From contig CALMJS010000019.1 of NCBI GenBank assembly GCA_937864535.1, positions 62,001-126,000 of the forward strand: 64,000 nucleotides of DNA. The letters run 5' to 3'. Origin of the DNA: an uncultured Paracoccaceae bacterium (GTDB lineage: Bacteria; Pseudomonadota; Alphaproteobacteria; Rhodobacterales; Rhodobacteraceae). Shown piece by piece: positions 1-64,000 of this stretch. Within the stretch, counting starts at the first letter, position 1, and each line of letters opens with the position of its first letter. A program made the translations under genes and the position numbers. The notes below the pieces were generated by a model that was given only the letters and a program-made list of their open reading frames with translations, searched no databases and had not been told where the DNA came from.

Positions 1-651
1 GGCGCGGGAATGCACCTGATGGCCCGCCTCGCGCAGGGCGTCGTTGAATCCCGCCTCGCGGTCGATCTGGGTCGAGGCGCCTTCGAAGCCGGCCAGATGG
101 GCGATCCGTTTGGGGTTGCCCTTTAGCAGGATATTCGCCGCCATCCGCCCGCCCTGATAATTGTCGCTGGTCACGGCGCGCAGGCGGTCGCCGGGCTGGT
201 CACGGTTGAACAGCATCACGGGAATGCCGTGGTCGCGGCACCGTTCCGCCAGAACCGAGGACATCGAGACCGACACCATGATGATGCCGTCGACCTGATA
301 GCCGACGATTTCCTGAATGACCGGTTCCACGTCGCCGATGGTGTTCGACGCCATGAACAGCAGGACGTGATAGCCGTTTTCCTGTAGCGCGATGGACAGC
401 TTTTCCACCGCCTCGGGGTAGAACTGGTTTTCGAAATAGTAGACCACCAGCGCGATGATCCGGCTCTTGCCGGTGATCATCGCACGGGCCAGAACATTGG
501 GCCGATAGCCAAGCTCTTCGGCCGCCACGCGGATTTTGTCGGCCATTTTTTTCGACACCGACGCGCCGGGGGTAAAGTAGCGCGATACGGCGGATTGGCT
601 GACCCCCGCGAGGCGGGCAACGTCGACAGATGTAACCGGCTTACTATTCAC
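1..651 (-). CDS. LacI-family transcriptional regulator (3' end outside window)
   Basis: The N-terminal helix-turn-helix is clear: from a GTG start the protein reads through VDVARLAGVSQSAVSRYF, then a hinge-type segment ELGYRPN, and continues into a periplasmic-binding-like effector domain that runs off the left edge of the window (217 codons visible). LacI regulators are usually repressors released by a sugar or related small ligand. It is the last visible gene of the leftward operon that begins with the SnoaL-like gene and includes the ABC importer, 57 bp after the ATPase gene, so local autoregulation is likely. It is the most obvious candidate to bind the TTTGCATA-type palindromes at 6.3-6.4 kb and 13.6-13.7 kb, but that is inference. 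The GTG start is chosen because the HTH begins only a few residues later. Confidence 0.9.
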   Translation of the reverse strand, partial: MNSKPVTSVDVARLAGVSQSAVSRYFTPGASVSKKMADKIRVAAEELGYRPNVLARAMITGKSRIIALVVYYFENQFYPEAVEKLSIALQENGYHVLLFMASNTIGDVEPVIQEIVGYQVDGIIMVSVSMSSVLAERCRDHGIPVMLFNRDQPGDRLRAVTSDNYQGGRMAANILLKGNPKRIAHLAGFEGASTQIDREAGFNDALREAGHQVHSRA

Positions 652-708
652 TCTGGCCTCCGGACTGGTTGGTTCCTCCCTACATCCCTTGACCTATGCT
701 GTCACCCC

Positions 709-1761
709 TTACGGCTCGACGCGCTGTCCTGTCACAGCATCGAACAGATGGCAGGCCGCAACAGGAACCGTTGCCTGAATGCGGGACCCGATGTCGGCGC
801 GGAAATCCTTGGCCGCCTTGAGGTTGACCAGACCGCCGCCCACCGACACCGCCGCCATCGACGCATCGCCCAAGAGTTCCAGCGCGTAGACCTCGGCGTT
901 GATGTCGCCGCCGGTGTCGGTGAGGGTGACATCCTCGGCGCGAAAGCCCAGCGTGACCTTGCCTGACAGATCGGTGCGCAGGCCCGCCACGCGCAGATTT
1001 TTGGTCTCGAACACGCCATTCGCGATCGTCCCCTCCACGAGGTTCATGGCGGGCGAGCCGATGAACGAGGCGACAAAGGTATTGGCGGGGCGGTCGTAAA
1101 TCTCGGTCGGGGTGGCGACCTGCTGGATCACACCGGCATTCATCACCACGACACGGTCGGCCAATGTCATCGCCTCGATCTGGTCGTGGGTGACATAGAT
1201 GGTCGTGGTCTTGAGCCGATATTGCAGGTTCTTAATCTCGGCGCGGGTGGACACGCGCAGTTTCGCGTCAAGGTTCGACAGCGGTTCGTCCATCAGGAAC
1301 ACAGTGGGTTCGCGCACGATCGCCCGGGCCAGCGCGACGCGCTGGCGCTGACCGCCAGAGAGCGCGGCCGGACGCCGGTCCAGCAGGCCCGTCAGGTCCA
1401 CCATTTCGGCGGCACGGCGCACACGGGCGTCATGTTCGGCCTTGGGAACCTTGCGCACCTTGAGCGGAAAGCGGATGTTTTCGTAGACCGTCAGATTGGG
1501 ATAGAGGCCGTAGCTCTGGAACACCATGGCGATGTCGCGGTCCTTGGGCTCTAGCTTGTTGACCACGCGCCCGCCGATGATGATTTCGCCGTCGCTGATC
1601 TGCTCCAGACCGGCGATCATCCGCATCATCGTCGATTTGCCACAGCCCGACGGCCCCAAGAGGACAAGGAATTCGCGGTCCGCGATTGTCAGGTCAAAGT
1701 TGTCGACGCCGACAACCGGCCCCCAGCGTTTGGATACGTTGTTGAGTTGGATTTCGGCCAT
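709..1761 (-). CDS. Sugar-type ABC importer ATP-binding protein (MalK/UgpC family)
   Basis: This 350-residue ATPase energises the importer encoded just upstream. Walker A GPSGCGKST lies near residues 36-44, the ABC signature LSGGQRQRVALARA near 135-148, and Walker B VFLMDEPLSNLDAKLR follows; the C-terminal third is the TOBE-type regulatory domain typical of MalK/UgpC proteins. Length is normal for the family. It starts 3 bp after the stop of the permease gene, so the genes are co-transcribed. The substrate cannot be read from the ATPase, since MalK-like subunits are often shared between importers. The LacI-family gene follows downstream on the same strand. Confidence 0.95.
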   Translation of the reverse strand: MAEIQLNNVSKRWGPVVGVDNFDLTIADREFLVLLGPSGCGKSTMMRMIAGLEQISDGEIIIGGRVVNKLEPKDRDIAMVFQSYGLYPNLTVYENIRFPLKVRKVPKAEHDARVRRAAEMVDLTGLLDRRPAALSGGQRQRVALARAIVREPTVFLMDEPLSNLDAKLRVSTRAEIKNLQYRLKTTTIYVTHDQIEAMTLADRVVVMNAGVIQQVATPTEIYDRPANTFVASFIGSPAMNLVEGTIANGVFETKNLRVAGLRTDLSGKVTLGFRAEDVTLTDTGGDINAEVYALELLGDASMAAVSVGGGLVNLKAAKDFRADIGSRIQATVPVAACHLFDAVTGQRVEP

Positions 1762-1764
1762 GGT

Positions 1765-2649
1765 TTACCCTTTGACGGCGCCTGCGGTCAGGCCGCTGAC
1801 GATCTGGCGTTGAAAGAACATCACGAGGATGAAGAGCGGCACCGTGGCCGAGACGACGGCGGCAACGGCATACATGATGGTGCCTTCGGTCTGGATGGTG
1901 CCCATAAAGGAATTGATTTTCGGGATCATGGTCTGGTTGTCCTGATTGAGCAGCATCGCCGTGACGGCAAAGTCGTTGTAGGCCAGCAGGAAGCTGAACA
2001 ACCCCGTGGTAATCACGCCCGGCCACATGACAGGCATGATCGCCAGCCGGAACGCCTGAAACCGCGAACAGCCGTCAACCATGGCGCTCTCGTCCAGGTC
2101 CTTGGGAATCGATTCAAAGAAGCTGTGCAGCATCCAGATGGTAAAGGGCTGGTTGATCGCGACCAGAACGATGATGGCGGTCGGCAGGTAGCCCCAGATG
2201 TTCAGTTCAAAGAACGGCAGCAGATAGCCGGACACCAGCGTGATATGCGGCATGGCGCGGAACACCAGCGCCGCGATCAGGATCCAGAACGTATAGCGCC
2301 GGGACGACCGCGACAGGGCATAGCCGCCCAGCGTGCCAAACACGAGGCTAATCGTGGTCACGCACAGGGTGACAATCGCGGTGTTCACCACGGCATGGCC
2401 AAATCCGCGTTCGATCCATGCGCCAGCATAGCCCGCGCCGGTCAGGGAACCGCCGGTCTGGCGGATCGTGGCGGGGCCGGTGATCGCGTTCCAGAAACTT
2501 TCGCGGCTAAAGAAATCCGCCTGCACCTTGAAAGAGCCCCAGACGGTCCAGAAAAACGGGAATGCCGCGAGGATGAGCCATAGCCCCAAGAGGACTGCGG
2601 TCGAGAGGACAACGGCGCGGCTGCGGGGGAGAGAGGGTTCAGTCTGCAT
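1765..2649 (-). CDS. ABC importer permease (MalG-type)
   Basis: Inner-membrane permease of 294 residues with six predicted hydrophobic segments. The first is near residues 15-35, and the cytoplasmic EAA loop appears as DLDESAMVDGCSRFQAF before the last segments, the hallmark of CUT1 sugar-type permeases. Its ATG shares one base with the stop of the other permease gene, which implies translational coupling and equimolar synthesis of the two halves. The periplasmic loop after the first membrane segment is longer than in E. coli MalG. Substrate is unknown; the operon context suggests the same ligand that is handled by the SnoaL-like protein and perhaps the amidase/HisD cluster. Confidence 0.93.
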   Translation of the reverse strand: MQTEPSLPRSRAVVLSTAVLLGLWLILAAFPFFWTVWGSFKVQADFFSRESFWNAITGPATIRQTGGSLTGAGYAGAWIERGFGHAVVNTAIVTLCVTTISLVFGTLGGYALSRSSRRYTFWILIAALVFRAMPHITLVSGYLLPFFELNIWGYLPTAIIVLVAINQPFTIWMLHSFFESIPKDLDESAMVDGCSRFQAFRLAIMPVMWPGVITTGLFSFLLAYNDFAVTAMLLNQDNQTMIPKINSFMGTIQTEGTIMYAVAAVVSATVPLFILVMFFQRQIVSGLTAGAVKG

Positions 2650-3680
2650 CAGCGGGCCTTACGGTTAAAGTCGCGCCAGGTGCGCACAAGGACGGGCATC
2701 AGGAGGATGATCACGCCGATGGTGGTCAGGACCGAGGTCGCCGCGGCAGAGCCGAACAACTGGTCCACTTGCCCGTTCAGATCGCTAAAGATCGAATAGG
2801 ACAGCGAGGTCGCATGCGCCGAAGAGCTAAAGCCGACAATCGGTTCGAACACGCGGAAATTGTCCATCAGCAGGATCAACCCGACAAAGGTCGCCAGCGG
2901 TTTAAGATGCGGCACGACGACATAGCGCACCCGTTCGAACCGGCTGGCGCCGTCGATCATCGCACTCTCCAGCGTGTCCTGCGGCAAGGTCTGAAGCCCG
3001 GCATAGAACACGACAAAGCAGAACGGCGCCATGTGCCATGAGCCGTAGATGATCAGCATCAGCCATGTCAGCACCGGAGAGGCCTTGAGCGACAGATCGG
3101 GGTTGCCGCTGAGGTATTGCAGCGCGGTGCCGATGATGCCGTCGGTATTGATCATCCAGTAGAGGATCAGCGACCCGATCAGCGGCGTGACCACATAGGG
3201 CAGCAGCGACAGGAAAATCACCGGACCCTTGAACAGGCGGGGCAGGGTATTGACCCCCAGAGCCACCAGAAACCCAAAGAAAATCGCCAGCGGCGTCACG
3301 GTAAAGGTGTAGACCAGCGTGAACGACAGCGCCTTGTAAAACGGCAGGTTATAGATGCGGCTGACGATATCGCCCAGCCCGTCATTGTCGGCAAAGATCT
3401 CGGCCAGTTCCGCCGTCGCCAGATGCGCGCGGTTGAGATAGGTGCCCAGCCCGTTGAATTTGCCCAAGGGCGCCTCGGACTTGAGCGCGGCGGTGGCGGC
3501 GACGTTGACGCGGGTTTCCTCGGTGCAGCCAAAGGGCGTACAGCTCTTGACGACCTCCAGAACCCGGTCGTGTTCCACAAACAGCGATTGGACCAGCACC
3601 GACCCGATGGGCAGCGCGATGAACAGCAGCATCAAGAGCGCGCTGGGAAAGACAAAGACGAAAAAATCGCGGTGTCGCAT
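2649..3680 (-). CDS. ABC importer permease (MalF-type)
   Basis: Inner-membrane permease. I choose the ATG at 3680 (MRHRDFFVFVFPSALL), because the extra 12 upstream codons are not hydrophobic and the first membrane helix then starts at the expected place; the product is 343 residues. A long periplasmic loop after the first helix carries two cysteines (CTPFGC) that could form a disulfide. The EAA loop reads DTLESAMIDGASRFERV. It forms the heterodimeric channel with the MalG-type subunit, with which it overlaps by one base, and follows the binding-protein gene by about 66 bp. Confidence 0.93.
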   Translation of the reverse strand: MRHRDFFVFVFPSALLMLLFIALPIGSVLVQSLFVEHDRVLEVVKSCTPFGCTEETRVNVAATAALKSEAPLGKFNGLGTYLNRAHLATAELAEIFADNDGLGDIVSRIYNLPFYKALSFTLVYTFTVTPLAIFFGFLVALGVNTLPRLFKGPVIFLSLLPYVVTPLIGSLILYWMINTDGIIGTALQYLSGNPDLSLKASPVLTWLMLIIYGSWHMAPFCFVVFYAGLQTLPQDTLESAMIDGASRFERVRYVVVPHLKPLATFVGLILLMDNFRVFEPIVGFSSSAHATSLSYSIFSDLNGQVDQLFGSAAATSVLTTIGVIILLMPVLVRTWRDFNRKAR

Positions 3681-3746
3681 GGTGGTGTCCCCGAAATAGA
3701 TGCGCCTCCGGAGCACGGGAGCCGGAGGCGCAGGGCTGCGACTGGA

Positions 3747-4982
3747 TCAGTTGATGAAACCAGCCTCGGTCGCGGCGGCGCGATAGGCGGCCTCGACATC
3801 GGTCAGGGCCTGACCGGCGTCTTCGGTGCCCTGCATAAAGTCGGCCAGTTCGTCACCCAGCGCGGTGTGCAGCAGACCCATGTACGGCGTCATCGGATAG
3901 GCCTTGGCGCCGGCTGCGGCTGTACCCAGAACACCGTTGGCACTGGCCGGAGCGGTGAAATCCTTCATCAGCCATGTCGCGCCGGTCGGGTTGGCCTGTG
4001 CGACCTCGGGGCGGATACCATGCACCATCGCCTGGAAAGAGGCGGCAGCGTCTTCGTCGCTGATGTTCTTGGCGATGGTAAAGCCGTCCCACCACAGCGC
4101 CGCAGCCGGTGTGGACCCGCCGCCGACGGTCGGGGCGGCGGCCAGAACGGTCGCTTCGCCGATCTGCGGCGCGGGGCCGTTCGGGTCGATATGGGCATTC
4201 ACCATCGACCCCCACTGGTTCATGATCGCGACCTGACCGGCGAGATACAGCGCCTTCATTTCGTCGGCGTCATAGCTCATGTATTCGGGCGACATAAAGC
4301 CGGTCATCGCCTTCATCATTTCCAGCGTTTTCAGGCCGGTTTCGTTGTTGATCGCCGGTTCCGCGCTACCGGGGGCAAAGAATTCGCCGCCCATGCCAAG
4401 GTACATGTTCACGAATTCCGCTGCGAGGTTCCACCCCGGCAGATCGGCGGCGGCCAGCGGATATTCCATGATCCCCTTGTCGCGGATCACCTGCGCGGCG
4501 GCCAGAACCTCTTCGTAGGAGGTGGGCTGTTCCAACCCGGCCTCTGCCAGCACGTCGCTGCGCATGAACAGGTGCTGCGCGTTGCCCATAAAGGCAATCG
4601 CCATCACCTTGCCGTCGATACGGATCAACTGGCTGTCCTGCAGCGTCGCGCCATATTGCGCGACCAGATCGTCCAGCGGACGGATCAGGTCTTCGTTCAA
4701 GAGCGGCACGATCGAGTTGTTCGCCACCACCGCGACCGAGTACTGCGCGGGGTTCACGCTGAGCGCGGGGACCTGCAGGCTCTTGTGTTCGGTGGTCATG
4801 TTCGCCTCGACCGCCACGCCGTCACCGGCGCAGGTCTTGGCCTCGTCCACGACGATCCCGAGCGCGTCGAAATCGTTGGCGAGGATACGCACGTTCCCCG
4901 CCGAAATCCCGCAGCCCGCATAGGCAGAGCTGGCAGCAAGGATCAGTGCCAGCGCGGTGGCTGACGTTTTCGAAAACTTCAT
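3747..4982 (-). CDS. ABC importer periplasmic substrate-binding protein
   Basis: Solute-binding protein of the extracellular family 1 type (sugar-like ligands), about 411 residues from the ATG at 4982. A Sec signal peptide is visible (MKFSKTSATALALILAASSAYA), with likely cleavage after AYA. The mature protein has the usual alternating alpha/beta lobes and a tryptophan-rich ligand region (ALWWDGF). An alternative ATG four codons upstream (4994) would only lengthen the n-region. It is 55 bp downstream of the SnoaL-like gene and directly precedes the permeases, which fits high-level expression near the promoter. The ligand cannot be predicted from sequence alone. Confidence 0.93.
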   Translation of the reverse strand: MKFSKTSATALALILAASSAYAGCGISAGNVRILANDFDALGIVVDEAKTCAGDGVAVEANMTTEHKSLQVPALSVNPAQYSVAVVANNSIVPLLNEDLIRPLDDLVAQYGATLQDSQLIRIDGKVMAIAFMGNAQHLFMRSDVLAEAGLEQPTSYEEVLAAAQVIRDKGIMEYPLAAADLPGWNLAAEFVNMYLGMGGEFFAPGSAEPAINNETGLKTLEMMKAMTGFMSPEYMSYDADEMKALYLAGQVAIMNQWGSMVNAHIDPNGPAPQIGEATVLAAAPTVGGGSTPAAALWWDGFTIAKNISDEDAAASFQAMVHGIRPEVAQANPTGATWLMKDFTAPASANGVLGTAAAGAKAYPMTPYMGLLHTALGDELADFMQGTEDAGQALTDVEAAYRAAATEAGFIN

Positions 4983-5037
4983 AGGTCTCTCCATTGGTGA
5001 AAGTGCCTGCTTGCCGCAGGTCTTTTTTAGCTATTTT

Positions 5038-6222
5038 TCAGGTGTCTGCTACGTCGCTGAACGAAGATTTGTCGGCCATTTGCGCCAGTTTGATCTGCAC
5101 CAGCAGCGACAGTTCATCGTAGACGGTCCAGTCATCGACGATTTTCCCGTTCTTGTAGTGATAATGGGTGATACCCATCAGTTTGACATGTTTGCCGGTC
5201 GGCGCGCCGAGGCTCTCGAGGATGCCATAGCCAAGATGGTGGCCCTCCAGAATCCAGCGCACGGCGACCTTGACCCCGCCTTCGTTGCAGGGGGTCGAAC
5301 AGATGTGCTGCGGGGCAAAGACCGCATCGGGGAAACTGCCGATCAGCCCCAGCATCTGATGGGTGACCGAGGCGGTGCCATACAGTTCCTTCATCAGCGG
5401 GCCGTGGTACATGGCGGTCGGCGCATAGACATCGCGGATACGGCCGAACATCTTGCGGTTCAGGACGTCGTGCAGCCACGACAGGGTTTCGCGCTCGATA
5501 TCATTATGCGCAAGGCTCAGGTCCGGGGTGTCGGTCGGCGGGTATTGACCCAGCATCAGGCCGACCTCGCCGATATCCAGCTGCTTGAACCCCTGCGACA
5601 GGCGCGCGGCGGCGATTTTCTCGGCATAGGCGTCCACGTCCAGACCCAGCTGCAACAGGATCGCCATCTGGTCCGAGACCACCCATTCGCGGTAGATTTT
5701 ATTGCGGTGGATCATACAGTCCGCCACGGTGCGCGACACAAAGGGGCGGCCATTCGCCGGGCCATAATGGCCGTTTTGCGTGTAGCGGCCCGATCCGGTC
5801 ACGAGGTGCGAGGTGTAAAACCCGTCCTTGTCATTGCCGTTCCAGATCACTTGCGTGGCATTGCCGCGCCGTTCGGGCAGCGACACGAGGCGCTGAATGG
5901 TGTCACGCACGACATCTTCGCGGTTATAGATCGTGCTGGTCGGGAGGTAGAGCACGACGTTATGCGTGTAATGCGTGTAGATCAGGCCAATGTCGCGCTC
6001 GTCCCAGATTTTGTGGGTGCAGCGGATGATGTAATCGACGATATCGGAATAGCAGGGATCAAAGCCGTCCATCCCCTGCACGGGCGCACGGTTTTCCGGC
6101 ACCAGTTCGGTAAAGTCCGACCGCTCGACATGCATCACCGCGCCATGATGGGGTGCGTCGTTGCGGGGGGTCGCGGCCTTGGCGCCTTTGGCGATGATAC
6201 TGGTTTCGTCCGAAGCGGCCAT
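5038..6222 (-). CDS. SnoaL-like/NTF2-fold protein with two tandem domains
   Basis: A 394-residue cytoplasmic protein without signal peptide. Residues roughly 50-190 and 240-385 each look like an NTF2/SnoaL cone domain: both begin with a helix followed by a strand of the type YAPTAMYHGP or YTHNVVLYLP and end in strands such as VVDDWTVYDE. SnoaL-fold proteins include polyketide cyclases, ester cyclases and many uncharacterised isomerase- or dehydratase-like proteins. ATG 6222 is preferred over the GTG at 6228 because the AAAGGA Shine-Dalgarno then has normal spacing. It is the first gene of the ABC-importer operon and its promoter region carries two copies of the TTTGCATA palindrome, so it probably acts on the imported compound. 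The reaction is unknown. Confidence 0.75.
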   Translation of the reverse strand: MAASDETSIIAKGAKAATPRNDAPHHGAVMHVERSDFTELVPENRAPVQGMDGFDPCYSDIVDYIIRCTHKIWDERDIGLIYTHYTHNVVLYLPTSTIYNREDVVRDTIQRLVSLPERRGNATQVIWNGNDKDGFYTSHLVTGSGRYTQNGHYGPANGRPFVSRTVADCMIHRNKIYREWVVSDQMAILLQLGLDVDAYAEKIAAARLSQGFKQLDIGEVGLMLGQYPPTDTPDLSLAHNDIERETLSWLHDVLNRKMFGRIRDVYAPTAMYHGPLMKELYGTASVTHQMLGLIGSFPDAVFAPQHICSTPCNEGGVKVAVRWILEGHHLGYGILESLGAPTGKHVKLMGITHYHYKNGKIVDDWTVYDELSLLVQIKLAQMADKSSFSDVADT

Positions 6223-6306
6223 GAACACGATCCTTTATCTGTCTCAACGCAAACTGCATACGCTTGCAATTCGGATATTGTTGTACTCTGCGCTTTCGCA
6301 CAAGTT

Positions 6307-6330
6307 ATTTTTGCATACTTATGCAAAAAT
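6307..6330. promoter_or_regulatory. 24-bp perfect palindromic operator, copy 1
   Basis: Arms of 11 bp (ATTTTTGCATA and its exact complement TATGCAAAAAT) flank a 2-bp centre CT. It lies 85 bp upstream of the SnoaL-like start and 85 bp upstream of the AtzG-like start, so it could serve both directions. The same core recurs at 6385, 13640 and 13684. A dimeric regulator is expected; the LacI-family protein at the end of the operon is the nearest candidate. Confidence 0.75.
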
Positions 6331-6384
6331 TGTTACAATGGATTGAAAGTGCTTTATTTTGTTGGCATGCAGTGGCTCACTCAA

Positions 6385-6402
6385 TTTGCATAAGTATTCA
6401 AA
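6385..6402. promoter_or_regulatory. Palindromic operator, copy 2 (one mismatch)
   Basis: TTTGCATA, centre AG, TATTCAAA: the same core as the copy at 6307 with one mismatch in the right arm. It ends 12 bp before the AtzG-like ATG, overlapping where the ribosome-binding site and transcription start would be, a position that suits repression of the amidase genes. Confidence 0.65.
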
Positions 6403-6414
6403 AATGGACCGGAT

Positions 6415-6561
6415 ATGACCAGGGACGACTATGACGCAGCGCTAAGATCGGCTGGAATCACGCTGGCCGAGGTCGAGATGGCCAAGGTCTGGCCCGCTGC
6501 AGAACGGTTACAGCGGCAGGCGCAATCGCTACGGCAAGCGGTGGGAGATGCCAGCAAATGA
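6415..6561 (+). CDS. AtzG-like small amidase partner subunit (48 aa)
   Basis: A short reading frame of 48 codons beginning MTRDDYDAALRSAGITL and ending at a TGA that overlaps the amidase ATG (ATGA). It is nearly all helix-forming: a short helix, the turn GITLAEVE and a longer amphipathic helix with alternating leucine/glutamine. That is the layout of the DUF4089/AtzG family, whose members are GatC-like partners that wrap and stabilise AtzE-type amidases. Coupling to the amidase and position support the call; the protein is shorter than typical AtzG (about 65-70 aa) and sequence identity could not be measured. The Shine-Dalgarno is weak (GGACCGG). Confidence 0.6.
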   Translation: MTRDDYDAALRSAGITLAEVEMAKVWPAAERLQRQAQSLRQAVGDASK

Positions 6562-7904
6562 CCGCGATCCTGGATATGCCGCTGCGCGAGATCGCCCGAC
6601 GACTGGCAGAGGGATCGGTCACTGCCGCCGATCTGAGAGAGGCGACCTACGCCCGGATCGCCGCACGCGACGGGACGCTGCGGTCGGTGGTGCATCTGCC
6701 CGATGCCGACCGCATGACAGTGCCGCAGGACGGACCATTCGCGGGCATTCCCTTTGGCGTCAAGGATATCATCGACGTGGCGCAGATGCCGACGCGCTGT
6801 GGATCCTTCGCCCATCCGGCACAGGAGCGGTCCGATGCGCAGGCTGTTGCGCTACTCCGGCAGGCAGGGCTGGTCCCCTTGGCCAAGCTCGCGACCTATG
6901 AATACGCGCTGACCGGACCGGCATGGGACCAGCCGAACCCGCCTGCACGCAATCCGTGGAACCCCGAACACATCACTGGCGGCTCCTCCTCCGGTTCGGC
7001 GGCGGCGGTTGCGGGCGGGCTGTTCCGCTTTGCCCTTGGCACCGATACCGGCGGCTCTATCCGCTCGCCCGCGGCCTATTGCGGGATTGTCGGGCTGAAG
7101 CCGACAGCCGCGGCGGTGCCGGATGGGGGCTGTTTCCCGCTCTCGCAGAGCCTCGATGTGATTGGCCCGCTGGCCGCCTGTGTCGAGGACGCCGCCATCG
7201 TGATGGACCTGCTCTCGCCCGCCAGCGCCGCCACCGCCGATATCGGTCGGGGGATTGCCGGGCTGTCCGTCGGCTATGCGCGGTCGTGGTTTGCCAGCGA
7301 CCCGAAATGCGATCCGGCGGTGGTGGTGGCGATGGATGACGCTGCCGCGACGCTGTCGCGTCTGGGGGCAAAAATCGTCCTGATCGACCTGCCGGAGTAT
7401 CAACCGCTCGAGGATGCTGGCACGGTGATCTTGCAGGCCGAGGCTTGGGCCAATCACCTCGGCGGGCTGCGTGATCGGTATGACCGCTACGGCGTCGATG
7501 CGCGGCGCAATCTGGTGACGGGCGCGATCCTGACAGAGGCGGATGTTCTGGCCGCGCGGCAGATCGGGCGCGACTTTCGCCAGCAGATCGACGGGATACT
7601 GGGCCGGATGTCTGCGATCCTCACGCCGACGACGTTGGGACCTGCGCCCGCGTTTGCCGAATTTACCGATGGTCCGGTCTGGACGGCAATGCGCACGCTG
7701 CCGTTCAACCTGTCAGGGCATCCGGCGCTGTCTGTGCCCTGCGGATTTGCGGCGAACGGTCTGCCGCTGGGGATGCAGCTGATCGGGCGATATGGCGACG
7801 AACGCATGCTGTGCCGGATCGCCCATACCTTTGAACAGGCGACGGATTTTTCGGCCCGGCCCGCAATCGGGGCCGAGCCGGTCAGTCTGGAGGATCAGGC
7901 CTGA
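6558..7904 (+). CDS. Amidase signature family hydrolase (AtzE/GatA-like)
   Basis: This 448-residue enzyme carries the full Ser-cisSer-Lys triad of the amidase signature family: Lys69 in FGVKD, Ser144 in GGSSSGSAAA and nucleophile Ser168 in TDTGGSIRSP, with the family spacing of 75 and 24 residues. It would hydrolyse a C-N amide, carbamoyl or related bond in the cytoplasm. Coupling by ATGA to the small AtzG-like gene suggests an AtzEG-like complex rather than GatCAB transamidase, since no GatB is present. Its end overlaps by 10 bp the convergent HisD-like gene. Operators upstream link it to the ABC importer and the HisD operon. The natural substrate is unknown. Confidence 0.9.
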   Translation: MTAILDMPLREIARRLAEGSVTAADLREATYARIAARDGTLRSVVHLPDADRMTVPQDGPFAGIPFGVKDIIDVAQMPTRCGSFAHPAQERSDAQAVALLRQAGLVPLAKLATYEYALTGPAWDQPNPPARNPWNPEHITGGSSSGSAAAVAGGLFRFALGTDTGGSIRSPAAYCGIVGLKPTAAAVPDGGCFPLSQSLDVIGPLAACVEDAAIVMDLLSPASAATADIGRGIAGLSVGYARSWFASDPKCDPAVVVAMDDAAATLSRLGAKIVLIDLPEYQPLEDAGTVILQAEAWANHLGGLRDRYDRYGVDARRNLVTGAILTEADVLAARQIGRDFRQQIDGILGRMSAILTPTTLGPAPAFAEFTDGPVWTAMRTLPFNLSGHPALSVPCGFAANGLPLGMQLIGRYGDERMLCRIAHTFEQATDFSARPAIGAEPVSLEDQA

Positions 7905-9178
7905 AGGCGATCCAGTCGCAGCTGGGCGGCGCGACGGTGGCCTTCCAGCCCTTCGGAGGCAGACTGACGGGTGGCGGGCGGTGCGACCTGGCGCACACCG
8001 TCCTCTTCCATCCATTGATGGGTCACGGTCTTGATGTAGGTGCCGACCCACAGACCGCCGGTATAGCGCCCCGCCCCCATTGTGGGCAGCGTGTGGTTCG
8101 TGCCGCAACATTTGTCGGAATAGACGACGCTGGCATTGGTCCCGATGAACAGCGAGCCGTAGTGCCGCAGTTTACGGGCCAGTGCCTTGGCATCCTCGGT
8201 ATGCACTTGCAGGTGTTCGGCGGCAACGATGTCGGAATAGGCGATCATCGTCGCCTCATCCGGACACAGGGCGATTTCGCCATAATCGCGCCACGCCTGA
8301 CCGGCGGTCGCGGCGGTCGAGAGGTCCAAGAGCTGGCGGTCCACCTCGGCCAGCACCGCGCGCGCCAGATCGGCATCGGTGGTGATCAGGCCGACGCGGG
8401 TGCGGGTGTCGTGTTCCGCCTGCGCCAGCAGGTCCGTCGCGATCATCTTGGCGTCGCCGGTATGATCGGCGAGGATAAAAATCTCGGACGGGCCAGCCAG
8501 TTGGTCGATACCAACGGGACCAAAGATCTGGCGCTTGGCCTCGTTCACAAAGGCATTGCCGGGGCCGACGATTTTATCCACGGCGGGGACGGTTTCGGTC
8601 CCCAGCGCCATCGCCGCAATCGCCTGTGCGCCGCCGATCCGGAAAATCCGGTCAGCGCCCGACAGGTGACAGCCGGCAATCATCGCCTCGTGGGCATTCG
8701 GCGGCAGGCAGGCGATTACCTCGGTGCAGCCTGCGACCTTGGCGGGGACAATGGTCATGATCGGGGCCGAGAGGAGGGGATAGCGTCCGCCCGGCACATA
8801 GCAGCCGACCCGTTCGAGCGGGATATTGCGGTGCCCTAGATGCACGCCGGGGCGGATTTCGATCTCCAGATCCGACATGGTGCCCAGTTGCGCCTGCGCA
8901 AAGGCGCGGACATTGGCAATGGCAAATTCGGTATCGGCGCGGGTCTGCGGGTCCAGACGCGCCAGCGCGGCCTCGCGGTCGGCGGCAGACACCTCGAAAC
9001 TGTCCAGTTCCGCCTTGTCAAAGCGGGCGGAATAGTCCCGCACGGCGGCGTCGCCTTCGGCTTTGACGCGGGCGAGGACCTCGGCCACCAGCGTCTCGAC
9101 CGGGGCGTTATCGGCGATGGCATCGCGGGCCGGGGGTTTCACAAAGGTAACAGTGGCGGGGATAGGAAGTCGGGTCAT
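7895..9178 (-). CDS. HisD-family NAD-dependent dehydrogenase (catabolic paralogue 1)
   Basis: A 427-residue histidinol-dehydrogenase-family protein. Visible family motifs are [46 protein letters not shown] (Gln/His metal ligand region), [11 protein letters not shown] (catalytic Glu-His) and GTNHTLPT. I choose ATG 9178 because it lies 7 bp after the RraA-like stop; an ATG 21 codons further up would overlap that gene. It ends the leftward operon that opens with a second HisD-like gene. No other his gene is nearby and it sits among catabolic genes, so histidine biosynthesis is unlikely; HisD-fold enzymes such as sulfopropanediol dehydrogenase oxidise other alcohols to acids. Substrate unknown. 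Confidence 0.85.
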
Positions 9179-9185
9179 GATGTCC

Positions 9186-9887
9186 TCAGGTGCGGGCCGC
9201 CTCGAACGCGGCCCATGCCGTTTCGAATGTGGCAAAGTCAAAGTCAGGTTTGCGGGCGGCCGACAGAACGATGTCCTCGGTCGCGATCAGTTTGGCGATA
9301 GCGGCCCCGATCCCGTCAAGATAATCGGCGGGGATCACCACCGCGCCATGGCGGTCGGCATGGAGCCAGTCGTCGGGCTGGACGGTCAGGCCGAACACCT
9401 GAACCGGACAGGCGATCTGTTTGACGTGGACAAACCCGTGCGAGGGGCCGATCTGTCCGGCAATCACCGGAAAGCCGGGTTCCATATCGCCCAGATCGCG
9501 CATCACCCCATTGGTCAGCGCCCCGGTCAGACCAAAGCCCTTGTGAACAGCGGTATTGATGCCGCCCCAATAGGCACCGATGGCGGCGGGGCCGTCGATA
9601 TCCTCGACCACGGCGATACGGGGGCCGGTGCCGGTCGCCATATAGCGGTAATAGTCCATGCGGCGGGCCCTGATCACCTCGGCAGGTTCGGTCGGCCGGG
9701 CGATGGCCGAAATTTTTGCTGTCCGCGCCTGCCCGACGAGGATGCCCGCCGGATCGCTGATCAGGACGGTGCCGCGGGTAAAGCGGTCAAAGCCGCGCCG
9801 CCCCTCTAGGACCTCAATCGCGTTGCAGACCGTCGGCGTATCGACGCGGCGCAGCAGATCCAGCGTTTCATTCGTTAGTCCAGCCAT
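9186..9887 (-). CDS. RraA-family protein (aldolase/decarboxylase-like)
   Basis: A 233-residue protein of the RraA/HMG-aldolase family. The characteristic core GALTNGVMRDLGDM and the late HADRHGAVVIP segment are present, including the Arg-Asp pair that in HMG/CHA aldolases and oxaloacetate decarboxylases binds the carboxylate and divalent metal. ATG 9887 is preferred: it gives the family-typical beginning LDLLRRVDTPTVCNAIE and overlaps the hydrolase stop by 13 bp. The frame is open further upstream, but that part is antisense-like GC-rich noise. In this operon it probably cleaves or decarboxylates a keto-acid made by the dehydrogenases; regulation of RNase E is not expected of this branch. Confidence 0.85.
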   Translation of the reverse strand: MAGLTNETLDLLRRVDTPTVCNAIEVLEGRRGFDRFTRGTVLISDPAGILVGQARTAKISAIARPTEPAEVIRARRMDYYRYMATGTGPRIAVVEDIDGPAAIGAYWGGINTAVHKGFGLTGALTNGVMRDLGDMEPGFPVIAGQIGPSHGFVHVKQIACPVQVFGLTVQPDDWLHADRHGAVVIPADYLDGIGAAIAKLIATEDIVLSAARKPDFDFATFETAWAAFEAART

Positions 9888-10555
9888 CTGCGTAGTCCCT
9901 CTGTCGTTTGCTGCGCTGCTTCCAGCGTGGGGAGATGTCCAATGTCCGCGAGGGTGACGCGAGTCGCCTGCGGCAGCAGGCGATGCATCAACTCGTGCCG
10001 TTCGGGCGGGCAGAGCCTGTCGTGATCCCCGTGCAGGATCAGCGCCGGACAGCGCACCCCGGCCAGTGTCGCGGTCTGGTCGGGCCGATCCCGAAGCGCC
10101 CGCGATTGCCGCGCGAACACCGCGCTGCCAAGAGACAGCGCCATGTCGCGGCACAGGGTTTGCGCCGCGCTATCGGGCCGTTGGAAATAGCGCGGGATAA
10201 ACACCTCGTCCATCAACCCGGCCAGATCGGTTTCGGCGCGGGCGATCTGCGCGGCGCGGGCATCGCGGACCGATGGCGCCTCGGCCAGCGGGTTGGTGGC
10301 GATGAGGGCGATCCGCGCGACCCTCTCAGGCGCGATGCGCAGAATCTCCATCGCGACGATGCCCCCCATCGACAGCCCCGCAAGGGCAAACCGGGGCGGC
10401 GCATCGGCCAGAACCGAGAGCGCCAGTCCGGTCATGTCGTCCGCGCCAGAGAGGTCGGCGCAAACGATGGTGCGGCCCGCTGACAATGCGGCGATCTGCG
10501 GCGCGAACAGGCGCGCGTCGCACATCATCCCCGGCAGCAGGACCAGCGGGATCAC
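9875..10555 (-). CDS. Alpha/beta-fold hydrolase
   Basis: A 226-residue single-domain hydrolase with a nucleophile elbow GLSMGG (Ser near residue 82), a late Asp in ILHGDHDRLCP and a terminal His in DIGHLPTLE, forming the classical triad. The oxyanion-type start LLPGMMCDARLF is also visible. It lies between the cupin gene (1 bp gap) and the RraA-like gene (13 bp overlap), so it is part of the same catabolic operon. It could cleave an ester, lactone or C-C bond of a pathway intermediate; the sequence does not discriminate. Confidence 0.85.
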   Translation of the reverse strand: MIPLVLLPGMMCDARLFAPQIAALSAGRTIVCADLSGADDMTGLALSVLADAPPRFALAGLSMGGIVAMEILRIAPERVARIALIATNPLAEAPSVRDARAAQIARAETDLAGLMDEVFIPRYFQRPDSAAQTLCRDMALSLGSAVFARQSRALRDRPDQTATLAGVRCPALILHGDHDRLCPPERHELMHRLLPQATRVTLADIGHLPTLEAAQQTTEGLRRWLD

Positions 10556-10556
10556 C

Positions 10557-11522
10557 TCAGCTCCTCCAGGTCGGGCCAGCGGCGTCGTCGGTGTCGCGCA
10601 CGCGGTAGAGGCTCGCCTCGCCGGTCATCGACGGAACCAGAGTATAGCCAAGGTTCGGCGGCACGGCGCAGGTATCGCCCGGCGCCAGCACGAGGCTGCC
10701 CCCGTCCCAGGTCAGACGCCAATGCCCGCGCATCACCATCAGCACATCGTTTTTGGCCGACATGATCTGGTCGGTCGTGGCAGAGCGGTGGTTGATCAAC
10801 TCGACCTCGAACCCGGGGCGGTCGCGCAGCATCCCGTGTTCGCCGATCACCTTGGCCGGGTGTTTGTCGGCCAGCGCCATCAGGTCCCAATAGCGGGCGA
10901 CATAGCCGGGGATCACCTCGGCGATGCCGGGTTCAGGGAAGGTCTTAAGCTCGTCCTCGGTCAAGAGCGGCATCGGCGACAGGCCTTCGGGCAGGGTCTG
11001 GCCCTTTTTGCTGTCGTAGAGTTTGCCATTCTCGCCAAGGATCAGGCCGTGTTCGCGCGCGTCCTCGATCACCTGCGGCGCCCAGATGACACCGCCGCCG
11101 GCATCGTCGCCGCCAAGGATCGCCATGATCATCCCGTAATCGGTGCCGATGTTTTCAAAGCCGCGGAAAATTCCGGTGGGAATGTTGAAAATGTCGCCTT
11201 CTTCCAGAACGACCTCGCCCGCGGTGCCCCAGCGCCCCCAGAAAAACCGCCAGCGGCCCTTGAGCACAAAGAACACCTCGGCGGTGCGGTGCGAATGCAG
11301 CGAGTTGCGGCATTTCGGCGGTTGCCCTGCCGCGCCGATATTGAACCCCGGCGTGTCGCGGATATGGACGTGCTGGTCAGGGCTCTCGGACACGCCGCCG
11401 CCGATGATGGTAAAGTTCTCTTTCTGGTTCGAACCGGGCGTATGCGCGTCGATGAACGCGGTTTTGCACGGGACCAGTTCGCCATAGCGCACCACGCGGG
11501 CACGCATCTCTTGGGGGGTCAT
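10557..11522 (-). CDS. Double-cupin domain protein (gentisate-dioxygenase-like fold)
   Basis: A 321-residue bicupin. The N-terminal barrel has the motif SLHSHRTAEVFFVLKGRWRFFWG followed by GDIFNIPTGIFRGFENIG, giving His-x-His, Glu and a later position where the metal-binding His is replaced by aromatic residues. The C-terminal barrel (NDVLMVMRGHWRLTWD, then APGDTCAVPPN) lacks obvious histidine ligands. Thus only the N-terminal cupin may bind metal, and partly. Bicupins of this size include ring-cleaving dioxygenases and non-catalytic binding proteins. It is the third gene of the HisD operon, 19 bp after the SDR gene. Function unassigned. Confidence 0.75.
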   Translation of the reverse strand: MTPQEMRARVVRYGELVPCKTAFIDAHTPGSNQKENFTIIGGGVSESPDQHVHIRDTPGFNIGAAGQPPKCRNSLHSHRTAEVFFVLKGRWRFFWGRWGTAGEVVLEEGDIFNIPTGIFRGFENIGTDYGMIMAILGGDDAGGGVIWAPQVIEDAREHGLILGENGKLYDSKKGQTLPEGLSPMPLLTEDELKTFPEPGIAEVIPGYVARYWDLMALADKHPAKVIGEHGMLRDRPGFEVELINHRSATTDQIMSAKNDVLMVMRGHWRLTWDGGSLVLAPGDTCAVPPNLGYTLVPSMTGEASLYRVRDTDDAAGPTWRS

Positions 11523-11541
11523 TGCTGTTCCTTTCGGGGTG

Positions 11542-12300
11542 TCATGCTGCGGTCCAGCCGCCGTCGATCAACAGGGACGTTCCCGTCACCATTGCGGCGG
11601 CGTCCGAGGCCAGAAATACGGTTGCGCCCATCAGATCCTCGACCTCGGCGACGCGATCGAGGGCGATGTTGGACAAAATCCAGTCCCGTTTGGCGGGATC
11701 GGCAAAGGTCGGTTCGGTCAGCGGCGTGCGGACAAAGGTCGGGCAGATCGTATTGATCCGGATGCCGTGCCGGCCCCATTCCAGCGCCATCGCCTTGCCC
11801 ATGCCTTCGAGGGCATGTTTCGTCCCGCAATAGACCGCCCGGTCGGGGCCGCCGACATGGCCCATCTGGCTGGAGATATGGAGGATCGACCCGCGTTTTT
11901 TGGCGGCGATCATCGATCGCGCGGCGAGGGAGGACAGGAAATACGCCGCCTCGAAATTCAGGGCGACGACATCGCGGAAATCGGCGGGGGTGGTGGTCAG
12001 CGCGGGACTGTGCCGCGCCATGCCTGCGGCATTGACCACGATGTCATAGGGGTCCGCGAACAGGTCTGTCACAAATGCGGCGTCGGTGATGTCACCTGCC
12101 ACCGCCCGCGCCGCGAGGCCCGCCGCCGCCAGATCGCGCACCAGCCGGTCCAGCGGCTCAGTGCGGCGCGCCACGCAGGTCACCGCCGCCCCCGCCTGTG
12201 CGAGGGCGACCGCGCAGCCCATGCCGATCCCGGAGGATGCCCCGGTGACCAGCGCGCTGCGCCCGTCCAGACGGAACGACGGCGTGCGGGGCAGGGTCAT
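11542..12300 (-). CDS. Short-chain dehydrogenase/reductase
   Basis: A 252-residue classical SDR. The cofactor motif [10 protein letters not shown] lies near residues 18-27, the structural NAAG motif is present (NAAGMA), and the catalytic Ser and YxxxK appear in ILHISS and [11 protein letters not shown]. The ATG at 12300 overlaps the stop of the HisD-like gene as ATGA, so translation is coupled. It would oxidise or reduce a hydroxyl/carbonyl using NAD(P). A HisD/HpsN-like dehydrogenase followed by an SDR recalls the hpsN-hpsO pairing of dihydroxypropanesulfonate catabolism, but no sulfonate-specific gene is visible here. Confidence 0.9.
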
Positions 12301-13619
12301 TTGAGCCGCACCGGAGCCGCCGCGCCATAGGCCACGTTGATGCCGCCATAGCGCCGGACGCGCTGGTTGCACTGTTCTGCATGGCCGACAAAGCCCTCCA
12401 GCAGGCACAGGCGCGACCCGTAGGCACCGATCTCGGCGGCGGCCTCATCGGTGGTGATCCGTTGATAGCTGTGGGTTTTCAGGAACTTGCCGACCCAAAG
12501 CCCGCCGGTATAGCGCCCCGCCTTTTTGGTGGGCAGGGTGTGGTTGGTGCCGATGACCTTGTCCCCGTTGGCGACATTCGTGCGCGGACCAAGGAACAGC
12601 GCCCCGTAGCAGGTCATGTTGTCCAGAAACCAGTCGTCGCGGTCAGTCATCACCTGCACATGTTCCGAGGCGATGTCATCGGCGACCTGCAACATTTCGT
12701 CATAGGTGTCGCACAGGATCACCTCGCCATAGTCGCGCCAGCTGGCGGCTGCGGTTTCCGCCGTCGGCAGGATCGCCAAGAGGGCCTCGATCCGGTCCAG
12801 CGTCTGCTCTGCCAGCCTGCGGGAATTGGTCAGCAGAACCGCGGGCGAATTGTAGCCGTGTTCGGCCTGTCCCAGCAGGTCCGTCGCGCAGAGGTCGGCA
12901 TCGACCGTTTCATCCGCGATCACCATGGTTTCGGTCGGTCCGGCGAACAGGTCGATCCCGACGCGGCCAAAGAGCTGGCGTTTCGCCTCGGCGACATAGG
13001 CGTTGCCCGGACCGACCAGCATATGCACCGGAGCGATGGTTTCGGTGCCGATGGCCATCGCGCCAATCGCCTGAATACCGCCCAGCACATAGATTTCGTC
13101 CGCCCCGCCCAGATGCATCGCGGCGATCACAGCGGCGTTCGGGCTACCCTTGAACGGCGGAGTGCAGCCGATGATCCGCGGAACACCGGCCACCTTGGCG
13201 GTAGCGATGGACATATGCGCGGAGGCCACCATCGGGAATTTGCCGCCCGGCACATAGCAGCCAACGGATTGGACCGGGATATTCTTGTGACCAAGGATGA
13301 CACCGGGGCGCGTTTCGACCTCGATATCGGTCATAGAGGCGCGCTGCGCGCGGGCGAAATTGGTGACCTGCTCTTGGGCAAAGCGGATGTCGGCCAGATC
13401 CTGTTCGGGAACCGTGGCGATCAGCGCCGCGATTTCGGCATCCGTCAGGCGAAAGGCAGCGGGGGAATAGCCGTCAAAGGTCGCTGACATCTCGCGCAGG
13501 GCCGCGTCGCCGCGCTCTGCGATGTCCGTCAGCGCGGTTTCGACGACGGCGCGGATCTTGGCGTCGTCGGCTTTGCGGTCCGCTTCGGGCTTTCCGCGTT
13601 TGAGGTAGGTAATCGCCAT
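12297..13619 (-). CDS. HisD-family dehydrogenase, HpsN-like (catabolic paralogue 2)
   Basis: A 440-residue HisD-family dehydrogenase beginning [13 protein letters not shown]. Motifs [63 protein letters not shown] and [19 protein letters not shown] are all present. From memory this branch resembles sulfopropanediol 3-dehydrogenase (HpsN) and relatives more than biosynthetic HisD; I could not compare sequences. ATG 13619 is chosen over an upstream in-frame codon that lies within an operator. It is the first gene of the six-gene operon, and two TTTGCATA palindromes lie 20-86 bp upstream. The reaction is probably two-step NAD-dependent oxidation of a primary alcohol to a carboxylate. Confidence 0.85.
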
Positions 13620-13639
13620 GGCCTGCACTTCCGACTCGT

Positions 13640-13655
13640 TTGCATATGTATGCAA
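13640..13655. promoter_or_regulatory. Palindromic operator, copy 3
   Basis: TTGCATA, centre TG, TATGCAA: perfect 7-bp arms, the same core as the copies at 6307 and 6385. It lies 20 bp upstream of the HpsN-like start codon, where a bound protein would block transcription or initiation. Confidence 0.7.
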
Positions 13656-13683
13656 TACGGTGCCGCGAGCGGTGTTGCAAGGA

Positions 13684-13705
13684 TTTTTGCATAAGTATGC
13701 AAAAA
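13684..13705. promoter_or_regulatory. 22-bp perfect palindromic operator, copy 4
   Basis: TTTTTGCATA, centre AG, TATGCAAAAA: perfect 10-bp arms, almost identical to copy 1 at 6307. The centre-to-centre distance to copy 3 is 47 bp, close to four and a half helical turns. Confidence 0.75.
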
Positions 13706-13997
13706 CCGCAGACCCACCCGGGGCGGGGTCAGAGGCAGGCGCGTTCAGCAGGTGGTTCGCCTGACCATTTCAACCAGAACCGCGTATTTGGACCAGTCTG
13801 GATATGGCTATCCGGCAGGAAATAGACTTTGGTATCGAAACTTTATCCATTTCCCAGATTGAACCCGAGATTTCAAAACCGCTCAATATCCCGATGAGAG
13901 ACGAGAGTTCCCCCGACCTTGGGTATCTCTATCGCGATACGATTGGAGGTGCTCTGGCGGCGGCAATCACATACCGGGCATATGGAGATTTTCCGAA

Positions 13998-16481
13998 ATG
14001 GCTACTGGGACGCTATCAGAAATTGCCGAGTATCTGGTCTCTGGATATTCGCTCGAAACGGGCGATACGCCGCACAGCTTTAATCTGGGATCGAGCGGAA
14101 CGCTGAGCAAAAACGGGACCCTCCAGTATTCCGTGGGCGAAAACCGCTATGCAACCGGTGATCCTGCAAATAATCCGGACAATAAACCGGTTCCAATCAC
14201 AAATACCGGCCAAGAGGATCTGATCCGGGACGTTTTCAAATATCTGTCAAATATCACCGGCATTACCTTTACCGAGTCGTTCGACAAGGCGGACAATGCG
14301 GAAATCTCCTTTGGCGACAATCCCTCGAATGCCAAGGCCGCAGCCAGCTGGCGGGGGACCTACGGGTGGGATGTTGTCGGCGAAAGCATCTTTTTAGATT
14401 GGGCACTCATTAACCTCGACACGAATTGGAGCGGCGGCGACGTAAGCCCGAATGGCTATACCTTCCAGACTATTCTGCACGAGGTGCTGCATACCCTGGG
14501 GTTGGGCCATTCCGGTCCTTATAACAACACAGCGACCTATCCGGACGATCTCGAATTCGACAATGATAGCTGGCAGAACAGCATCATGTCCTACATAAGC
14601 CAGACAAAGAATACGTCGATCACCGCGACCCGCGCCAATCCCCAAACACTGATGGCCGCAGATATCATCGCATTCGATACGCTCTATTCGCGGTTTGGCT
14701 ACGGCTCCTCGCAGGCTTTTCTGGGCGATACGATCTATGGATTTGGCACAAATCTGGATGTGAACGACGCGCCGGTGATGGCGAATTTGGCGACATATGG
14801 CAATAAGAACGCCTATTGCATCATCGACGGCGGCGGCATTGACACCCTCGACTGTTCGGGGTGGGCGAAAAACCAGATCATCAACCTCGTTCCGACCGAA
14901 GCGGGGGCCTTGGCGCCGTCGGTGTCCAGTATTGGCGGCCTCACGGGCAATCTGACGCTGGCCTATGGGACAATTATCGAAAACGCGACCGGCGGTTCGC
15001 TCGGCGATACTATCTACGGCAATTACGTCGATAACCGGATCTATGGTGGCGGCGGTCGCGACATTATCGACAGCTATGGCGGGAATGACAAAATCTATGG
15101 CGGCAGCGGCGCTGATCTGCTGAAGGGCGGCAACGGCAACGATCTGGCGACGGGCGGGGAACAGGACGACACCATCTATGGGTCATTCGGACACGACACC
15201 ATTTATGGCAGCGCTCAAAATGACAAGCTGTTCGGGGGCGCTGGCAACGACCGCGTCTACGGCGGCGAAGATAACGACCGCCTGTATCTGGATGCCGGGA
15301 ATGATACGCTGGATGGCGGGACGGGATCGGACTGGATCTATGCCCAATTCAATATCGCAGTGACCGTCAATCTGGCACTGACCACCGCACAGGACGCCGG
15401 CTACGGCAATGACCTGATCACGAATATCGAGAACGTCTCTGGCAGTGGACGCGCGGATCATATCGAGGGATCAGCCGCCGATAATACTTTCAAGGGCAAT
15501 AACGGCAACGATGTCCTCTACGGGGCGGGCGGCAACGACGGCCTCTATGGCGGCGGGAATGACGACACCCTCTATGGCGGCGAAGGGGATGACAGTTTTT
15601 ATGGCGAGGGCGGCAATGACGTCATCTATCTCGATGCCGGAAACGATCTGATCTACGGCGGCGACGGCATCGACGCGCTCTACGTGACCGGCACCAAGGG
15701 CGCGTCGGTCAAGCTGGCGAGTTCGACCGCGCAGAATACCGGGTACGGAATCGACGCCATCGGGAACATCGAAAATATCTACGGCGGGACTGGCGGCGAT
15801 ACGTTTTATGGCTCGAGCGGCGACAACACGATTTTCGGCAACGACGGCAACGACACGCTCAGCGGCGGCGAGGGCAAAGATTATATCGACGGCGGCACCG
15901 GAGACGAACCGATCTATGGCGATGACGGCAACGACCTGATCTATGGCGGCACCGGCAACGATTATCTGTCTGGCGGCAACGACAACGACAGCCTCTACGG
16001 CGGCAGCTATGATGACCAATTGCTGGGCGGCGACGGCACCGACAGGCTCTATGGCGGGACAGGAAACGACAATCTCTATGGCGGCGCGGGGCTGGATGCG
16101 CTGGAGGGCGGCGAAGGCAAAGATGTCCTGACCGGCGGCGATGGCGCGGACAGTTTCCGGTTCCTGACCAAGGCTGAAAGCAGTGCTCTGGAAAAAACCT
16201 GCGACGTCATCATGGATTTCGAGCGGGGCGTCGATAAAATAGACCTGAAATATATGGATGCCAGCGATCTGCTCTTCGGCAATAACGAGTTCCAGTGGAA
16301 CGGCACGACAGCCTTTGCGACGTCGTCGGTGGGCGAAATCTATTTCAAGCAGTTCGACAACCTTGGCCTGACCAACGACTACACGATGGTCTACATCGAC
16401 ACGGACAATGATACCGATGTCGAGATGAGCATCAAACTGATGGGTCTGTACCAGTTGGCCGCCAGCGATTTCAATCTGTAG
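13998..16481 (+). CDS. Serralysin-like secreted zinc metalloprotease with RTX repeats (M10B)
   Basis: An 827-residue secreted protease. The zinc site HEVLHTLGLGH (HExxHxxGxxH) occupies residues 161-171 and the Met-turn SIMSY follows at 195-199. After a serralysin C-terminal-type linker, calcium-binding nonapeptide repeats (GGxGxDxL/IYGG) run in blocks from about residue 335 to 725, broken by beta segments such as VTVNLALTTAQDAGYG. The last residues LAASDFNL have the Asp-hydrophobic pattern of type I secretion signals. No N-terminal Sec signal exists, as expected. It is longer than classical serralysins (about 480 aa) because of the extended RTX region. No T1SS ABC or HlyD gene is in the window. 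One repeat block contains GDEPIYG where GNDxIYG is usual. Confidence 0.92.
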   Translation: MATGTLSEIAEYLVSGYSLETGDTPHSFNLGSSGTLSKNGTLQYSVGENRYATGDPANNPDNKPVPITNTGQEDLIRDVFKYLSNITGITFTESFDKADNAEISFGDNPSNAKAAASWRGTYGWDVVGESIFLDWALINLDTNWSGGDVSPNGYTFQTILHEVLHTLGLGHSGPYNNTATYPDDLEFDNDSWQNSIMSYISQTKNTSITATRANPQTLMAADIIAFDTLYSRFGYGSSQAFLGDTIYGFGTNLDVNDAPVMANLATYGNKNAYCIIDGGGIDTLDCSGWAKNQIINLVPTEAGALAPSVSSIGGLTGNLTLAYGTIIENATGGSLGDTIYGNYVDNRIYGGGGRDIIDSYGGNDKIYGGSGADLLKGGNGNDLATGGEQDDTIYGSFGHDTIYGSAQNDKLFGGAGNDRVYGGEDNDRLYLDAGNDTLDGGTGSDWIYAQFNIAVTVNLALTTAQDAGYGNDLITNIENVSGSGRADHIEGSAADNTFKGNNGNDVLYGAGGNDGLYGGGNDDTLYGGEGDDSFYGEGGNDVIYLDAGNDLIYGGDGIDALYVTGTKGASVKLASSTAQNTGYGIDAIGNIENIYGGTGGDTFYGSSGDNTIFGNDGNDTLSGGEGKDYIDGGTGDEPIYGDDGNDLIYGGTGNDYLSGGNDNDSLYGGSYDDQLLGGDGTDRLYGGTGNDNLYGGAGLDALEGGEGKDVLTGGDGADSFRFLTKAESSALEKTCDVIMDFERGVDKIDLKYMDASDLLFGNNEFQWNGTTAFATSSVGEIYFKQFDNLGLTNDYTMVYIDTDNDTDVEMSIKLMGLYQLAASDFNL

Positions 16482-16745
16482 GGCGGGCCTGCGGCCCGAC
16501 GCCTGCCCCCCGTGTCGGGGACCGTTCCCGGCAGTCAACTATTTATTCCACCTGTCGCCGCGAAGGCTGCGCCCGACAAGCCATTGATATGGATGGCTGA
16601 AAATCGTCCTATATCCAACGTTTACGCCAATAAGCGCGTGTCTAGTTGACTTGCTCCGAGTCGGGGCGGCTGTTGACGTGAGGTAAGTGCCCAAAGTTTA
16701 CGCACTCGTTTCACGGCTCTGAAGCCAAGTCAGAAGGACGCTATC
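16482..16745. other. Intergenic region after serralysin gene
   Basis: Immediately after the stop there is an imperfect GC-rich hairpin (GGCGGGCC, TGC, GGCCCGACGCC; about 16482-16504) that may terminate transcription, though no clear T-run follows. The rest shows no gene. AGAAGGA (about 16733-16739) is a Shine-Dalgarno for the decayed gene starting at 16746. Confidence 0.4.
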
Positions 16746-18762
16746 ATGACCGCCTTTACCCAACATACCGGAGCCTCGGCCGATCCGCTGGTCGATGCTC
16801 TGTTGTCAGGCAGCAGCGGCATTTCGATCGAACCGGGGTCGGTGAAACTGAACGCCTCTGCCCCAGCGCCATCGGGTATTACGACGGCTCGCTCAGTGAA
16901 CTGGGGATCGGGTCGGGGATCATCATGACCTCGGGCCTGATGCCGGGGACATCGAACACCCTGACATGGTACGGCCAGTCGAATGGCGGGGCCGGTAGCG
17001 CGCTGATCGATGCGGTGGTCAATCCGGTCTTTTCGACGACCTCCTACGATGCCAGCACGCTGAGCTTCGACTTTACCGTGACGGACACTACGGCAACCTC
17101 GATCAGCTTTGACCTCGTGTTCGGGTCGGATGAATACCCTGAATGGGTCGATGCCTTTGTCGATAGTGCGGTGGTTTATGTGAATGGCGTCAACTATGCC
17201 TATTTCAACCACAATCCGGCCAATCCGCTGAGCGTGATCAGTCCGAACCTCGCGGCGGGATACTTTATCGACAATGGCGGCGGGGCGCTGCCGATCGAAT
17301 ATGACGGTGTCAGCAACAAACTGACCTTTGTCGCGCCGATCCTTCAGGGGCAGATGAACACGATCACCATCGGGATTTCGGACACCGGCGACCATATTCT
17401 GGACAGCGGTGTGATCCTGTCGTCGCTGACGGCGGGCGATCTGCCCGGATCGGGGGTGGTGATCACGCATTCCGGCTCGGAAACCGAAGGGGACGATACC
17501 TGCGTCGGCAACAGCCAGTCCGAGGTCTTTGATCTGCTCGGCGGCGCGGGTGGCGGCTGTGGGGCAGACGCTGACCGCACATGTGTCGGATGTGGACGGG
17601 ATCGACGGCGAGGTGACGTTTATCTGGCAGCGCTCGATCAATGGCGGCGCGTGGGTCACGCAGGCCGAAACCACCGACACCGATACCGTTAGCGCCGCTG
17701 ATGGTCAAAGAGGTGCTCTCGCTGCCGGGCACGGAAAACATCCTGCAATATGATCCGCTGGCCGATCCCGATGATGCCACTGCCTTTGCGTGGATGGGAA
17801 CGCTGCTACAGGTGGCGATCCTGACCTCGCTGTCGGATGACGATACCGGCACCGGGCTGGTGTTCAAGATGATCGAGGCGTGGCAGGCGGGCCAGACGCT
17901 GGACCTGTCCGACGTGGACGTGCTGGGCGATATCATCGGCGTGACGCCGGACCCCGATGGCAACCATCCCGAACCGCTGGCCGAAATTCTGGATCGGTGC
18001 GAGTCGATTGCCAGCATCGTTGACGATATGGGCGGTCAGGACGAGCTGGACATCGAATGGGCCGATTTCGCCTCGGTGCAGGAAACCATCGATGTCGGTA
18101 GTATTCAGGGGCTGATCACCTCGATCAATCAGGCGCCCGAAGGGTTCGGGCAGGCCACGCTAGAGGCCGATGCCGGAGCGAGCGTGACCATCACCAATGC
18201 GCAACTGCTGGCGGGCTATTCCGACCCGGAGGGCGGCACGCTCAAGGTCACAGGATTGACGGCGGATGCCGCCGGGTCTCTGGTCAAGGTCGCAGGCGGC
18301 TGGGCCTATACCCCGACCGAGGCGGGCGCGGTCGAATTGTCCTATACCGTTTCGGACAAAGGGGGGCTGTCCGTCGCCGCGGCGGCAGAGGATGGAAACG
18401 GTCTGGGATGCCGCCAGCGGTCACAAACAGTCCAGCATGACGCTCAATGACAAGGGCATGATGTGGGGACAGAGTTCCTCAACGGACTGCGGTCCGGCGT
18501 GGTGCAGACCGACACCGGCGATATCGTCAACTGGGCCGAGAAGACCACCAACTTTGACAGCACCGGACAGCTAACCCACACGGTCACCGTCTACGACGAT
18601 GGCCGGACGATGGAGGTCGACTATATCGACGGGGTTCGCAGCACGGGTCTGCTCACGGATACGGCGGATGCCTTTGCGTGGTACACCAAGGCCTATACCT
18701 ATGACGCGAACGGCGCGCTACAGGACGTGGTGGTCACACATGATCCGCTGAACCTGAACTAG
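16746..18762 (+). pseudogene. Decayed anchor-L/cadherin-like RTX-type surface protein
   Basis: Coding remnants of one large secreted or surface protein are spread over three frames. Residues from 16746 (MTAFTQHTGASADPLVDALL) and, after a frameshift near 16865, YYDGSLSELGIGSG through DEYPEWVDAFVDSAVVYVNG and IGISDTGDHILDSG match the choice-of-anchor-L type domain. Around 17540 the frame changes to an Ig-like unit (VGQTLTAHVSDVDGIDGE), around 17700 to a segment DLSDVDVLGDIIG plus a cadherin-like unit (ITNAQLLAGYSDPEGGTLKV), then shifts again near 18393 and 18465 before ending at 18762 (VVVTHDPLNLN). With at least five frame changes and abrupt junctions, it cannot give one product. Such proteins are normally exported by type I systems; the neighbours are RTX proteins. 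Confidence 0.8.
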
Positions 18763-18765
18763 GCC

Positions 18766-21033
18766 TCAGCCAAAGTCGAAATTTCCGGCATCGGCCAGAT
18801 CTGCAACCGTCACGCCGGCGACACTGATTTTCGTAGTTTCAAAACTGACGACAACGGTGTCGCCGCGCTGGACAAAGCGCAGGTCGGACAGGGCCTGACC
18901 AACCTTCAGGATATCGGTGCCGATGTCGAAATCGGTGATCCGGTCGCGGCCGCTTTGGCCGTCAAAGACAAACACATCCCGCCCGGCCCCGCCCGTGAGC
19001 GTGTCGTTGCCGCGCCCGCCGTCGAGCGTGTCACGGCCTTGGCCGCCAGACAGCCTGTCCGCGCCATCGAGCCCCGCGATGACATCGTCGCCGCGTCCGG
19101 CGAAAATGCGGTTATTGGCCTTGGAGCCGGTGAGGCGGTCGCCCAGTTCCGTGGCGATGATATTCTCGATGCTGATCGGCGTATCGCGCCCCGCGCCGTC
19201 GGTTCTGGCCGTGCCGCGCTAGAGGTTGATGATCGTCGATGCGCCGCCGGCAAAGTCCACCCAGTCCGAGCCGAGGCCACCGGAATAGGTATCGTCCCCG
19301 GCCTCGACGAAAAAGCGGTCGTTGCCCGTCCCGCCAATCAGCGTGTCATCCCCCGCCTGTCCAAAGAGCAGGTCCGATCCGCTGCGTCCGGTGAGGGTAT
19401 CGTTGCCCTCCCAGCCATAGAGAACGTCATAGCCCCGGGTTCCGCCCAGCCTGTCGTCGCGTTCAGAGCCGACCGACAGGTTATGGTCCGCCGGATCGGC
19501 CCCGAACACCAGATGCCCCAGCCGGTCGACATGGATCTCCAGCTGTTTGCCCGCTGCCGTGATCGCGGTGGCGGTCTCTGCGGTGATGTTCACTGTGGCG
19601 ATGTCGATCCCCTGACGGGCAGCCTCGTGCTGGACGACCACCGCAATGTCGAACCGGGGTTGCCCCTGTAGAACATAGCCGAATTCGCCGATGCTGGGGT
19701 CAAGGCCGGTCACATCGTTGAACTGCGGTGTCAGGTAATGGGTGCTCAGGCCCAGTGTCAGCGTGTCGTCGATCCGGTCCGCGGCGATGATGTCGAAATT
19801 CTGTAGCGATTGGTCCGCGAAATAGTCGTCGGTACCGAACGCCGCCAGATAATCGTAATCGGACCGGAAATGGAACAGACCGCCCAGATTCCAGAACGCC
19901 TCTGCGGCGGAAATGGTCAGAATTTCGTCCGCGCCATCGCCATTTAGATCGACCATGAACAACTGGTTCACATAGGCGAAATGGTAGATATCCTCGATCT
20001 CCTGATGCAGCGCACCGCTGGTCTGGTCAAAGATCAGGGCGGATTGGAACGGGGTTTCGCGATAGATGCCGTCGGTGGTGGTTTCGACCATCAGAATGTG
20101 GTCGTCGGTCATCACAACCATTTTTTGATCGGCGGTCCGCTGGCCAGCGCGGACAAAACCGGCCCCCATCGGGGTAAAGGTCAGCCCGTCGAAGGTCTCG
20201 ACAAAGGTCGGGTTGATCTGGCCGACAGGCTGGCCCCAACCGCTGGTCGAAACGTTGATCTCATGCCGCACCGCCTCGCGGTCCAGAACCACCTCGAGCG
20301 TTTGCAGCGCGCTGTCGAGGCGGACATAGGACATCGGCTCGTAGTTTCCCCAATACTGGCCATCGAGGTAATACAGCGACGTGCCGCGCAGGTTGTACAT
20401 CAGCGGCGCATCGTTATGCGCCTCGTCAAAGCCGGAGCCGGTCCAAGTGTAGGTGACCCAATGTGAATCGTCCGCCGTTGTGGGCAGGGTTTCGGACCAG
20501 AAATACGCCGCCGTGACGGTCGGACCCTCGGGCGCATCGGGGTTAAAGGCGGCGCCATGCGACCAGTTCGTCGCGCCGATGGCAATCCGATCATAGCCGC
20601 CCGCCGCATTGGACAGCAGAACGGTATCGACATAGCCGCGGGTTTCCTGCCCCAGATCGTCGGTGCCCCAGCGCCCGTCTTCGAGGTTCTGGATCAGGAT
20701 GAAATCATCGCGCCCGTCCGCGTTCAGATCGTAGACAAAATTGCGTCTGGTCCAGCCATCTATTCCGGTCGGGTTGAAATAGCTCTCTGTGGTCGTGACA
20801 GCGCCCGCCGGGCCAAAATCGACAACCGTGAGCCACGTCCGAGAAGTGTCGTCGCGGGGGCCGCCGGTGATGGCGTTGGTCACGATCACCATTTCCTGCT
20901 GGCCATCGCCATCCACATCGGCCCGGATCGTGTCGTAGATCCATGGCCACCAGCCATTCGTCTGGTTCAGAAACTGATCCGCAATCGCGAGGGACGTGAG
21001 GGTGCCGATCCGGTCGAGCGTGGCTTGGGTCAT
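18766..21033 (-). pseudogene. FG-GAP/VCBS-repeat RTX protein interrupted by an in-frame amber codon
   Basis: From ATG 21033 (good Shine-Dalgarno AAGGAGA) the frame encodes a beta-propeller-like region with calcium motifs DVDGDGQQE, DLNADGRDD and DLNGDGADE, then RTX repeats (GWEGNDTLTG, GQAGDDTLIGG, GGLGSDWVDF). A TAG at 19219-19221 stops it after 604 residues. The same frame continues without interruption for another 150 codons: RGTARTDGAGRDTPISIENI, more RTX repeats, and a C-terminal block FVFDGQSGRDRITDFDIGTD ending NFDFG, which is the usual type I secretion end. A single C-to-T change in a CAG would explain the stop. The truncated product would lack its secretion signal. Confidence 0.8.
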
Positions 21034-21150
21034 ACGGTCTCCTTTGACCGTGTAACTTAGGGCAGGGTGGCGGGCTGGGCGACCTGACCGGATGCAGAGG
21101 GTCTACCCCATATGGACACTGCGCCGGTCGCGCTGTCCGATGGTGTCGCC

Positions 21151-21414
21151 CTAGCGGGCGCAGATCGCGAACAACCCGGCGCGGGAGGAAATCCCCAGTT
21201 TAGCGTAGGCGCGTTTGCGGTAGGTGACGACGCTGGACGCGGCCACGCCCAAATCGGCGGCGATGGCTTCTGATTTATGGCCGGACAGGATGCCCAGACA
21301 GACCGCCTGTTCCCTCTCGCTCAGCACGCTCAGAGGGGCGGGCAGGGTGCTATCGCGGGCGCGATCGTAGTGCATCAACGCCAGCCGCCCCGCCAACCGC
21401 GCAAGGTCGGGATC
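21151..21414 (-). pseudogene. LuxR-type HTH fragment (C-terminal only)
   Basis: The last 87 codons form a complete LuxR/GerE DNA-binding domain: LSEREQAVCLGILSGHKSEA, IAADLGVAASSVVTYRKRAY, AKLGISSRAGLFAICAR. Upstream of about 21414 the same frame is open but is only the antisense of a flavin monooxygenase remnant, so the sensor half has been lost. The breakpoint coincides with the truncated start of that monooxygenase, indicating one deletion that removed both 5' ends of a divergent pair. Confidence 0.8.
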
Positions 21415-22427
21415 GCCTCGGTTCTCCTCGAGGCGGGATCGACCTTTGGCGATGGCAGTCGGGCGATCTGTGTGGCGCGGCAGAGCTTTCACATCCTCGA
21501 ACGGATCGGGGCCGTCGCGCCGTTCCTGAACAAGGCGCTGGGATGGACCACCGGACGCAGTTTCTATCGCGGGCATCAGATCCTCGAATTCGAGATGCCC
21601 GATAGTCCGCGCGACAAATACCGCCCGATGTACAACATCCAGCAGCAGTTCATCGAACAGTACCTCTGGGATGCCATCGCCGCAGAGCCACTGATCGAAA
21701 CCCGCTGGCAAAGCGAGGTGATCGGGCTGTCCGATACCCCGGACGGCGTCCTGCTGACCGTCCGCGATCCCGCTGGCAGCTACGATCTGCCCGCCGACTG
21801 GGTGCTGGCCGCCGATGGCGCGCGCAGTCCGATCCGCAAACTGCGCGGTCTGCGGCTCAAGGGTGAGAACTATGAGGGCCGCTATGTCATCGCCGATGTG
21901 CAGATGGCCCATGACTATCCCACCATCCGGCGGGCGCTGTTCGACCCCGCCTGCCGTCCCGGCGGAACGGTTCTGGTGCATAAACAGCCCGACGACATCT
22001 GGCGCATCGACTATCAGTTGCGCGACGACGAACGGACCGAGGACGCGCTGGACGAGGCAGAGGTGCGCCGCTCTGTCGCCGCCGTACTGGCCGAAATTGG
22101 CCATCACGGCGATTGGGCGCTGGAATGGTGGAGCGTCTATTCCGCCAATACGCTGGCGCTGGACGACTATCGTGACGGGCGGGTGTTTTTCATCGGGGAC
22201 AGCGCCCATATCGTGCCGATTTTCGGCGTGCGCGGATTGAACAACGGTCTGGCCGACGCGCAGAATATCGCGTGGAAATTGTCGCGGGTGATTGCCGGCC
22301 ATGCGCCAGAGGGCCTGCTGGACAGCTATTCGCCGGAACGGCGCGGTTCATGACGCCGCCCACGGCGGGCTGGCTGCTGATGCGGGACGCGGCGCTGAAC
22401 CTCGCGCTGTCGCATCCCTTTGCGGGG
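21412..22427 (+). pseudogene. Flavin monooxygenase remnant, N-terminally truncated and frameshifted
   Basis: Coding similarity begins at IASVLLEAG, the end of the first Rossmann strand-helix-strand, so the GxGxxG FAD loop is missing. It continues through GDGSRAICVARQSF, DWVLAADGARSPIRKLRG, LVHKQPDDIWRIDYQL and FFIGDSAHIVPIFGVRGLNNG, all group A aromatic hydroxylase features. Near 22345 (SPERR) about 20 codons are lost and the frame shifts; ARFMTPPTAGWLLMRDA to LSHPFAG is the tail. It closely resembles the intact monooxygenase at 31906-33531 in motif sequence and gene order, suggesting a paralogue. Confidence 0.85.
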
Positions 22428-22586
22428 CAGCTGGATCAGATCGCACCCGGGAACCGCGAGCTGTTTCTGGCCAAACTCGCGCTCTTGCTGGGGCGAGAGG
22501 TCGGCAACATCGACATCGCCCTGCGCGCCATTGCCTCGGCCGCCGAGTATTTGCATCGTCAGGGAGACGATTTCAGCTTGACCTGA
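22428..22586 (+). pseudogene. DUF2783-like remnant
   Basis: Fused in frame to the monooxygenase tail are about 50 codons, GNRELFLAKLALLLGREVGNIDIALRAIASAAEYL, whose pattern matches the helix of the DUF2783 protein at 31703-31909 ([26 protein letters not shown]). The expected N-terminal part of that family is missing. The match is by eye and short. Confidence 0.5.
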
Positions 22587-22596
22587 GGGGGGGCAT

Positions 22597-23137
22597 TTGC
22601 GGGAAAAGATCATCCAGATGAGCAACGGCTGTATCTGCTGTAGCATCCGCGACGATCTGCGCAAAACGCTGACCCTGCTGGCAATGAAGCGTCACGCGGG
22701 CGAGCTCGACTTTGACCGTGTCATCATCGAAACGACCGGCGTCGCGGACCCCGGTTTGGTGGCGCAGACGGTCTTTATGGATGAGGATGTCGTCGAAAAC
22801 TATGTGCTGGATTCGATCATCACGCTGGTCGATGCCAAACATGCGCCGGGGCAATTGGCCTCGCGCCAAGAGGTCCGCCGTCAGATCGGGTTTGCCGACC
22901 GGATTTTCGTAACCAAGGCCGATCTGGTCACGCCGGAGGCCCATGACGCGCTCGCGGCGCGGCGGCGCAGGATGAACCCCCGCGCGACGATCGCGGCTAG
23001 AGGATTTCCTCAAGGCGGTGCTGGATGTGCATGGCCCGAACATGCTGCGCTACAAGGGGGTCCTGCACATGCAGGGCACACAGCGGCGGGTGATATTCCA
23101 GGGCGTCCATCAGGTCATGGGCAGCGATCTGGGTCGC
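22597..23137 (+). pseudogene. CobW/YjiA-type GTPase remnant
   Basis: The fragment starts at REKIIQMSNGCICCSIRDDL, containing the family's CxCC metal-binding motif (CICC), and continues through IIETTGVADPG (switch), SIITLVDAKH and FVTKADLV (guanine specificity, TKAD). The N-terminal P-loop is missing. Near 22995 a deletion with frameshift leads to the CobW C-terminal domain (FLKAVLDVHGPNMLRYKGVL, VIFQGVHQVMGSDLGR). COG0523 proteins are metallochaperones or metal-insertion GTPases; this one is not functional. Confidence 0.85.
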
Positions 23138-23380
23138 GCCATTGATCGCAGCTCTACCCTGCCGCTGCACAGTCAGATCAAACAGATCCTGATCGAAGAG
23201 CTACAGGACACCGAAAACAACAGCGCGCCAGTCCTGACCGAAGCCAGCCTGATGAAGCGGTTCCACGTCAGCCGGGCGCCGGTGCGGCAGGCGCTCAAGG
23301 GGTTGGTCGATGACGGCTATGTCGTGCGCCAACGGGCCAGGAGCCAAGGTGGAGAGCTTCGTTTCTCGGTGGGGCAATGA
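23138..23380 (+). pseudogene. GntR-family regulator remnant fused to CobW tail
   Basis: Directly in frame after the CobW tail comes a GntR winged-helix domain: LPLHSQIKQILIEELQ, then LTEASLMKRFHVSRAPVRQALKGLVDDGYVVRQRARSQG, followed by a few codons and a stop. The effector-binding domain is missing and the gene's own start has been replaced by the CobW sequence, so the open frame is a deletion chimera. Confidence 0.8.
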
Positions 23381-23516
23381 CAGGCGCGGACTTGGGGCGC
23401 TGTGCAGAAGATAGACAGCGATGTGTCTGAAACATAGTGGCGGTCCATGAGAGACCGTGCTGCCGTTTAGGTCACTCTTTCTACAGGCGCCGGTCTTTGC
23501 CGCCGGGGCCGAACCG

Positions 23517-23925
23517 ATGGCCAATACCGTGCTGGGTCCGGTGGATGCGCGCTCGCTCGGCCTGACGCTGATGGGCGAGGCGCTGTCGCGTGCCACCGGC
23601 GTGCATATCGTTGCCTCCACCGGGCAGGGGCCGGAAAACATGCTGGGCGGCTATTTCCTGACGCCGCAGACCAACCCGCCGACCCCGTGGCCCGCGCAGA
23701 AATTCGCCGAACTCTTTGGCCGCGAAGTGAACGAAGGCATGGTGGTCCCGCTTCTGGAACGTCGTGCCACCGCAGGCCTGATCTGCACCGCCGTCAGCGA
23801 GGGTGGCATGACCCCGACCGATGGCAGAGACTGCCGCCGCGATTGCCGCGACAGGCGTGACGATTGCCATCGACCATATCGGCACAACGCATGACGCCTA
23901 TCTGGACGATGCCGGACGGTTCGCG
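23517..23925 (+). pseudogene. Phosphotriesterase-like amidohydrolase remnant
   Basis: ANTVLGPVDARSLGLTLMGEAL matches the start of phosphotriesterase-family metal hydrolases (the usual HxH is altered here to GEA). RATGVHIVASTGQG, KFAELFGREVNEGMV and AGLICTAVSEGGMTP follow. Near 23820 the frame shifts to TAAAIAATGVTIAIDHIGTTHDAYLDDAG. The family is normally about 330-350 residues, so large parts are missing. Confidence 0.7.
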
Positions 23926-24854
23926 CTGATCGGGGCGGGGATTGGCCTGCGTCCCTAGACGATGGACCAGTTCCGCAAGCTGGGATTTTCGACGTTCTGG
24001 ACCGCGTCACCAGCCCCAGCGACTATTTCGAGATCCTGACCGCCAATGGCCACAGGATTGCGATGGAGGAATGGCCCGAGAAAGAGGCGTTCAAGGCGAC
24101 CACCCATTTCATCCACCGTGGCGATTTCATCGACGCCCTGCTGGGCGTTTTGCCCGAGGGCATGGTCAAGCTGGACCACCGGCTGGTGTCGATTGTCGAC
24201 AACGGCGCGACGGCGACGGCGACCTTTGCCAATGGTGCCGTGGTCGAGGCCGACCTGATCGTCGGGGCCGATGGCATCCGCAGTCAGGTCCGCCAGCATC
24301 TGTTCAGCGACCGCGCTCCGGTGTTCGCGGGCGAACACGCCTATCGCATCGTGATCCCGCAGTCCGACACCTTTGGCATCGTGGATGACGGCAACTTCCG
24401 CATGTTCATGGGGCGCGGGACCAAAATCTATTTGCCGCTGCTGCTGCATCGGGGCGAGCCGTCCTATGACGTGACCTCGCTCTCCGCCGACCCGTCGCCG
24501 GTGCCTGCCTTCAACAAGGAGGAACTGCTGCGCGTCGCTCAGGGGTTCGATGACAAGCTGGTCAAGATCACCGAAGGCCTGAACCCCGCGCAGGTCAATC
24601 TGCGGGCGGTCTACGATAGCGATCCGGTGGATCGCTGGCACTCGGATTGCGTCGCGCTGATCGGCGATGCGGCCCAAGCGATGCTGAACCATCAGGGGCA
24701 GGGCGCGAACTCGGCCGTGCTGGATGCCTATCAGGCGAACCGTAAACCCGTCACCGACGAATTGCAGCGTACATCGCGGCAGGGCTGGAGCGAGGACGAG
24801 ATCAAGACCGTGTTCCCCAACCAGCGCCCCGGCGAAATCGCCGCACGGAGCTGA
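23926..24854 (+). pseudogene. Salicylate-hydroxylase-like flavin monooxygenase remnant
   Basis: A GAGIG loop (ALIGAGIGL, about 23926-23953) ends at a stop, and the main body resumes in another frame at GIFDVLDRVTSPSDYFEIL. From 24063 the frame is open to the natural stop: VVEADLIVGADGIRSQVRQHLF, then DRWHSDCVALIGDAAQAMLNHQGQGANSAVLDAY, the FAD-binding GD motif of class A monooxygenases. The N-terminal roughly 60-80 residues are lost and fused to the phosphotriesterase remnant. Confidence 0.8.
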
Positions 24855-24855
24855 C

Positions 24856-25308
24856 ATGGCCCTGCATCCAACCATTGCCAAGTTTCTGGCGGAGATGCCC
24901 CCGCCCCCTCCGGCACCGATTGATCCGGTGGCGATCCGCGGGTTCGAAGAGTCGCAGGTGCCGGCAGAGGCCGACCGCCTGCCGGTGCATCGCGTGGTGG
25001 ATACCGCCGTGGCCGGGGTGCCGGTGCGGATCTACCAGCCGACCGATGCGGCCCGCCACGGGATCATCGTTTATGTCCACGGCGGCGCGTTCTTCTTGGG
25101 CAGCGTGAATACCCACGACCATATCGCGCGGAACCTAGCGGTGGCGACGGAATGCGCGGTGGTGTCAGTGGGCTATCGGCTCGCGCCGGAACATGCCTTT
25201 CCGGCGGGCTTGGACGATTGCTATGCGGTGGTTGCGGCCATCGCGCAGCAGGGCGGCGATCAGGCGGCGGGGCTGGTCTGGGACGGGCAGACGCTGGCCG
25301 TCGCGGGC
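24856..25308 (+). pseudogene. Hormone-sensitive-lipase-type esterase remnant
   Basis: From ATG 24856 about 150 codons encode the N-terminal half of an HSL-family esterase, with the oxyanion motif YVHGGAFFLGS and SVGYRLAPEHAFPAGLDDCY. The sequence breaks at LAVAG, exactly where the nucleophile motif GDSAG should follow, and joins a CocE-type gene. The catalytic serine, aspartate and histidine are therefore absent. Confidence 0.85.
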
Positions 25309-26601
25309 CGATGCCTATCATGCCCTAGGGGACGAACCGCGCCCCGCTCCGGTGGCGCTCAGCCCCTATGGCAAAGAACTTCAGGCGCTCGCGCTGACCA
25401 TTCCGCCGCAAAAACGTCCCTCGCCGCTGTGGGACGGCTGTATCGAGGCGGGCGATATCGCCCGTGTTGTCGCCGAAGGCTACGTCCATGTGATCGGTGA
25501 TGTGCGCGGCTCTGGCGCGTCCGAGGGCGAACATATCGGCAATTGCAACGCCGGCGGCGTGCCGCTGGGGCAGGATGCCTACGACTTTATCGAATGGGTC
25601 GCTGCGCAGCCATGGTGCAATGGCACGGTGGGCATGATCGGCATTTCCTATTTCGGGTCGATGCAGATTTTCGCCGCCGCCGAACGCCCGCCCAGCCTCA
25701 AGGCGATTTTCGTCAGCGGCGGGCATTTCGATTTTTAAGAGACCACCTATCACGGCGGGGTCATGTGGTTCATGCCGCGTGCCGCCCGCGAAGGGCGCGG
25801 AGGCGACTCTGGCTGGGCTTTCACCCATCGCCACAAATCGCGGATGCTGGACTCGCTCTCCGAGGATGAGGTCAAGGCCCGCGTGGCGCAACGGCTGGCC
25901 GATCCGGACGTTGCCGCATGGCCGAACCGGCGGTCATGGTGCATGTCGAAGGCACCCGCCACTGGGCCACAGGTGACCATTGGCCGGTGAAACAGACCGA
26001 ATACCGCCCGCTCTACCTGCGCACGCGCGGCAAGCTGAACGAGGCGCCCGAGCCCTATGGCGCAGATGTCGCCTGTCCCGAAGGCGTCTATCAGGCGCCG
26101 CTGACTATCACCGACAAGGTCGAGAAACTGGTCTGGACGACCGACCCCGTTACCGAGGTCACGTCGATCCACGGCACCGGGGCGGCGCATCTGTTCGTTG
26201 CCATCGACCAGCCAGACACCAACCTGATCCTGCGGTTCTGGGACGAGGCCCCGAATGGCAAACGCCAGTTGGTGACGACCGGATTCCTCAAGGCCTCGCA
26301 CAACGAACTGGACGCGCGCACCACCGAGGGCAACCCCTATCACCCGCATACGCGGTCAGTGCCGGTCGAACCGGGTGCCATCACCGAATACGTGGTGCGG
26401 ATCTACCCCTTTGCCAATGATTTCAAACCGGGTCACCGGCTGGTGGCGGAACTGATGTGCAACGAACCGTTTGTGGATGAACACAACTCTCTGTTGCCAC
26501 CCGATGCGTTCCACCTGCCGGTCGGACGGCCCGTCATGCACACCCTTTACCGCGACGCCGACCATCCATCGCGGTTTGTACTGCCCTTTGTAATCCAGTG
26601 A
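25309..26601 (+). pseudogene. CocE/NonD-type (X-Pro dipeptidyl-peptidase-like) hydrolase remnant
   Basis: Beginning RADAYHALGDEPRPAPVALSP, it continues with GDVRGSGASEGE and the nucleophile elbow GMIGISYFGSMQ. A TAA at 25736-25738 interrupts the frame after FDF; the same frame continues ETTYHGGVMWFMPRAAREG, where a tyrosine codon would be expected at the stop. Near 25918 the frame shifts and the C-terminal jelly-roll domain (VMVHVEGTRHWATGDHWP to HPSRFVLPFVIQ) runs to 26601. It is thus a nearly complete gene lacking its N-terminus, with one nonsense and one frameshift change. Confidence 0.85.
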
Positions 26602-26715
26602 GATGTTAGCAGCCCCAACGGGCTAAGACACTGACAAAATGAACGAAATACCGCCAGCGACTTGGGTGCCGCTGGCGACCGAGGAAACGTGTCGCGTGTT
26701 CAGGAGGAGAAACGC

Positions 26716-27127
26716 ATGACAACGACAGAGTCAAAACGTGGCATCATCGCGCTGATGATGGCGCATGTGGCCGGGATGCTCGATCTGGTGGCGCTGCCAG
26801 TCTGGGTCGGGACGCTGATGTCCCAGTATCAATTCGCTCCGCAAAAGGCAGGCGGGCTGGCGACCCTGTTCCTGCTGGGCGCCTCTGTGGCCAGCATGTT
26901 TCTGGCCCCGCGTTTCAGGGCTTTGCGGTGGCCTGCGCGGCCTTTGCACTGGCATCGTCCAACACGGCCTACGGGGTGCTGGCGATCCTGCATCTGACCG
27001 GCGGCATTGCCGCGGGCGTCACGCATGGCACCATCGGCCATGCGGCCAACCCGCACCGGACCTTTGCCTTTGCCGGTCTGGCGATCGGGATTTTCGGGAT
27101 CGTGTTTCTGGGGGCCGCGCCGGGGCG
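26716..27127 (+). pseudogene. MFS transporter remnant
   Basis: A strong Shine-Dalgarno AGGAGGAG precedes ATG 26716. The first two or three membrane helices are recognisable (GIIALMMAHVAGMLDLVALPVWVGTL, GLATLFLLGASVASMFLAP), then a frameshift near 26925 leads to ACAAFALASSNTAYGVLAILHL, GGIAAGVTHGTIGHAANPHR and AIGIFGIVFLGAAPG, after which the transporter ends abruptly and P450 sequence begins. More than half of the 12-helix protein is missing. Confidence 0.8.
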
Positions 27128-27406
27128 CAGGTGGCTGTGTTGTTCGCGGCTGGCAACCGTGATCCGCGGCACTATGACACCCCCGAAGCCTATCGCGTCG
27201 ACCGCGATCCGGCGGACCATCTGGCCTTTGGCTATGGCATTCACACCTGTGCCGGTCAGGGGCTGGCCCGCATCGAGGCACAGGCCCTTCTGACCGCATT
27301 TGTCAAACGTGTTCAGAGCTTTAAGGTTGGCGAGCCAAAGCGGCAACCGAGCAACATGACCCGTGGTCTGGCCAGCCTGCCGGTGATCGAGGTGGTGACG
27401 AAATGA
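27128..27406 (+). pseudogene. Cytochrome P450 C-terminal remnant
   Basis: About 90 codons include the pre-haem region AVLFAAGNRDPRHYDTPEAY and the haem-binding loop FGYGIHTCAGQGLARIEAQA with the axial cysteine. The preceding 300 residues are gone, replaced by MFS transporter sequence. The stop overlaps the start of the next ferredoxin gene as ATGA, showing the original operon order P450-ferredoxin. Confidence 0.9.
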
Positions 27407-27603
27407 CCCCCGCTCCGGCCAAGATCACCATCGACCGCGACCTCTGCGAGGGCCATGGCCTATGCGTGCTGGTCGCGCCAGCGCTGCTGCGTCTGGATGC
27501 GGCGGGCGAGGTCGAGATCCTGACCGACGATGTGTCGGATCGGATCGAGCTTGCCCGGCGGGCCGTGCGTGCCTGTCCGGCCATCGCGCTGCGCCTCGAA
27601 TGA
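27403..27603 (+). CDS. P450-type ferredoxin with CxxHxxC cluster motif
   Basis: A 66-residue ferredoxin of the one-cluster type found next to bacterial P450 genes. The cluster motif is CEGHGLC with His in place of the central cysteine, then a later ACPA cysteine, the pattern of 3Fe-4S or His-ligated 4Fe-4S ferredoxins. ATGA coupling ties it to the truncated P450. The frame is intact, although its natural electron acceptor here is a remnant; it may still serve a P450 elsewhere or be on its way to loss. Confidence 0.85.
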   Translation: MTPAPAKITIDRDLCEGHGLCVLVAPALLRLDAAGEVEILTDDVSDRIELARRAVRACPAIALRLE

Positions 27604-27653
27604 CTGCCAACCGGAGGCCGGCCCCGGCTGGCCTCTTTCCTGCAGGAGCCATC

Positions 27654-27977
27654 ATGCCCACGATCATTTATCATGACCCCAGCGGGGTCCGGCACAGCGT
27701 AGACGTTCCGCAGGGATCGACCGTCATGGAGGGCGCACGCGCCAGAAACATCCCCGGCATCCTGGGTGATTGCGGCGGGGCCTGCGCCTGTTCGACCTGC
27801 CATGTCTATGTCGCCCCCGAATGGGTCGCCAAGCTGCCACCCGCAAAGGACATGGAGATCGACATGCTCGATTTTGCCTTTGAACCCGATCCCGAACGGT
27901 CCCGACTGACCTGCCAATTGACCGTGACCGCGGCGATGGACGGGCTGGTCGTGATCATTCCGGCCCAACAGGTCTAA
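27654..27977 (+). CDS. [2Fe-2S] ferredoxin (adrenodoxin/putidaredoxin type)
   Basis: A 107-residue ferredoxin with cluster ligands in GDCGGACACSTCHVYV (C-x5-C-x2-C) and RLTCQL, as in putidaredoxin-like proteins that feed P450s. The ATG at 27654 has GCAGGAG upstream and the start MPTIIYHDPSGVRHSV matches the family. It is followed 15 bp later by a ferredoxin reductase remnant. Two ferredoxins of different type beside one P450 remnant are notable. The frame is intact. Confidence 0.92.
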   Translation: MPTIIYHDPSGVRHSVDVPQGSTVMEGARARNIPGILGDCGGACACSTCHVYVAPEWVAKLPPAKDMEIDMLDFAFEPDPERSRLTCQLTVTAAMDGLVVIIPAQQV

Positions 27978-27992
27978 GACAGGAGAGGGGGC

Positions 27993-28410
27993 ATGTCGCA
28001 AATACAGGGTCAGGACCGTATCGTTATCATCGGCGCAGGCCACGCGGGGGTGCAACTCTCGGCTTCGCTGCGCGAAGGGGGCTTTGGCGGGCAGATCGTG
28101 ATCGTGTCGGACGACCACGACCAGCCCTATCACAAACCGCCGCTGTCCAAATCGTTCATGCTGGGTCCCGATGCGCCGCTTCAGCCGCTCAAGGGGGCCG
28201 GGTTCTACACCGACAAAGGGATCGTCACCGGACGGTCGCCTGCGCTTGGTCTGGCGGCTGCATCAGGGGCGACTGGTCGCCGTCGAAACCCTGAACGAGG
28301 CGGGCCTGCATATGCTGTCGCGCCGCCTGATCGCCGCTGGCCTCACCCCGCCCGCCAGCCTGCTGGACTCCGCCGACCGCGACGGGCTGAAACAGGCTCT
28401 GTCAGCGTGA
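27993..28410 (+). pseudogene. Ferredoxin reductase remnant with internal deletion
   Basis: The N-terminal FAD-binding part is clear (RIVIIGAGHAGVQLSASLREGGF, SDDHDQPYHKPPLSKSFML), and the last part is the reductase C-terminal domain in another frame (QGRLVAVETLNEAGLHMLSRRLIAAGLTP). Roughly 250 residues between them, including the NAD-binding domain, are deleted near 28230-28250. The gene would have supplied electrons to the adjacent ferredoxins. Confidence 0.85.
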
Positions 28411-28417
28411 TCCCCGC

Positions 28418-29653
28418 TCAGATCGGCCGGGCCGGGCGCAATGTCCCGACACAGGGACCAAAGCCAATCTGATAGCCGTTGCCCTTGGCGGCGCCGCGCA
28501 ATCCCAGCGTATCGCCATCCTCGACAAAGCTCCGGATCTGCCCGGTGGTCAGGGTGATCGGCTCTTTGCCGCCCCAGCTCAGTTCCAGCAGCGACCCCCG
28601 GCTGTCCTTGGTCGGGCCGGAAATCGTGCCCGATCCCAGCAGATCGCCCACCCGCATCGGGCACCCCGAACTGGTGTGATGCGCCAATTGCTGGGCGGCG
28701 GAATAATACATCACGCTGTAATTGGTCCGCGACAGCACGGTCTCGGCCTGCCCGTCGGGGGCCATCGTCACCTCGAGGTCGATATCATAGAGCATCGGCC
28801 CCGGCTCGGTCAGATAGTCCAGCAGCGGCGTTTCCCGCGCCGGGGTCGCGGTCCGGAACGGCTCCAGCGCGGCGGCGGTGACGATCCACGGGCTGATGGT
28901 GGTGGCGGTCGCCTTGGCCTGAAACGGTCCCAGCGGCTGATATTCCCAGGCCTGAATGTCCCGCGCCGACCAGTCATTCAACAGCACATAGCCAAAGATA
29001 TTCTCGAACGCCTCGGCCACGGTGATCGGCCCTGTGGACGGCACACCGACGATGGCACCCATCTCCAATTCGATGTCGAACCGCCGCGACGGGCCAAAGC
29101 GTGGCAAATCGTCGTTCGGCCCCTTGATCTGGCCATTGGGGCGGATCACATCGGTGCCAGACACGACCACGGAGGACGCCCGCCCGTTATAGCCAATCGG
29201 GATATGCAGCCAGTTCGGCGGCAGCGCATTTTCCGGCCCCCGAAACATCGTCCCGACGTTAGACGCGTGATGCCGCCCCGCGTAGAAATCGGTGTATTCG
29301 GTGACGTTAAACGGCATGTGCAGAACCACGTTCGCCAGCGGCACCAGATAGCGCGACAGCCCCTGATCGCCGCCCTCGGCCAACACCTCGGTCAACCGCG
29401 CCCGCAGCCGCGCCCAGGCCTCGCGGCCCAGTGCCATAAACCCGTTCCACGCCCCGGCACCTAGGGTCCCGCCAAAGCTTAGCAGCCCATCGGCCTCCAT
29501 CGCTGTCAGATCCAGCACCTGATCGCCAATCGCCGTCCCCATCCGCCGCGCCCCGTCGCCGGATGAAAACACCCCGTAGGGCAGGTTATTGAGCGGAAAG
29601 GGCGTCTCGGCGGAATTGGCGCTCGCGAGCCAAGAGCGTTTCAAATCGGTCAT
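28418..29653 (-). CDS. fahA: Fumarylacetoacetase
   Basis: A 411-residue enzyme hydrolysing fumarylacetoacetate to fumarate and acetoacetate, the last step of homogentisate catabolism. The N-terminal SH3-like domain (NNLPYGVFSS) and the catalytic FAH domain are both present; the metal/catalytic region reads DFYAGRHHASNVGTMFRG and later GAIVGVPS, NDWSARDIQAWEYQPLGPF, typical of eukaryote-like FahA. Length is normal. It is the last gene of the leftward homogentisate operon, 9 bp after maiA, and converges on a pseudogene at 28410. Confidence 0.96.
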   Translation of the reverse strand: MTDLKRSWLASANSAETPFPLNNLPYGVFSSGDGARRMGTAIGDQVLDLTAMEADGLLSFGGTLGAGAWNGFMALGREAWARLRARLTEVLAEGGDQGLSRYLVPLANVVLHMPFNVTEYTDFYAGRHHASNVGTMFRGPENALPPNWLHIPIGYNGRASSVVVSGTDVIRPNGQIKGPNDDLPRFGPSRRFDIELEMGAIVGVPSTGPITVAEAFENIFGYVLLNDWSARDIQAWEYQPLGPFQAKATATTISPWIVTAAALEPFRTATPARETPLLDYLTEPGPMLYDIDLEVTMAPDGQAETVLSRTNYSVMYYSAAQQLAHHTSSGCPMRVGDLLGSGTISGPTKDSRGSLLELSWGGKEPITLTTGQIRSFVEDGDTLGLRGAAKGNGYQIGFGPCVGTLRPARPI

Positions 29654-29662
29654 GGTCTGTCC

Positions 29663-30295
29663 TTATAGTGTGGCGTCAGGCTGCACGTCGGGATGCGCAG
29701 CGGCAAAGGCAGGCAGCGCAAGGCAGCGCGCCTCGATCCCGGTCAGGCGGGCAAAACCGCTCAGGTCACAGCCCCAGCGATGCGCGTTATAGAGCTGCGG
29801 AACCAGACACAGATCCGCCAGCCCCGGCTCCTCGCCAAAACAGAACGGCGTATCGGGCCGGATCAGCGCGGCAAGGGCGGCAAAGCCCCGCGTCATCCAG
29901 TCATTCATCCAGACAACGATGTCGTCCTGCGCATGACCCAGCGCCTTGAGCGCACCGATAACCCGCAGATTGTTCACCGGATGGATGTCGGTCGCGATCG
30001 CCAGCGCCGCCGCCCGCACCCGCGCCCGCTCCAGCGGTGCGGCGGGCAAGAGGGCTGGCTGGGGATAAACCTCCTCCAGCCACTCGAGGATCGCCATGCT
30101 CTGGGTCAGAACCTCGCCCTGATCGGTGACCAGACTCGGCACGCCCAGACCGGGGTTCACCGCCGCATAACCCGCGGCTTTTTGCTCGCCCGCCACCAGA
30201 TTGACCGCAATGGTCTCATAGGAAAGCCCCTTGAGGCCCAATGCAATCCGCACCCGATAGGAGGTCGTAGACCGCCAATAACTGTAGAGTTTCAT
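29663..30295 (-). CDS. maiA: Maleylacetoacetate isomerase (GST zeta)
   Basis: A 210-residue glutathione-S-transferase-fold protein starting MKLYSYWRSTTSYRVRIALGLKG, the zeta-class signature with the catalytic Ser/Thr cluster (family SSxSxRVR; here STTSYRVR). The C-terminal helical domain (DLCLVPQLYNAHRWGCDL) matches the family. It isomerises maleylacetoacetate to fumarylacetoacetate with glutathione. It lies between hmgA and fahA. Confidence 0.95.
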   Translation of the reverse strand: MKLYSYWRSTTSYRVRIALGLKGLSYETIAVNLVAGEQKAAGYAAVNPGLGVPSLVTDQGEVLTQSMAILEWLEEVYPQPALLPAAPLERARVRAAALAIATDIHPVNNLRVIGALKALGHAQDDIVVWMNDWMTRGFAALAALIRPDTPFCFGEEPGLADLCLVPQLYNAHRWGCDLSGFARLTGIEARCLALPAFAAAHPDVQPDATL

Positions 30296-30323
30296 CTTTC
30301 TCTAAATACCTCGGAGGGGGTGC

Positions 30324-30344
30324 GGGGGAGGCAGAGCCTCCCCC
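30324..30344. terminator. GC-rich hairpin between hmgA and maiA
   Basis: GGGGGAGGC, loop AGA, GCCTCCCCC: a perfect 9-bp stem in the short gap between hmgA and maiA. No T-run follows on the minus strand, so it may stabilise the transcript or attenuate partially rather than terminate. Similar hairpins are common between genes in Rhodobacteraceae. Confidence 0.5.
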
Positions 30345-30353
30345 GTCTTTGTG

Positions 30354-31706
30354 TCACTTCAGCCCCGGCGTGCCGTCGAATTTCTTCTCAAGGCTCTCCC
30401 AGCAGTCGATGTAATCGTCCTGAAGCGGGGCTTCCTTGCCCGCGAACTCGGTCAGGTGCTGCGGGAACCGGGTCTCGAACATGAACGACATCGTGTTCTC
30501 GAGCTTGTGCGGACGCAACTCGCCATTCGACGCCCCTTCAAAGGCGTTTTTATCCGGCCCATGCGGCAGCATCATGTTGTGCAGGCTCATGCCGCCGGGG
30601 ATGAATCCCTGCGGTTTGGCGTCATACTGGCCGTAAATATTGCCCATCAGTTCGGACATGATGTTCTTGTGATACCACGGCGGGCGAAAGGTATTCTCGG
30701 CCACCATCCAGCGTTCGCGGAACAGCACAAAGTCGATATTGGCCGTCCCCGGCACGCCAGAGGGCGCGGTCAGCACGGTAAAGATCGACGGGTCCGGGTG
30801 ATCGAACAGGATCGCGCCGACCGGGCAATAGGTTTTCAGATCGTATTTGAACGGGGTGTAATTGCCGTGCCACGCCACCACGTCCAGTGGCGATTGCCCG
30901 ATCTTGGTCTCATGGAACTGGCCGCACCATTTGATCGTAAGCGTCGAGGGCACCTCGCGGTCCTCAAACGCTGCGACGGGTGCCTTGAAATCGCGCGGGT
31001 TCGCCATCGCATTGGCCCCGATCGGACCGCGGGCGGGTAGCTCGAATTTCTGCCCGTAGTTTTCGCAGACAAAGCCGCGGCAGGGGCCCTCTAGCACCTC
31101 GACCCGATAGACCAGACCGCGGGGGATGATCGCGATCTCTTGCGGCTCGATATCGATCACGCCCAGTTCGGTGGCAAAGCGCAGACGCCCCTGCTGCGGG
31201 ACGACCAAGAGTTCGCTATCCGCCGAATAGAAATATTCGTCCACCATCGAGGTGGTGACCAGATAGATATGGCTGGCCATGCCGACTTGGGTATTCACAT
31301 CCCCCGCCGTGGTCATGGTGCGCATGCCGGTGAGCCACGTCAGATCGCCCGTCGCCTCGATCGGGTCCCAGCGATATTGCCCCAGCGAGGTCACATCGGC
31401 GGGCATATGCGGCGCGGATTTCCAATAGGGCAGGTCGATCCGGCTATACCGCGCCGAATGTTTGACCGAGGGGCGAATGCGATAGGTCCATGTCCGCTCG
31501 GGCGGGTTGGCGGTAAAGGCGGTGCCGGACAGTTGTTCCCCATAGAGCCCGTATTCACAGCGCTGAGGCGAGTTCATCCCCTGCGGCAGAGCGCCCGGCA
31601 GCGCCTCGGTTTCGAAATCATTCGCCCAGCCGGGCATATAGCCCTCAAGGGTCCCAAGGGTATGGGGCGCGCGGATCATGCCTTTGGGCAGGTCATAGGC
31701 GGTCAT
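30354..31706 (-). CDS. hmgA: Homogentisate 1,2-dioxygenase
   Basis: A 450-residue ring-cleaving iron dioxygenase that converts homogentisate to maleylacetoacetate. The iron-site segments are visible near the C-terminus: [14 protein letters not shown] (His and Glu ligands) and [14 protein letters not shown] (His ligand and catalytic His). The ATG at 31706 is chosen for its Shine-Dalgarno AGGAGA and because it overlaps the DUF2783 stop as ATGA; an ATG 8 codons upstream is in frame but lies inside that gene. Homogentisate would come from tyrosine or phenylacetate-type compounds; no hppD is in the window. Confidence 0.97.
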
Positions 31707-31909
31707 TTCGTGTCTCCTGTTGCGGGACATTGTACGGCGCGGATCGCGGCGCTCAGCACCGCACGGTTGCCGATCTGGTTCGCGAGGATGAGGATCAGAC
31801 GCGCGTTCAGCGCCGCGCTGTCGTCATCGCTCAGCCCGTCATGGGCTGCGATCAATTCGGAATAGAACCCGTCCGGATCGGGAATATTGGGATCGGTGAT
31901 CAGGGTCAT
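31703..31909 (-). CDS. DUF2783 small protein
   Basis: A 68-residue all-helical protein ([51 protein letters not shown]...). It belongs by appearance to DUF2783, a family commonly found beside flavin hydroxylases in Rhodobacteraceae. It overlaps both the monooxygenase upstream (ATGA) and hmgA downstream (ATGA), so all three are translationally coupled. A role as partner or stabiliser of the monooxygenase is suggested by this conserved pairing and by the decayed copy at 22428 that also follows a monooxygenase; no biochemical role is known to me. Confidence 0.8.
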
Positions 31910-33531
31910 GCGGCGTCCTTTCCGCAGGATTTGCGCAGCGCGGCGACGGTGGCCGCTTGGTCGTAGGTGTTCCAGCGGGCGACAACGTGCTGGTCGGGCC
32001 GGATCAGGTAGACCGCCGATGTGGCGGCCCCCAGATAGCGGGCGCGGATGGCGTCGGTCAGGTCCGCGCCGTACAGCGCCAACCGGGTCACGGGGATGCC
32101 ATCGTCGCCCAGTTCCTCTGGCGCGTCGGCGTCCAAGGTCAGCAGGGTAAAGCCGCCGCCCAATTGGCCCAGCAGGAACGCCTCGCCCATCGGCGCATCG
32201 GGGCAGGGGCTCCCGGGACGCGTCCGGGCGGGGCCGCCGATCAGCGCATCCTCGCCGGTCAGGGACAGCCCGTCATAGGTGCAGGGCACCGACAGGCGGC
32301 CCGAGTTCACTAGGGGGCGGGCAAAGGCAAACTGTTCGGCCAGATCCAGCACGGCGTTGCGGAAGATATGGCTCATTCTAGATTTCGGCGTGATGAAATC
32401 GGTGGCCCGGGTAGAATTGAGGATATTTTCGTCCGCGCCATAGGCACGCTCTTGGTGATAACTATCCAGCAGGGTATCGGGTGCTTTGCCCTGCACCACC
32501 AGACCCAGCTTCCAGCCGAGGTTGTCGACGTCCTGTATCCCCGAATTGGCCCCCCGCGCGCCAAAGGGCGAGACCTGATGCGCGGCGTCTCCGGCAAAGA
32601 TCACGCGGCCATGGCGGAACTGTTTCATCCGGCGGCATTGGAAGGTGTAGATCGACGACCAGACGATCTCGTACTCCACCTTGCCCAGCATGGCGTCGAT
32701 CCGTTTGCGGATGTTTTCCTCTTTCAGTTCTTCCTTGCGGTCCACGCCCCAGCCGATCTGAAAATCGATGCGCCAGACATCATCGGGCTGTTTGTGCAGC
32801 AGCGTCGAAGCGCCGGATTTGAACCACGGTTCAAACCAGAACCAGCGTTCGGTCGGAAAGTTCGCGTTCAGCATTCTGATGTCGGCAATCAGGAAACTGT
32901 CCTGAAACACCCGCCCTTCGAAATCGAGGCCGAGCATCCCCCGCAGTGGGCTAGAGGCTCCGTCGCAGCCGATCAGCCACTCCGCCTCGAGCGTATAGGG
33001 ACCCTCGGGCGTGGTGATCTGCAGCACGACGTGATCATCCCGGACCTCGACGCGGTCCACGCGGTTTTTGCCGCGCAGTTCGATGGGCGCGCCCTCGGCC
33101 TGTGCCTGCCGGACCCGCTCGACGATGAATTTCTCGAAATAGGGTTGCTGGAGGTTGATGAAGGCCGGGAATTTATGGCCATCCTCCGGCAGCAGGTTGA
33201 AGTCATAGATCTGCCGGTCATCATGGAACACCTTGCCGACATTCCAGACCACACCCTTGTCCAGCATTGGCGCGGCGCAGCCATAGCGGTCGGCAATCTC
33301 TAGCGTCCGTTTCGCGAAACAGATCGCGCGGCTGCCCATGCCGATGCCTTCGTGATCGTCCAGAACGACGACCGGAATGCCCTGAAGGCCAAGGTCCAGC
33401 GCGGTCGCGACCCCTATCGGGCCGCCCCCCATCACCACAACAGGACGGCGGACCGGAGTTGCGGCGTCCTGATCGGCGCTGCGTTCATAGGGATAGAGCC
33501 TGAACGCGAGTGAATATCGGTCGTCGAGCAC
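31906..33531 (-). CDS. FAD-dependent aromatic monooxygenase (MhpA-like)
   Basis: A 541-residue group A flavoprotein hydroxylase. FAD motifs: VVVMGGGPIGVATALDL (GxGxxG, near residue 35), the DG motif WLIGCDGASSPLRGMLG, and the GD motif FAGDAAHQVSPFGARGANSG. The C-terminal thioredoxin-like domain typical of the longer MhpA/phenol hydroxylase branch is present. Start is GTG at 33531 behind a strong GGAGGA. Placed upstream of DUF2783-hmgA, it probably makes homogentisate or a related para-diol from a hydroxyphenyl compound such as 3-hydroxyphenylacetate; the exact substrate is inference. Confidence 0.88.
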   Translation of the reverse strand: MLDDRYSLAFRLYPYERSADQDAATPVRRPVVVMGGGPIGVATALDLGLQGIPVVVLDDHEGIGMGSRAICFAKRTLEIADRYGCAAPMLDKGVVWNVGKVFHDDRQIYDFNLLPEDGHKFPAFINLQQPYFEKFIVERVRQAQAEGAPIELRGKNRVDRVEVRDDHVVLQITTPEGPYTLEAEWLIGCDGASSPLRGMLGLDFEGRVFQDSFLIADIRMLNANFPTERWFWFEPWFKSGASTLLHKQPDDVWRIDFQIGWGVDRKEELKEENIRKRIDAMLGKVEYEIVWSSIYTFQCRRMKQFRHGRVIFAGDAAHQVSPFGARGANSGIQDVDNLGWKLGLVVQGKAPDTLLDSYHQERAYGADENILNSTRATDFITPKSRMSHIFRNAVLDLAEQFAFARPLVNSGRLSVPCTYDGLSLTGEDALIGGPARTRPGSPCPDAPMGEAFLLGQLGGGFTLLTLDADAPEELGDDGIPVTRLALYGADLTDAIRARYLGAATSAVYLIRPDQHVVARWNTYDQAATVAALRKSCGKDAA

Positions 33532-33659
33532 TTTGTCCTCCCTCCCTCAAGGGTCATCAACCTTGTCCCGCAAGTGACCCTGCAACGCGTCGAACGGCTT
33601 GCGGCGTCTAAGCAGCAACGACCCCTCTGCGGACTCGCGCGCCACGACAGTTTTCTCAT

Positions 33660-34610
33660 TCAGCCCTGCAAATCCGCCCACATCTGCCGGTCGCGTTCTG
33701 CGGTCCAGACGCGGGGGGTGTCGATGCCGCGGGCCTCGTCATAGGCGCGGGCGACGTTGAACGGCAGGCAGTGTTCGTAGATGGCGTAATCCGCGAACTT
33801 CGGATCGCATTCGGCGCGGCAGGCGTCCCATGCCTCCTTGAGGCTGCCACCACGGGCGACGACCCGCGCGACGGGTTTATAGGTGGACATGACGAAATCG
33901 GCGGTATTGGCGATGGCCTTGGCAACCATCTCTTCGCCAATTAGCGCGTCGCCGCGACCCGGCGCGATCGCCTTGGGTTCAAAGGCCGCGATGTTCATCA
34001 GCGTCTCTTGCCAGTCGCCAAAGTGCCCGTCGCCACAATAGCAGGCCGAGTGGTATTCGACGATATCGCCGGTGAACATGACCTCTTGGTCCGGCACCCA
34101 GATCACCGCATCGCCTGCGGTATGGGCGCGGCCCAGTTTCATGATGTCCACGCGACGCTTGCCCAAGTAAACGGTCATGCTCTCGCTAAAGGTCGTAGTC
34201 GGGCGGGTCAGGCCGGGGATTTCCTCATGGCCCTGAAACAGCCGCGGGAAGCGGCCAAATTCGCTGTCCCAGTCCTCTTGCCCGCGCTCTTCGACCATCG
34301 CGGCGGCGGCGTCGGACATGATGATTTCGCGGGCACCATAGGCCGAGGCGCCCAGAACGCGCACGGCGTGGTAATGCGTCAGCACAACGTGGCTGATCGG
34401 TTTGTCGGTGACCGAGCGGACGCAGTCGATGACCTTGCGCGCCAGACGCGGGGTGGCCTGCGCCTCGACGATCATGACGCTGTCGTCGCCGATGATGACG
34501 CCGGTATTCGGATCGCCCTCGGCGGTAAAGGCATAGAGCCCTTCACCGATCTCGGTAAAGCTGATCTTCTTGTCCGCCATGTCGCCCTGCGACGCGAATG
34601 CCTTGGTCAT
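33660..34610 (-). CDS. MBL-fold metallohydrolase
   Basis: A 316-residue metallo-beta-lactamase-fold protein from ATG 34610 (Shine-Dalgarno GGAGA). The first motif reads LTHYHAVRVLGASAYG at residues 78-93 instead of HxHxDH, so the site-2 Asp and His are changed; later metal positions are H in RAHTAGDAVIW and D in FTGDIVEYHS. This variant belongs to an SoxH/quinoprotein-relay-like branch that may bind a single metal. It is the first gene of the homogentisate operon, 128 bp before the monooxygenase. A hydrolytic role on a thioester or lactone intermediate is possible but unproven. Confidence 0.82.
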   Translation of the reverse strand: MTKAFASQGDMADKKISFTEIGEGLYAFTAEGDPNTGVIIGDDSVMIVEAQATPRLARKVIDCVRSVTDKPISHVVLTHYHAVRVLGASAYGAREIIMSDAAAAMVEERGQEDWDSEFGRFPRLFQGHEEIPGLTRPTTTFSESMTVYLGKRRVDIMKLGRAHTAGDAVIWVPDQEVMFTGDIVEYHSACYCGDGHFGDWQETLMNIAAFEPKAIAPGRGDALIGEEMVAKAIANTADFVMSTYKPVARVVARGGSLKEAWDACRAECDPKFADYAIYEHCLPFNVARAYDEARGIDTPRVWTAERDRQMWADLQG

Positions 34611-35067
34611 GTGTCTCCTCCAAGATGCGACGGACGGCGCCGTTCGTTGCGTTTGCAATGATATAGGAACCCGAGCCCGCACGAGTCAAGCCACTGTTGC
34701 AGGCGAAACTGCGAACGGGGCGGCTGTGCCGGGGGGGGGGGGACGCCACGCCGATGACCGGGGCCGCGCGGCATATCCAGATCCTGCCCGAGGACAAGCT
34801 GAACGCGCTGTTCCAGCAGTCATTTGGACGATCCGTGATCCGGCCAGCCTGTTTCGGGTTGGCCGGACTACCTATATCTAGGGGCTATATGCCCGCAGTC
34901 CGGGGCGGAAAAAATTGTCCCGACATGCCAATTGTACACATGCAAAAGACTTTCAAAGCGCATAACCTCGGGCCGTGGCCAGAGGATGGCAGGGGCCGCG
35001 CAATGGCGTGCGCCCTAAAATGATGGCGGCGGGGCGGGTTTGTCCGGTCCGGCCGAGAGGAGGCAAA
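34611..35067. other. Divergent intergenic region with G12 tract and hairpin
   Basis: This 457-bp gap between the MBL gene and the molybdenum-hydroxylase operon contains a run of 12 G (34731-34742) and a hairpin TCCGGCCA (34839-34846) with TGGCCGGA (34860-34867). Short open frames around 34700-34880 (for example ending IRDPASLFRVGRTTYI) might be a worn gene remnant, but I do not recognise it. GAGAGGAGG at 35055-35063 is the Shine-Dalgarno of the next gene. Confidence 0.5.
34731..34742 (+). repeat. Homopolymeric G tract (12 G)
   Basis: Twelve consecutive G residues in an intergenic stretch, the longest homopolymer I noticed in the window. It lies about 120 bp upstream of the MBL gene start and 325 bp upstream of the molybdenum-hydroxylase operon. 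Confidence 0.9.
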
Positions 35068-35934
35068 ATGAGATATCATAGTCCAACGGATTTCGCGAGC
35101 GCGAGCGCGCTGGCGGCTGGGGCATCCGGGGTCACCCGGTTTCTATCTGGGGGCACGGATGTGCTGGTTCAGATGCGGGCCGGAATGGTTTTGCCGGACG
35201 ATCTGATCGATCTCAAAAAAATCCCGGGCGTCAGCGACATCACGCAGACAGCAGGCGGCGGCTGGCGGATCGGCGTTGCGGTGCCGGGGATCGTTCTGGG
35301 CGCGCATGAGGGACTCAAGGCGGATTGGCCCGGTGTGGTCGAGGGGATGAACCTCGTCGGCTCGACCCAAGTGCAGGGCCGTGCCACGCTGACGGGGAAC
35401 CTGTGCAACGGGTCCCCTGCGGCCGATAGCGTGCCGGGTCTGGTTGCGGCGGGTGCTGTGGTGGAAATCACCGGCCCGACCGGGGTGCGCACCGTGGCGG
35501 TCGAGGCTATCCCGGCAGGTCCGGGCAAAACCACGCTGGCCAAGGGCGAGCTGATCTCGGCCATCGTGCTGCCCGCGCGTGGCGACAATGCCGGGGATGC
35601 CTATCTGCGGTTCATCCCGCGGACCGAAATGGACATCGCCGTGGTCGGCTGCGCCGTCAGCCTGCGCCTGAGCGGCGATACCATCACCGAGGCGCGGGTT
35701 GCGCTGGGGGCGGTTGCGCCGACGGTTCTGTTGGTATCGGCGGCGGCGGATGCGATCATCGGCACGACGCTGGACGACGCGGCGCTGGACGCGCTGGCCG
35801 CTGCCGCGAGCGCGGCTGCGAACCCGATCACGGACAAGCGCGGCACCAAGGAGTTCCGCGTTGAAATCGCCGGTGTTCTGGCAAAACGCGCCGCGAAAAT
35901 CGCATTTGCTCGCGCCAAGGGAGAGACCGCATGA
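35068..35934 (+). CDS. Molybdenum hydroxylase FAD-binding subunit (CoxM-type)
   Basis: A 288-residue medium subunit starting MRYHSPTDFASASAL. It has the FAD-binding motif FLSGGTDVLVQMRAG and the second motif TLTGNLCNGSPAADSVPG, both typical of CoxM/XdhB-like subunits, and a C-terminal CO-dehydrogenase flavoprotein domain. It passes electrons from the iron-sulfur subunit to an acceptor. The ATG at 35068 is preceded by GAGGAGG. Its stop overlaps the 2Fe-2S subunit gene as ATGA. Confidence 0.93.
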   Translation: MRYHSPTDFASASALAAGASGVTRFLSGGTDVLVQMRAGMVLPDDLIDLKKIPGVSDITQTAGGGWRIGVAVPGIVLGAHEGLKADWPGVVEGMNLVGSTQVQGRATLTGNLCNGSPAADSVPGLVAAGAVVEITGPTGVRTVAVEAIPAGPGKTTLAKGELISAIVLPARGDNAGDAYLRFIPRTEMDIAVVGCAVSLRLSGDTITEARVALGAVAPTVLLVSAAADAIIGTTLDDAALDALAAAASAAANPITDKRGTKEFRVEIAGVLAKRAAKIAFARAKGETA

Positions 35935-36413
35935 CCAAGGTTCATGTTACCACAACCGTCAACGGCGATACCGTCGAATTTCTGGCCGATCCGCGCGAAA
36001 CGCTGCTGGATTGCCTGCGCGACCACATGGGCCTGACCGGGTCCAAAGAGGGCTGCGGCACCGGCGATTGCGGTGCCTGTTCGGTCGAACTGGACGGCAC
36101 GCTGGTCTGTTCCTGTCTGGTGCTGGGCGTCGAGGCCGAGGGCAAGACCGTGTCCACCATCGAAGGCATGGCGAACGGGTCGGAGCTGCACCCGCTCCAG
36201 CGCAAGTTCATCGAACATGCGGCGCTGCAATGCGGGTTCTGCACCCCCGGCATTCTGGTCGCCGCGCGCAAGCTGCTAGAGGTCAACCCCGACCCGACCG
36301 AAGAAGAGACCCGTTACTGGCTGGCGGGCAACCTGTGCCGCTGCACGGGCTACGACAAGATCATTCGCGCCGTGCTCGATGCGGCTGCGGAAATGCGTCA
36401 GGAGGTGGCGTAA
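35931..36413 (+). CDS. Molybdenum hydroxylase [2Fe-2S] subunit (CoxS-type)
   Basis: A 160-residue small subunit with two cluster motifs: the plant-ferredoxin-like EGCGTGDCGACSVELDG...CSC and the C-terminal CGFCTPG...LCRCTGYDKI that binds the second cluster near the molybdopterin. Length is normal. ATGA and TAATG overlaps link it to both neighbours, giving subunit order medium-small-large as in cox operons. Confidence 0.95.
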   Translation: MTKVHVTTTVNGDTVEFLADPRETLLDCLRDHMGLTGSKEGCGTGDCGACSVELDGTLVCSCLVLGVEAEGKTVSTIEGMANGSELHPLQRKFIEHAALQCGFCTPGILVAARKLLEVNPDPTEEETRYWLAGNLCRCTGYDKIIRAVLDAAAEMRQEVA

Positions 36414-38650
36414 TGGCTAAGGATGGCTTTGAAACCCTGAAACTGGTCGGCACGCGTCCGAACCGTCCCGATGGTCTGGACAAGGTCACGGGGCGCGCCC
36501 GCTATGGCGCGGATTTTTCGCTGCCGGGGATGCTGTGGGGCGCGGTTGTGCGGTCCCCCCATGCCCACGCGCGGATCGTTAAAATCGACGCGACCAAGGC
36601 CGAGGCGCTGGACGGCGTCAAGGCCGTGATCACCCGCGCCGATTTCCCGACCGGGCTGACCGGCGAGGATTGGAACCTGCAAGAAAACACCATGGCCGGG
36701 GAAAAGGCGCTCTATGACGGGCACGCCGTCGCCGCCGTCGCCGCGACCTCCAAACTGCTGGCCGAACAGGCCGCCCGCCTGATCGAGGTCACCTACGAGG
36801 TCCTGCCGCATGTGATCGACGTCGATGCCGCCATGGCAGAGGGTGCGCCGGTGATCCGTGCGGGCGCAGCCGATGCGACCGTCCCCGAAGGGCTGCACCC
36901 CAACGTGGTGCGCTATATGGAGTTCGGTCGCGGCGACGTGGACGCGGGCTTTGCCGAGGCGGATCTGGTGATGGAGCGCACCTATAAAACCGAGGCCACC
37001 CATCAAGGCTATATCGAACCCCACGCCTGCGTCAGCAAAATGGGCGCCGATGGCAAGGGCGAGATGTGGGTCTGTACCCAAGGCCATTGGTACATCCGCA
37101 AAATGAGCGCCGCCGTGCTGGGCATCGAAGCCTCGCAACTGCGGGTGACGCCGACGGAAATCGGCGGCGGCTTTGGCGGGAAAACCACGATTTTCATGGA
37201 GCCGCTCAGCCTCGCCCTGTCGAAGAAGGCAGGCGGACGTCCGGTTAAAATCGTGATGTCCCGCTCCGAGGTGCTGCGCGCCACCGGCCCGACCGCCAGC
37301 GCGTCGATGGACGTCAAAATCGGTATGACCAAGGACGGCAAGATCACCGCCGCCCGCGCCGAATTCCGCATGCAGGGCGGGGCCTTTCCCGGTGCGCCGG
37401 TGGATATGGCGCTCTACTGCTGCTTTGCCGGGTACAAACTGGCGAACGTGCATCACGTTGGCTATGACGTGCTGGCGAACCGTCCCAAATGCGCCGCCTA
37501 CCGTGCGCCGGGATCGCCCAACGGCGCCTTTGCGGTTGAGAGCCTCGTGGATGAAATGTGCCGCAAATTGGGGCTTGATCCGGTCGAGGTGCGTCTGAAA
37601 AACGGCGTGACGACCGGCGACCGCGCGTCTTATGGTCCGAAATTCGGCTCTATCGGCCTGACCGAGGTGCTAGAGGCGGTCAAGGCGCATCCGCAGCTAC
37701 AGGCCCCGCTGGGCGAAAACCAAGGGCGCGGCTTTGCTGTCGGCTATTGGTTCAACCACAACGGCGAAACCTCGGTTTCGATGGCGATTGGCGAGGACGG
37801 CACCGCGCAGGTGTCGGTCGGCACGCCCGATATCGGCGGCTCGCGCGCCTCGATCGCGCTGATGGTCGCGGAAACGCTGGGCATCCCCTATGAGGATGTC
37901 GGCGTGAACGTGGTGGAAACCGGTGCTCTGGGCGTGAACGAGCCGACCCATGGATCACGCGCCACCTTTGCCAGCGGCAAGGCCGCGGTCGAGGCGACGC
38001 AGGCCGCGATCAAGGAGATGTGCCGCCGGGCCGCTGCCGAATGGGACATTGACGACGAGGCCGTGGAATGGGTGAACGGCGCGGCGCAACCTGCCGGTCC
38101 GAACGCTGGCAAGTTCCCCCCGATGTCGATCAAGGAAATCGCGGGCAAAATGGGCCAGACCGGCGGGCCGATCTCGGGTCACCATGAATCGGTGCCGGAT
38201 GGCGTCGGCGCGTCCTTTGGTGCGCATGTGGTCGATCTGGAGGTGGACCCGGAAACCGGGCGCGTGACCATTCTGCGCTATCTGGTGGTGCAGGACGCGG
38301 GCCGTGCGATCCATCCCTCCTATGTCGAGGGCCAGTATCAGGGCGGCGCGGCGCAGGGCATCGGCTGGGCGTTGAACGAGGAATACGTCTACGACGACAA
38401 GGGTCGTCTGTCGAACACGGTGTTCCTCGATTACCGGGTTCCGGTGGCGTCCGACCTGCCGATGATCGACACCGTGATCGTCGAGGTTCCGAACCCCGGC
38501 CATCCGTTCGGTGTGCGCGGCGTGGGCGAAACCGGCATCACGCCGCCGCTGCCCGCAATCGCGAACGCCATTCACGACGCGGTGGGCGTGCGGATGACGC
38601 ATTTGCCGATCAACCCGCCGAAACTGCTGGCCGCGCTCAAGGCTCGCTAA
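36413..38650 (+). CDS. Molybdenum hydroxylase large subunit (xanthine-dehydrogenase family)
   Basis: A 745-residue molybdopterin-binding subunit. Cofactor motifs include EIGGGFGGKT, the active-site loop AAYRAPGSPNGAFAVESL and the C-terminal GVRGVGETGITPP with the catalytic Glu (residue 706). The CO-dehydrogenase loop AYRCSFR with its Cu-binding Cys is absent, so this is not a CO dehydrogenase but an aldehyde, aromatic or N-heterocycle hydroxylase. The frame is open upstream of 36413, but that part is the +1 frame of the other subunits. A Moco-cytidine chaperone gene is not present nearby. Confidence 0.94.
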   Translation: MAKDGFETLKLVGTRPNRPDGLDKVTGRARYGADFSLPGMLWGAVVRSPHAHARIVKIDATKAEALDGVKAVITRADFPTGLTGEDWNLQENTMAGEKALYDGHAVAAVAATSKLLAEQAARLIEVTYEVLPHVIDVDAAMAEGAPVIRAGAADATVPEGLHPNVVRYMEFGRGDVDAGFAEADLVMERTYKTEATHQGYIEPHACVSKMGADGKGEMWVCTQGHWYIRKMSAAVLGIEASQLRVTPTEIGGGFGGKTTIFMEPLSLALSKKAGGRPVKIVMSRSEVLRATGPTASASMDVKIGMTKDGKITAARAEFRMQGGAFPGAPVDMALYCCFAGYKLANVHHVGYDVLANRPKCAAYRAPGSPNGAFAVESLVDEMCRKLGLDPVEVRLKNGVTTGDRASYGPKFGSIGLTEVLEAVKAHPQLQAPLGENQGRGFAVGYWFNHNGETSVSMAIGEDGTAQVSVGTPDIGGSRASIALMVAETLGIPYEDVGVNVVETGALGVNEPTHGSRATFASGKAAVEATQAAIKEMCRRAAAEWDIDDEAVEWVNGAAQPAGPNAGKFPPMSIKEIAGKMGQTGGPISGHHESVPDGVGASFGAHVVDLEVDPETGRVTILRYLVVQDAGRAIHPSYVEGQYQGGAAQGIGWALNEEYVYDDKGRLSNTVFLDYRVPVASDLPMIDTVIVEVPNPGHPFGVRGVGETGITPPLPAIANAIHDAVGVRMTHLPINPPKLLAALKAR

Positions 38651-38651
38651 G

Positions 38652-38903
38652 GTGGCGCGGATAACGGTTCACCTGTGGTCGGGGCTGCGGCGACTGACCG
38701 ATGGCGATCTGGAGTCGGTCGAGGTTGACGCCTCGACCGTCGGCGAAGCCTTGGTCGCCGTCGCCGCGCAGCATCCGGGGCTGGAACCTGTCCTCGCGGC
38801 TGGCGTGTCGGTGGTGATCGATGGCGAGGTCAGCACCTCGCGCCGTCAGGTGATCCAGCCCGGCAGCGAGGTCTATCTGATGCAGCGGCTCAAGGGCGGG
38901 TAA
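38652..38903 (+). CDS. MoaD/ThiS-like ubiquitin-fold protein
   Basis: An 83-residue beta-grasp protein that ends in the diagnostic Gly-Gly (QRLKGG). Strands [12 protein letters not shown] and [11 protein letters not shown] and the PGSEVYLM turn match MoaD/ThiS sulfur carriers. It begins with GTG one base after the large-subunit stop. MoaD proteins donate sulfur to molybdopterin, and a dedicated copy coupled to a molybdenum hydroxylase is unusual; no partner E1 (MoeB) or MoaE is adjacent. It could supply the sulfido ligand or another thiolation step; this is inference. Confidence 0.8.
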
Positions 38904-38935
38904 CACCGCGCTGGCACTGTACACGAGACGGGATA

Positions 38936-39934
38936 ATGAAACACTATTCCATGCTGGACCTCGCCCCTGTTGTCCAAGGCCAGACGACAGCGCAGGCGCT
39001 GAACAATTCTGCCGCCCTTGCCATCGCGGCAGAGGCGGCGGGCTATCATCGCTACTGGGTGGCCGAACATCACAACATGATCGGGATCGCCAGTTCCGCG
39101 ACGGCGGTGCTGATCGGCCATCTCGCCTCGGTGACGCGGACCATGCGGATCGGCGCGGGCGGGATCATGCTGCCTAACCATTCGCCGCTGATGGTGGCGG
39201 AACAGTTCGGGACCTTGGCCTCGCTCTATCCGGGGCGGATTGATCTGGGCGTTGGCCGTGCGCCGGGAACCGATATGGCCACCGCGCGGGCGCTGCGCCG
39301 TCACATGACGCAGGACGACAGTTTCCCCAATGATGTGCAGGACCTGATCGCCTATCTGGGCGATATGCCGGAGACCGCGCCGGTGCGGGCAATCCCCGGT
39401 ATGGGCACCCATGTCCCGGTCTGGATTCTGGGGTCGAGCCTCTATGGCGCGCAGATGGCGGCCTATTTCGGGCTGCCCTATGCCTTTGCCTCGCATTTTG
39501 CGCCAGCTCTGCTGGGCGAGGCATTGGAGGTCTATCGGCGGAATTTCCAGCCTTCGGCGTCGCTGGCACAGCCCTATGCGATTTTGGCCGCAGGCGTCTG
39601 TGCCGCCGAAACCGACGCCGAGGCGACCTATCTGCGGTCGTCGCAGGTCATGGCCTTTGCCAATATCATCACCAATTCGCGGGGCAAACTGCCGCCGCCG
39701 GTCGAGAATGTCGAAACCCGGATCGCGCCGCAGGTGCTGGCCCGCGCCCAAGAGATGCTGTCCTGTTCTGCAACGGGTGGGCCCGCAACGTTGAAAACAC
39801 AGCTGGGGGCCATCATCGACCGCTATCAACCGGACGAAGTGATCGTGACGGGCATGATCCACGACCACGCCGCCCGCGTGCGGTCCATCGAAATCGCCGC
39901 CAGCGTGCTGCAAGAATTCTGTGATCCGGTCTAG
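38936..39934 (+). CDS. LLM-class flavin-dependent oxidoreductase (MsnO8 family)
   Basis: A 332-residue luciferase-like TIM-barrel oxidoreductase. The family pattern is clear: [55 protein letters not shown] and [12 protein letters not shown]. It uses FMN, usually reduced by a partner enzyme, and is likely to be a monooxygenase or F420-independent reductase. It starts 32 bp after the MoaD-like gene; whether it belongs to the same transcript is unclear. Confidence 0.9.
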
Positions 39935-40489
39935 GGCCGCGTGCATGACACAGGCCGGGGCGCTGCGCCCACGCGGTCTGTTGTGCATGGCCTTTGGACC
40001 CCGCGCCATACCCCGACTCATCACCGCAGCGGGGTGATCAGGCTGCGCATGTTCGCCCGCCAGTAGCAGCAGACAAGCATATTTATACCGCGAAATCATA
40101 TGGTTGGCCTACCTTACCTATCCAGCCGGATGACACGGATGCAAAATCACATCCCTCTGAACAGCATCGCGCCCGAGAGGGTAGCGGACCGGGGGAAAAC
40201 GGCCGCCACTGATCCGTCCGAAGACCTATCCTTCGGGAAAAAAACGGAAATAACGGAATATATCTTACGCCTGCGGGGACAGCCCTAGTCTTTTCGATAG
40301 CGGATGTACCTTTCCGAACCCCTGAAACACTGCCTGCACAGCTTGCAAGTGTGGCCATCGATAGATCAATAAATCCTATAATTGAAATTAGACAGGTCGG
40401 GTGACGCTGCCCATCGGACGGCGGACGGATCGGTTTTATGTCCATAAAACCATGGCGTTCGTGCTGAATGATGTCGTTACTTGTGGAAA
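39935..40489. other. Intergenic region, AT-richer, no gene recognised
   Basis: About 555 bp without supported coding sequence, with lower GC from about 40070 on. The only structure I see is a perfect palindrome at 40432-40451 close to the following pseudogene. Confidence 0.6.
40432..40451. promoter_or_regulatory. 20-bp palindrome upstream of decayed secretion-related gene
   Basis: GGTTTTATG, centre TC, CATAAAACC: perfect 9-bp arms. It is 38-44 bp upstream of the start of the pseudogene and could have been an operator, or a small hairpin in the leader. Its sequence is unrelated to the TTTGCATA operators. Confidence 0.5.
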
Positions 40490-41639
40490 ATGATCATGTT
40501 GACTGTGCGCAAATCTCTTCGTCCGGAGCAGGGTGAACCGGCCCGTTTCCTGTCCAGATCGCTGGTTGTCGCCTCTGCACTCTGTGCTGGCCTGTCGGGC
40601 TGTTCGCAGGCGCCGATGAGCCACGACGAAATGAGCCTATCGGTTGCCAGTCTGATCGAGGAAACCGCCAAGACCTCCGGACCCGCTGGCGGCACGCAGA
40701 TCGACGTGTCGGCAGGGGCTGTCGCGGCTCTGCGGCAGGCGGTCGAGGCGGACCCATCCTTTGAGGCTGCCTCGGCCGCATGGTCTATGCCGACTTTGGC
40801 ACCGAAACCACCGAGGACCTGTCGGGTCCGGTGTTCGACACCGACGAGACTTCGGTGAAGTTCGTCGTTGCGGCGGGCAAGGCGATCCGGTCCGGTGGTG
40901 TCGACGGCTATGTCGCCAGCAACGAGGTCCAGACCATCGAGGTCAAATCCGGTGCGGACCGTGTGGTCGAGGATGTGAATGCCCTGCTGGTCGATCCCAG
41001 CGGCGTCATCTTTGACTCGGTCACGGCTCCGGCGAGCGGCGACGACGTGACCTATTACCTGTCGTTCGACATGGTGTTTGGCGACTGGACGGATATCGAC
41101 ACCCTGTCCAAGGGCGTGGTGAACAACCACATCCCGATGGACCCCAACGATCTGGCGACAGGTCTGTTGGTGACCAAGGTGGCCGATGACAGCGGCATCA
41201 GCAGCCCGCCGGCGATTGGCGACGTGATCACCTATACGATCACGGCCGCAAATAACGGCGACCTGGACCTGGACAGCCAGCTATGCGCTGCAAGCGGCGG
41301 ATGTGGCTGCGGGTCGTGACGAAAACATGGCGACGGTCACGGCGGTTCTGCAGGCAGGCGCAACCCTGCCGGGTGCAGGCACCGGATCGCTGGGCGGGCT
41401 GGAGACCTATGAATCCGTGCCGACCGGCAACGGGACCGAAGGCGTGGGCCAAGGGTCGGAAACCGTGGTGACCTTCCAGAGCCTGATCGAGCAGATCGAG
41501 GATGATCTGACCGATATTCTGGGCGTGTTCGCCGGTGGTGCGGTACTGGGCCGATGGTCAGGGGACCGATGCCACCGAGGTCACGATCGACCCGAGCGGC
41601 GATGTCGGGGTCAGCAAGACGATCACCCTGAACTTCTAA
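40490..41639 (+). pseudogene. Decayed chimeric gene: TolC-like lipoprotein start fused to DUF11-type repeats
   Basis: The first 90 codons look like the start of a TolC/agglutination-type outer-membrane protein: a lipobox-like LSGCSQ after a hydrophobic stretch, then LRQAVEADPSFEAA. Near 40780 the frame changes to a secreted protein region (VYADFGTETTEDLSGPVFDTD) that includes DUF11-like sequence (GDVITYTITAANNGDLDL). Near 41280 it changes again (ALQAADVAAGRDENMATVTA), and near 41545 again to end VGVSKTITLNF. Three frame changes and a domain mismatch mean no single protein is made. Confidence 0.75.
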
Positions 41640-41655
41640 CCAAACCAAACCAAAT

Positions 41656-41682
41656 CAAAGCGCGGGCCAGTCCCGCGCTTTG
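41656..41682 (+). terminator. Rho-independent-like terminator
   Basis: CAAAGCGCGGG, loop CCAGT, CCCGCGCTTTG: a perfect 11-bp stem 17 bp after the stop of the decayed gene, followed by TCTTTG. Its survival suggests it once ended that transcript. Confidence 0.75.
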
Positions 41683-41748
41683 TCTTTGTAGACCTGCCGA
41701 AAGGGCCGAATGGCCGTTGGTCGTCCGCAACATCCGCAAAAATAGAAA

Positions 41749-41779
41749 CAGCCCGTAGATCCACCAGATCTACGGGCTG
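41749..41779 (-). terminator. Strong terminator of the leftward importer/ADH operon
   Basis: A perfect 13-bp stem (CAGCCCGTAGATC and GATCTACGGGCTG, loop CACCA) lies about 60 bp beyond the alcohol dehydrogenase stop. Read on the minus strand it is followed by TGTTTCTATTTTT, the U-rich tail of an intrinsic terminator. Confidence 0.85.
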
Positions 41780-41839
41780 CCTCTGACAGACAAAGGTCAG
41801 CGCGATCGTCGGACGATAGACCGTCCGGTTATTGGTCGC

Positions 41840-42850
41840 CTAGGCCGTTTGCGGATCGATCAGGACCTTGCACTGGGTGGTGCGTTTGCGCAGCGCCTCA
41901 AAGGCATCGGGCATATCGACCAGCCGCACGGTGTCGGAAATCAGATGCTGGGGCGCGTAGCTGCCACTATCGAGCGCCTGAATGGCCATCTCGAACTCTG
42001 GCATCGCAAAGAAGACCGACATGGTGATGTCCACTTCCTTGGATATGGCGCGAAAACTGTTCATGTGATCGGGCGCGGTACACAGGCCCAGCACCAGTAC
42101 CCGCCCGCGCGGCGCAACCAGATCGACGCAGTGGTCGATCAGCCCCGGTTTGCCGACGCATTCAAAGACGATCTGCGGCGGGCCATCACAGGCCTGCGCG
42201 ACGCGGGTGGCCATATCAGGGCCCGACACGACAAACTCTGTCGCCCCCAGCGCCATCGCCCGGTCGCGTTGATAGTCGTGAATGTCGGCAATCACCACGC
42301 GGCCCGCCCCCAGTCGCCGCGCCCAGAACGCCACCGCCAGCCCGATGGCACCGGCCCCGACGATCAGCACCGACTGCCCCGGCTCCATGCGGGCGCGTCT
42401 GATCCCGTGCAGCGCCACAGCCAGCGGTTCGGCCAGTGCGCCATCGGCGGCACTGATGCCCCACGGCAGTTTGCGACATTGGAATTCATCGACCGCCGCG
42501 TATTGCGCATAGCCGCCGCCGATCAGGCTGAACTGCGGACACCACGCCGGTTCGCCGCGTTTGCAGGCAGGGCAGGTGCCGCATCCCCGCAGGGGGGCTG
42601 CGGTCACCTGATCGCCGGGTCTGAGATGGGAGACACCCGGCCCCACGTCGATCACTTCGCCCGAAAACTCGTGACCGATCACTTCGCCGCCTTGTAGACC
42701 AAAGGTGGTATCTTCGGTCATATGCAGGTCGGACCCGCAGATCCCGCAGCGACAGACCTTGAGCAGGACCTGACCGGGACCGGCAACGGGGCTGTCGATA
42801 TCCGCGATGCGGAGCGGTTTGCCAAAGGCGTCAAACAGGGCGGCCTTCAT
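41840..42850 (-). CDS. Zinc-dependent medium-chain alcohol dehydrogenase
   Basis: A 336-residue MDR dehydrogenase starting MKAALFDAFGKPLRI. The catalytic zinc motif CGICGSDLHM and GHEFSGEVIDVG, the structural zinc cysteines CGTCPACKRGEPAWC and the Rossmann loop GAGAIGLAVAFWA are visible. The start overlaps the permease stop (ATGA). As last gene of the cupin-SDR-importer operon it probably oxidises the imported alcohol or an intermediate. L-threonine, polyol and aromatic-alcohol dehydrogenases share this architecture. Confidence 0.93.
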   Translation of the reverse strand: MKAALFDAFGKPLRIADIDSPVAGPGQVLLKVCRCGICGSDLHMTEDTTFGLQGGEVIGHEFSGEVIDVGPGVSHLRPGDQVTAAPLRGCGTCPACKRGEPAWCPQFSLIGGGYAQYAAVDEFQCRKLPWGISAADGALAEPLAVALHGIRRARMEPGQSVLIVGAGAIGLAVAFWARRLGAGRVVIADIHDYQRDRAMALGATEFVVSGPDMATRVAQACDGPPQIVFECVGKPGLIDHCVDLVAPRGRVLVLGLCTAPDHMNSFRAISKEVDITMSVFFAMPEFEMAIQALDSGSYAPQHLISDTVRLVDMPDAFEALRKRTTQCKVLIDPQTA

Positions 42851-43848
42851 TTTTCCACCTTTATGAGGATACGGCGGACAGGGAACCACGGATGGTCGCC
42901 CAGTTTCTGGATCAACCCCCAGACCCCGCCACGGGCATAGAGCGCGATGACCAGCGTCAGCAGCCCCAGCACGATCAGATAGGCCGAACCGTATTCGCCA
43001 AACAGGCGGTCCGCGAAAAAGTAGATGAGTGCGCCAATGATCGCGCCTTCGATGCTGCCGATGCCGCCGACCATGATGATAAAGATCGACATCGACGCCC
43101 AGAACGGGTCGAACCCGGCGGCGGGGGTAATGCGCAACTGCGCCATGTAGTAAATCGCCCCGGCAAAGCCTGTCCCCACCGCCGCGGCGACGAAGATCAG
43201 GAACCGCATGCGGCCGACGTTCACGCCCTGGGACGCGGCGGCGACGGGATTGTCACGCATCGCCGTCAGGGCAAGGCCGACTTTCGACCGCAAAATCAGA
43301 TAGCTGCCGCCGATGGTGGTCAGCAGGAGGAGCGCACATAGAATGACAAAGGCGACCTCGCGTTCATGCTGGGAATAGTTGGTCATCACCCGCAGCGTCA
43401 GGCCGGCGCCCGCGTTCACATAGTCGATATTGGTGGTGGTCAGGCGCACGGCCTCGGCCACGACCCAAGTGCCAATGGAAAAATACGGGCCGTCCAGCCG
43501 CCGCAGCAGCAGATAGGTCGGCACCGCCAGCAGGGCAGGGGCCACCAAAGCCAAGGGCACGGCGAGGAACGGATTGACGCCGAAATTCTGCGCCAGAACG
43601 AACAGCGTATAGCCGGTCAACCCGATAAACGCCTGTTGCCCGACCGAAACCAGCCCCGCGTAACCGGCCAAGAGGTTCCACATCTGCGCAATCGCCAGAT
43701 AGCACGACAGTTCGATGGCCCAGCGGATATTGCCGCTGGTGGCCCACCACGGCATCGCGACCAAGGCAACCAGAACCGCCGCGCCAAGGGTCAGGGCAAT
43801 GCGGCTAGAGAGCGTGGATCGTTGAACGGTATAAGTATGAGATGTCAT
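42847..43848 (-). CDS. Branched-chain-type ABC importer permease LivM
   Basis: A 333-residue permease with about ten hydrophobic segments and the LivM signature region GRMRFLIFVAAAVGTGFAGAIYYM and SMSIFIIMVGGIGSIEGAIIGAL. It pairs with the LivH subunit eight bases upstream. The family imports amino acids but also aromatic acids, amides and other compounds. Confidence 0.95.
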   Translation of the reverse strand: MTSHTYTVQRSTLSSRIALTLGAAVLVALVAMPWWATSGNIRWAIELSCYLAIAQMWNLLAGYAGLVSVGQQAFIGLTGYTLFVLAQNFGVNPFLAVPLALVAPALLAVPTYLLLRRLDGPYFSIGTWVVAEAVRLTTTNIDYVNAGAGLTLRVMTNYSQHEREVAFVILCALLLLTTIGGSYLILRSKVGLALTAMRDNPVAAASQGVNVGRMRFLIFVAAAVGTGFAGAIYYMAQLRITPAAGFDPFWASMSIFIIMVGGIGSIEGAIIGALIYFFADRLFGEYGSAYLIVLGLLTLVIALYARGGVWGLIQKLGDHPWFPVRRILIKVEK

Positions 43849-43856
43849 CGCTGCCT

Positions 43857-44717
43857 CTAACGTTTGCGGGCCATGATGCCGACAGGGCGGGTGGCCAGAA
43901 CGGCCAGAAACACGAGGTGGCCAAAGAGAATACCCAGACCCGGATCAATCCGCAGACCGACCGCCTGCGCCACACCCAGCACCATCGCGCCCAGAAACGC
44001 GCCCCAGATCGACCCCATGCCGCCGATGATCACCGCCTCAAAGGCATAGATCAGCTGTGCGGGGCCATCGGCGGGGGATACGGTCGCGCGGAGCGCGGCA
44101 AAAATCCCCGCCAGCCCCAGAATCCCCACCGCAATCGCCGTGGCGGTCGCATAGATGCGGCGCGGATTGACGCCGGTCATCGCCGCGGCGTCGGTATCGG
44201 CAGAGGCCGCCCTCAGACCGCGGCCAAAGCGGGTGAACCGCAACACCGCGTCCAGACCCGCCGTCAGCGCAATCGCCGTACACAGCACGATCACTGGCAG
44301 CAGCCCGACATAGATCGGTCCGATCTGGAACGAGGCCGAGGCGATACCAGAGTTCGGCAGGCTGCGGGTGTCCGCGCTCCAGACCTCGAGCATCAGGTTT
44401 TGCAGCGCGATCGACAGGCCAAAGGTGGCGATCAGCGACGGCAAGGGATCGACGCCCACCACGCGGTTCAGCACGAATTTCTGTAGCGCCCAGCCGATCA
44501 GCACCGCAATCGGAACGATGGCAATCACCAGCATCAGGTTACCGCCCGGCAGGACGCCCGCCAGCGACACCGCGATCAGCGACAGCAGGATCATCACATC
44601 GCCATGGGCAATGTTCACGATCCGCATCACACCGAACATCAGCGCCATCCCCAGCGCATATTGCGCATACATTCCGCCCAACAGGACGCCTTGGATCACG
44701 GCATCAAGCCACTGCAT
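43857..44717 (-). CDS. Branched-chain-type ABC importer permease LivH
   Basis: A 286-residue permease with eight or so membrane helices; the start MQWLDAVIQGVLLGGMYAQYALGMALMFGVMRIVNIAHGD is typical of LivH proteins. The conserved cytoplasmic segment GRGLRAASADTDAAAMTGVNPRRIY is present. Its start overlaps the LivF gene by 14 bp. Confidence 0.95.
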   Translation of the reverse strand: MQWLDAVIQGVLLGGMYAQYALGMALMFGVMRIVNIAHGDVMILLSLIAVSLAGVLPGGNLMLVIAIVPIAVLIGWALQKFVLNRVVGVDPLPSLIATFGLSIALQNLMLEVWSADTRSLPNSGIASASFQIGPIYVGLLPVIVLCTAIALTAGLDAVLRFTRFGRGLRAASADTDAAAMTGVNPRRIYATATAIAVGILGLAGIFAALRATVSPADGPAQLIYAFEAVIIGGMGSIWGAFLGAMVLGVAQAVGLRIDPGLGILFGHLVFLAVLATRPVGIMARKR

Positions 44718-45435
44718 GGGAGCCTCCGAAATAGGCTGCGGCGATGGCCTCGCGCGATAGATCGCGCGAGTTGCCGGTCAGGGTCACGCGGCCCTCCAGC
44801 AAACAATAGAGCCGCGATGTCGCCTCTTGGGCGAGGGTCACGTCCTGTTCCACCAGCACAATCGCCGTGCCGGCGGCGCTGATGTCCGGCAGGACGGCAT
44901 AGATTTCACGGATCACCTTGGGCGCGAGGCCGAGGCTGATTTCATCGCAGAGCAGCACCTGCGGCTGACAGAGCAAGGCGCGGGAGATCGCGACCATCTG
45001 CTGTTGCCCACCGGACAGGGCCTCGACCGGCTGGCGGCGCTTGTCGCGCAGGATCGGGAACAGGTCGAACAGGCGCTCGCGGTTCCATTGACCCCGAGAT
45101 TCAGGAATGGCCGCGTTATCGATGGCGACGCGCATGTTTTCCTCGACCGTCATGCCCAGAAACAGGCGGCGGCCTTCGGGCACCATGGCGATGCCGCGTT
45201 TCACCAGCTCATGCGTCGGGGTGCCGCCGATGGGGGTGCCGCGATAGCGCACCATGTCCCGCGCCACGGGCAACATCCCGAAGATCGACTTTAGAAATGT
45301 GGACTTGCCCGCGCCATTGGCGCCGATGAGGGAAATGACCTCGCCCGCGTTCAGGTGCAGGTCGATGCCGTAGAGGGCCTGAAAATCCCCGTAGCCCCCA
45401 ACGAGTCCATGCGTGGACAAAATGGGTTCGCTCAT
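44704..45435 (-). CDS. Branched-chain-type ABC importer ATPase LivF
   Basis: A 243-residue ATPase with Walker A GANGAGKSTFLKS, signature ALSGGQQQMVAISRAL and Walker B VLLCDEISLGLAP. The short form without a C-terminal extension is typical of LivF. Its start overlaps the LivG stop by 4 bp (ATGA). Confidence 0.95.
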   Translation of the reverse strand: MSEPILSTHGLVGGYGDFQALYGIDLHLNAGEVISLIGANGAGKSTFLKSIFGMLPVARDMVRYRGTPIGGTPTHELVKRGIAMVPEGRRLFLGMTVEENMRVAIDNAAIPESRGQWNRERLFDLFPILRDKRRQPVEALSGGQQQMVAISRALLCQPQVLLCDEISLGLAPKVIREIYAVLPDISAAGTAIVLVEQDVTLAQEATSRLYCLLEGRVTLTGNSRDLSREAIAAAYFGGSHAVA

Positions 45436-46160
45436 GCCTCTAGCCCCATATAGACGCGGCGGACCTCGGGGTCCTGCAAGACCTCCTGAGGAGTGCCCAT
45501 CGCGATTTTTTCTCCGAAATTCAGGACCATAACGCGGTCTGCCACGGCCATCAGCGCGTGTAGCACATGTTCGATCCAGATGATGGTGACGCCAGTCGCC
45601 TTAACGCGGCGGACCAGTTTGACCAGCTCTGCGCCCTCGGCATCGGTCAGACCGCCCGCGATTTCATCCAGCAAGAGCAGTTTGGGCCGCCCCGCGAGGG
45701 CGCGCGCCAGTTCCAGCCGCTTGCGGTCCAGCAGCGTCAGCTTGCCCGCGTCGGTATTCGCCCGCGCCGACAGGCCACAGTCCTCTAGCACTTGGGCGCA
45801 ATGGGCGGCGGCATCGGTTTCCGACAGCCCCGCCGACAGCATCGCCGGGACCATCAGGTTTTCAAAGGCCGACATCGCGCCAAAGGGTTGCGGCACCTGA
45901 TAGGTGCGCCCGATCCCGCGTTTGCAGCGCCGATAGGGCGGTTCCGCCGCCAATTGGGCGCCGTCCAGCGACAGCGCCCCCCCGTTTGCGGCCAGATCGC
46001 CGCTGATCAGGTTGAACAATGTAGTTTTCCCGGCGCCATTCGGCCCCAGAATCCCCAGCACTTCGCCCCGGTTCACGTCAAAGGACACATCGTCGATGAC
46101 GGTGATCGCCCCGAACCGTTTTGACAGTCCGCGTGCGGACAGGATGACCTGATCAGCCAT
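45432..46160 (-). CDS. Branched-chain-type ABC importer ATPase LivG
   Basis: A 242-residue ATPase: Walker A GPNGAGKTTLFNLISG, Walker B LLLLDEIAGGLTDAE and the H-loop WIEHVLHALMAV. The signature motif is degenerate (LTLLDRKRLELARAL instead of LSxGxxR), which is common in LivG-like subunits of this subgroup; the LivF partner has a canonical one. It follows the binding-protein gene by 6 bp. Confidence 0.94.
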   Translation of the reverse strand: MADQVILSARGLSKRFGAITVIDDVSFDVNRGEVLGILGPNGAGKTTLFNLISGDLAANGGALSLDGAQLAAEPPYRRCKRGIGRTYQVPQPFGAMSAFENLMVPAMLSAGLSETDAAAHCAQVLEDCGLSARANTDAGKLTLLDRKRLELARALAGRPKLLLLDEIAGGLTDAEGAELVKLVRRVKATGVTIIWIEHVLHALMAVADRVMVLNFGEKIAMGTPQEVLQDPEVRRVYMGLEA

Positions 46161-46166
46161 GACGTC

Positions 46167-47465
46167 TTAGTTCCAGTTCAGCGGCAGGAACTCGGCTTCG
46201 GGTTCCAGCACGTCCGGGTAGATGGCATTATCGACGATTTTCAGGTCGAACGGCCATTTTTCGCCCTTGACCCACTGACCGCCAAAGATCGGGGTTTTGC
46301 AGACGTTGGCATGCGGGCCGTCGCCAAAGTGGATGTTGCCGACCAGCGTATCCAGATTGGTCGCCGCCAGCGCATCGCGGTTGGCGGTGCGGTCCATCGG
46401 ATCACCCGACCGTTTCAGCGTGTCGATGATCACCTCCCACAGCGCATGGGAATAGCCCAGCGGCTGGGTCCATTGTTTGCCGGTCTCGGTTTCCCAGATA
46501 TCCGCCAGTTCGCGGCTGGTCTGGCCGGTCAGCGACGATTTGTACGGGAAGGCGGGAGTCCACCAGACTTCGGACGACATGCCGGTGCCCAGATCGCCCA
46601 TCGCCTCGATCCCCGAGGGGAACAGCAGCGCGGCGGCGACGGTCACTACCTTGGGGTGGTAGTTTTGCTGGTTGCACTGGGTGATAAAGGTCTTGAGGTC
46701 AGCCACATAGGTGATGCCGCCGACGATTTCGCAGTTGTTCGCCTTGAACTCCGAAATCTGCGCGGTGAAATCGTTGGTGCGCGGTTCGAACATCGACGGG
46801 GCAAAGGCCTCGAACCCTGCGGCGGTGACGGCGGGCGGCAGACCATAGTCGTTGTTGCCCCAGGTTTCGCCATCGGCGTTGCGCGGGAACAGCATACCGA
46901 CCTTGCCGTTGGTTTCGATCGACTTCCACATGCCGGTAAAGGTGCCCAGAACGTCTTCGAGACCCCAGAAGAAGTGATAGGTCCATTCGAACGGATTTTC
47001 GGCGCCACCGCGCGGCATGACAAAGGCCTGCCAAGGCGAGTTAGACGAAATACACGGCACACCGTAGAGTTCGCACTGGTCGGCAGTCGGGTTGTTGATG
47101 TCGGTGGTCGAAGCCGGCAACATCAGGTGGATTTCATCGTTCAGGATCAAATCCCCGGCCAGTTCGGCGGCCTTGTTCGGGTTCGACTGCGCGTCGCGCA
47201 GCAGGATTTCGATATTATAGGTCTCGCCGTTGATCTCTAGCCCGTCAGCCAGCAGCGCCATGATTTTGTTGGTGGTATATTCGTCGGTTTCGCCGAACAG
47301 CGACAGCGGTCCGGTCATCGGGCTGATCACGCCGATTTTCAGGGTTTTCGACCCGGCCGCGCGGGCGGCGTGGGGCAGGGCGATGGTGGCGGCGGTCACC
47401 GCGCCCAAGCCCTTGAGCAGATCGCGGCGGTTCATATGATCGCGCGGGTTAATGTGTAGTGTCAT
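46167..47465 (-). CDS. Branched-chain-type ABC importer substrate-binding protein (Tat signal)
   Basis: A 432-residue type I periplasmic binding protein. The N-terminus has a twin-arginine signal, NRRDLLKGLGAVTAATIALPHAARA, suggesting export in folded form. The mature start KTLKIGVISPMTGPLSLFGE and the segment VGMLFPRNADGETWG are typical of family 6 binding proteins. Ligand is unknown; relatives bind amino acids, aromatic acids or amides. GGGAGG upstream of ATG 47465 supports the start. Confidence 0.93.
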   Translation of the reverse strand: MTLHINPRDHMNRRDLLKGLGAVTAATIALPHAARAAGSKTLKIGVISPMTGPLSLFGETDEYTTNKIMALLADGLEINGETYNIEILLRDAQSNPNKAAELAGDLILNDEIHLMLPASTTDINNPTADQCELYGVPCISSNSPWQAFVMPRGGAENPFEWTYHFFWGLEDVLGTFTGMWKSIETNGKVGMLFPRNADGETWGNNDYGLPPAVTAAGFEAFAPSMFEPRTNDFTAQISEFKANNCEIVGGITYVADLKTFITQCNQQNYHPKVVTVAAALLFPSGIEAMGDLGTGMSSEVWWTPAFPYKSSLTGQTSRELADIWETETGKQWTQPLGYSHALWEVIIDTLKRSGDPMDRTANRDALAATNLDTLVGNIHFGDGPHANVCKTPIFGGQWVKGEKWPFDLKIVDNAIYPDVLEPEAEFLPLNWN

Positions 47466-47528
47466 TGTTGGTTTTCCTCCCGTTTGACCCCTGCTTCGGC
47501 TCCTCTTCCTGACAGGGGATTGTAAAAT

Positions 47529-48350
47529 TCAGTCGAGTTCCGGCGCGGGCCGCAGGATCAGCCCGCCGTCGATCACCATTTGCGACCCGGTGACATAGCT
47601 GGACGCATTCGACGCCAGATAGAGCGCCAGCGGTTTGATCTCGTCGGTTTCGGCGACACGGCGCAGGCAGGACCAGCGGACAAAGGCCTGACGATCCTCC
47701 ACATTCGCCATGCGCCCGCCCGCAATATTGGTGATAAAGGGGCCGGGGCAGATGGCGTTGACGCGGATGTTGAAACGGCCCAGTTCCATGGCCAACTGCT
47801 TGACCAGATGGCTGACACCGGCCTTGGCGGGCATATAGGGCGTGCCGACGATGCCATCGACATAGAATGCCGCGATGGACGAGGTGGCGATGATCGACCC
47901 GCCGCGCCCCTGCGCCTTCATGTGGCGGGCGGCCAGTTTCATCGTGTCATAGACCGAGGTCAGGTTGATCGCGATGACCTTGTCCCAATGGGCGTCGTCC
48001 AGCGCGTCGATCTGGCCGTCGGGATTGCGCGCGCCATCCGGAGTCAGGAACCCCGGTCCGGCATCGACGCCCGCATTGGCGAACACCACATCCACCCCGC
48101 CCTGACGCGCTGCGGCCTGATCAAAGGCAGCGGCCAGCGCGGCGCGGTCGGTGACATCCAGAAGCACGCCTGTGGCCTGCGGGCCGATGGCGGCGACCGT
48201 CGCGGCCAGCGCCTGCGCGTTGTTGTCGATCAGGGTGACCTTCGCCCCCCGCTCGGCCATGATTTCCGCATAGGCGCGACCCAACCCATAGGCAGCCCCC
48301 GTCACGATGACGGATTTGCCTGTAACATCAAACATCTGATCCAGCGACAT
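47529..48350 (-). CDS. Short-chain dehydrogenase/reductase
   Basis: A 273-residue classical SDR with TGAAYGLGRAYAE for NAD(P) binding, NAG motif (FANAGVDAG), catalytic serine in SIIATSSIAAF and YMPAKAG as YxxxK. The inserted segment GFLTPDGARNPDGQIDALDD is longer than usual. It stands between the cupin and the importer genes and is probably the oxidoreductase of this pathway. Confidence 0.92.
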   Translation of the reverse strand: MSLDQMFDVTGKSVIVTGAAYGLGRAYAEIMAERGAKVTLIDNNAQALAATVAAIGPQATGVLLDVTDRAALAAAFDQAAARQGGVDVVFANAGVDAGPGFLTPDGARNPDGQIDALDDAHWDKVIAINLTSVYDTMKLAARHMKAQGRGGSIIATSSIAAFYVDGIVGTPYMPAKAGVSHLVKQLAMELGRFNIRVNAICPGPFITNIAGGRMANVEDRQAFVRWSCLRRVAETDEIKPLALYLASNASSYVTGSQMVIDGGLILRPAPELD

Positions 48351-48376
48351 CTGTCCCCCCGTTCCCTGACCGCCGG

Positions 48377-48892
48377 TCAGATGAACATGTCCTTGTTGAT
48401 GGGCAGATTGTTCGCCTCGCAGTAGCTGACGTAATGGTCGATGAACCAGAACACATCGGCGGTGAATTCGTAGTTGGCGTTGTCGTCAAAAAATTCGATC
48501 GCGCCATTCAGCCAGAACAGGGCCTTCATCCCGTTCGGGTCGTCGGAATAGAGCGTATGCGCGGTGCCGGGCAGTTCGTAGACGAAATCGCCGGGGCGTG
48601 CGGTCCAGTCGTATTCGAAATAGCCCCACGATCCTTCGAGGGTCACCGCCGACACCACACCGCGGTGTTTGTGCGTGCCGATGCGTCCGCCGCCCTTGAC
48701 CCAGAGGATATTCGCGGCCGAATTGGTACGGACATCGAAGGCCAGATGCTTGATCGCGGCGCTATCGCCAAACGGCACCCAAGGGTTGCTGGCATCGTCG
48801 CCGGGAATAAAGGCGCCGTCTTTGCCGAACCGTTTAATCATCGCCTCATGCGGTTCGGCGGGCAATTTGGTGATTTTATCTGGATTGCTCAT
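48377..48892 (-). CDS. Cupin dioxygenase-like protein (2,4'-dihydroxyacetophenone dioxygenase family)
   Basis: A 171-residue single cupin. The metal motif reads GTHKHRGVVSAVTLEGSWGYFEYDW (His-x-His and downstream Glu), with the second motif PGTAHTLY. This arrangement and the phrase YEYDW-PGDFVYELPGTAHT resemble 2,4'-dihydroxyacetophenone dioxygenase and ChrR-like cupins, which use one iron or zinc. It is the first gene of the leftward operon and is divergent from the XylR-like regulator. Ring or side-chain cleavage of an aryl ketone or beta-diketone is plausible but not shown. Confidence 0.78.
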   Translation of the reverse strand: MSNPDKITKLPAEPHEAMIKRFGKDGAFIPGDDASNPWVPFGDSAAIKHLAFDVRTNSAANILWVKGGGRIGTHKHRGVVSAVTLEGSWGYFEYDWTARPGDFVYELPGTAHTLYSDDPNGMKALFWLNGAIEFFDDNANYEFTADVFWFIDHYVSYCEANNLPINKDMFI

Positions 48893-49133
48893 GTTTTCCT
48901 CCCATGAACCCCTAAGTCGGGAACGAGGATCAGCAAACCAATCGGATAGGTTTTAGGTCAAAACGAAATTTCACGCCGCAGCGCAGAACCGGCGATCAGC
49001 GTCCTTGAAGTGGTTAAATCCTATGGCGGAAATTTTTTGCGCCTTAGGCCTCGGGGCGGGAAATGTATACATTGCGCCGCGCTGCGGCTTTGTCATATGG
49101 TGAAATTGCTGCATGATTTGGTGAAATGGCGCG
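48893..49133. promoter_or_regulatory. Divergent control region of XylR-like regulator and cupin operon
   Basis: Within 241 bp there is a perfect 12-bp palindrome AATGTATACATT (49062-49073) and a direct repeat TGGTGAAAT at 49098-49106 and 49119-49127, spaced by 21 bp, i.e. two helical turns. No convincing sigma-54 -24/-12 element (GG-N10-GC) is seen on either strand near the starts. Confidence 0.5.
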
Positions 49134-50717
49134 ATGAAGATACAGGCGGATCAAGAGCAACTCTTGCATCGGGGCGGGCGGCCGACTCTGGCTGATCTGG
49201 TCGAAAAACTGACCTTTAGTCCGGCCAAGGGCAGCATCGAATTGAACGGCGCGCGGATGGTTTTGTCGCGCGTGACCTTTGGCGCGGACCTGCAGGACGA
49301 ACTGGTGCGCCGGTTTGGCGAGCGTGAGGCGATGGTGCTGATGCTGCGGCTGGGCTATCGCAACGGGCGCGAGGATGCGGAATTCATCCGCCGCGCGTGG
49401 CCCAACCTCGAGGTGGGCGATGCCTTTACCGCCGGAACGCGGCTGCACATGATGACCGGAACCGTGCGCGTGGAAACGTTGCACAATGACTTCGATTTCC
49501 GCAATGACCGGTTTTCCGGCGATTTCCTCTGGCATGGATCGGTCGAGGCGACAGAATACCAGCGGCGGCACGGACGGGCGTTGACCCCGGTGTGCTGGGC
49601 CCAGACCGGCTATGCTGCGGGCTATGCCAGCGTGTTTTTCCGCAAACTGATCCTCTACAAAGAGGTCAGTTGCGCCGCGATGGGCGACCGGAGTTGTCGC
49701 GTCATCGGCAAAACCATTGATGATTGGGGCAAGGATGATCCCTTTGTCCGGATGTTCCTCGAAGAGGTGCTGGTCACCCGCGCGGAAATGCCGTCACGTA
49801 CCAAGACAACCAACCTGACGCGCAGTCATTCCAGCGAAGGCGTGCTGAACAACCTGATCGTGGCGCCAATCCGCCGCGAGCTGGATCAACTGGCGCAGGC
49901 GCGGCTGCCCGCGCTGATCACCGGGGCACCGGGGACGGGGCGGCGGATCGCGGCAGAATGGCTGCATGGGCGGCGGTTCCCCAGCGGCGAGATGATCGCC
50001 GTGCCGGCCGGGTCCGCCCAAGTCATGCCCGCGATCGAGGCCCTGCGGACTGCGATGCAACAGAAATCGACCAAAGGCCAGAGCCTGATGATCGACGGGA
50101 TCGACCAGTTGCCACCCGACCAGCAATACGCCGTGCAGGACCTGCTGCGCTTTGCCGAAGCCACAGCCGCGCCGGTGTTGGTCGTCGGTCTGTCGACGCT
50201 GCCGGTGGCGCGGATGCAGGGGCTAAACCGGTCGCTGCTGCACGATCTGGCGGTGATGCCGCTGTCGATGCCGCCCTTGGTCGCGCGGCGCGATGATCTG
50301 CCGGCGCTGGCCGAATTGCTGCTGGTGCGGCGCGATCAGACCGCCGATCAGGTCGTGCATCTGACCGCCGATGCCAACGAACTGATCGCCGCGCAGGATT
50401 GGACCGGCAACCTGCCGCAATTGCGATCTACCGTGCGCCGCGCCGCACTGTCGGCCCGCGACGGGCGGATCGACGCCGACATCCTGCGCGCCGCGCTCGA
50501 TGACGCCCCGGCGGCAGCAGCAGGGGACCAACCGACGGTGGATATTCACGCGCTCTGGCATCTGCTCCAGCCGATGTTCGATGCGGGTATCGGGCTCGAT
50601 AGCCTCGTGTCGATGATCGAACACCACGCGGTGGATCAGGCGGGCGGGAATGTGTCCGCAGCGGCGCGGCAACTGGGCCTGAGCCGGGCGAAACTGGACT
50701 ATCGGCTGCGGGATTGA
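49134..50717 (+). CDS. XylR/DmpR-like regulator with degenerate AAA+ domain
   Basis: A 527-residue protein. Residues 1-200 match XylR_N plus V4R sensor domains (RMVLSRVTFGADLQDELVRRFG; TPVCWAQTGYAAGYASVFF; VSCAAMGDRSCRVIGK), which bind aromatic effectors. The central domain is AAA+-like, but Walker A is GAPGTGRR (264-271) with Arg for the catalytic Lys, Walker B is SLMIDGIDQLP (317-327) lacking the Glu, and the sigma-54-contact GAFTGA loop is missing. A Fis-type HTH closes the protein (GGNVSAAARQLGLSRAKLDYRLRD). It probably regulates the divergent cupin operon, but not as a normal ATP-driven sigma-54 activator. Confidence 0.88.
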   Translation: MKIQADQEQLLHRGGRPTLADLVEKLTFSPAKGSIELNGARMVLSRVTFGADLQDELVRRFGEREAMVLMLRLGYRNGREDAEFIRRAWPNLEVGDAFTAGTRLHMMTGTVRVETLHNDFDFRNDRFSGDFLWHGSVEATEYQRRHGRALTPVCWAQTGYAAGYASVFFRKLILYKEVSCAAMGDRSCRVIGKTIDDWGKDDPFVRMFLEEVLVTRAEMPSRTKTTNLTRSHSSEGVLNNLIVAPIRRELDQLAQARLPALITGAPGTGRRIAAEWLHGRRFPSGEMIAVPAGSAQVMPAIEALRTAMQQKSTKGQSLMIDGIDQLPPDQQYAVQDLLRFAEATAAPVLVVGLSTLPVARMQGLNRSLLHDLAVMPLSMPPLVARRDDLPALAELLLVRRDQTADQVVHLTADANELIAAQDWTGNLPQLRSTVRRAALSARDGRIDADILRAALDDAPAAAAGDQPTVDIHALWHLLQPMFDAGIGLDSLVSMIEHHAVDQAGGNVSAAARQLGLSRAKLDYRLRD

Positions 50718-50775
50718 CCATTGCGCGGGCCTGCGCAGTCAGGTACCCGCCACACGCACACCGATAGGAGCCGAC

Positions 50776-51438
50776 ATGACCCGCCGCGCGATATTCTGGG
50801 ATATGGATGGAACGCTGATCGACAGCGAACCGGCGCATCAGGCAGCGTTCAACGATGCCGTGGCGCATCTGAGGCTGACGGTATCGCCCAGCGTGCATAG
50901 CGATCTGGTTGGCAGCAGCGGCGACCGGATTCACGCGGCCTTGGTCGCGGCGACGGGGCTGAACCTGTCGTTTGCGGAATGGACAGAGCTCAAGCACGGG
51001 TTCTACATCGCCCATGCGCAGGCGATTTTGCGCCGCGAACCCAGTAGCAGCATCGCCGTGCGGCTGGCCGCGCAGGGGGTGCCGCAGGCGGTGGTGTCCA
51101 ATTCGACCGCCGCCGAGGTCGCCCTGTGTCTGTCACTGACGGGGCTGGATCAGATCATCGCCACGACCATCAGCCGCGCCGATGTCACGCAGGGCAAACC
51201 CGCGCCCGAGATTTATCTGTTGGCCGCGCAGCGCTATGGCATCGATCCCGCCGACTGTCTGGTGGTCGAGGACAGCGTGACCGGAGCCCGCGCGGGCGTC
51301 GCGGCCGGAATGTCGGTGATCTATCATCCCCAACACGCCGGAACGACCGCCCCTGACGGCGCGGTCTATCTGGCGCATGACGCCGATCCCGCGCCGCTGA
51401 TCGACGGGTTTCTGGCGCGCGGGTCTATAGGTCTTTGA
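50776..51438 (+). CDS. HAD-superfamily hydrolase (phosphatase)
   Basis: A 220-residue HAD subfamily IA protein: motif I FWDMDGTLIDSEP with nucleophile Asp, motif II VVSNSTAAE, motif III Lys in GKPAPEIYLLAAQRYGI, and motif IV CLVVEDSVTGARAG. It has the helical cap inserted after motif I, like sugar-phosphate or phosphoglycolate phosphatases. It lies 58 bp after the regulator and its end overlaps the convergent flavoprotein gene by 14 bp. Substrate unknown. Confidence 0.92.
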   Translation: MTRRAIFWDMDGTLIDSEPAHQAAFNDAVAHLRLTVSPSVHSDLVGSSGDRIHAALVAATGLNLSFAEWTELKHGFYIAHAQAILRREPSSSIAVRLAAQGVPQAVVSNSTAAEVALCLSLTGLDQIIATTISRADVTQGKPAPEIYLLAAQRYGIDPADCLVVEDSVTGARAGVAAGMSVIYHPQHAGTTAPDGAVYLAHDADPAPLIDGFLARGSIGL

Positions 51439-53461
51439 CCAGCCGCAGCGCGTCGTAGATGGCCGCATGCGTATTGCGTGACGCGACCGCATCGCCGATC
51501 CGGAACAGACGGAAACCGCCCTCTGGGTTCGGGTCCAGCGCCTGCGCCGCACCAGTGGCCAATGCGTCGTAATCGACCTGACCCAGATTGCGCGACTGCG
51601 GTTTCAGCGCGAAATACAGATCGTCCAAGGGCCGCGTGCCGTTGTTGACCACCACCTGATCGACGATCCTGTCCTGCGTCACGGGGCCATAGTCCGACCC
51701 CAGCGTCGCACGCAGTTGGTTGCCGTCGCGGGCCACGCTATGCAGGCGCCACGTCACGGTAAACCGCGTGTCCCGGCCCTGCAATTTGCGCATATAGGGC
51801 ACGAGGTTCATCGCCATGACCTCTGGCGCAAAGGCGCGGTCGGGGGTGACGATTTCCACCTGCGCCCCGGTGGCCGAGATCAAATCAGCCGCCATCAGAC
51901 CGGCATGATCGCCCGCATCGTCAAATATCAGCACGTTCTGACCGGGTCGCACGTCGCCCGACAGGATGTCCCATGCGCTGACCACCAGATCGTCGCCCGC
52001 CCGCAGACCGCCGGTATAGGGCAGCCCGCCGGTGGCGATGATCACCTCCTCCGGCCGGGTCTCCAGCACGTCCGCCGCCTCTGCATAGGTGTTAAAGCGG
52101 AAGGTCACGCCACGTTTTTCACACTGCGCCATGCGCCAGTCGATGATGGAAATCATCTCGCGCCGACGTTCGTCCAGCGCGGTCAGGCGCACCTGACCAC
52201 CGGGCCGATCTGCCGCCTCGAGGACGGTGACAGCATGACCGCGTTCGGCGGCAACGCGGGCGGCCTCCAGCCCGGCGGGACCAGCCCCGACGATGGTGAT
52301 ATTTTTGCGTTTTGGCGCGGCGGGGATGTCATGGGGCATGGTCTCTTCGCGCCCGGTGGCCCCGTTGTGCATGCAGAACGCCAGCCCGCCCTGATAGATA
52401 CGGTCAAGGCAGTAGTTGGCGCCAACGCAGGGACGGATATCGTCCTCGCGGCCGTCGATCACTTTGCGCACCAGATGCGGGTCGGCCATATGGGCGCGGG
52501 TCATCCCGACCATGTCCAGCTTGCCACTGGCAATGGCGTGACGGGCGGTGGCAACGTCGGGGATTTTCGCCGCGTGAAAGGTCGGGAAACCGGTTTCCGC
52601 GCGGATCTGTCCGGCAAAATCCAGATGCGGCGCGTTCTTCATCCCTTGGATCGGGATCAGGTCGGTCAGGCCCGGATCGGTGTCGATATGGCCGCGCACG
52701 ACATTGAGGAAATCGACCAGACCACTGTCGCGCAGTTTACGGCTGACCTCGATGCCTTCGGCACCGGTCATACCGCCGTCCAGCACCTGATCGCCGGTAT
52801 AGCGCAGGCCAACGATGAACCGGTCGCCTACGCGGGCGCGGATGCCGCGCAGCACGTCCATCGTGAACCGCAGGCGATTGTCGAGCGATCCGCCATAGGG
52901 CGCGTCGAGGTCATTGGTCAGCGGCGACCAGAACTGTTCCAGCAGATGGCCATAGGCCTCGAGCTCGATCCCGTCGACCCCGGCGGCCTGCATCCGTTCG
53001 GCGGCGTCGGCGAAATCGCCGATCACCCGGGCCATGTCCCAGTCTTCCATCCGTTTGGGATAGGCGCGGTGGGCGGCCTCGCGTTCGTGACTGGGCGCGA
53101 GAACGGGCAGCCAGTCGCCCTTGTCCCAGCGGGTGCGGCGCCCCAGATGCGTCAGCTGGATCATCACAGCCGCGCCGTAGTCGTGGCATTCGTCCACCAT
53201 CGCCTTCATGTACGGGACAACCTCGTCCTTCCAGGCGAGGATGTTGTTGAACACCGGCGGGCTGTCGCGGGCGACACTGGCTGACCCGGCGGTCATCGTC
53301 AGGGCAACGCCCGCCCGCGCCCGTTCGACGTGATAGGCGCGATAGCGCCCCTTGGGCAAACCATCCTCGGGGTAGGCGGGTTCGTGGCTGGTAATCATGA
53401 TCCGATTACGCAGCGTGAGATGTTTCAGCTGATAGGGCTGTAGCAGGGGATCGTTCGACAT
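51425..53461 (-). CDS. Trimethylamine-dehydrogenase-like flavoprotein (OYE/TMADH family)
   Basis: A 678-residue two-part flavoprotein. The N-terminal FMN TIM barrel (LTLRNRIMITSHEP; IELEAYGHLLEQFWSP) is followed by an iron-sulfur segment and two nucleotide-binding domains (ITIVGAGPAGLEAARVAAERG). In the cluster motif, Cys345, Cys351 and Cys363 are present, but the second ligand is Ala348 (CVGANYC) where trimethylamine dehydrogenase has Cys. Related enzymes demethylate or open N-methylated compounds. Its ATG overlaps the methyltransferase stop (TGATG), so the two are coupled. Confidence 0.9.
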   Translation of the reverse strand: MSNDPLLQPYQLKHLTLRNRIMITSHEPAYPEDGLPKGRYRAYHVERARAGVALTMTAGSASVARDSPPVFNNILAWKDEVVPYMKAMVDECHDYGAAVMIQLTHLGRRTRWDKGDWLPVLAPSHEREAAHRAYPKRMEDWDMARVIGDFADAAERMQAAGVDGIELEAYGHLLEQFWSPLTNDLDAPYGGSLDNRLRFTMDVLRGIRARVGDRFIVGLRYTGDQVLDGGMTGAEGIEVSRKLRDSGLVDFLNVVRGHIDTDPGLTDLIPIQGMKNAPHLDFAGQIRAETGFPTFHAAKIPDVATARHAIASGKLDMVGMTRAHMADPHLVRKVIDGREDDIRPCVGANYCLDRIYQGGLAFCMHNGATGREETMPHDIPAAPKRKNITIVGAGPAGLEAARVAAERGHAVTVLEAADRPGGQVRLTALDERRREMISIIDWRMAQCEKRGVTFRFNTYAEAADVLETRPEEVIIATGGLPYTGGLRAGDDLVVSAWDILSGDVRPGQNVLIFDDAGDHAGLMAADLISATGAQVEIVTPDRAFAPEVMAMNLVPYMRKLQGRDTRFTVTWRLHSVARDGNQLRATLGSDYGPVTQDRIVDQVVVNNGTRPLDDLYFALKPQSRNLGQVDYDALATGAAQALDPNPEGGFRLFRIGDAVASRNTHAAIYDALRLVKDL

Positions 53462-55002
53462 CAGTACCACATATCCGGCATTTCAGATTTCCGACGCGCG
53501 ATATAGTCGCGCAGTTCGAGGTCCAGACTGCTGTCTAAATGCGGTGCCTGATAGTCCTCGAGTTTCTTTTTCCACAGGCGATTGGCGCGGGTGGCGGCAT
53601 CGACACTCCCGGCCAGTTCCCATTTCTCATGCGGTTCGTTGTCGGCGATCTCGCTGTCCCAGAACGCGGTTTCGTAGTGTTTCATTGTGTGCTGACAGCC
53701 AAAGAAGTGACCGCCCGGCCCGACCTCGGCAAAGGCATCGTGCGCCAACTGGTCGTCATCGACCTGAACGCCCTTCAAGTATGTGTGCAGCGCGCCGCAG
53801 AGGTCCGCGTCCATGACGAATTTTTCATAGGACATCGACAGCAGCCCGTCGAGGAACCCGGCCGAGTGCAGGACGTAGTTCGCGCCGCAGTGGACCGCCG
53901 CCAGCATGGACATCGTGCCTTCGGTCATCGCCTGCGCGTCCGGCAATTTCGAGGTGGTAAAGTTCCCCGAACAGCGCAGCGGCAGGTTCAGGCGGCGGGC
54001 CAACTGGCCGATCACCATCGACCCGATGGCCGGCTCCGGCGTGCCAAAGGTCGGCGAGCCGGACCGTAGCGACATCGACGACAGAAAGTTGCCGAACACC
54101 ACCGGGGCACCGGGCCGTTCCAGCTGGGTCAGGGCGCAGCCCGCCATGGTTTCCGCCAGCGACAGGGCGATCCCGCCCGCGTTGGTCACAGGACCCATCG
54201 CGCCGCCCAGAATGAACGGCACCAGAACGCAGCCCTGACCGGCGCGGGCATAGGCCCGCATGCCGCGCGTGACCGCGCCGTCCCAGACCAGCGGCGAGTT
54301 GACGTTAAAGTTGCCCATGATGCAGCAGTTCTGATCGACGAAATCGCGGCCAAACAGGATGCGCACCATCTCGATGCTGTCCTCGACCCGCGACGGCGCG
54401 GTGACAGAGCCCAGAAACGCCCGGTCGGAATAGCGGGCATGGGCATAGATCATGTCCATATGCCGTTTGTTCACCGGCACATCGGTCGGCTCGCAGATTG
54501 TGCCGCCCGAATGATGGAACCACGGAAAGGACTGTGCCAGTTTGATAAAGTTCTCGAAATCCTCGATCGTGCCAAAGCGCCGGCCGCGGTCCAGATCCAT
54601 GACAAAGGGGCTGCCATAGGCGGGGGCAAAGACGACGTTCTTGCCGCCGATGCGCACGTTGTTGGCGGGGTTGCGGGCGTGCTGGGTGAATTCGGCGGGC
54701 GCGGTTTTCAGGATCTCGCGCAGCATCCCCGGTTCGAACCGCACGGTGACGCCGTCGATTTTCGCTCCGGCACGGCGGAACAGGTCCAGCGTTTCGGCGT
54801 CGTCGCGGAACTCGATCCCTGTCTCGGCAAGGATACGGTCGGCGGCGGCTTCGATCTTGGCCAGACCCTCTTCGCCCAGAATGTCATAGGTCGGGATGCC
54901 GCGGGTGATATAGGGCACGCGGGGGCCGTGCTGCGGGCCCGTGCGGGCGGCAACGCGGGCACTGCGGCCAGAGCGGGTGCGGGGGGTGGCGGTGTCGGTC
55001 AT
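53461..55002 (-). CDS. MttB-family (trimethylamine methyltransferase-like) protein without pyrrolysine
   Basis: A 513-residue TIM-barrel methyltransferase of the MttB superfamily (ISLAxTMAGC-type GGIALSLAETMAGCALTQLE; AAVHCGANYVLHSAGFLDGLL). No in-frame TAG occurs, so it belongs to the non-pyrrolysine branch that includes glycine betaine methyltransferase MtgB and many uncharacterised proteins. ATG 55002 has AGGGAT upstream; the further upstream codons are not conserved-looking. No corrinoid protein gene is adjacent, so the methyl acceptor may be encoded elsewhere or the reaction differs. Confidence 0.9.
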   Translation of the reverse strand: MTDTATPRTRSGRSARVAARTGPQHGPRVPYITRGIPTYDILGEEGLAKIEAAADRILAETGIEFRDDAETLDLFRRAGAKIDGVTVRFEPGMLREILKTAPAEFTQHARNPANNVRIGGKNVVFAPAYGSPFVMDLDRGRRFGTIEDFENFIKLAQSFPWFHHSGGTICEPTDVPVNKRHMDMIYAHARYSDRAFLGSVTAPSRVEDSIEMVRILFGRDFVDQNCCIMGNFNVNSPLVWDGAVTRGMRAYARAGQGCVLVPFILGGAMGPVTNAGGIALSLAETMAGCALTQLERPGAPVVFGNFLSSMSLRSGSPTFGTPEPAIGSMVIGQLARRLNLPLRCSGNFTTSKLPDAQAMTEGTMSMLAAVHCGANYVLHSAGFLDGLLSMSYEKFVMDADLCGALHTYLKGVQVDDDQLAHDAFAEVGPGGHFFGCQHTMKHYETAFWDSEIADNEPHEKWELAGSVDAATRANRLWKKKLEDYQAPHLDSSLDLELRDYIARRKSEMPDMWY

Positions 55003-55093
55003 AGCGATCCCTAGGTCAACGATTTGTGCCATGCTAGCCAGCAGACTGCGGGCTGTGACCGGCACAAATTTTCGCCCCTTGGATAACTATAAG

Positions 55094-56017
55094 TTATGGA
55101 TTGGTGGCAAATTGTCCGCTGAGCCAATCGATAAACACCAAGGCACCCGGCGACGGGTCCCGCCCCAGCGGGAGAATGGCGTGATAGCGGTCCTCTTGCG
55201 ACAGGGACTGCGTGCCCAGCCGCACCAATTGTCCCTGCGCGATCAGGTCGGACAGGATCGCCACCCATCCCAGCGCCACGCCCTGGCCGGTGATCGCCGC
55301 CTGAATGGTGTCGGTATAATGGTTGAACCGCAGCGCGCTGGCATCGGGGGCGCGGCCCAATTGATCCGCCAGACCGACGCCCCGCGCCCATGTCCGCCAC
55401 GTCAGCCACGTCGGGTTTACCCAGTCCGAGGCGATCAGCGGCAGCCGCGCCAAATCCGCCGTGTCGGCGGTCATCCCATGCGCCGCCAGCAGCGCGGGGC
55501 TACAGACCGGCACGATTTCATCGCGCAAACTGGCCAGACTGCGCCCGTCGGCAAAGGGCGGAACGCCATAGCGCACAGCCACATCCAGCCGGTCACGCCT
55601 GAGGTCGGTCATCGCGTCATCGCCCACCAGTTTCAGACGGATATCGGGAAAGGTCGTCCGGAATCCCGACAACCGCGGCAGCAGCCAGAAATGGGTAAAG
55701 GCCAGCGTCGCGCCCACGGTCACGGTATCCTCTAGCCGCGGTTGGCGCAGGGTTTCGACCATATCGGCGATCCGGCCAAAGCTGGAGGTCAGCACCCCGG
55801 CCAGCGCCGCACCGTTCTGGGTCAGCGTGACCTTGCGGTGGGCGCGGACAAACAGCGGGGCGTGCAGGTCATCCTCCAGCGATTTGATCTGGCGGCTAAC
55901 GGCGGCCTGCGTGACGCCCAATTCGCTGGCCGCCAATGTAAAGCTGCCCAGCCGCGCGGCGGATTCAAAGGTCGCAAGCGCCGATAACGACGGCAAGGCA
56001 CGGCGGAAACCAGACAT
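55094..56017 (-). CDS. LysR-family regulator (GcvA-like)
   Basis: A 307-residue LysR-type regulator: HTH ALATFESAARLGSFTLAASELGVTQAAVSRQIKSLED in the first 60 residues, followed by a periplasmic-binding-like effector domain (VTVGATLAFTHFWLLPRLSGF). It is 91 bp upstream of the methyltransferase gene on the same strand and divergent from the EthD-like gene at 56155. The start MSGFRRALPSL is of the GcvA/DsdC subtype. It probably responds to the substrate of the methyltransferase-flavoprotein pair. Confidence 0.9.
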   Translation of the reverse strand: MSGFRRALPSLSALATFESAARLGSFTLAASELGVTQAAVSRQIKSLEDDLHAPLFVRAHRKVTLTQNGAALAGVLTSSFGRIADMVETLRQPRLEDTVTVGATLAFTHFWLLPRLSGFRTTFPDIRLKLVGDDAMTDLRRDRLDVAVRYGVPPFADGRSLASLRDEIVPVCSPALLAAHGMTADTADLARLPLIASDWVNPTWLTWRTWARGVGLADQLGRAPDASALRFNHYTDTIQAAITGQGVALGWVAILSDLIAQGQLVRLGTQSLSQEDRYHAILPLGRDPSPGALVFIDWLSGQFATNP

Positions 56018-56051
56018 GGGGACCCTCGGATTGACTGACCCAAGCATAAAT

Positions 56052-56067
56052 CACAGTTATCTCTGTG
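56052..56067. promoter_or_regulatory. Inverted repeat in LysR divergent promoter
   Basis: CACAG, six-base spacer, CTGTG lies between the LysR start and the EthD-like gene. The size suits a LysR-box, although the T-N11-A signature could not be assigned firmly. Confidence 0.4.
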
Positions 56068-56154
56068 TCGACACTACGCCGGGGTTGCCGACGTCGCCCG
56101 GCCCGCGTACCAACAGCCTCAGAGAGGGAGAAACACTGGTTCAGAGGAGAAACC

Positions 56155-56490
56155 ATGTTCGTTCGCTGCGCATTTTTCAAAGGCCACATCAAACCGGGGA
56201 TGCAAGAGGCGTTTCATGCCCATTGGCGCGAAAACCTCGTGCCGCTGTGGTCGGCCTTTCCGCATTTGCTAGAATTGCGCGTGATGCGCGAGGTCGAGAG
56301 CGACGACCCGGAGAGCCCGTTTCCGCTGGTGATGGCGATGAAATTCGCCAGCCGTGAGCATATCGAGGAGGCACTGGCCTCGCCCACCCGCTGGGCCAGC
56401 AAGGAGACCTCGAAAAAGCTGTTCGAGATGTTCGATGGTCACGTGATCCATACGGTGTTCGCGGCGGATCAATTCGACCCGACCGCGTGA
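56155..56490 (+). CDS. Small dimeric alpha/beta-barrel (EthD/NIPSNAP-like) protein
   Basis: A 111-residue ferredoxin-fold protein (MFVRCAFFKGHIKPGMQEAFHAHWRENLVPLW..., then FPLVMAMKFASREHIEEALASPTRW). EthD-type proteins accompany oxidative pathways and often act as small isomerases, cyclases or heme-associated partners. The ATG at 56155 is preceded by AGAGGAGA. It is divergent from the LysR gene and converges on the DUF2938 gene. Confidence 0.7.
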   Translation: MFVRCAFFKGHIKPGMQEAFHAHWRENLVPLWSAFPHLLELRVMREVESDDPESPFPLVMAMKFASREHIEEALASPTRWASKETSKKLFEMFDGHVIHTVFAADQFDPTA

Positions 56491-56504
56491 CACCTCTGGG
56501 CGGG

Positions 56505-56978
56505 TCAGGCGATCAACGCCCCCGCCCACATGCCCAGCCCGAACCATGTATGGGCAATCAGGCCAAAGGCGCGTCCCTTCCACGGGGTCGGGGTGCGCGA
56601 CAACGCCCAGCCCAGACCCATGCCGGGCTGGAGCAGGAACCAGCCCGCGCTGATCGTCAGTAGCGCGAAAATCCAGACCGGGACAAAGGTCGGCGCGGCG
56701 GCCCAACCCGCCCCCGCCATCACGGCAAAGGCGATGCCGTAGATCACGCCCACTGCATAGTGAAATGCCCAGCCGATAGCCTTTTCGCCAGAGACGGGCG
56801 CGGCCTGCGCGATGCTGTCGTGAAACACCTGCCCCCGGCCCAGATGCGCAACCCAGCGACCCACATTCCCCCAATTGGGCAGCGGCATCCCCGCCAGCCG
56901 GTTCAACGCCAGCGCCCAAATATCCATCGCAATGGTGCCGCCCAGCCCCATCACGACGCCGATCCAAATCAGCGACAT
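56505..56978 (-). CDS. DUF2938 integral membrane protein
   Basis: A 157-residue protein with about four hydrophobic helices and the pattern GLGGTIAMDIWALALNRLAG...PNWGNVGRWVAHL and WALSRTPTPWKGRAFGLIAHTWFGLGMWAG, characteristic of DUF2938. ATG 56978 is selected for AGGAGGAT upstream; the open frame extends 26 codons further but reads as coding noise. Function unknown. Confidence 0.8.
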   Translation of the reverse strand: MSLIWIGVVMGLGGTIAMDIWALALNRLAGMPLPNWGNVGRWVAHLGRGQVFHDSIAQAAPVSGEKAIGWAFHYAVGVIYGIAFAVMAGAGWAAAPTFVPVWIFALLTISAGWFLLQPGMGLGWALSRTPTPWKGRAFGLIAHTWFGLGMWAGALIA

Positions 56979-57108
56979 GTCATCCTCCTGCCTTTGGCAC
57001 AGCGATAACAGGCTGTCGGAAAAAGTGTATACCAAATTCGTTTTTGCTCTTGGCATTCCGGATGTTCAAGAGCAGCATGCCGCCAAAGGCAACCCTGGAC
57101 GCCCTCTC

Positions 57109-58029
57109 ATGACAGCTTCATTCCGTCCCGCGCCCGCGATTTCGCGCGTGCAATCCAATGGCTTGGGGATCGCCCTGATGGCGACCGCCGTGGTGTTCTT
57201 TTCCGGTGCAGACACGGCGGCCAAGTTTCTGACGGGGTACTATCACCCGATTCAGGTCGCGGGCCTGCGCCAGTTGGGACTGGTGGCCGGGGTTCTGGTC
57301 TGGGTTCTGCTGAGTGGCCCGTCCGGCCTGCGCACGACCAAGCCGGGGATGCAGATTTTTCGCGGGGCCTGCGCGGCGCTGTCTGCGGCGATGTTCATCA
57401 TCGCCCTGCGCTATATCCCGCTGACCGACGGGATCTCCATCGCCTTTGTCGCGCCGTTTTTTGTGACGATCCTCGGCGCGGTATTACTCAAGGAAAAGGT
57501 CGGCCCGCGCCGCTGGTTCGCGGTGGCGGCAGGCTTTGCCGGAACGCTGATCGTAATGCGGCCGGGGTTTGCGGGGTTCCATCCGGCCTATCTGCTGGTG
57601 CTGGGATCGGCGTTCCTGTTTGCCACGCGGCAGGTGATATCGCGCACCCTGTCGAACACCGAAACCACCATGTCCACCGTCGCCTATACCGCAGTGGTCA
57701 GTGCCGGGCTGCTGGGACTGGTGATCCCCTTTGTCTGGACGCCGATCCAGCCGCAGCACATCTGGCTGTTCGTGCTCTATGCCGCGCTGGCGGGGGCGGG
57801 CGAATTTCTGGTGATCAAGGCGCTGGAGATCGCGCTGGCCGTGGTAATTGCGCCGCTGCAATATACGATGATCATCTGGACCAGCATTCTGGGCTTTATC
57901 GTGTTTCAGGATGTGCCGGATGGGCTGACGTTGCTCGGGTCCACGATCATTATCGCATCTGGCGGATTTTCGCTGTGGCGGGAATATCAGGTCAAATATG
58001 CGGGCGACCGATCCGGTTCGGGGGCCTAG
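57109..58029 (+). CDS. EamA/DMT-family transporter
   Basis: A 306-residue membrane protein with ten predicted helices and an internal EamA repeat (IALMATAVVFFSGADTAAKFL; LVLGSAFLFATRQVISRTL). Such proteins usually export amino acids or metabolites. ATG 57109 is followed by a hydrophilic N-terminus of about 25 residues; a clear Shine-Dalgarno is lacking (CCCTCTC precedes it), so the start is uncertain. It is divergent from the DUF2938 gene and 28 bp ahead of the iron alcohol dehydrogenase. Confidence 0.88.
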   Translation: MTASFRPAPAISRVQSNGLGIALMATAVVFFSGADTAAKFLTGYYHPIQVAGLRQLGLVAGVLVWVLLSGPSGLRTTKPGMQIFRGACAALSAAMFIIALRYIPLTDGISIAFVAPFFVTILGAVLLKEKVGPRRWFAVAAGFAGTLIVMRPGFAGFHPAYLLVLGSAFLFATRQVISRTLSNTETTMSTVAYTAVVSAGLLGLVIPFVWTPIQPQHIWLFVLYAALAGAGEFLVIKALEIALAVVIAPLQYTMIIWTSILGFIVFQDVPDGLTLLGSTIIIASGGFSLWREYQVKYAGDRSGSGA

Positions 58030-58057
58030 TTTCTAGCGTAGGGGGGAGCCGACGCCG

Positions 58058-59167
58058 ATGAGTACCATCACTTACCTGACACGGATCGAATTCGGCGCCG
58101 GAGAGGTGGCCCGCCTGCCCGAGTTTCTGGCGGGACTGGGCGTCAAGCGTCCGCTGGTCTGCACGGACCGCGGGCTGGTTGCCTCGGGACTGGCGGGGCG
58201 CGTGACCTCCCTGATCCCGGAGGCCACGGTCTTTGCCGATACCCCCGCAAATCCGACCGAAGAGGCGGTGAACGCCGCCTTTGCCCAGTATCAGGCGCAG
58301 AGCTGTGACGGGATCGTCGGGCTGGGCGGCGGCTCGTCCCTCGATCTGGCCAAGGCGGTGCGGCTGCTGTCGGGGCATCCCGGTCCCTTGGCGCAATATA
58401 CCGCCGTCAACGGCGGTGTTGGCCGCATCCATGGCAATATCTGTCCGATGATCGCGATCCCCACAACCTCTGGCACCGGGTCCGAGGTAGGCCGTGCCGC
58501 CGTGATCATCACGGCCGAGGGGCGCAAGCTGGGGATCATCTCGGGCTTTATGCTGCCGTCTATCGCGCTGTGCGATCCGGAACTGACCTATGGGCTGCCT
58601 GCCGGATTGACGGCGGCGACGGGGATGGACGCGATTTCGCATTGCCTGGAAACCTATATGGCCCCCGCCTTTAACCCGCCGGCCGAGGCGATTGCCCTGC
58701 ACGGGCTGGATTGCGGTCTGGGCGCGATTGAACGGGCCGTCGCCAATGGCGCGGATATCACGGCACGGCGCGATATGATGACCTGCGCCCTGGAGGGGGC
58801 GATGGCGTTCCAAAAGGGGTTGGGCGCGGTGCATGCGCTGACCCATCCGCTGGGCGCGATCCGTGAATTGAACCTGCACCACGGGACGCTGAACGCGGTG
58901 CTGATGCCCGCCGTCCTGAGGTTCAATCGCGAGGTGATCGGCGCCAAATGGCAGGTCCTGCGGGACCGGATGGGCGGAGAGCCGGACGCGGTCATCGCGG
59001 CGCTGAACTCACGACTGGGGATGCCTTCGGGCCTGCGCGCAATGGGCGTGACCGATGCCATGATGGAGCAGGTGTCCCATGCGGCGCTGCTGGATCATTG
59101 CCACGCGACTAACCCGCGATTGGCGACGCAGGCGGACTATCTGGATCTGTTGCTGGCCAGCGCCTGA
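58058..59167 (+). CDS. Iron-containing alcohol dehydrogenase
   Basis: A 369-residue group III alcohol dehydrogenase. NAD-binding GLGGGSSLDLAKAV, TTSGTGSEVGRAAVI and the iron-ligand region GMDAISHCLETYM, GAVHALTHPLGAIRELNLHHGTLNAV (Asp and His ligands) are visible. It might oxidise a short polyol or reduce a lactaldehyde-like aldehyde. It may be co-transcribed with the EamA transporter and the FucU-like gene. Confidence 0.93.
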   Translation: MSTITYLTRIEFGAGEVARLPEFLAGLGVKRPLVCTDRGLVASGLAGRVTSLIPEATVFADTPANPTEEAVNAAFAQYQAQSCDGIVGLGGGSSLDLAKAVRLLSGHPGPLAQYTAVNGGVGRIHGNICPMIAIPTTSGTGSEVGRAAVIITAEGRKLGIISGFMLPSIALCDPELTYGLPAGLTAATGMDAISHCLETYMAPAFNPPAEAIALHGLDCGLGAIERAVANGADITARRDMMTCALEGAMAFQKGLGAVHALTHPLGAIRELNLHHGTLNAVLMPAVLRFNREVIGAKWQVLRDRMGGEPDAVIAALNSRLGMPSGLRAMGVTDAMMEQVSHAALLDHCHATNPRLATQADYLDLLLASA

Positions 59168-59241
59168 CCCAAAGCTGCTATAAACCCTATCTGGCAGCCG
59201 CGCTGCCGATGCGGAACAACCCCCTGGACATAGGACCCGAG

Positions 59242-59664
59242 ATGCTCAAAAACCTCAACCCGCTCCTGACCGGCGACCTGCTGGCCATTCTGGCCGACAT
59301 GGGCCACGGCGATGATATCGCCATCGTCGACGCCAACTTCCCCGCTGCCAGCATGGCGCAGCGTCTGGTCCGTCTGCCGCAAACCAGCGCGACCGACGCG
59401 CTCGACGCGGTGCTGTCGCTGTTCCCGCTGGACGATTTTGTCGAACTGCCCGCCGCCGCGATGCGCACACCAGACGGCCGCGCCCCGATCTATGATGATT
59501 TCGAGGCGCAGATGACCGCCGCCGAAGGCCGCACGGTTGGCATCGAATTGATCGACCGCTTTGCATTCTACGACCAGACCAAGGCCGCCTATGCGGTGAT
59601 CGCGACCGGAGAACGGCGGCTCTATGCCAATATCTTGCTGAAAAAGGGCGTCATCCGCGCCTAA
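59242..59664 (+). CDS. RbsD/FucU family sugar mutarotase
   Basis: A 140-residue protein starting MLKNLNPLLTGDLLAILADMGHGDDIAIVDANFPA, the FucU/RbsD pattern with the catalytic His in GHGDDI. These enzymes interconvert anomers of fucose, ribose or related sugars during uptake catabolism. ATG 59242 is preferred over one 11 codons upstream. Together with the convergent polyol dehydrogenase and TRAP transporter it supports a sugar-related locus. Confidence 0.9.
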   Translation: MLKNLNPLLTGDLLAILADMGHGDDIAIVDANFPAASMAQRLVRLPQTSATDALDAVLSLFPLDDFVELPAAAMRTPDGRAPIYDDFEAQMTAAEGRTVGIELIDRFAFYDQTKAAYAVIATGERRLYANILLKKGVIRA

Positions 59665-59671
59665 CCTCACT

Positions 59672-59695
59672 GGCGGCGGTCCGAAAACCGCCGCC
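59672..59695. terminator. Bidirectional terminator between convergent genes
   Basis: GGCGGCGGT, loop CCGAAA, ACCGCCGCC: a perfect 9-bp stem centred in the 53-bp gap between the FucU-like and polyol dehydrogenase stop codons. Confidence 0.75.
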
Positions 59696-59717
59696 TGTCC
59701 GAATTTATCGTCGTATG

Positions 59718-60773
59718 TCAGGCGCGATCGAACCGCAGTTGGACCTTGACCGCGCGGGTCCGGTCAGAGGCGATCTGGATCGCCTCCAGCGCCTGATCGC
59801 CGTCAAATACATGGGTCACAACCGGGTCCAGCGTCAGCGCGCCGCTGTTGATCAGATCAACGGCGGTGCCGAATTCCGCGTCAAAGCGGTGGGTGCCGAT
59901 CAGGTTCAGCTCCTTGGCCACCAGCATGTTGAACGGGATCGGCGTATCGCCCATCACGCCGACCTGTACGATGGTGCCCATCGGACGGGTGCAGGCGATG
60001 GCGCTGCGCAGGGCAGGGGCGGCGGCGGAACATTCGAACACCAGATCGAACTGCCCCTTGTCCGCCGCATAGGGATCAAGCCCGTCTGGCGTGGTCGCGA
60101 CATTGACGATCCGTGTCGCGCCAACAGCCAGCGCCACAGCCAGCGTCGCGTCCTGTAGGTCGGTCACGACGACCTCGCTCGCGCCATGGTGACGGGCCAG
60201 CGCCGCGCAGAGCACGCCAATCGGGCCAGAGCCGGTGACCAGCACCCGTTTGCCAGCGATATCGCCGCCGATCTGGACCGCGCGGGTCACAGCGCGGCAA
60301 CAGACCGCGAGCGGTTCGGCCAGCGCCGCCTGCGTCACCGGGATACCGGCCGCGATGGGATAGCACTGGGCTGCCCCGATCGCGACACGGTCCCGCATAA
60401 AGCCCTGCTCATGTGGGAGGAACATCGCAGAGCCTTTGAACCGCATGTTCATGCAGTGGTGCCGCTGACCTGCGGCGCAGAATTTACAGGTGCCGCAAGG
60501 ATGGGAAGGGTTGATCGCCACCACATCGCCCACCGACAGGCCGCTGACATCCGCGCCAAGTTCGACGACAGTCCCGGCGGCTTCGTGGCCAAGGATGATC
60601 GGTTCGCGCACGCGGATGGTGCCGATCCCGCCTTGGGAATGGTAGTGCAGGTCAGACCCGCAAAACCCGGCGGCGCCGATGGCAACCACGACCTGACCGG
60701 CGTCGGGGCGTGGATCGGTTTCGGTTTCCAGACGCAGGTCGTCCTGACCATGCAAACGCACAATACGGTTCAT
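59718..60773 (-). CDS. Zinc-dependent polyol/L-idonate-type dehydrogenase
   Basis: A 351-residue MDR dehydrogenase. Catalytic zinc region GFCGSDLHYH and GHEAAGTVVELG, structural zinc cysteines CGTCKFCAAGQRHHC, and Rossmann loop GSGPIGVLCAALA. The sequence type resembles L-idonate 5-dehydrogenase and sorbitol/threonine dehydrogenases. It ends the GntR-TRAP operon (9 bp after the large permease), so its substrate is probably the TRAP ligand, a sugar acid or polyol. Confidence 0.9.
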   Translation of the reverse strand: MNRIVRLHGQDDLRLETETDPRPDAGQVVVAIGAAGFCGSDLHYHSQGGIGTIRVREPIILGHEAAGTVVELGADVSGLSVGDVVAINPSHPCGTCKFCAAGQRHHCMNMRFKGSAMFLPHEQGFMRDRVAIGAAQCYPIAAGIPVTQAALAEPLAVCCRAVTRAVQIGGDIAGKRVLVTGSGPIGVLCAALARHHGASEVVVTDLQDATLAVALAVGATRIVNVATTPDGLDPYAADKGQFDLVFECSAAAPALRSAIACTRPMGTIVQVGVMGDTPIPFNMLVAKELNLIGTHRFDAEFGTAVDLINSGALTLDPVVTHVFDGDQALEAIQIASDRTRAVKVQLRFDRA

Positions 60774-60782
60774 TGGTGGGCC

Positions 60783-62060
60783 TTATTGAGAGACGAGGTT
60801 CGGCAGCCACGTGCTAAAGAACGGCACGTAGGACACCAGCAACAGCACGATGATATTGGTCAGGATGAACGGCCAGATCGCCTTGGTGATCTGGACCAGA
60901 GAAATCCGGCCAATGTTGGCGCAGATGAACAGGCAGACACCCACCGGCGGCGTGGTCAGGCCGATCATCAGGTTCAGCACCGCAAAGGTCGCAAAGTGGA
61001 TCGGATCGATCCCGACGCCCGTCGCCAAGGTCAAGAGCGGCACAAACAGGATGATCAGCGCGGCGATGGTCTCCATGAACATGCCGACGAACAGCAGCAC
61101 GAGGTTGATCAGCAGGATCACCACATATTTGTTCGTCGTCACCGACAGGACCGAGTCCGCGATCATCTGCGGGATCTTTTCCGACACCAGAATCCAGCCG
61201 AACACATTGGCCAGACCGACCAGCAGCAGGATCGCAGAGGCCGATACCGCGCTGTCGATGATGATACGCGGCACGTCGCGCAGTTTCAGCCCGCGATAGA
61301 CAAAGCAGCCGACGACAAACGCATAGATCGACGCCACAATCGCGGTTTCGGTCGGCGTGGCAAAGCCGGACAGCATCCCGCCGACGATCAGCGCCGTCAT
61401 CGCGACCGCCCAGAACGCCCCGAGGAACGAACGGAACAATTCGCCCCAGCCCTGCCACGGTTGGCGGGGGAACCCGCGCTTGCGGGCGATGATCCATGCG
61501 GTGATCATCATCGCAACGCCCATCATCAGGCCCGGCAGTGCGCCGGCGATGAACATCTTGCCCACCGAAATGCCCGAGAGCGTGCCGACGATGATCATCG
61601 GAACCGAGGGTGGAATGATCGGGCCGACAGTGGAAGAGGCCGCCGTGATCGCCGCCGAGAAATCGACCGGATAGCCCGCCTTTTTCATGCCGGGGATCAT
61701 CATCCCGCCGATCGAGGCCGCGTCCGCCGCCGCCGTGCCGGAAATGCCGCCGAACAGCATCGAGGCGGCGACGTTGGTCAGGCCCAGCCCGCCGCGCATC
61801 CAGCCCACCATCGCCTGCGCCAGACGCACGATACGGGTGGTGATCCCGCCTTCGTTCATCAGGTTCCCGGCGAGGATAAAGCCGGGGATGCACAGCAGCA
61901 CGAAACTATCGATGCCCGCGTACATTTTCTGCGGAATCGTGACCAGCGGAATGCCCGCCTCCAGCAGATAGGCCATCGACGCGATGCCCAAGGTCACCGC
62001 CACCGGAAAGCCGAGCGCGAGGCACAGCACAAACAGCCCCAGAAGGATTGCCAGACCCAT
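60783..62060 (-). CDS. TRAP transporter large permease (DctM)
   Basis: A 425-residue membrane protein with about twelve helices. Characteristic DctM segments are GLTNVAASMLFGGISGTAAADAASIGGMMIPGM, PIIPPSVPMIIVGTLSG and LNLMIGLTTPPVGVCLF. It forms the sodium-driven channel with DctQ, one base upstream. Confidence 0.95.
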   Translation of the reverse strand: MGLAILLGLFVLCLALGFPVAVTLGIASMAYLLEAGIPLVTIPQKMYAGIDSFVLLCIPGFILAGNLMNEGGITTRIVRLAQAMVGWMRGGLGLTNVAASMLFGGISGTAAADAASIGGMMIPGMKKAGYPVDFSAAITAASSTVGPIIPPSVPMIIVGTLSGISVGKMFIAGALPGLMMGVAMMITAWIIARKRGFPRQPWQGWGELFRSFLGAFWAVAMTALIVGGMLSGFATPTETAIVASIYAFVVGCFVYRGLKLRDVPRIIIDSAVSASAILLLVGLANVFGWILVSEKIPQMIADSVLSVTTNKYVVILLINLVLLFVGMFMETIAALIILFVPLLTLATGVGIDPIHFATFAVLNLMIGLTTPPVGVCLFICANIGRISLVQITKAIWPFILTNIIVLLLVSYVPFFSTWLPNLVSQ

Positions 62061-62061
62061 C

Positions 62062-62574
62062 TCAGGTCTCCTCGGATTGGCGGAGGGGCAGGCCGTCCTG
62101 GGTGCCCGTGATCATGCCGATCACCCGCAATGTTGCGAACAGTCCCAGCACCACCAGCGCAACCAGCGATGTCACATGGACCCAATTCATATGGATGCCC
62201 AGGGCAGGGGCGGTTTGCCGCGTGCCGATCTGGGTGAAAAACAGCGCCGGGCTGATCAACGCAAAGGCAAAGATCGCCGTCCCCGCAGCGCCCAGCATCC
62301 GCAGACGCCACGGCCAATTGCCGGGCAATGCCTCGGACACGATATCCACGTTGACCAGATCGCCCGATTGCAGCGCCAGACCCGCGCCGCAGGCGGCCAG
62401 CCACAGCAGCGCAAATCGGGTCAGCTCTTCGGTCCAGATGAGTGGCGCGATCACGCCGGATCGACCCAAGAGCTGGATCACGACGGCGATGATGATAACC
62501 ATGAACGCCGCGCCGGTTGCGCCGCGCGCAATCAGCGTCAGGGCGCTGGTGAAGGTAGAAATCAGGCGTTTCAT
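62062..62574 (-). CDS. TRAP transporter small permease (DctQ)
   Basis: A 170-residue protein with four membrane helices, starting MKRLISTFTSALTLIARG. The conserved DctQ region LTRFALLWLAACGAGLALQSGDLVNVDI is present. ATG 62574 gives the normal length; the open frame extends 14 codons further into the upstream hairpin. Confidence 0.92.
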   Translation of the reverse strand: MKRLISTFTSALTLIARGATGAAFMVIIIAVVIQLLGRSGVIAPLIWTEELTRFALLWLAACGAGLALQSGDLVNVDIVSEALPGNWPWRLRMLGAAGTAIFAFALISPALFFTQIGTRQTAPALGIHMNWVHVTSLVALVVLGLFATLRVIGMITGTQDGLPLRQSEET

Positions 62575-62603
62575 CCCGGACCTACAGAGGTTGAAAAGGG
62601 CAA

Positions 62604-62627
62604 CAGGGGACGCCATCGCGCCCCCTG
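62604..62627. terminator. Intercistronic hairpin between dctP and dctQ
   Basis: CAGGGG and CCCCTG arms with inner CGC/GCG pairs enclose a 4-base loop CATC, in the gap after the binding-protein gene. Such hairpins commonly lower read-through so that the binding protein exceeds the permeases. Confidence 0.5.
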
Positions 62628-62646
62628 CCAGAGTGTATGCGGACGA

Positions 62647-63615
62647 TTAGTTCGCGAACAGCGCCTCTACGTCCGGACGGATTTCGTCCGAAACCGAGGA
62701 CAGAACCGCCTCTTTCGCTGCGGCGGCAAAGGCTGCGCCGTCAACATCGACGAATTCCATGCCCAAGGCTTCGAGTTCGCCCACCAACTGGGTTTCCTGC
62801 GCGGTGAACAGCTCACGCTCGTAGGCCTGCGCGGCGGCGGCGGCCTCTAGTACAGCGGCCTGATCGGCCTCGGACAGTTTAGCCCAGGACAGTTCGGAAA
62901 TCGTCAGGTAGATCCACGACCGCACGTGCTCGGTCTTGTTCACATAGCCCTGAACTTCGTTAAAGTTGGCGGACTTGATCAGAGCCAGCGGGTTTTCCTG
63001 CGCTTCGATGGTGCCGTTTTGCAGCGAGGTGAACACCTCGGAGAACGCCATCGGCGTCGGGGTCGCGCCCAGAGCCTGCCATACGTTCAGGAACAGCGGC
63101 ACGTTCGGCACGCGCATCTTCAGGCCAGCCAGATCCGCCGGGGTGGTGATCGGACGGTTCGAGGTCAGGTTGCGCGGACCACGGGCAAAATAGGCGATCG
63201 GGCGGATGCCGACCTTTTCGATGATCTGGGCTTCGATGCGGTCACCCAGTTCGCCCGACGCATAGGCGTCCATGTCCTCTAGGCTGCTATAGCCATAGGG
63301 AACCGCCAGCAGAGCCGCCATCGGCGCCCAGTTTTGCAGCGATTCACCGGTGATGGTCATGTCGGCGGTGCCTAGTTGCATGCCGTTGATGACGTCCATT
63401 TCCTTGCCCAGCGTTTCGTTGGGATAGACTTCGACGGCAACGCGGCCTTCGGTGCGGGCGGCGACCTCTTCGGCGAACTTGACCGAAGCGAGGTGCCAGG
63501 TGTTCTGTTCGTTGGCCGGGTGGCCCAGTTTCAGCGTCACGTCCTGCGCGAACGCCGAAACGGTCAGGGCGGCGGTCGCAATGCCAGCCATCATCAGGGT
63601 CTTAAGGGTTTTCAT
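62647..63615 (-). CDS. TRAP transporter substrate-binding protein (DctP)
   Basis: A 322-residue periplasmic protein with Sec signal MKTLKTLMMAGIATAALTVSAFAQ. Family features include KLGHPANEQNTWHLASVKFAEEV and the ligand-carboxylate Arg region KMRVPNVPLFLNVWQALGATPTPMAFSEVFTSLQ. DctP proteins bind organic acids, here possibly a sugar acid by context. It starts 21 bp after the GntR stop. Confidence 0.95.
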   Translation of the reverse strand: MKTLKTLMMAGIATAALTVSAFAQDVTLKLGHPANEQNTWHLASVKFAEEVAARTEGRVAVEVYPNETLGKEMDVINGMQLGTADMTITGESLQNWAPMAALLAVPYGYSSLEDMDAYASGELGDRIEAQIIEKVGIRPIAYFARGPRNLTSNRPITTPADLAGLKMRVPNVPLFLNVWQALGATPTPMAFSEVFTSLQNGTIEAQENPLALIKSANFNEVQGYVNKTEHVRSWIYLTISELSWAKLSEADQAAVLEAAAAAQAYERELFTAQETQLVGELEALGMEFVDVDGAAFAAAAKEAVLSSVSDEIRPDVEALFAN

Positions 63616-63636
63616 GGTATCCTCCCAAGGGTGAAA

Positions 63637-64000
63637 TCAGGCGTTTGCCTGAGGGTCAAAAAACTGCGGACAGGCCGACTGAATGGCGGGCAGGTCCGAT
63701 AGGATCATTTGCAAATGGCCGCGCATGGCGGTCTTGGCGGCGGCGGGATCGCCCGCGGCGATGGCATCCACGACAGCGGTGTGCTGGGTGATCAGGTGGT
63801 CCATCGGCAGGCGGGTCATGGTCAATTGACGGACTCGGTCCAACTGCGACTTCATCCCGTCGATCACCGCCCATGCGTTCGGCACGCCCGCACCCTGTGC
63901 CAAGGTGCGGTGGAACAGATCATCCAGCGCCACGAAATCGCGCGGGTTCGTCGCGGCGAGGCTGCGCTGCGCCTCCAGTTGCTGGCGCAAATCCGCGATC
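63637..64000 (-). CDS. GntR-family regulator, FCD domain (5' end outside window)
   Basis: The visible 120 codons form the C-terminal all-helical FCD ligand-binding domain: DFVALDDLFHRTLAQGAGVPNAWAVIDGMKSQLDRVR, LITQHTAVVDAIAAGDPAAAKTAMRGHLQMI, with the Asp and His residues that bind a metal and organic acid. The HTH lies beyond the right edge. It precedes and probably controls the TRAP-polyol dehydrogenase operon. Confidence 0.9.
   Translation of the reverse strand, partial: IADLRQQLEAQRSLAATNPRDFVALDDLFHRTLAQGAGVPNAWAVIDGMKSQLDRVRQLTMTRLPMDHLITQHTAVVDAIAAGDPAAAKTAMRGHLQMILSDLPAIQSACPQFFDPQANA

Follow-up and report, generated by a model that had tools for sequence, protein, structure and literature searches.

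A palindromic motif and a LacI-family protein mark a predicted local regulon of 14 genes with two HisD-type dehydrogenases

The closest described systems to the locus presented here are the local regulons of LacI-family proteins which, according to PMC4052901 (RegPrecise set), have one LacI protein beside its targets, even palindromes as operators, probable autoregulation and a sugar-type importer within the regulon. The locus resembles them in all these respects. For the 1251 LacI regulators with even palindromes counted there, the centre is CG in 1173, different in 49 and degenerate in 29; most operators predicted here have a non-CG centre, a minority type in that set, and the word 'Histidinol' occurs 0 times in its main text. 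The two HisD-type enzymes of the locus share the fold, the Glu-His pair and the Zn-ligand residues of HpsN, the DHPS 3-dehydrogenase (8v35, 8wwe), but not the HpsN-specific signature, given as G-R-Y-A/S-H in the account of PMC11382572: in the alignments it is absent, with GRYPL in HisD1 and GKFPM in HisD2. With histidinol dehydrogenase HisD they have in common PF00815 and TIGR00069 (scores above the cut-off), but the HisD motif G-S-A-P-L is absent from both in the same alignments. AtzE/AtzG is 1-carboxybiuret hydrolase, and the amidase of the locus is likewise coupled to a tiny upstream ORF. Finally, a paralogous core cluster of Rhodobacteraceae (Ruegeria, Octadecabacter and Paracoccus plasmids, L170-L172) shares HisD2, SDR, LacI, bicupin, hydrolase, RraA and importer genes with the locus and differs from it by several extra SnoaL proteins and sometimes by a MetE-II-like protein plus a SAM methyltransferase. 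Motif-selected loci of this paralogous-core kind, which the scan covered rather than L170-L172 themselves, have the same operator type. Among 26 stretches searched the amidase found no match and HisD1 found one (40%, L141).

The window, i.e., the whole 64,000-nt stretch of DNA that was analysed, carries the cluster at its left edge. The importer operon on the minus strand begins with a SnoaL or 'ester cyclase' protein made of two NTF2-like halves (5038..6222) and continues with a solute-binding protein (SBP_bac_1 by profile; 3747..4994), permease 2 (2649..3716), permease 1 (1765..2649) and the MalK/UgpC-type ATPase (709..1761; annotated ugpC in relatives) of an ABC importer. The lacI gene starts 57 bp past the ATPase gene on the same strand; its 5' part occupies 1..651, and the full gene, which runs left of the window (C19:61653-62651 of the same genome), encodes 332 aa with no stops. 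On the plus strand a small ORF of 48 aa (6415..6561) is coupled to an amidase gene (PF01425 by profile; 6558..7904). A further minus-strand operon contains, in order of transcription, genes for HisD2 (12297..13619), a short-chain dehydrogenase/reductase (SDR; 11542..12300), a bicupin (10557..11522), an alpha/beta hydrolase whose best NCBIfam models are PcaD-type and far below their cut-off (9875..10555), an RraA-like protein predicted to be a class II aldolase/decarboxylase (9186..9887) and HisD1 (7895..9178).

A scan for the palindrome TTTGCATA-N2-TATGCAAA with up to 3 mismatches gave exactly four sites in the window, and 100 dinucleotide-preserving shuffles of the window gave a mean of 0.03 and a maximum of 1. 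Two of these predicted operators lie between the SnoaL gene and the small ORF: a perfect one with a CT centre and 11-bp arms (6307..6330, core 6310-6327), and one with 1 mismatch and an AG centre 12 bp before the small ORF (6385..6402). Since the likely start of HisD2 is the ATG at 13619, the other two are both upstream of this gene: one has 1 mismatch and a TG centre (13639..13656, containing 13640-13655), and one is perfect, with an AG centre and 10-bp arms (13684..13705, core 13686-13703). The preliminary description had reported these four palindromes at 6307-6330, 6385-6402, 13640-13655 and 13684-13705, and its arms and mismatch are correct; its remark that no further copy was noticed in the window holds within 3 mismatches but overlooked a weaker fifth site. 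This site, ACTGCATACGCTTGCAAT at 6253..6270 (CG centre, no strand assigned), scores 19.7 bits with a matrix built from 200 gene-adjacent sites of 91 other loci, the window sites being left out; the matrix ranks the four palindromes on top (34.4, 34.4, 31.1 and 25.5 bits), and the next best position after the fifth site has 11.3 bits. The fifth site occupies a conserved alignment position with similar spacing in relatives and matches the looser pattern TTGCANNCGNNTGCAA with 1 mismatch; at this stringency the genome contains 15 matches, of which 4 are at this locus and 11 at other places (control 1), and the fifth site would not stand out on it alone. In the same genome (3,697,669 bases, or 3.70 Mb, in 35 contigs) only the four palindromes are found with up to 2 mismatches (reversed control pattern: 1 site), and 3 mismatches add 5 scattered sites (reversed control: 3 in all). 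Promoter scans returned a single weak candidate (6310-6339; 0.6 expected by chance) and nothing at HisD2, and scans of the control regions found no terminator-like match at the palindromes. At the level of sequence there are five sites, two control regions, one 14-gene cluster and one LacI group beside them.

The same motif accompanies related clusters, a search upstream of orthologous ones having been proposed in the preliminary description: allowing 3 mismatches, it turns up in 94 of 106 non-redundant related loci in Alpha- and Gammaproteobacteria, with a total of 209 sites (reversed pattern, 4), and is missing from 12. Conversely, in 17 of 18 places selected by the motif the importer and/or HisD2 adjoins the palindrome; no cluster gene was seen at L164, and at L165 the tblastn match is the importer ATPase only, an NTF2-like relative being also present. 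What was a coincidence between two places has in this way yielded a matrix for the operator and some 90 loci for comparison, which range from Alphaproteobacteria to Enterobacterales. The possibility of unrelated sites genome-wide, raised at the outset, does not materialize in the window's own genome, where 4/4 sites within 2 mismatches lie in the cluster; in relatives the confinement is less strict. In 19 genomes with a SnoaL orthologue there are 25 sites within 2 mismatches (control 2), 15 of them within about 20 kb of the SnoaL gene on its contig and 10 elsewhere, which speaks against strict exclusivity of the palindrome; seven of the 19 genomes have no such site. Among 83 long SnoaL loci (at least 19 kb, SnoaL at 55% identity or more) HisD2 is present in 73, HisD1 in 72, SDR in 64, the amidase in 58 and a cupin in 55. 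Some loci have an HpcH/HpaI aldolase in place of the RraA-like protein (RraA 33/83, HpcH/HpaI 21/83, both together 1/83).

We consider it likely, with a probability of roughly 85%, that the LacI-family protein encoded at the left edge of the window has the palindromes as its operators. The 217-aa part of this protein encoded in the window matches PF00356 (45.6 bits) and PF13407 (74.3 bits), i.e., a helix-turn-helix and a periplasmic-binding-type domain. A LacI protein (at least 40% identity to a seed) is present in 80 of the 83 long loci, the recognition helix AGVSQSAVSR is nearly invariant among cluster LacIs, and the palindromes are even and mostly CG-centred; the earlier choice of LacI as candidate regulator is thus favoured by the comparison. 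Arginine at AA-20 and G at NT-6 agree with the LacI rule as set out in PMC2978694. In the window's genome a single LacI belongs to the cluster's group, the next best protein being 34% identical to the query used, and 10 LacI genes were found in the motif-selected stretches. The cluster would be a local LacI regulon of 14 genes; conserved sites support the idea of one regulon, although the number, with LacI included, is 14 and not about 13. The regulon is probably autoregulated, since the importer operon ends with lacI.

A LacI dimer would occupy the operators that lie between two divergent operons, SnoaL-SBP-permease-permease-ATPase-LacI and small-ORF/amidase, as well as those before the HisD2-SDR-bicupin-hydrolase-RraA-HisD1 operon, and would keep all three silent until its periplasmic-binding-type domain takes up an imported compound or a metabolite of it. 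The importer may bring in a small polar compound, from which the amidase would take off an amine bound through an amide (or a vinylogous amide). Oxidation of CH2OH next to OH/NH2 to COOH could be the task of the two HisD-type enzymes, the SDR, cupin, hydrolase and SnoaL enzymes would work on the carbon skeleton, and a class II aldolase/decarboxylase of the RraA or HpaI type would release a central 2-oxo acid. This makes an unassigned catabolic pathway testable, as the compound could be named from the effector of LacI or from what the solute-binding protein binds.

The centres of the palindromes bear on which protein binds them. Four of the five window sites have a centre other than the CG that is typical of LacI operators, and among gene-adjacent sites non-CG centres make up 28/39 in the window's LacI clade versus 2/165 elsewhere. 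The clade appears to have switched from CG to TA-NN-TA centres with the recognition helix kept, which would make it a natural case of a changed operator centre under an unchanged helix. In a tree the ten non-CG loci fall together with moderate support (93/60 when L045 is counted in, 99/86 for the nine loci with Met). The hinge lever of the window's LacI is Met, the usual residue being the intercalating Leu; Met was rejected as the cause, since Leu accompanies non-CG sites in L045 and L042 and Met accompanies CG sites in L126, L127 and L140, and inspection by eye found no single DNA-binding residue that accounts for the switch. According to the analysis in PMC2978694, mutual information cannot resolve how hinge and centre are linked, each being too conserved.

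It is possible, though we lean against it, that two LacI paralogues share one ancestral operator, with LacI-a acting at the SnoaL/amidase promoter and LacI-b at the HisD2 or bicupin genes, and that LacI-b was lost in the window, so that its HisD2 sites were captured by LacI-a. Related clusters such as L038, L116 and L117 do have two LacI genes, so that the binder is not always certain there. In L037, L039 and L040 CG centres are absent from all nine sites listed for the SnoaL/amidase promoter and present in 7/8 sites before SDR, bicupin or HisD2, and the window's genome, with its one LacI of the group, has non-CG sites at both places. However, these three loci have one LacI in the stretch and both site classes, and in L116, with its two LacIs, 4/4 sites are non-CG. 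That a different regulator, e.g., of the GntR, IclR or MarR type, binds the palindrome while LacI merely travels along is unlikely. AT-rich palindromes serve several regulator families, the four main window sites have no LacI-typical CG centre, and two related loci have other candidates, a GntR gene after the amidase in L119 and a helix-turn-helix gene after HisD1 in L118. Against this, LacI is almost always present in the long loci and is the sole regulator type recurring within the cluster in nine annotated regions, and the CG centre at 163/165 sites outside the clade is the pattern given for LacI in PMC4052901. A dispersed repeat or structural element (REP-like or a terminator stem) is hardly credible: stems could arise from the 10-11 bp perfect inverted repeats, but this genome has sites within 2 mismatches in the cluster only, gene-adjacent sites lie near gene starts in 92 loci, and nothing terminator-like was matched.

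As to the substrate of the predicted LacI regulon, catabolism of mycosporine-like amino acids (MAA) or gadusol-type cyclitols, of which we found no earlier description, is a speculative and improbable reading. The amidase would cleave the vinylogous amide, the HpsN-fold enzymes would convert ring C(OH)-CH2OH to C(OH)-COOH, the MetE-II-like methyltransferase of relatives would remove the O-methyl group, the quercetinase-like bicupin would open the enediolone ring, RraA (LigK-like) or the HpaI aldolase would split a tertiary-hydroxy 2-oxo acid, and LacI would sense this class of compounds. The MetE-II-like protein has no match in the window's own genome, which weighs against the idea for this strain, and no description of the cluster or of MAA-catabolic genes was recognised in the freely accessible literature covered. 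Catabolism of pantothenate or pantoate (CH2OH to COOH, then decarboxylation) was set aside, as it leaves the cupin and SnoaL genes unexplained; a literature search on it gave nothing useful.

Catabolism of the sulfonate DHPS, proposed because both HisDs have HpsN as their nearest PDB match (HisD2 scores 404 bits with HpsN 8v35 and 149-258 bits with HisD structures), is very unlikely. Some 7-14 kb past the core cluster, the Paracoccus plasmid L172 has a D-cysteine desulfhydrase, which we take to be of the CuyA-type sulfo-lyase family, together with a taurine-type importer and a further hisD, but these extra genes look like a separate cluster, and profile searches and annotated relatives name no sulfo-lyase among the cluster genes. 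GRYPL and GKFPM, moreover, stand where the signature described for HpsN in PMC11382572 would be expected.

A role of HisD1 and HisD2 in histidine biosynthesis was rejected, since their motif differs and a third, better scoring PF00815 HisD lies outside the cluster on C8 of the same genome. The Zn-ligand pair is presumably Gln-His. The catalytic Glu-His and Zn-ligand residues, taken from the description in PMC11382572, are aligned and conserved in both enzymes. The initial naming of the amidase and small ORF after AtzE/AtzG is weak, as the amidase scores 241.1 and 220.3 bits with the AtzE NCBIfam models (cut-offs 461 and 425.75, respectively) and the small ORF, AtzG-like in size and position only, has no Pfam hit; 0/4 small ORFs matched Pfam at an E limit of 10, in a search whose filters drop most weak matches. 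Structure prediction gave generic folds, resembling quercetinase/oxalate-decarboxylase bicupins for the bicupin (mean pLDDT 88.7) and SnoaL cyclases for the SnoaL protein (mean pLDDT 75.3).

The four copies of a palindrome that the preliminary description had placed before the importer operon and the amidase (6307-6330, perfect 11-bp arms; 6385-6402, one mismatch) and before the HisD operon (13640-13655; 13684-13705, perfect 10-bp arms) were all confirmed, with their arms, and the window contains 4 matches at up to 3 mismatches versus a mean of 0.03 in shuffled sequence. In the whole genome (GCA_937864535.1, 3.70 Mb) only these 4 match at up to 2 mismatches (1 for a reversed pattern used as control), and thus there are not many unrelated sites; at 3 mismatches 5 scattered extra matches appear, a level close to the 3 of the control. 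The count of four was nevertheless too low: a matrix built on 91 other loci (200 gene-adjacent sites) ranked the four sites of the window at the top and also revealed a fifth one at 6253, whose position and spacing (75 + 57 bp) resemble those of the third site of relatives, e.g., the compared locus L039 (78 + 56 bp).

The sites at 6253, 6310 and 6385 are located between the gene of the importer-operon protein SnoaL and a small ORF, and those at 13639 and 13686 are upstream of HisD2, one of the two HisD/HpsN-fold dehydrogenases. They are shared by three transcription units, which comprise 14 genes rather than about 13. The first unit, on the minus strand, begins with SnoaL (start 6222) and continues with a solute-binding protein, two permeases, an ATPase and LacI, no two neighbours being more than 57 bp apart. 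The second, on the plus strand, is formed by a 48-aa ORF (6415-6561) and the amidase, whose start (6558) the ORF overlaps. The third, again on the minus strand, runs from HisD2 (start 13619) through an SDR, a bicupin, an alpha/beta hydrolase and an RraA-like protein to HisD1, the 3' end of HisD1 meeting that of the amidase tail to tail. The LacI gene crosses the window edge; when completed, it encodes 332 aa without stops.

A scan of genome contigs with the SnoaL protein yielded 111 relatives, from which 80 loci were retained, mainly of Rhodobacterales, Hyphomicrobiales (Devosia and others) and Enterobacterales; the remainder includes a Halomonas MAG. These loci, 6 plasmid loci, 20 family-genome stretches (8 of them chosen because of a SnoaL relative that is only some 30% identical) and the stretch studied here, minus the duplicate L052, made up a set of 106 loci. 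The palindrome is conserved near related clusters: 209 sites at up to 3 mismatches are present in 94 of the 106 loci, versus 4 for the reversed pattern in the same 2.14 Mb, and the consensus among relatives is TTTGCATACGTATGCAAA. Its exclusivity to the cluster holds, at up to 2 mismatches, for the genome studied here and less strictly for relatives. Among 19 family genomes with a SnoaL orthologue, 12 have sites at this threshold (25 in total, control 2). Of these sites, 15 are no more than about 20 kb away on the contig that carries SnoaL; the other 10 are elsewhere (G353:C5:11642, G018:C4:16670 and eight other places), and the short pattern is therefore less exclusive in relatives.

When the motif itself was the starting point, a site at up to 1 mismatch was found in 54 of 394 family genomes, versus 3 when the pattern was reversed; the 75 SnoaL-positive genomes include 21 of these 54. 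We picked 18 places by hand, each from a different one of the 54 genomes, with preference for sites that were paired or perfect. Three of these 18 genomes (G326, G158 and G304) are SnoaL-positive. The palindrome adjoins an importer gene and/or HisD2 in 17 of the 18 hand-picked places, the remaining one, L164, having no cluster gene around it. HisD2 (74-82% identical) is present in 13 places, and in two others the contig breaks off close to the site. A LacI of the cluster group lies within 10 of the 18 stretches, in each case with the helix AGVSQSAVSR. This shows that a paralogous version of the core cluster, with several SnoaL proteins and the same operator type, exists in many Rhodobacteraceae. 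Site pairs 54-57 bp apart recur among the compared loci. In L170, four different SnoaL/NTF2-like proteins are encoded in one catabolic cluster (4222-15809; see also L161 12235-15199), an unusual concentration of this fold.

The proposal of LacI as the candidate regulator is supported by its presence in 80 of the 83 loci that have a length of at least 19 kb and a SnoaL of at least 55% identity, as judged by at least 40% identity to one of five seed LacIs, and by a nearly constant recognition helix; L054, L090 and L132 have no LacI within the stretch. The helix is identical in nearly all cluster LacIs, the exceptions being AGVSRSAVSR in the second LacI of L116 and AGVSQSTVSR in a few distant proteins (L043, L090, L122). 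In the published LacI recognition code (PMC2978694), arginine at AA-20 is linked to G at NT-6, and both are found here. The genome contains no other close LacI (best identity 34%). Comparison of the loci thus provides good support for a putative local LacI regulon, an ordinary kind of system.

The operator centre is where the clade of the window departs from the rule. The RegPrecise authors (PMC4052901) report for LacI regulators with even palindromes a central CG in 1173 of 1251 cases, a different pair in 49 and a degenerate one in 29. We counted the two middle bases in 204 sites near a recognised gene start, excluding the remaining 5 of the 209. Outside the clade, which comprises ten loci (the window, L036-L040, L045 and L116-L118), the centre is CG in 163 of 165 sites, whereas 28 of 39 sites inside it have another centre. 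TA flanks the centre on both sides in 27 of these 28 sites and in none of the 11 CG sites of the clade. Fisher p values are 7e-9 within the clade and 3e-23 for the clade versus the rest, both too small because orthologous promoters do not supply independent sites. Such a switch is unusual. Replacement of Leu by Met at the hinge lever of LacI was considered as its cause and rejected, since some LacIs with Leu have non-CG sites and some with Met have CG sites. On the tree, Met occurs in several separate branches of the LacI group (L126, L127, L138-L141).

The putative regulon would serve a widespread catabolic pathway. Among the 83 loci, HisD2 is present in 73, HisD1 in 72, the SDR in 64, the amidase in 58, a cupin in 55 and a hydrolase in 53. 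Both HisD proteins keep the catalytic residues, and neither has the HisD or the HpsN signature. RraA occurs in 33 loci and an HpcH/HpaI aldolase in 21, with both in only one; lineage explains part of this exclusion. The interchangeability of two unrelated aldolase folds argues that the pathway includes a retro-aldol reaction or a decarboxylation of the oxaloacetate type.

In L170 (16963-18700) and L171 (16982-18103), the paralogous LacI/HisD cluster includes a cobalamin-independent methionine-synthase-II-like protein, accompanied in L170 by a SAM methyltransferase. Proteins at least 40% identical to the L170 seed are present in 21 of 127 loci, seed included, 12 of which are SnoaL-orthologue loci, mainly of Devosia; none was found in the genome studied here. 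The sources of some carriers of either cluster version were an alga culture (host Rhodosorus marinus), a coral (Galaxea fascicularis), Arctic offshore water and leaves. The pathway genes, this protein and the habitats together give a weak hint that the substrate may be a methylated hydroxymethyl cyclitol, for example a mycosporine. The part of a review available to us (PMC10384724) does not describe bacterial catabolism of mycosporine-type compounds.

To the left of the window on the same contig, a region (L005 2308-13602) in which several Gfo/Idh-type dehydrogenases, a TPP enzyme and xylose-isomerase-like proteins were recognised by eye looks like an inositol/cyclitol catabolism cluster, ending beside lacI; the relatives' matrix gave no strong operator over it (best 8.1 bits). 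In Paracoccus alcaliphilus (L172 25434-32521), a D-cysteine desulfhydrase, a taurine-type ABC importer and another hisD, possibly a cysteate/DHPS-type cluster, are grouped on the plasmid that also carries the core cluster. A large protein divergent from HisD2 (13998-16481), with, by eye, a zinc-protease-like start and many RTX-type repeats, is presumably not a member of the regulon. At 21277-25500, FAD-dependent monooxygenase-like pieces, a CobW-like ORF and a short GntR-like ORF are crowded together, and this region looks by eye fragmentary or rearranged.
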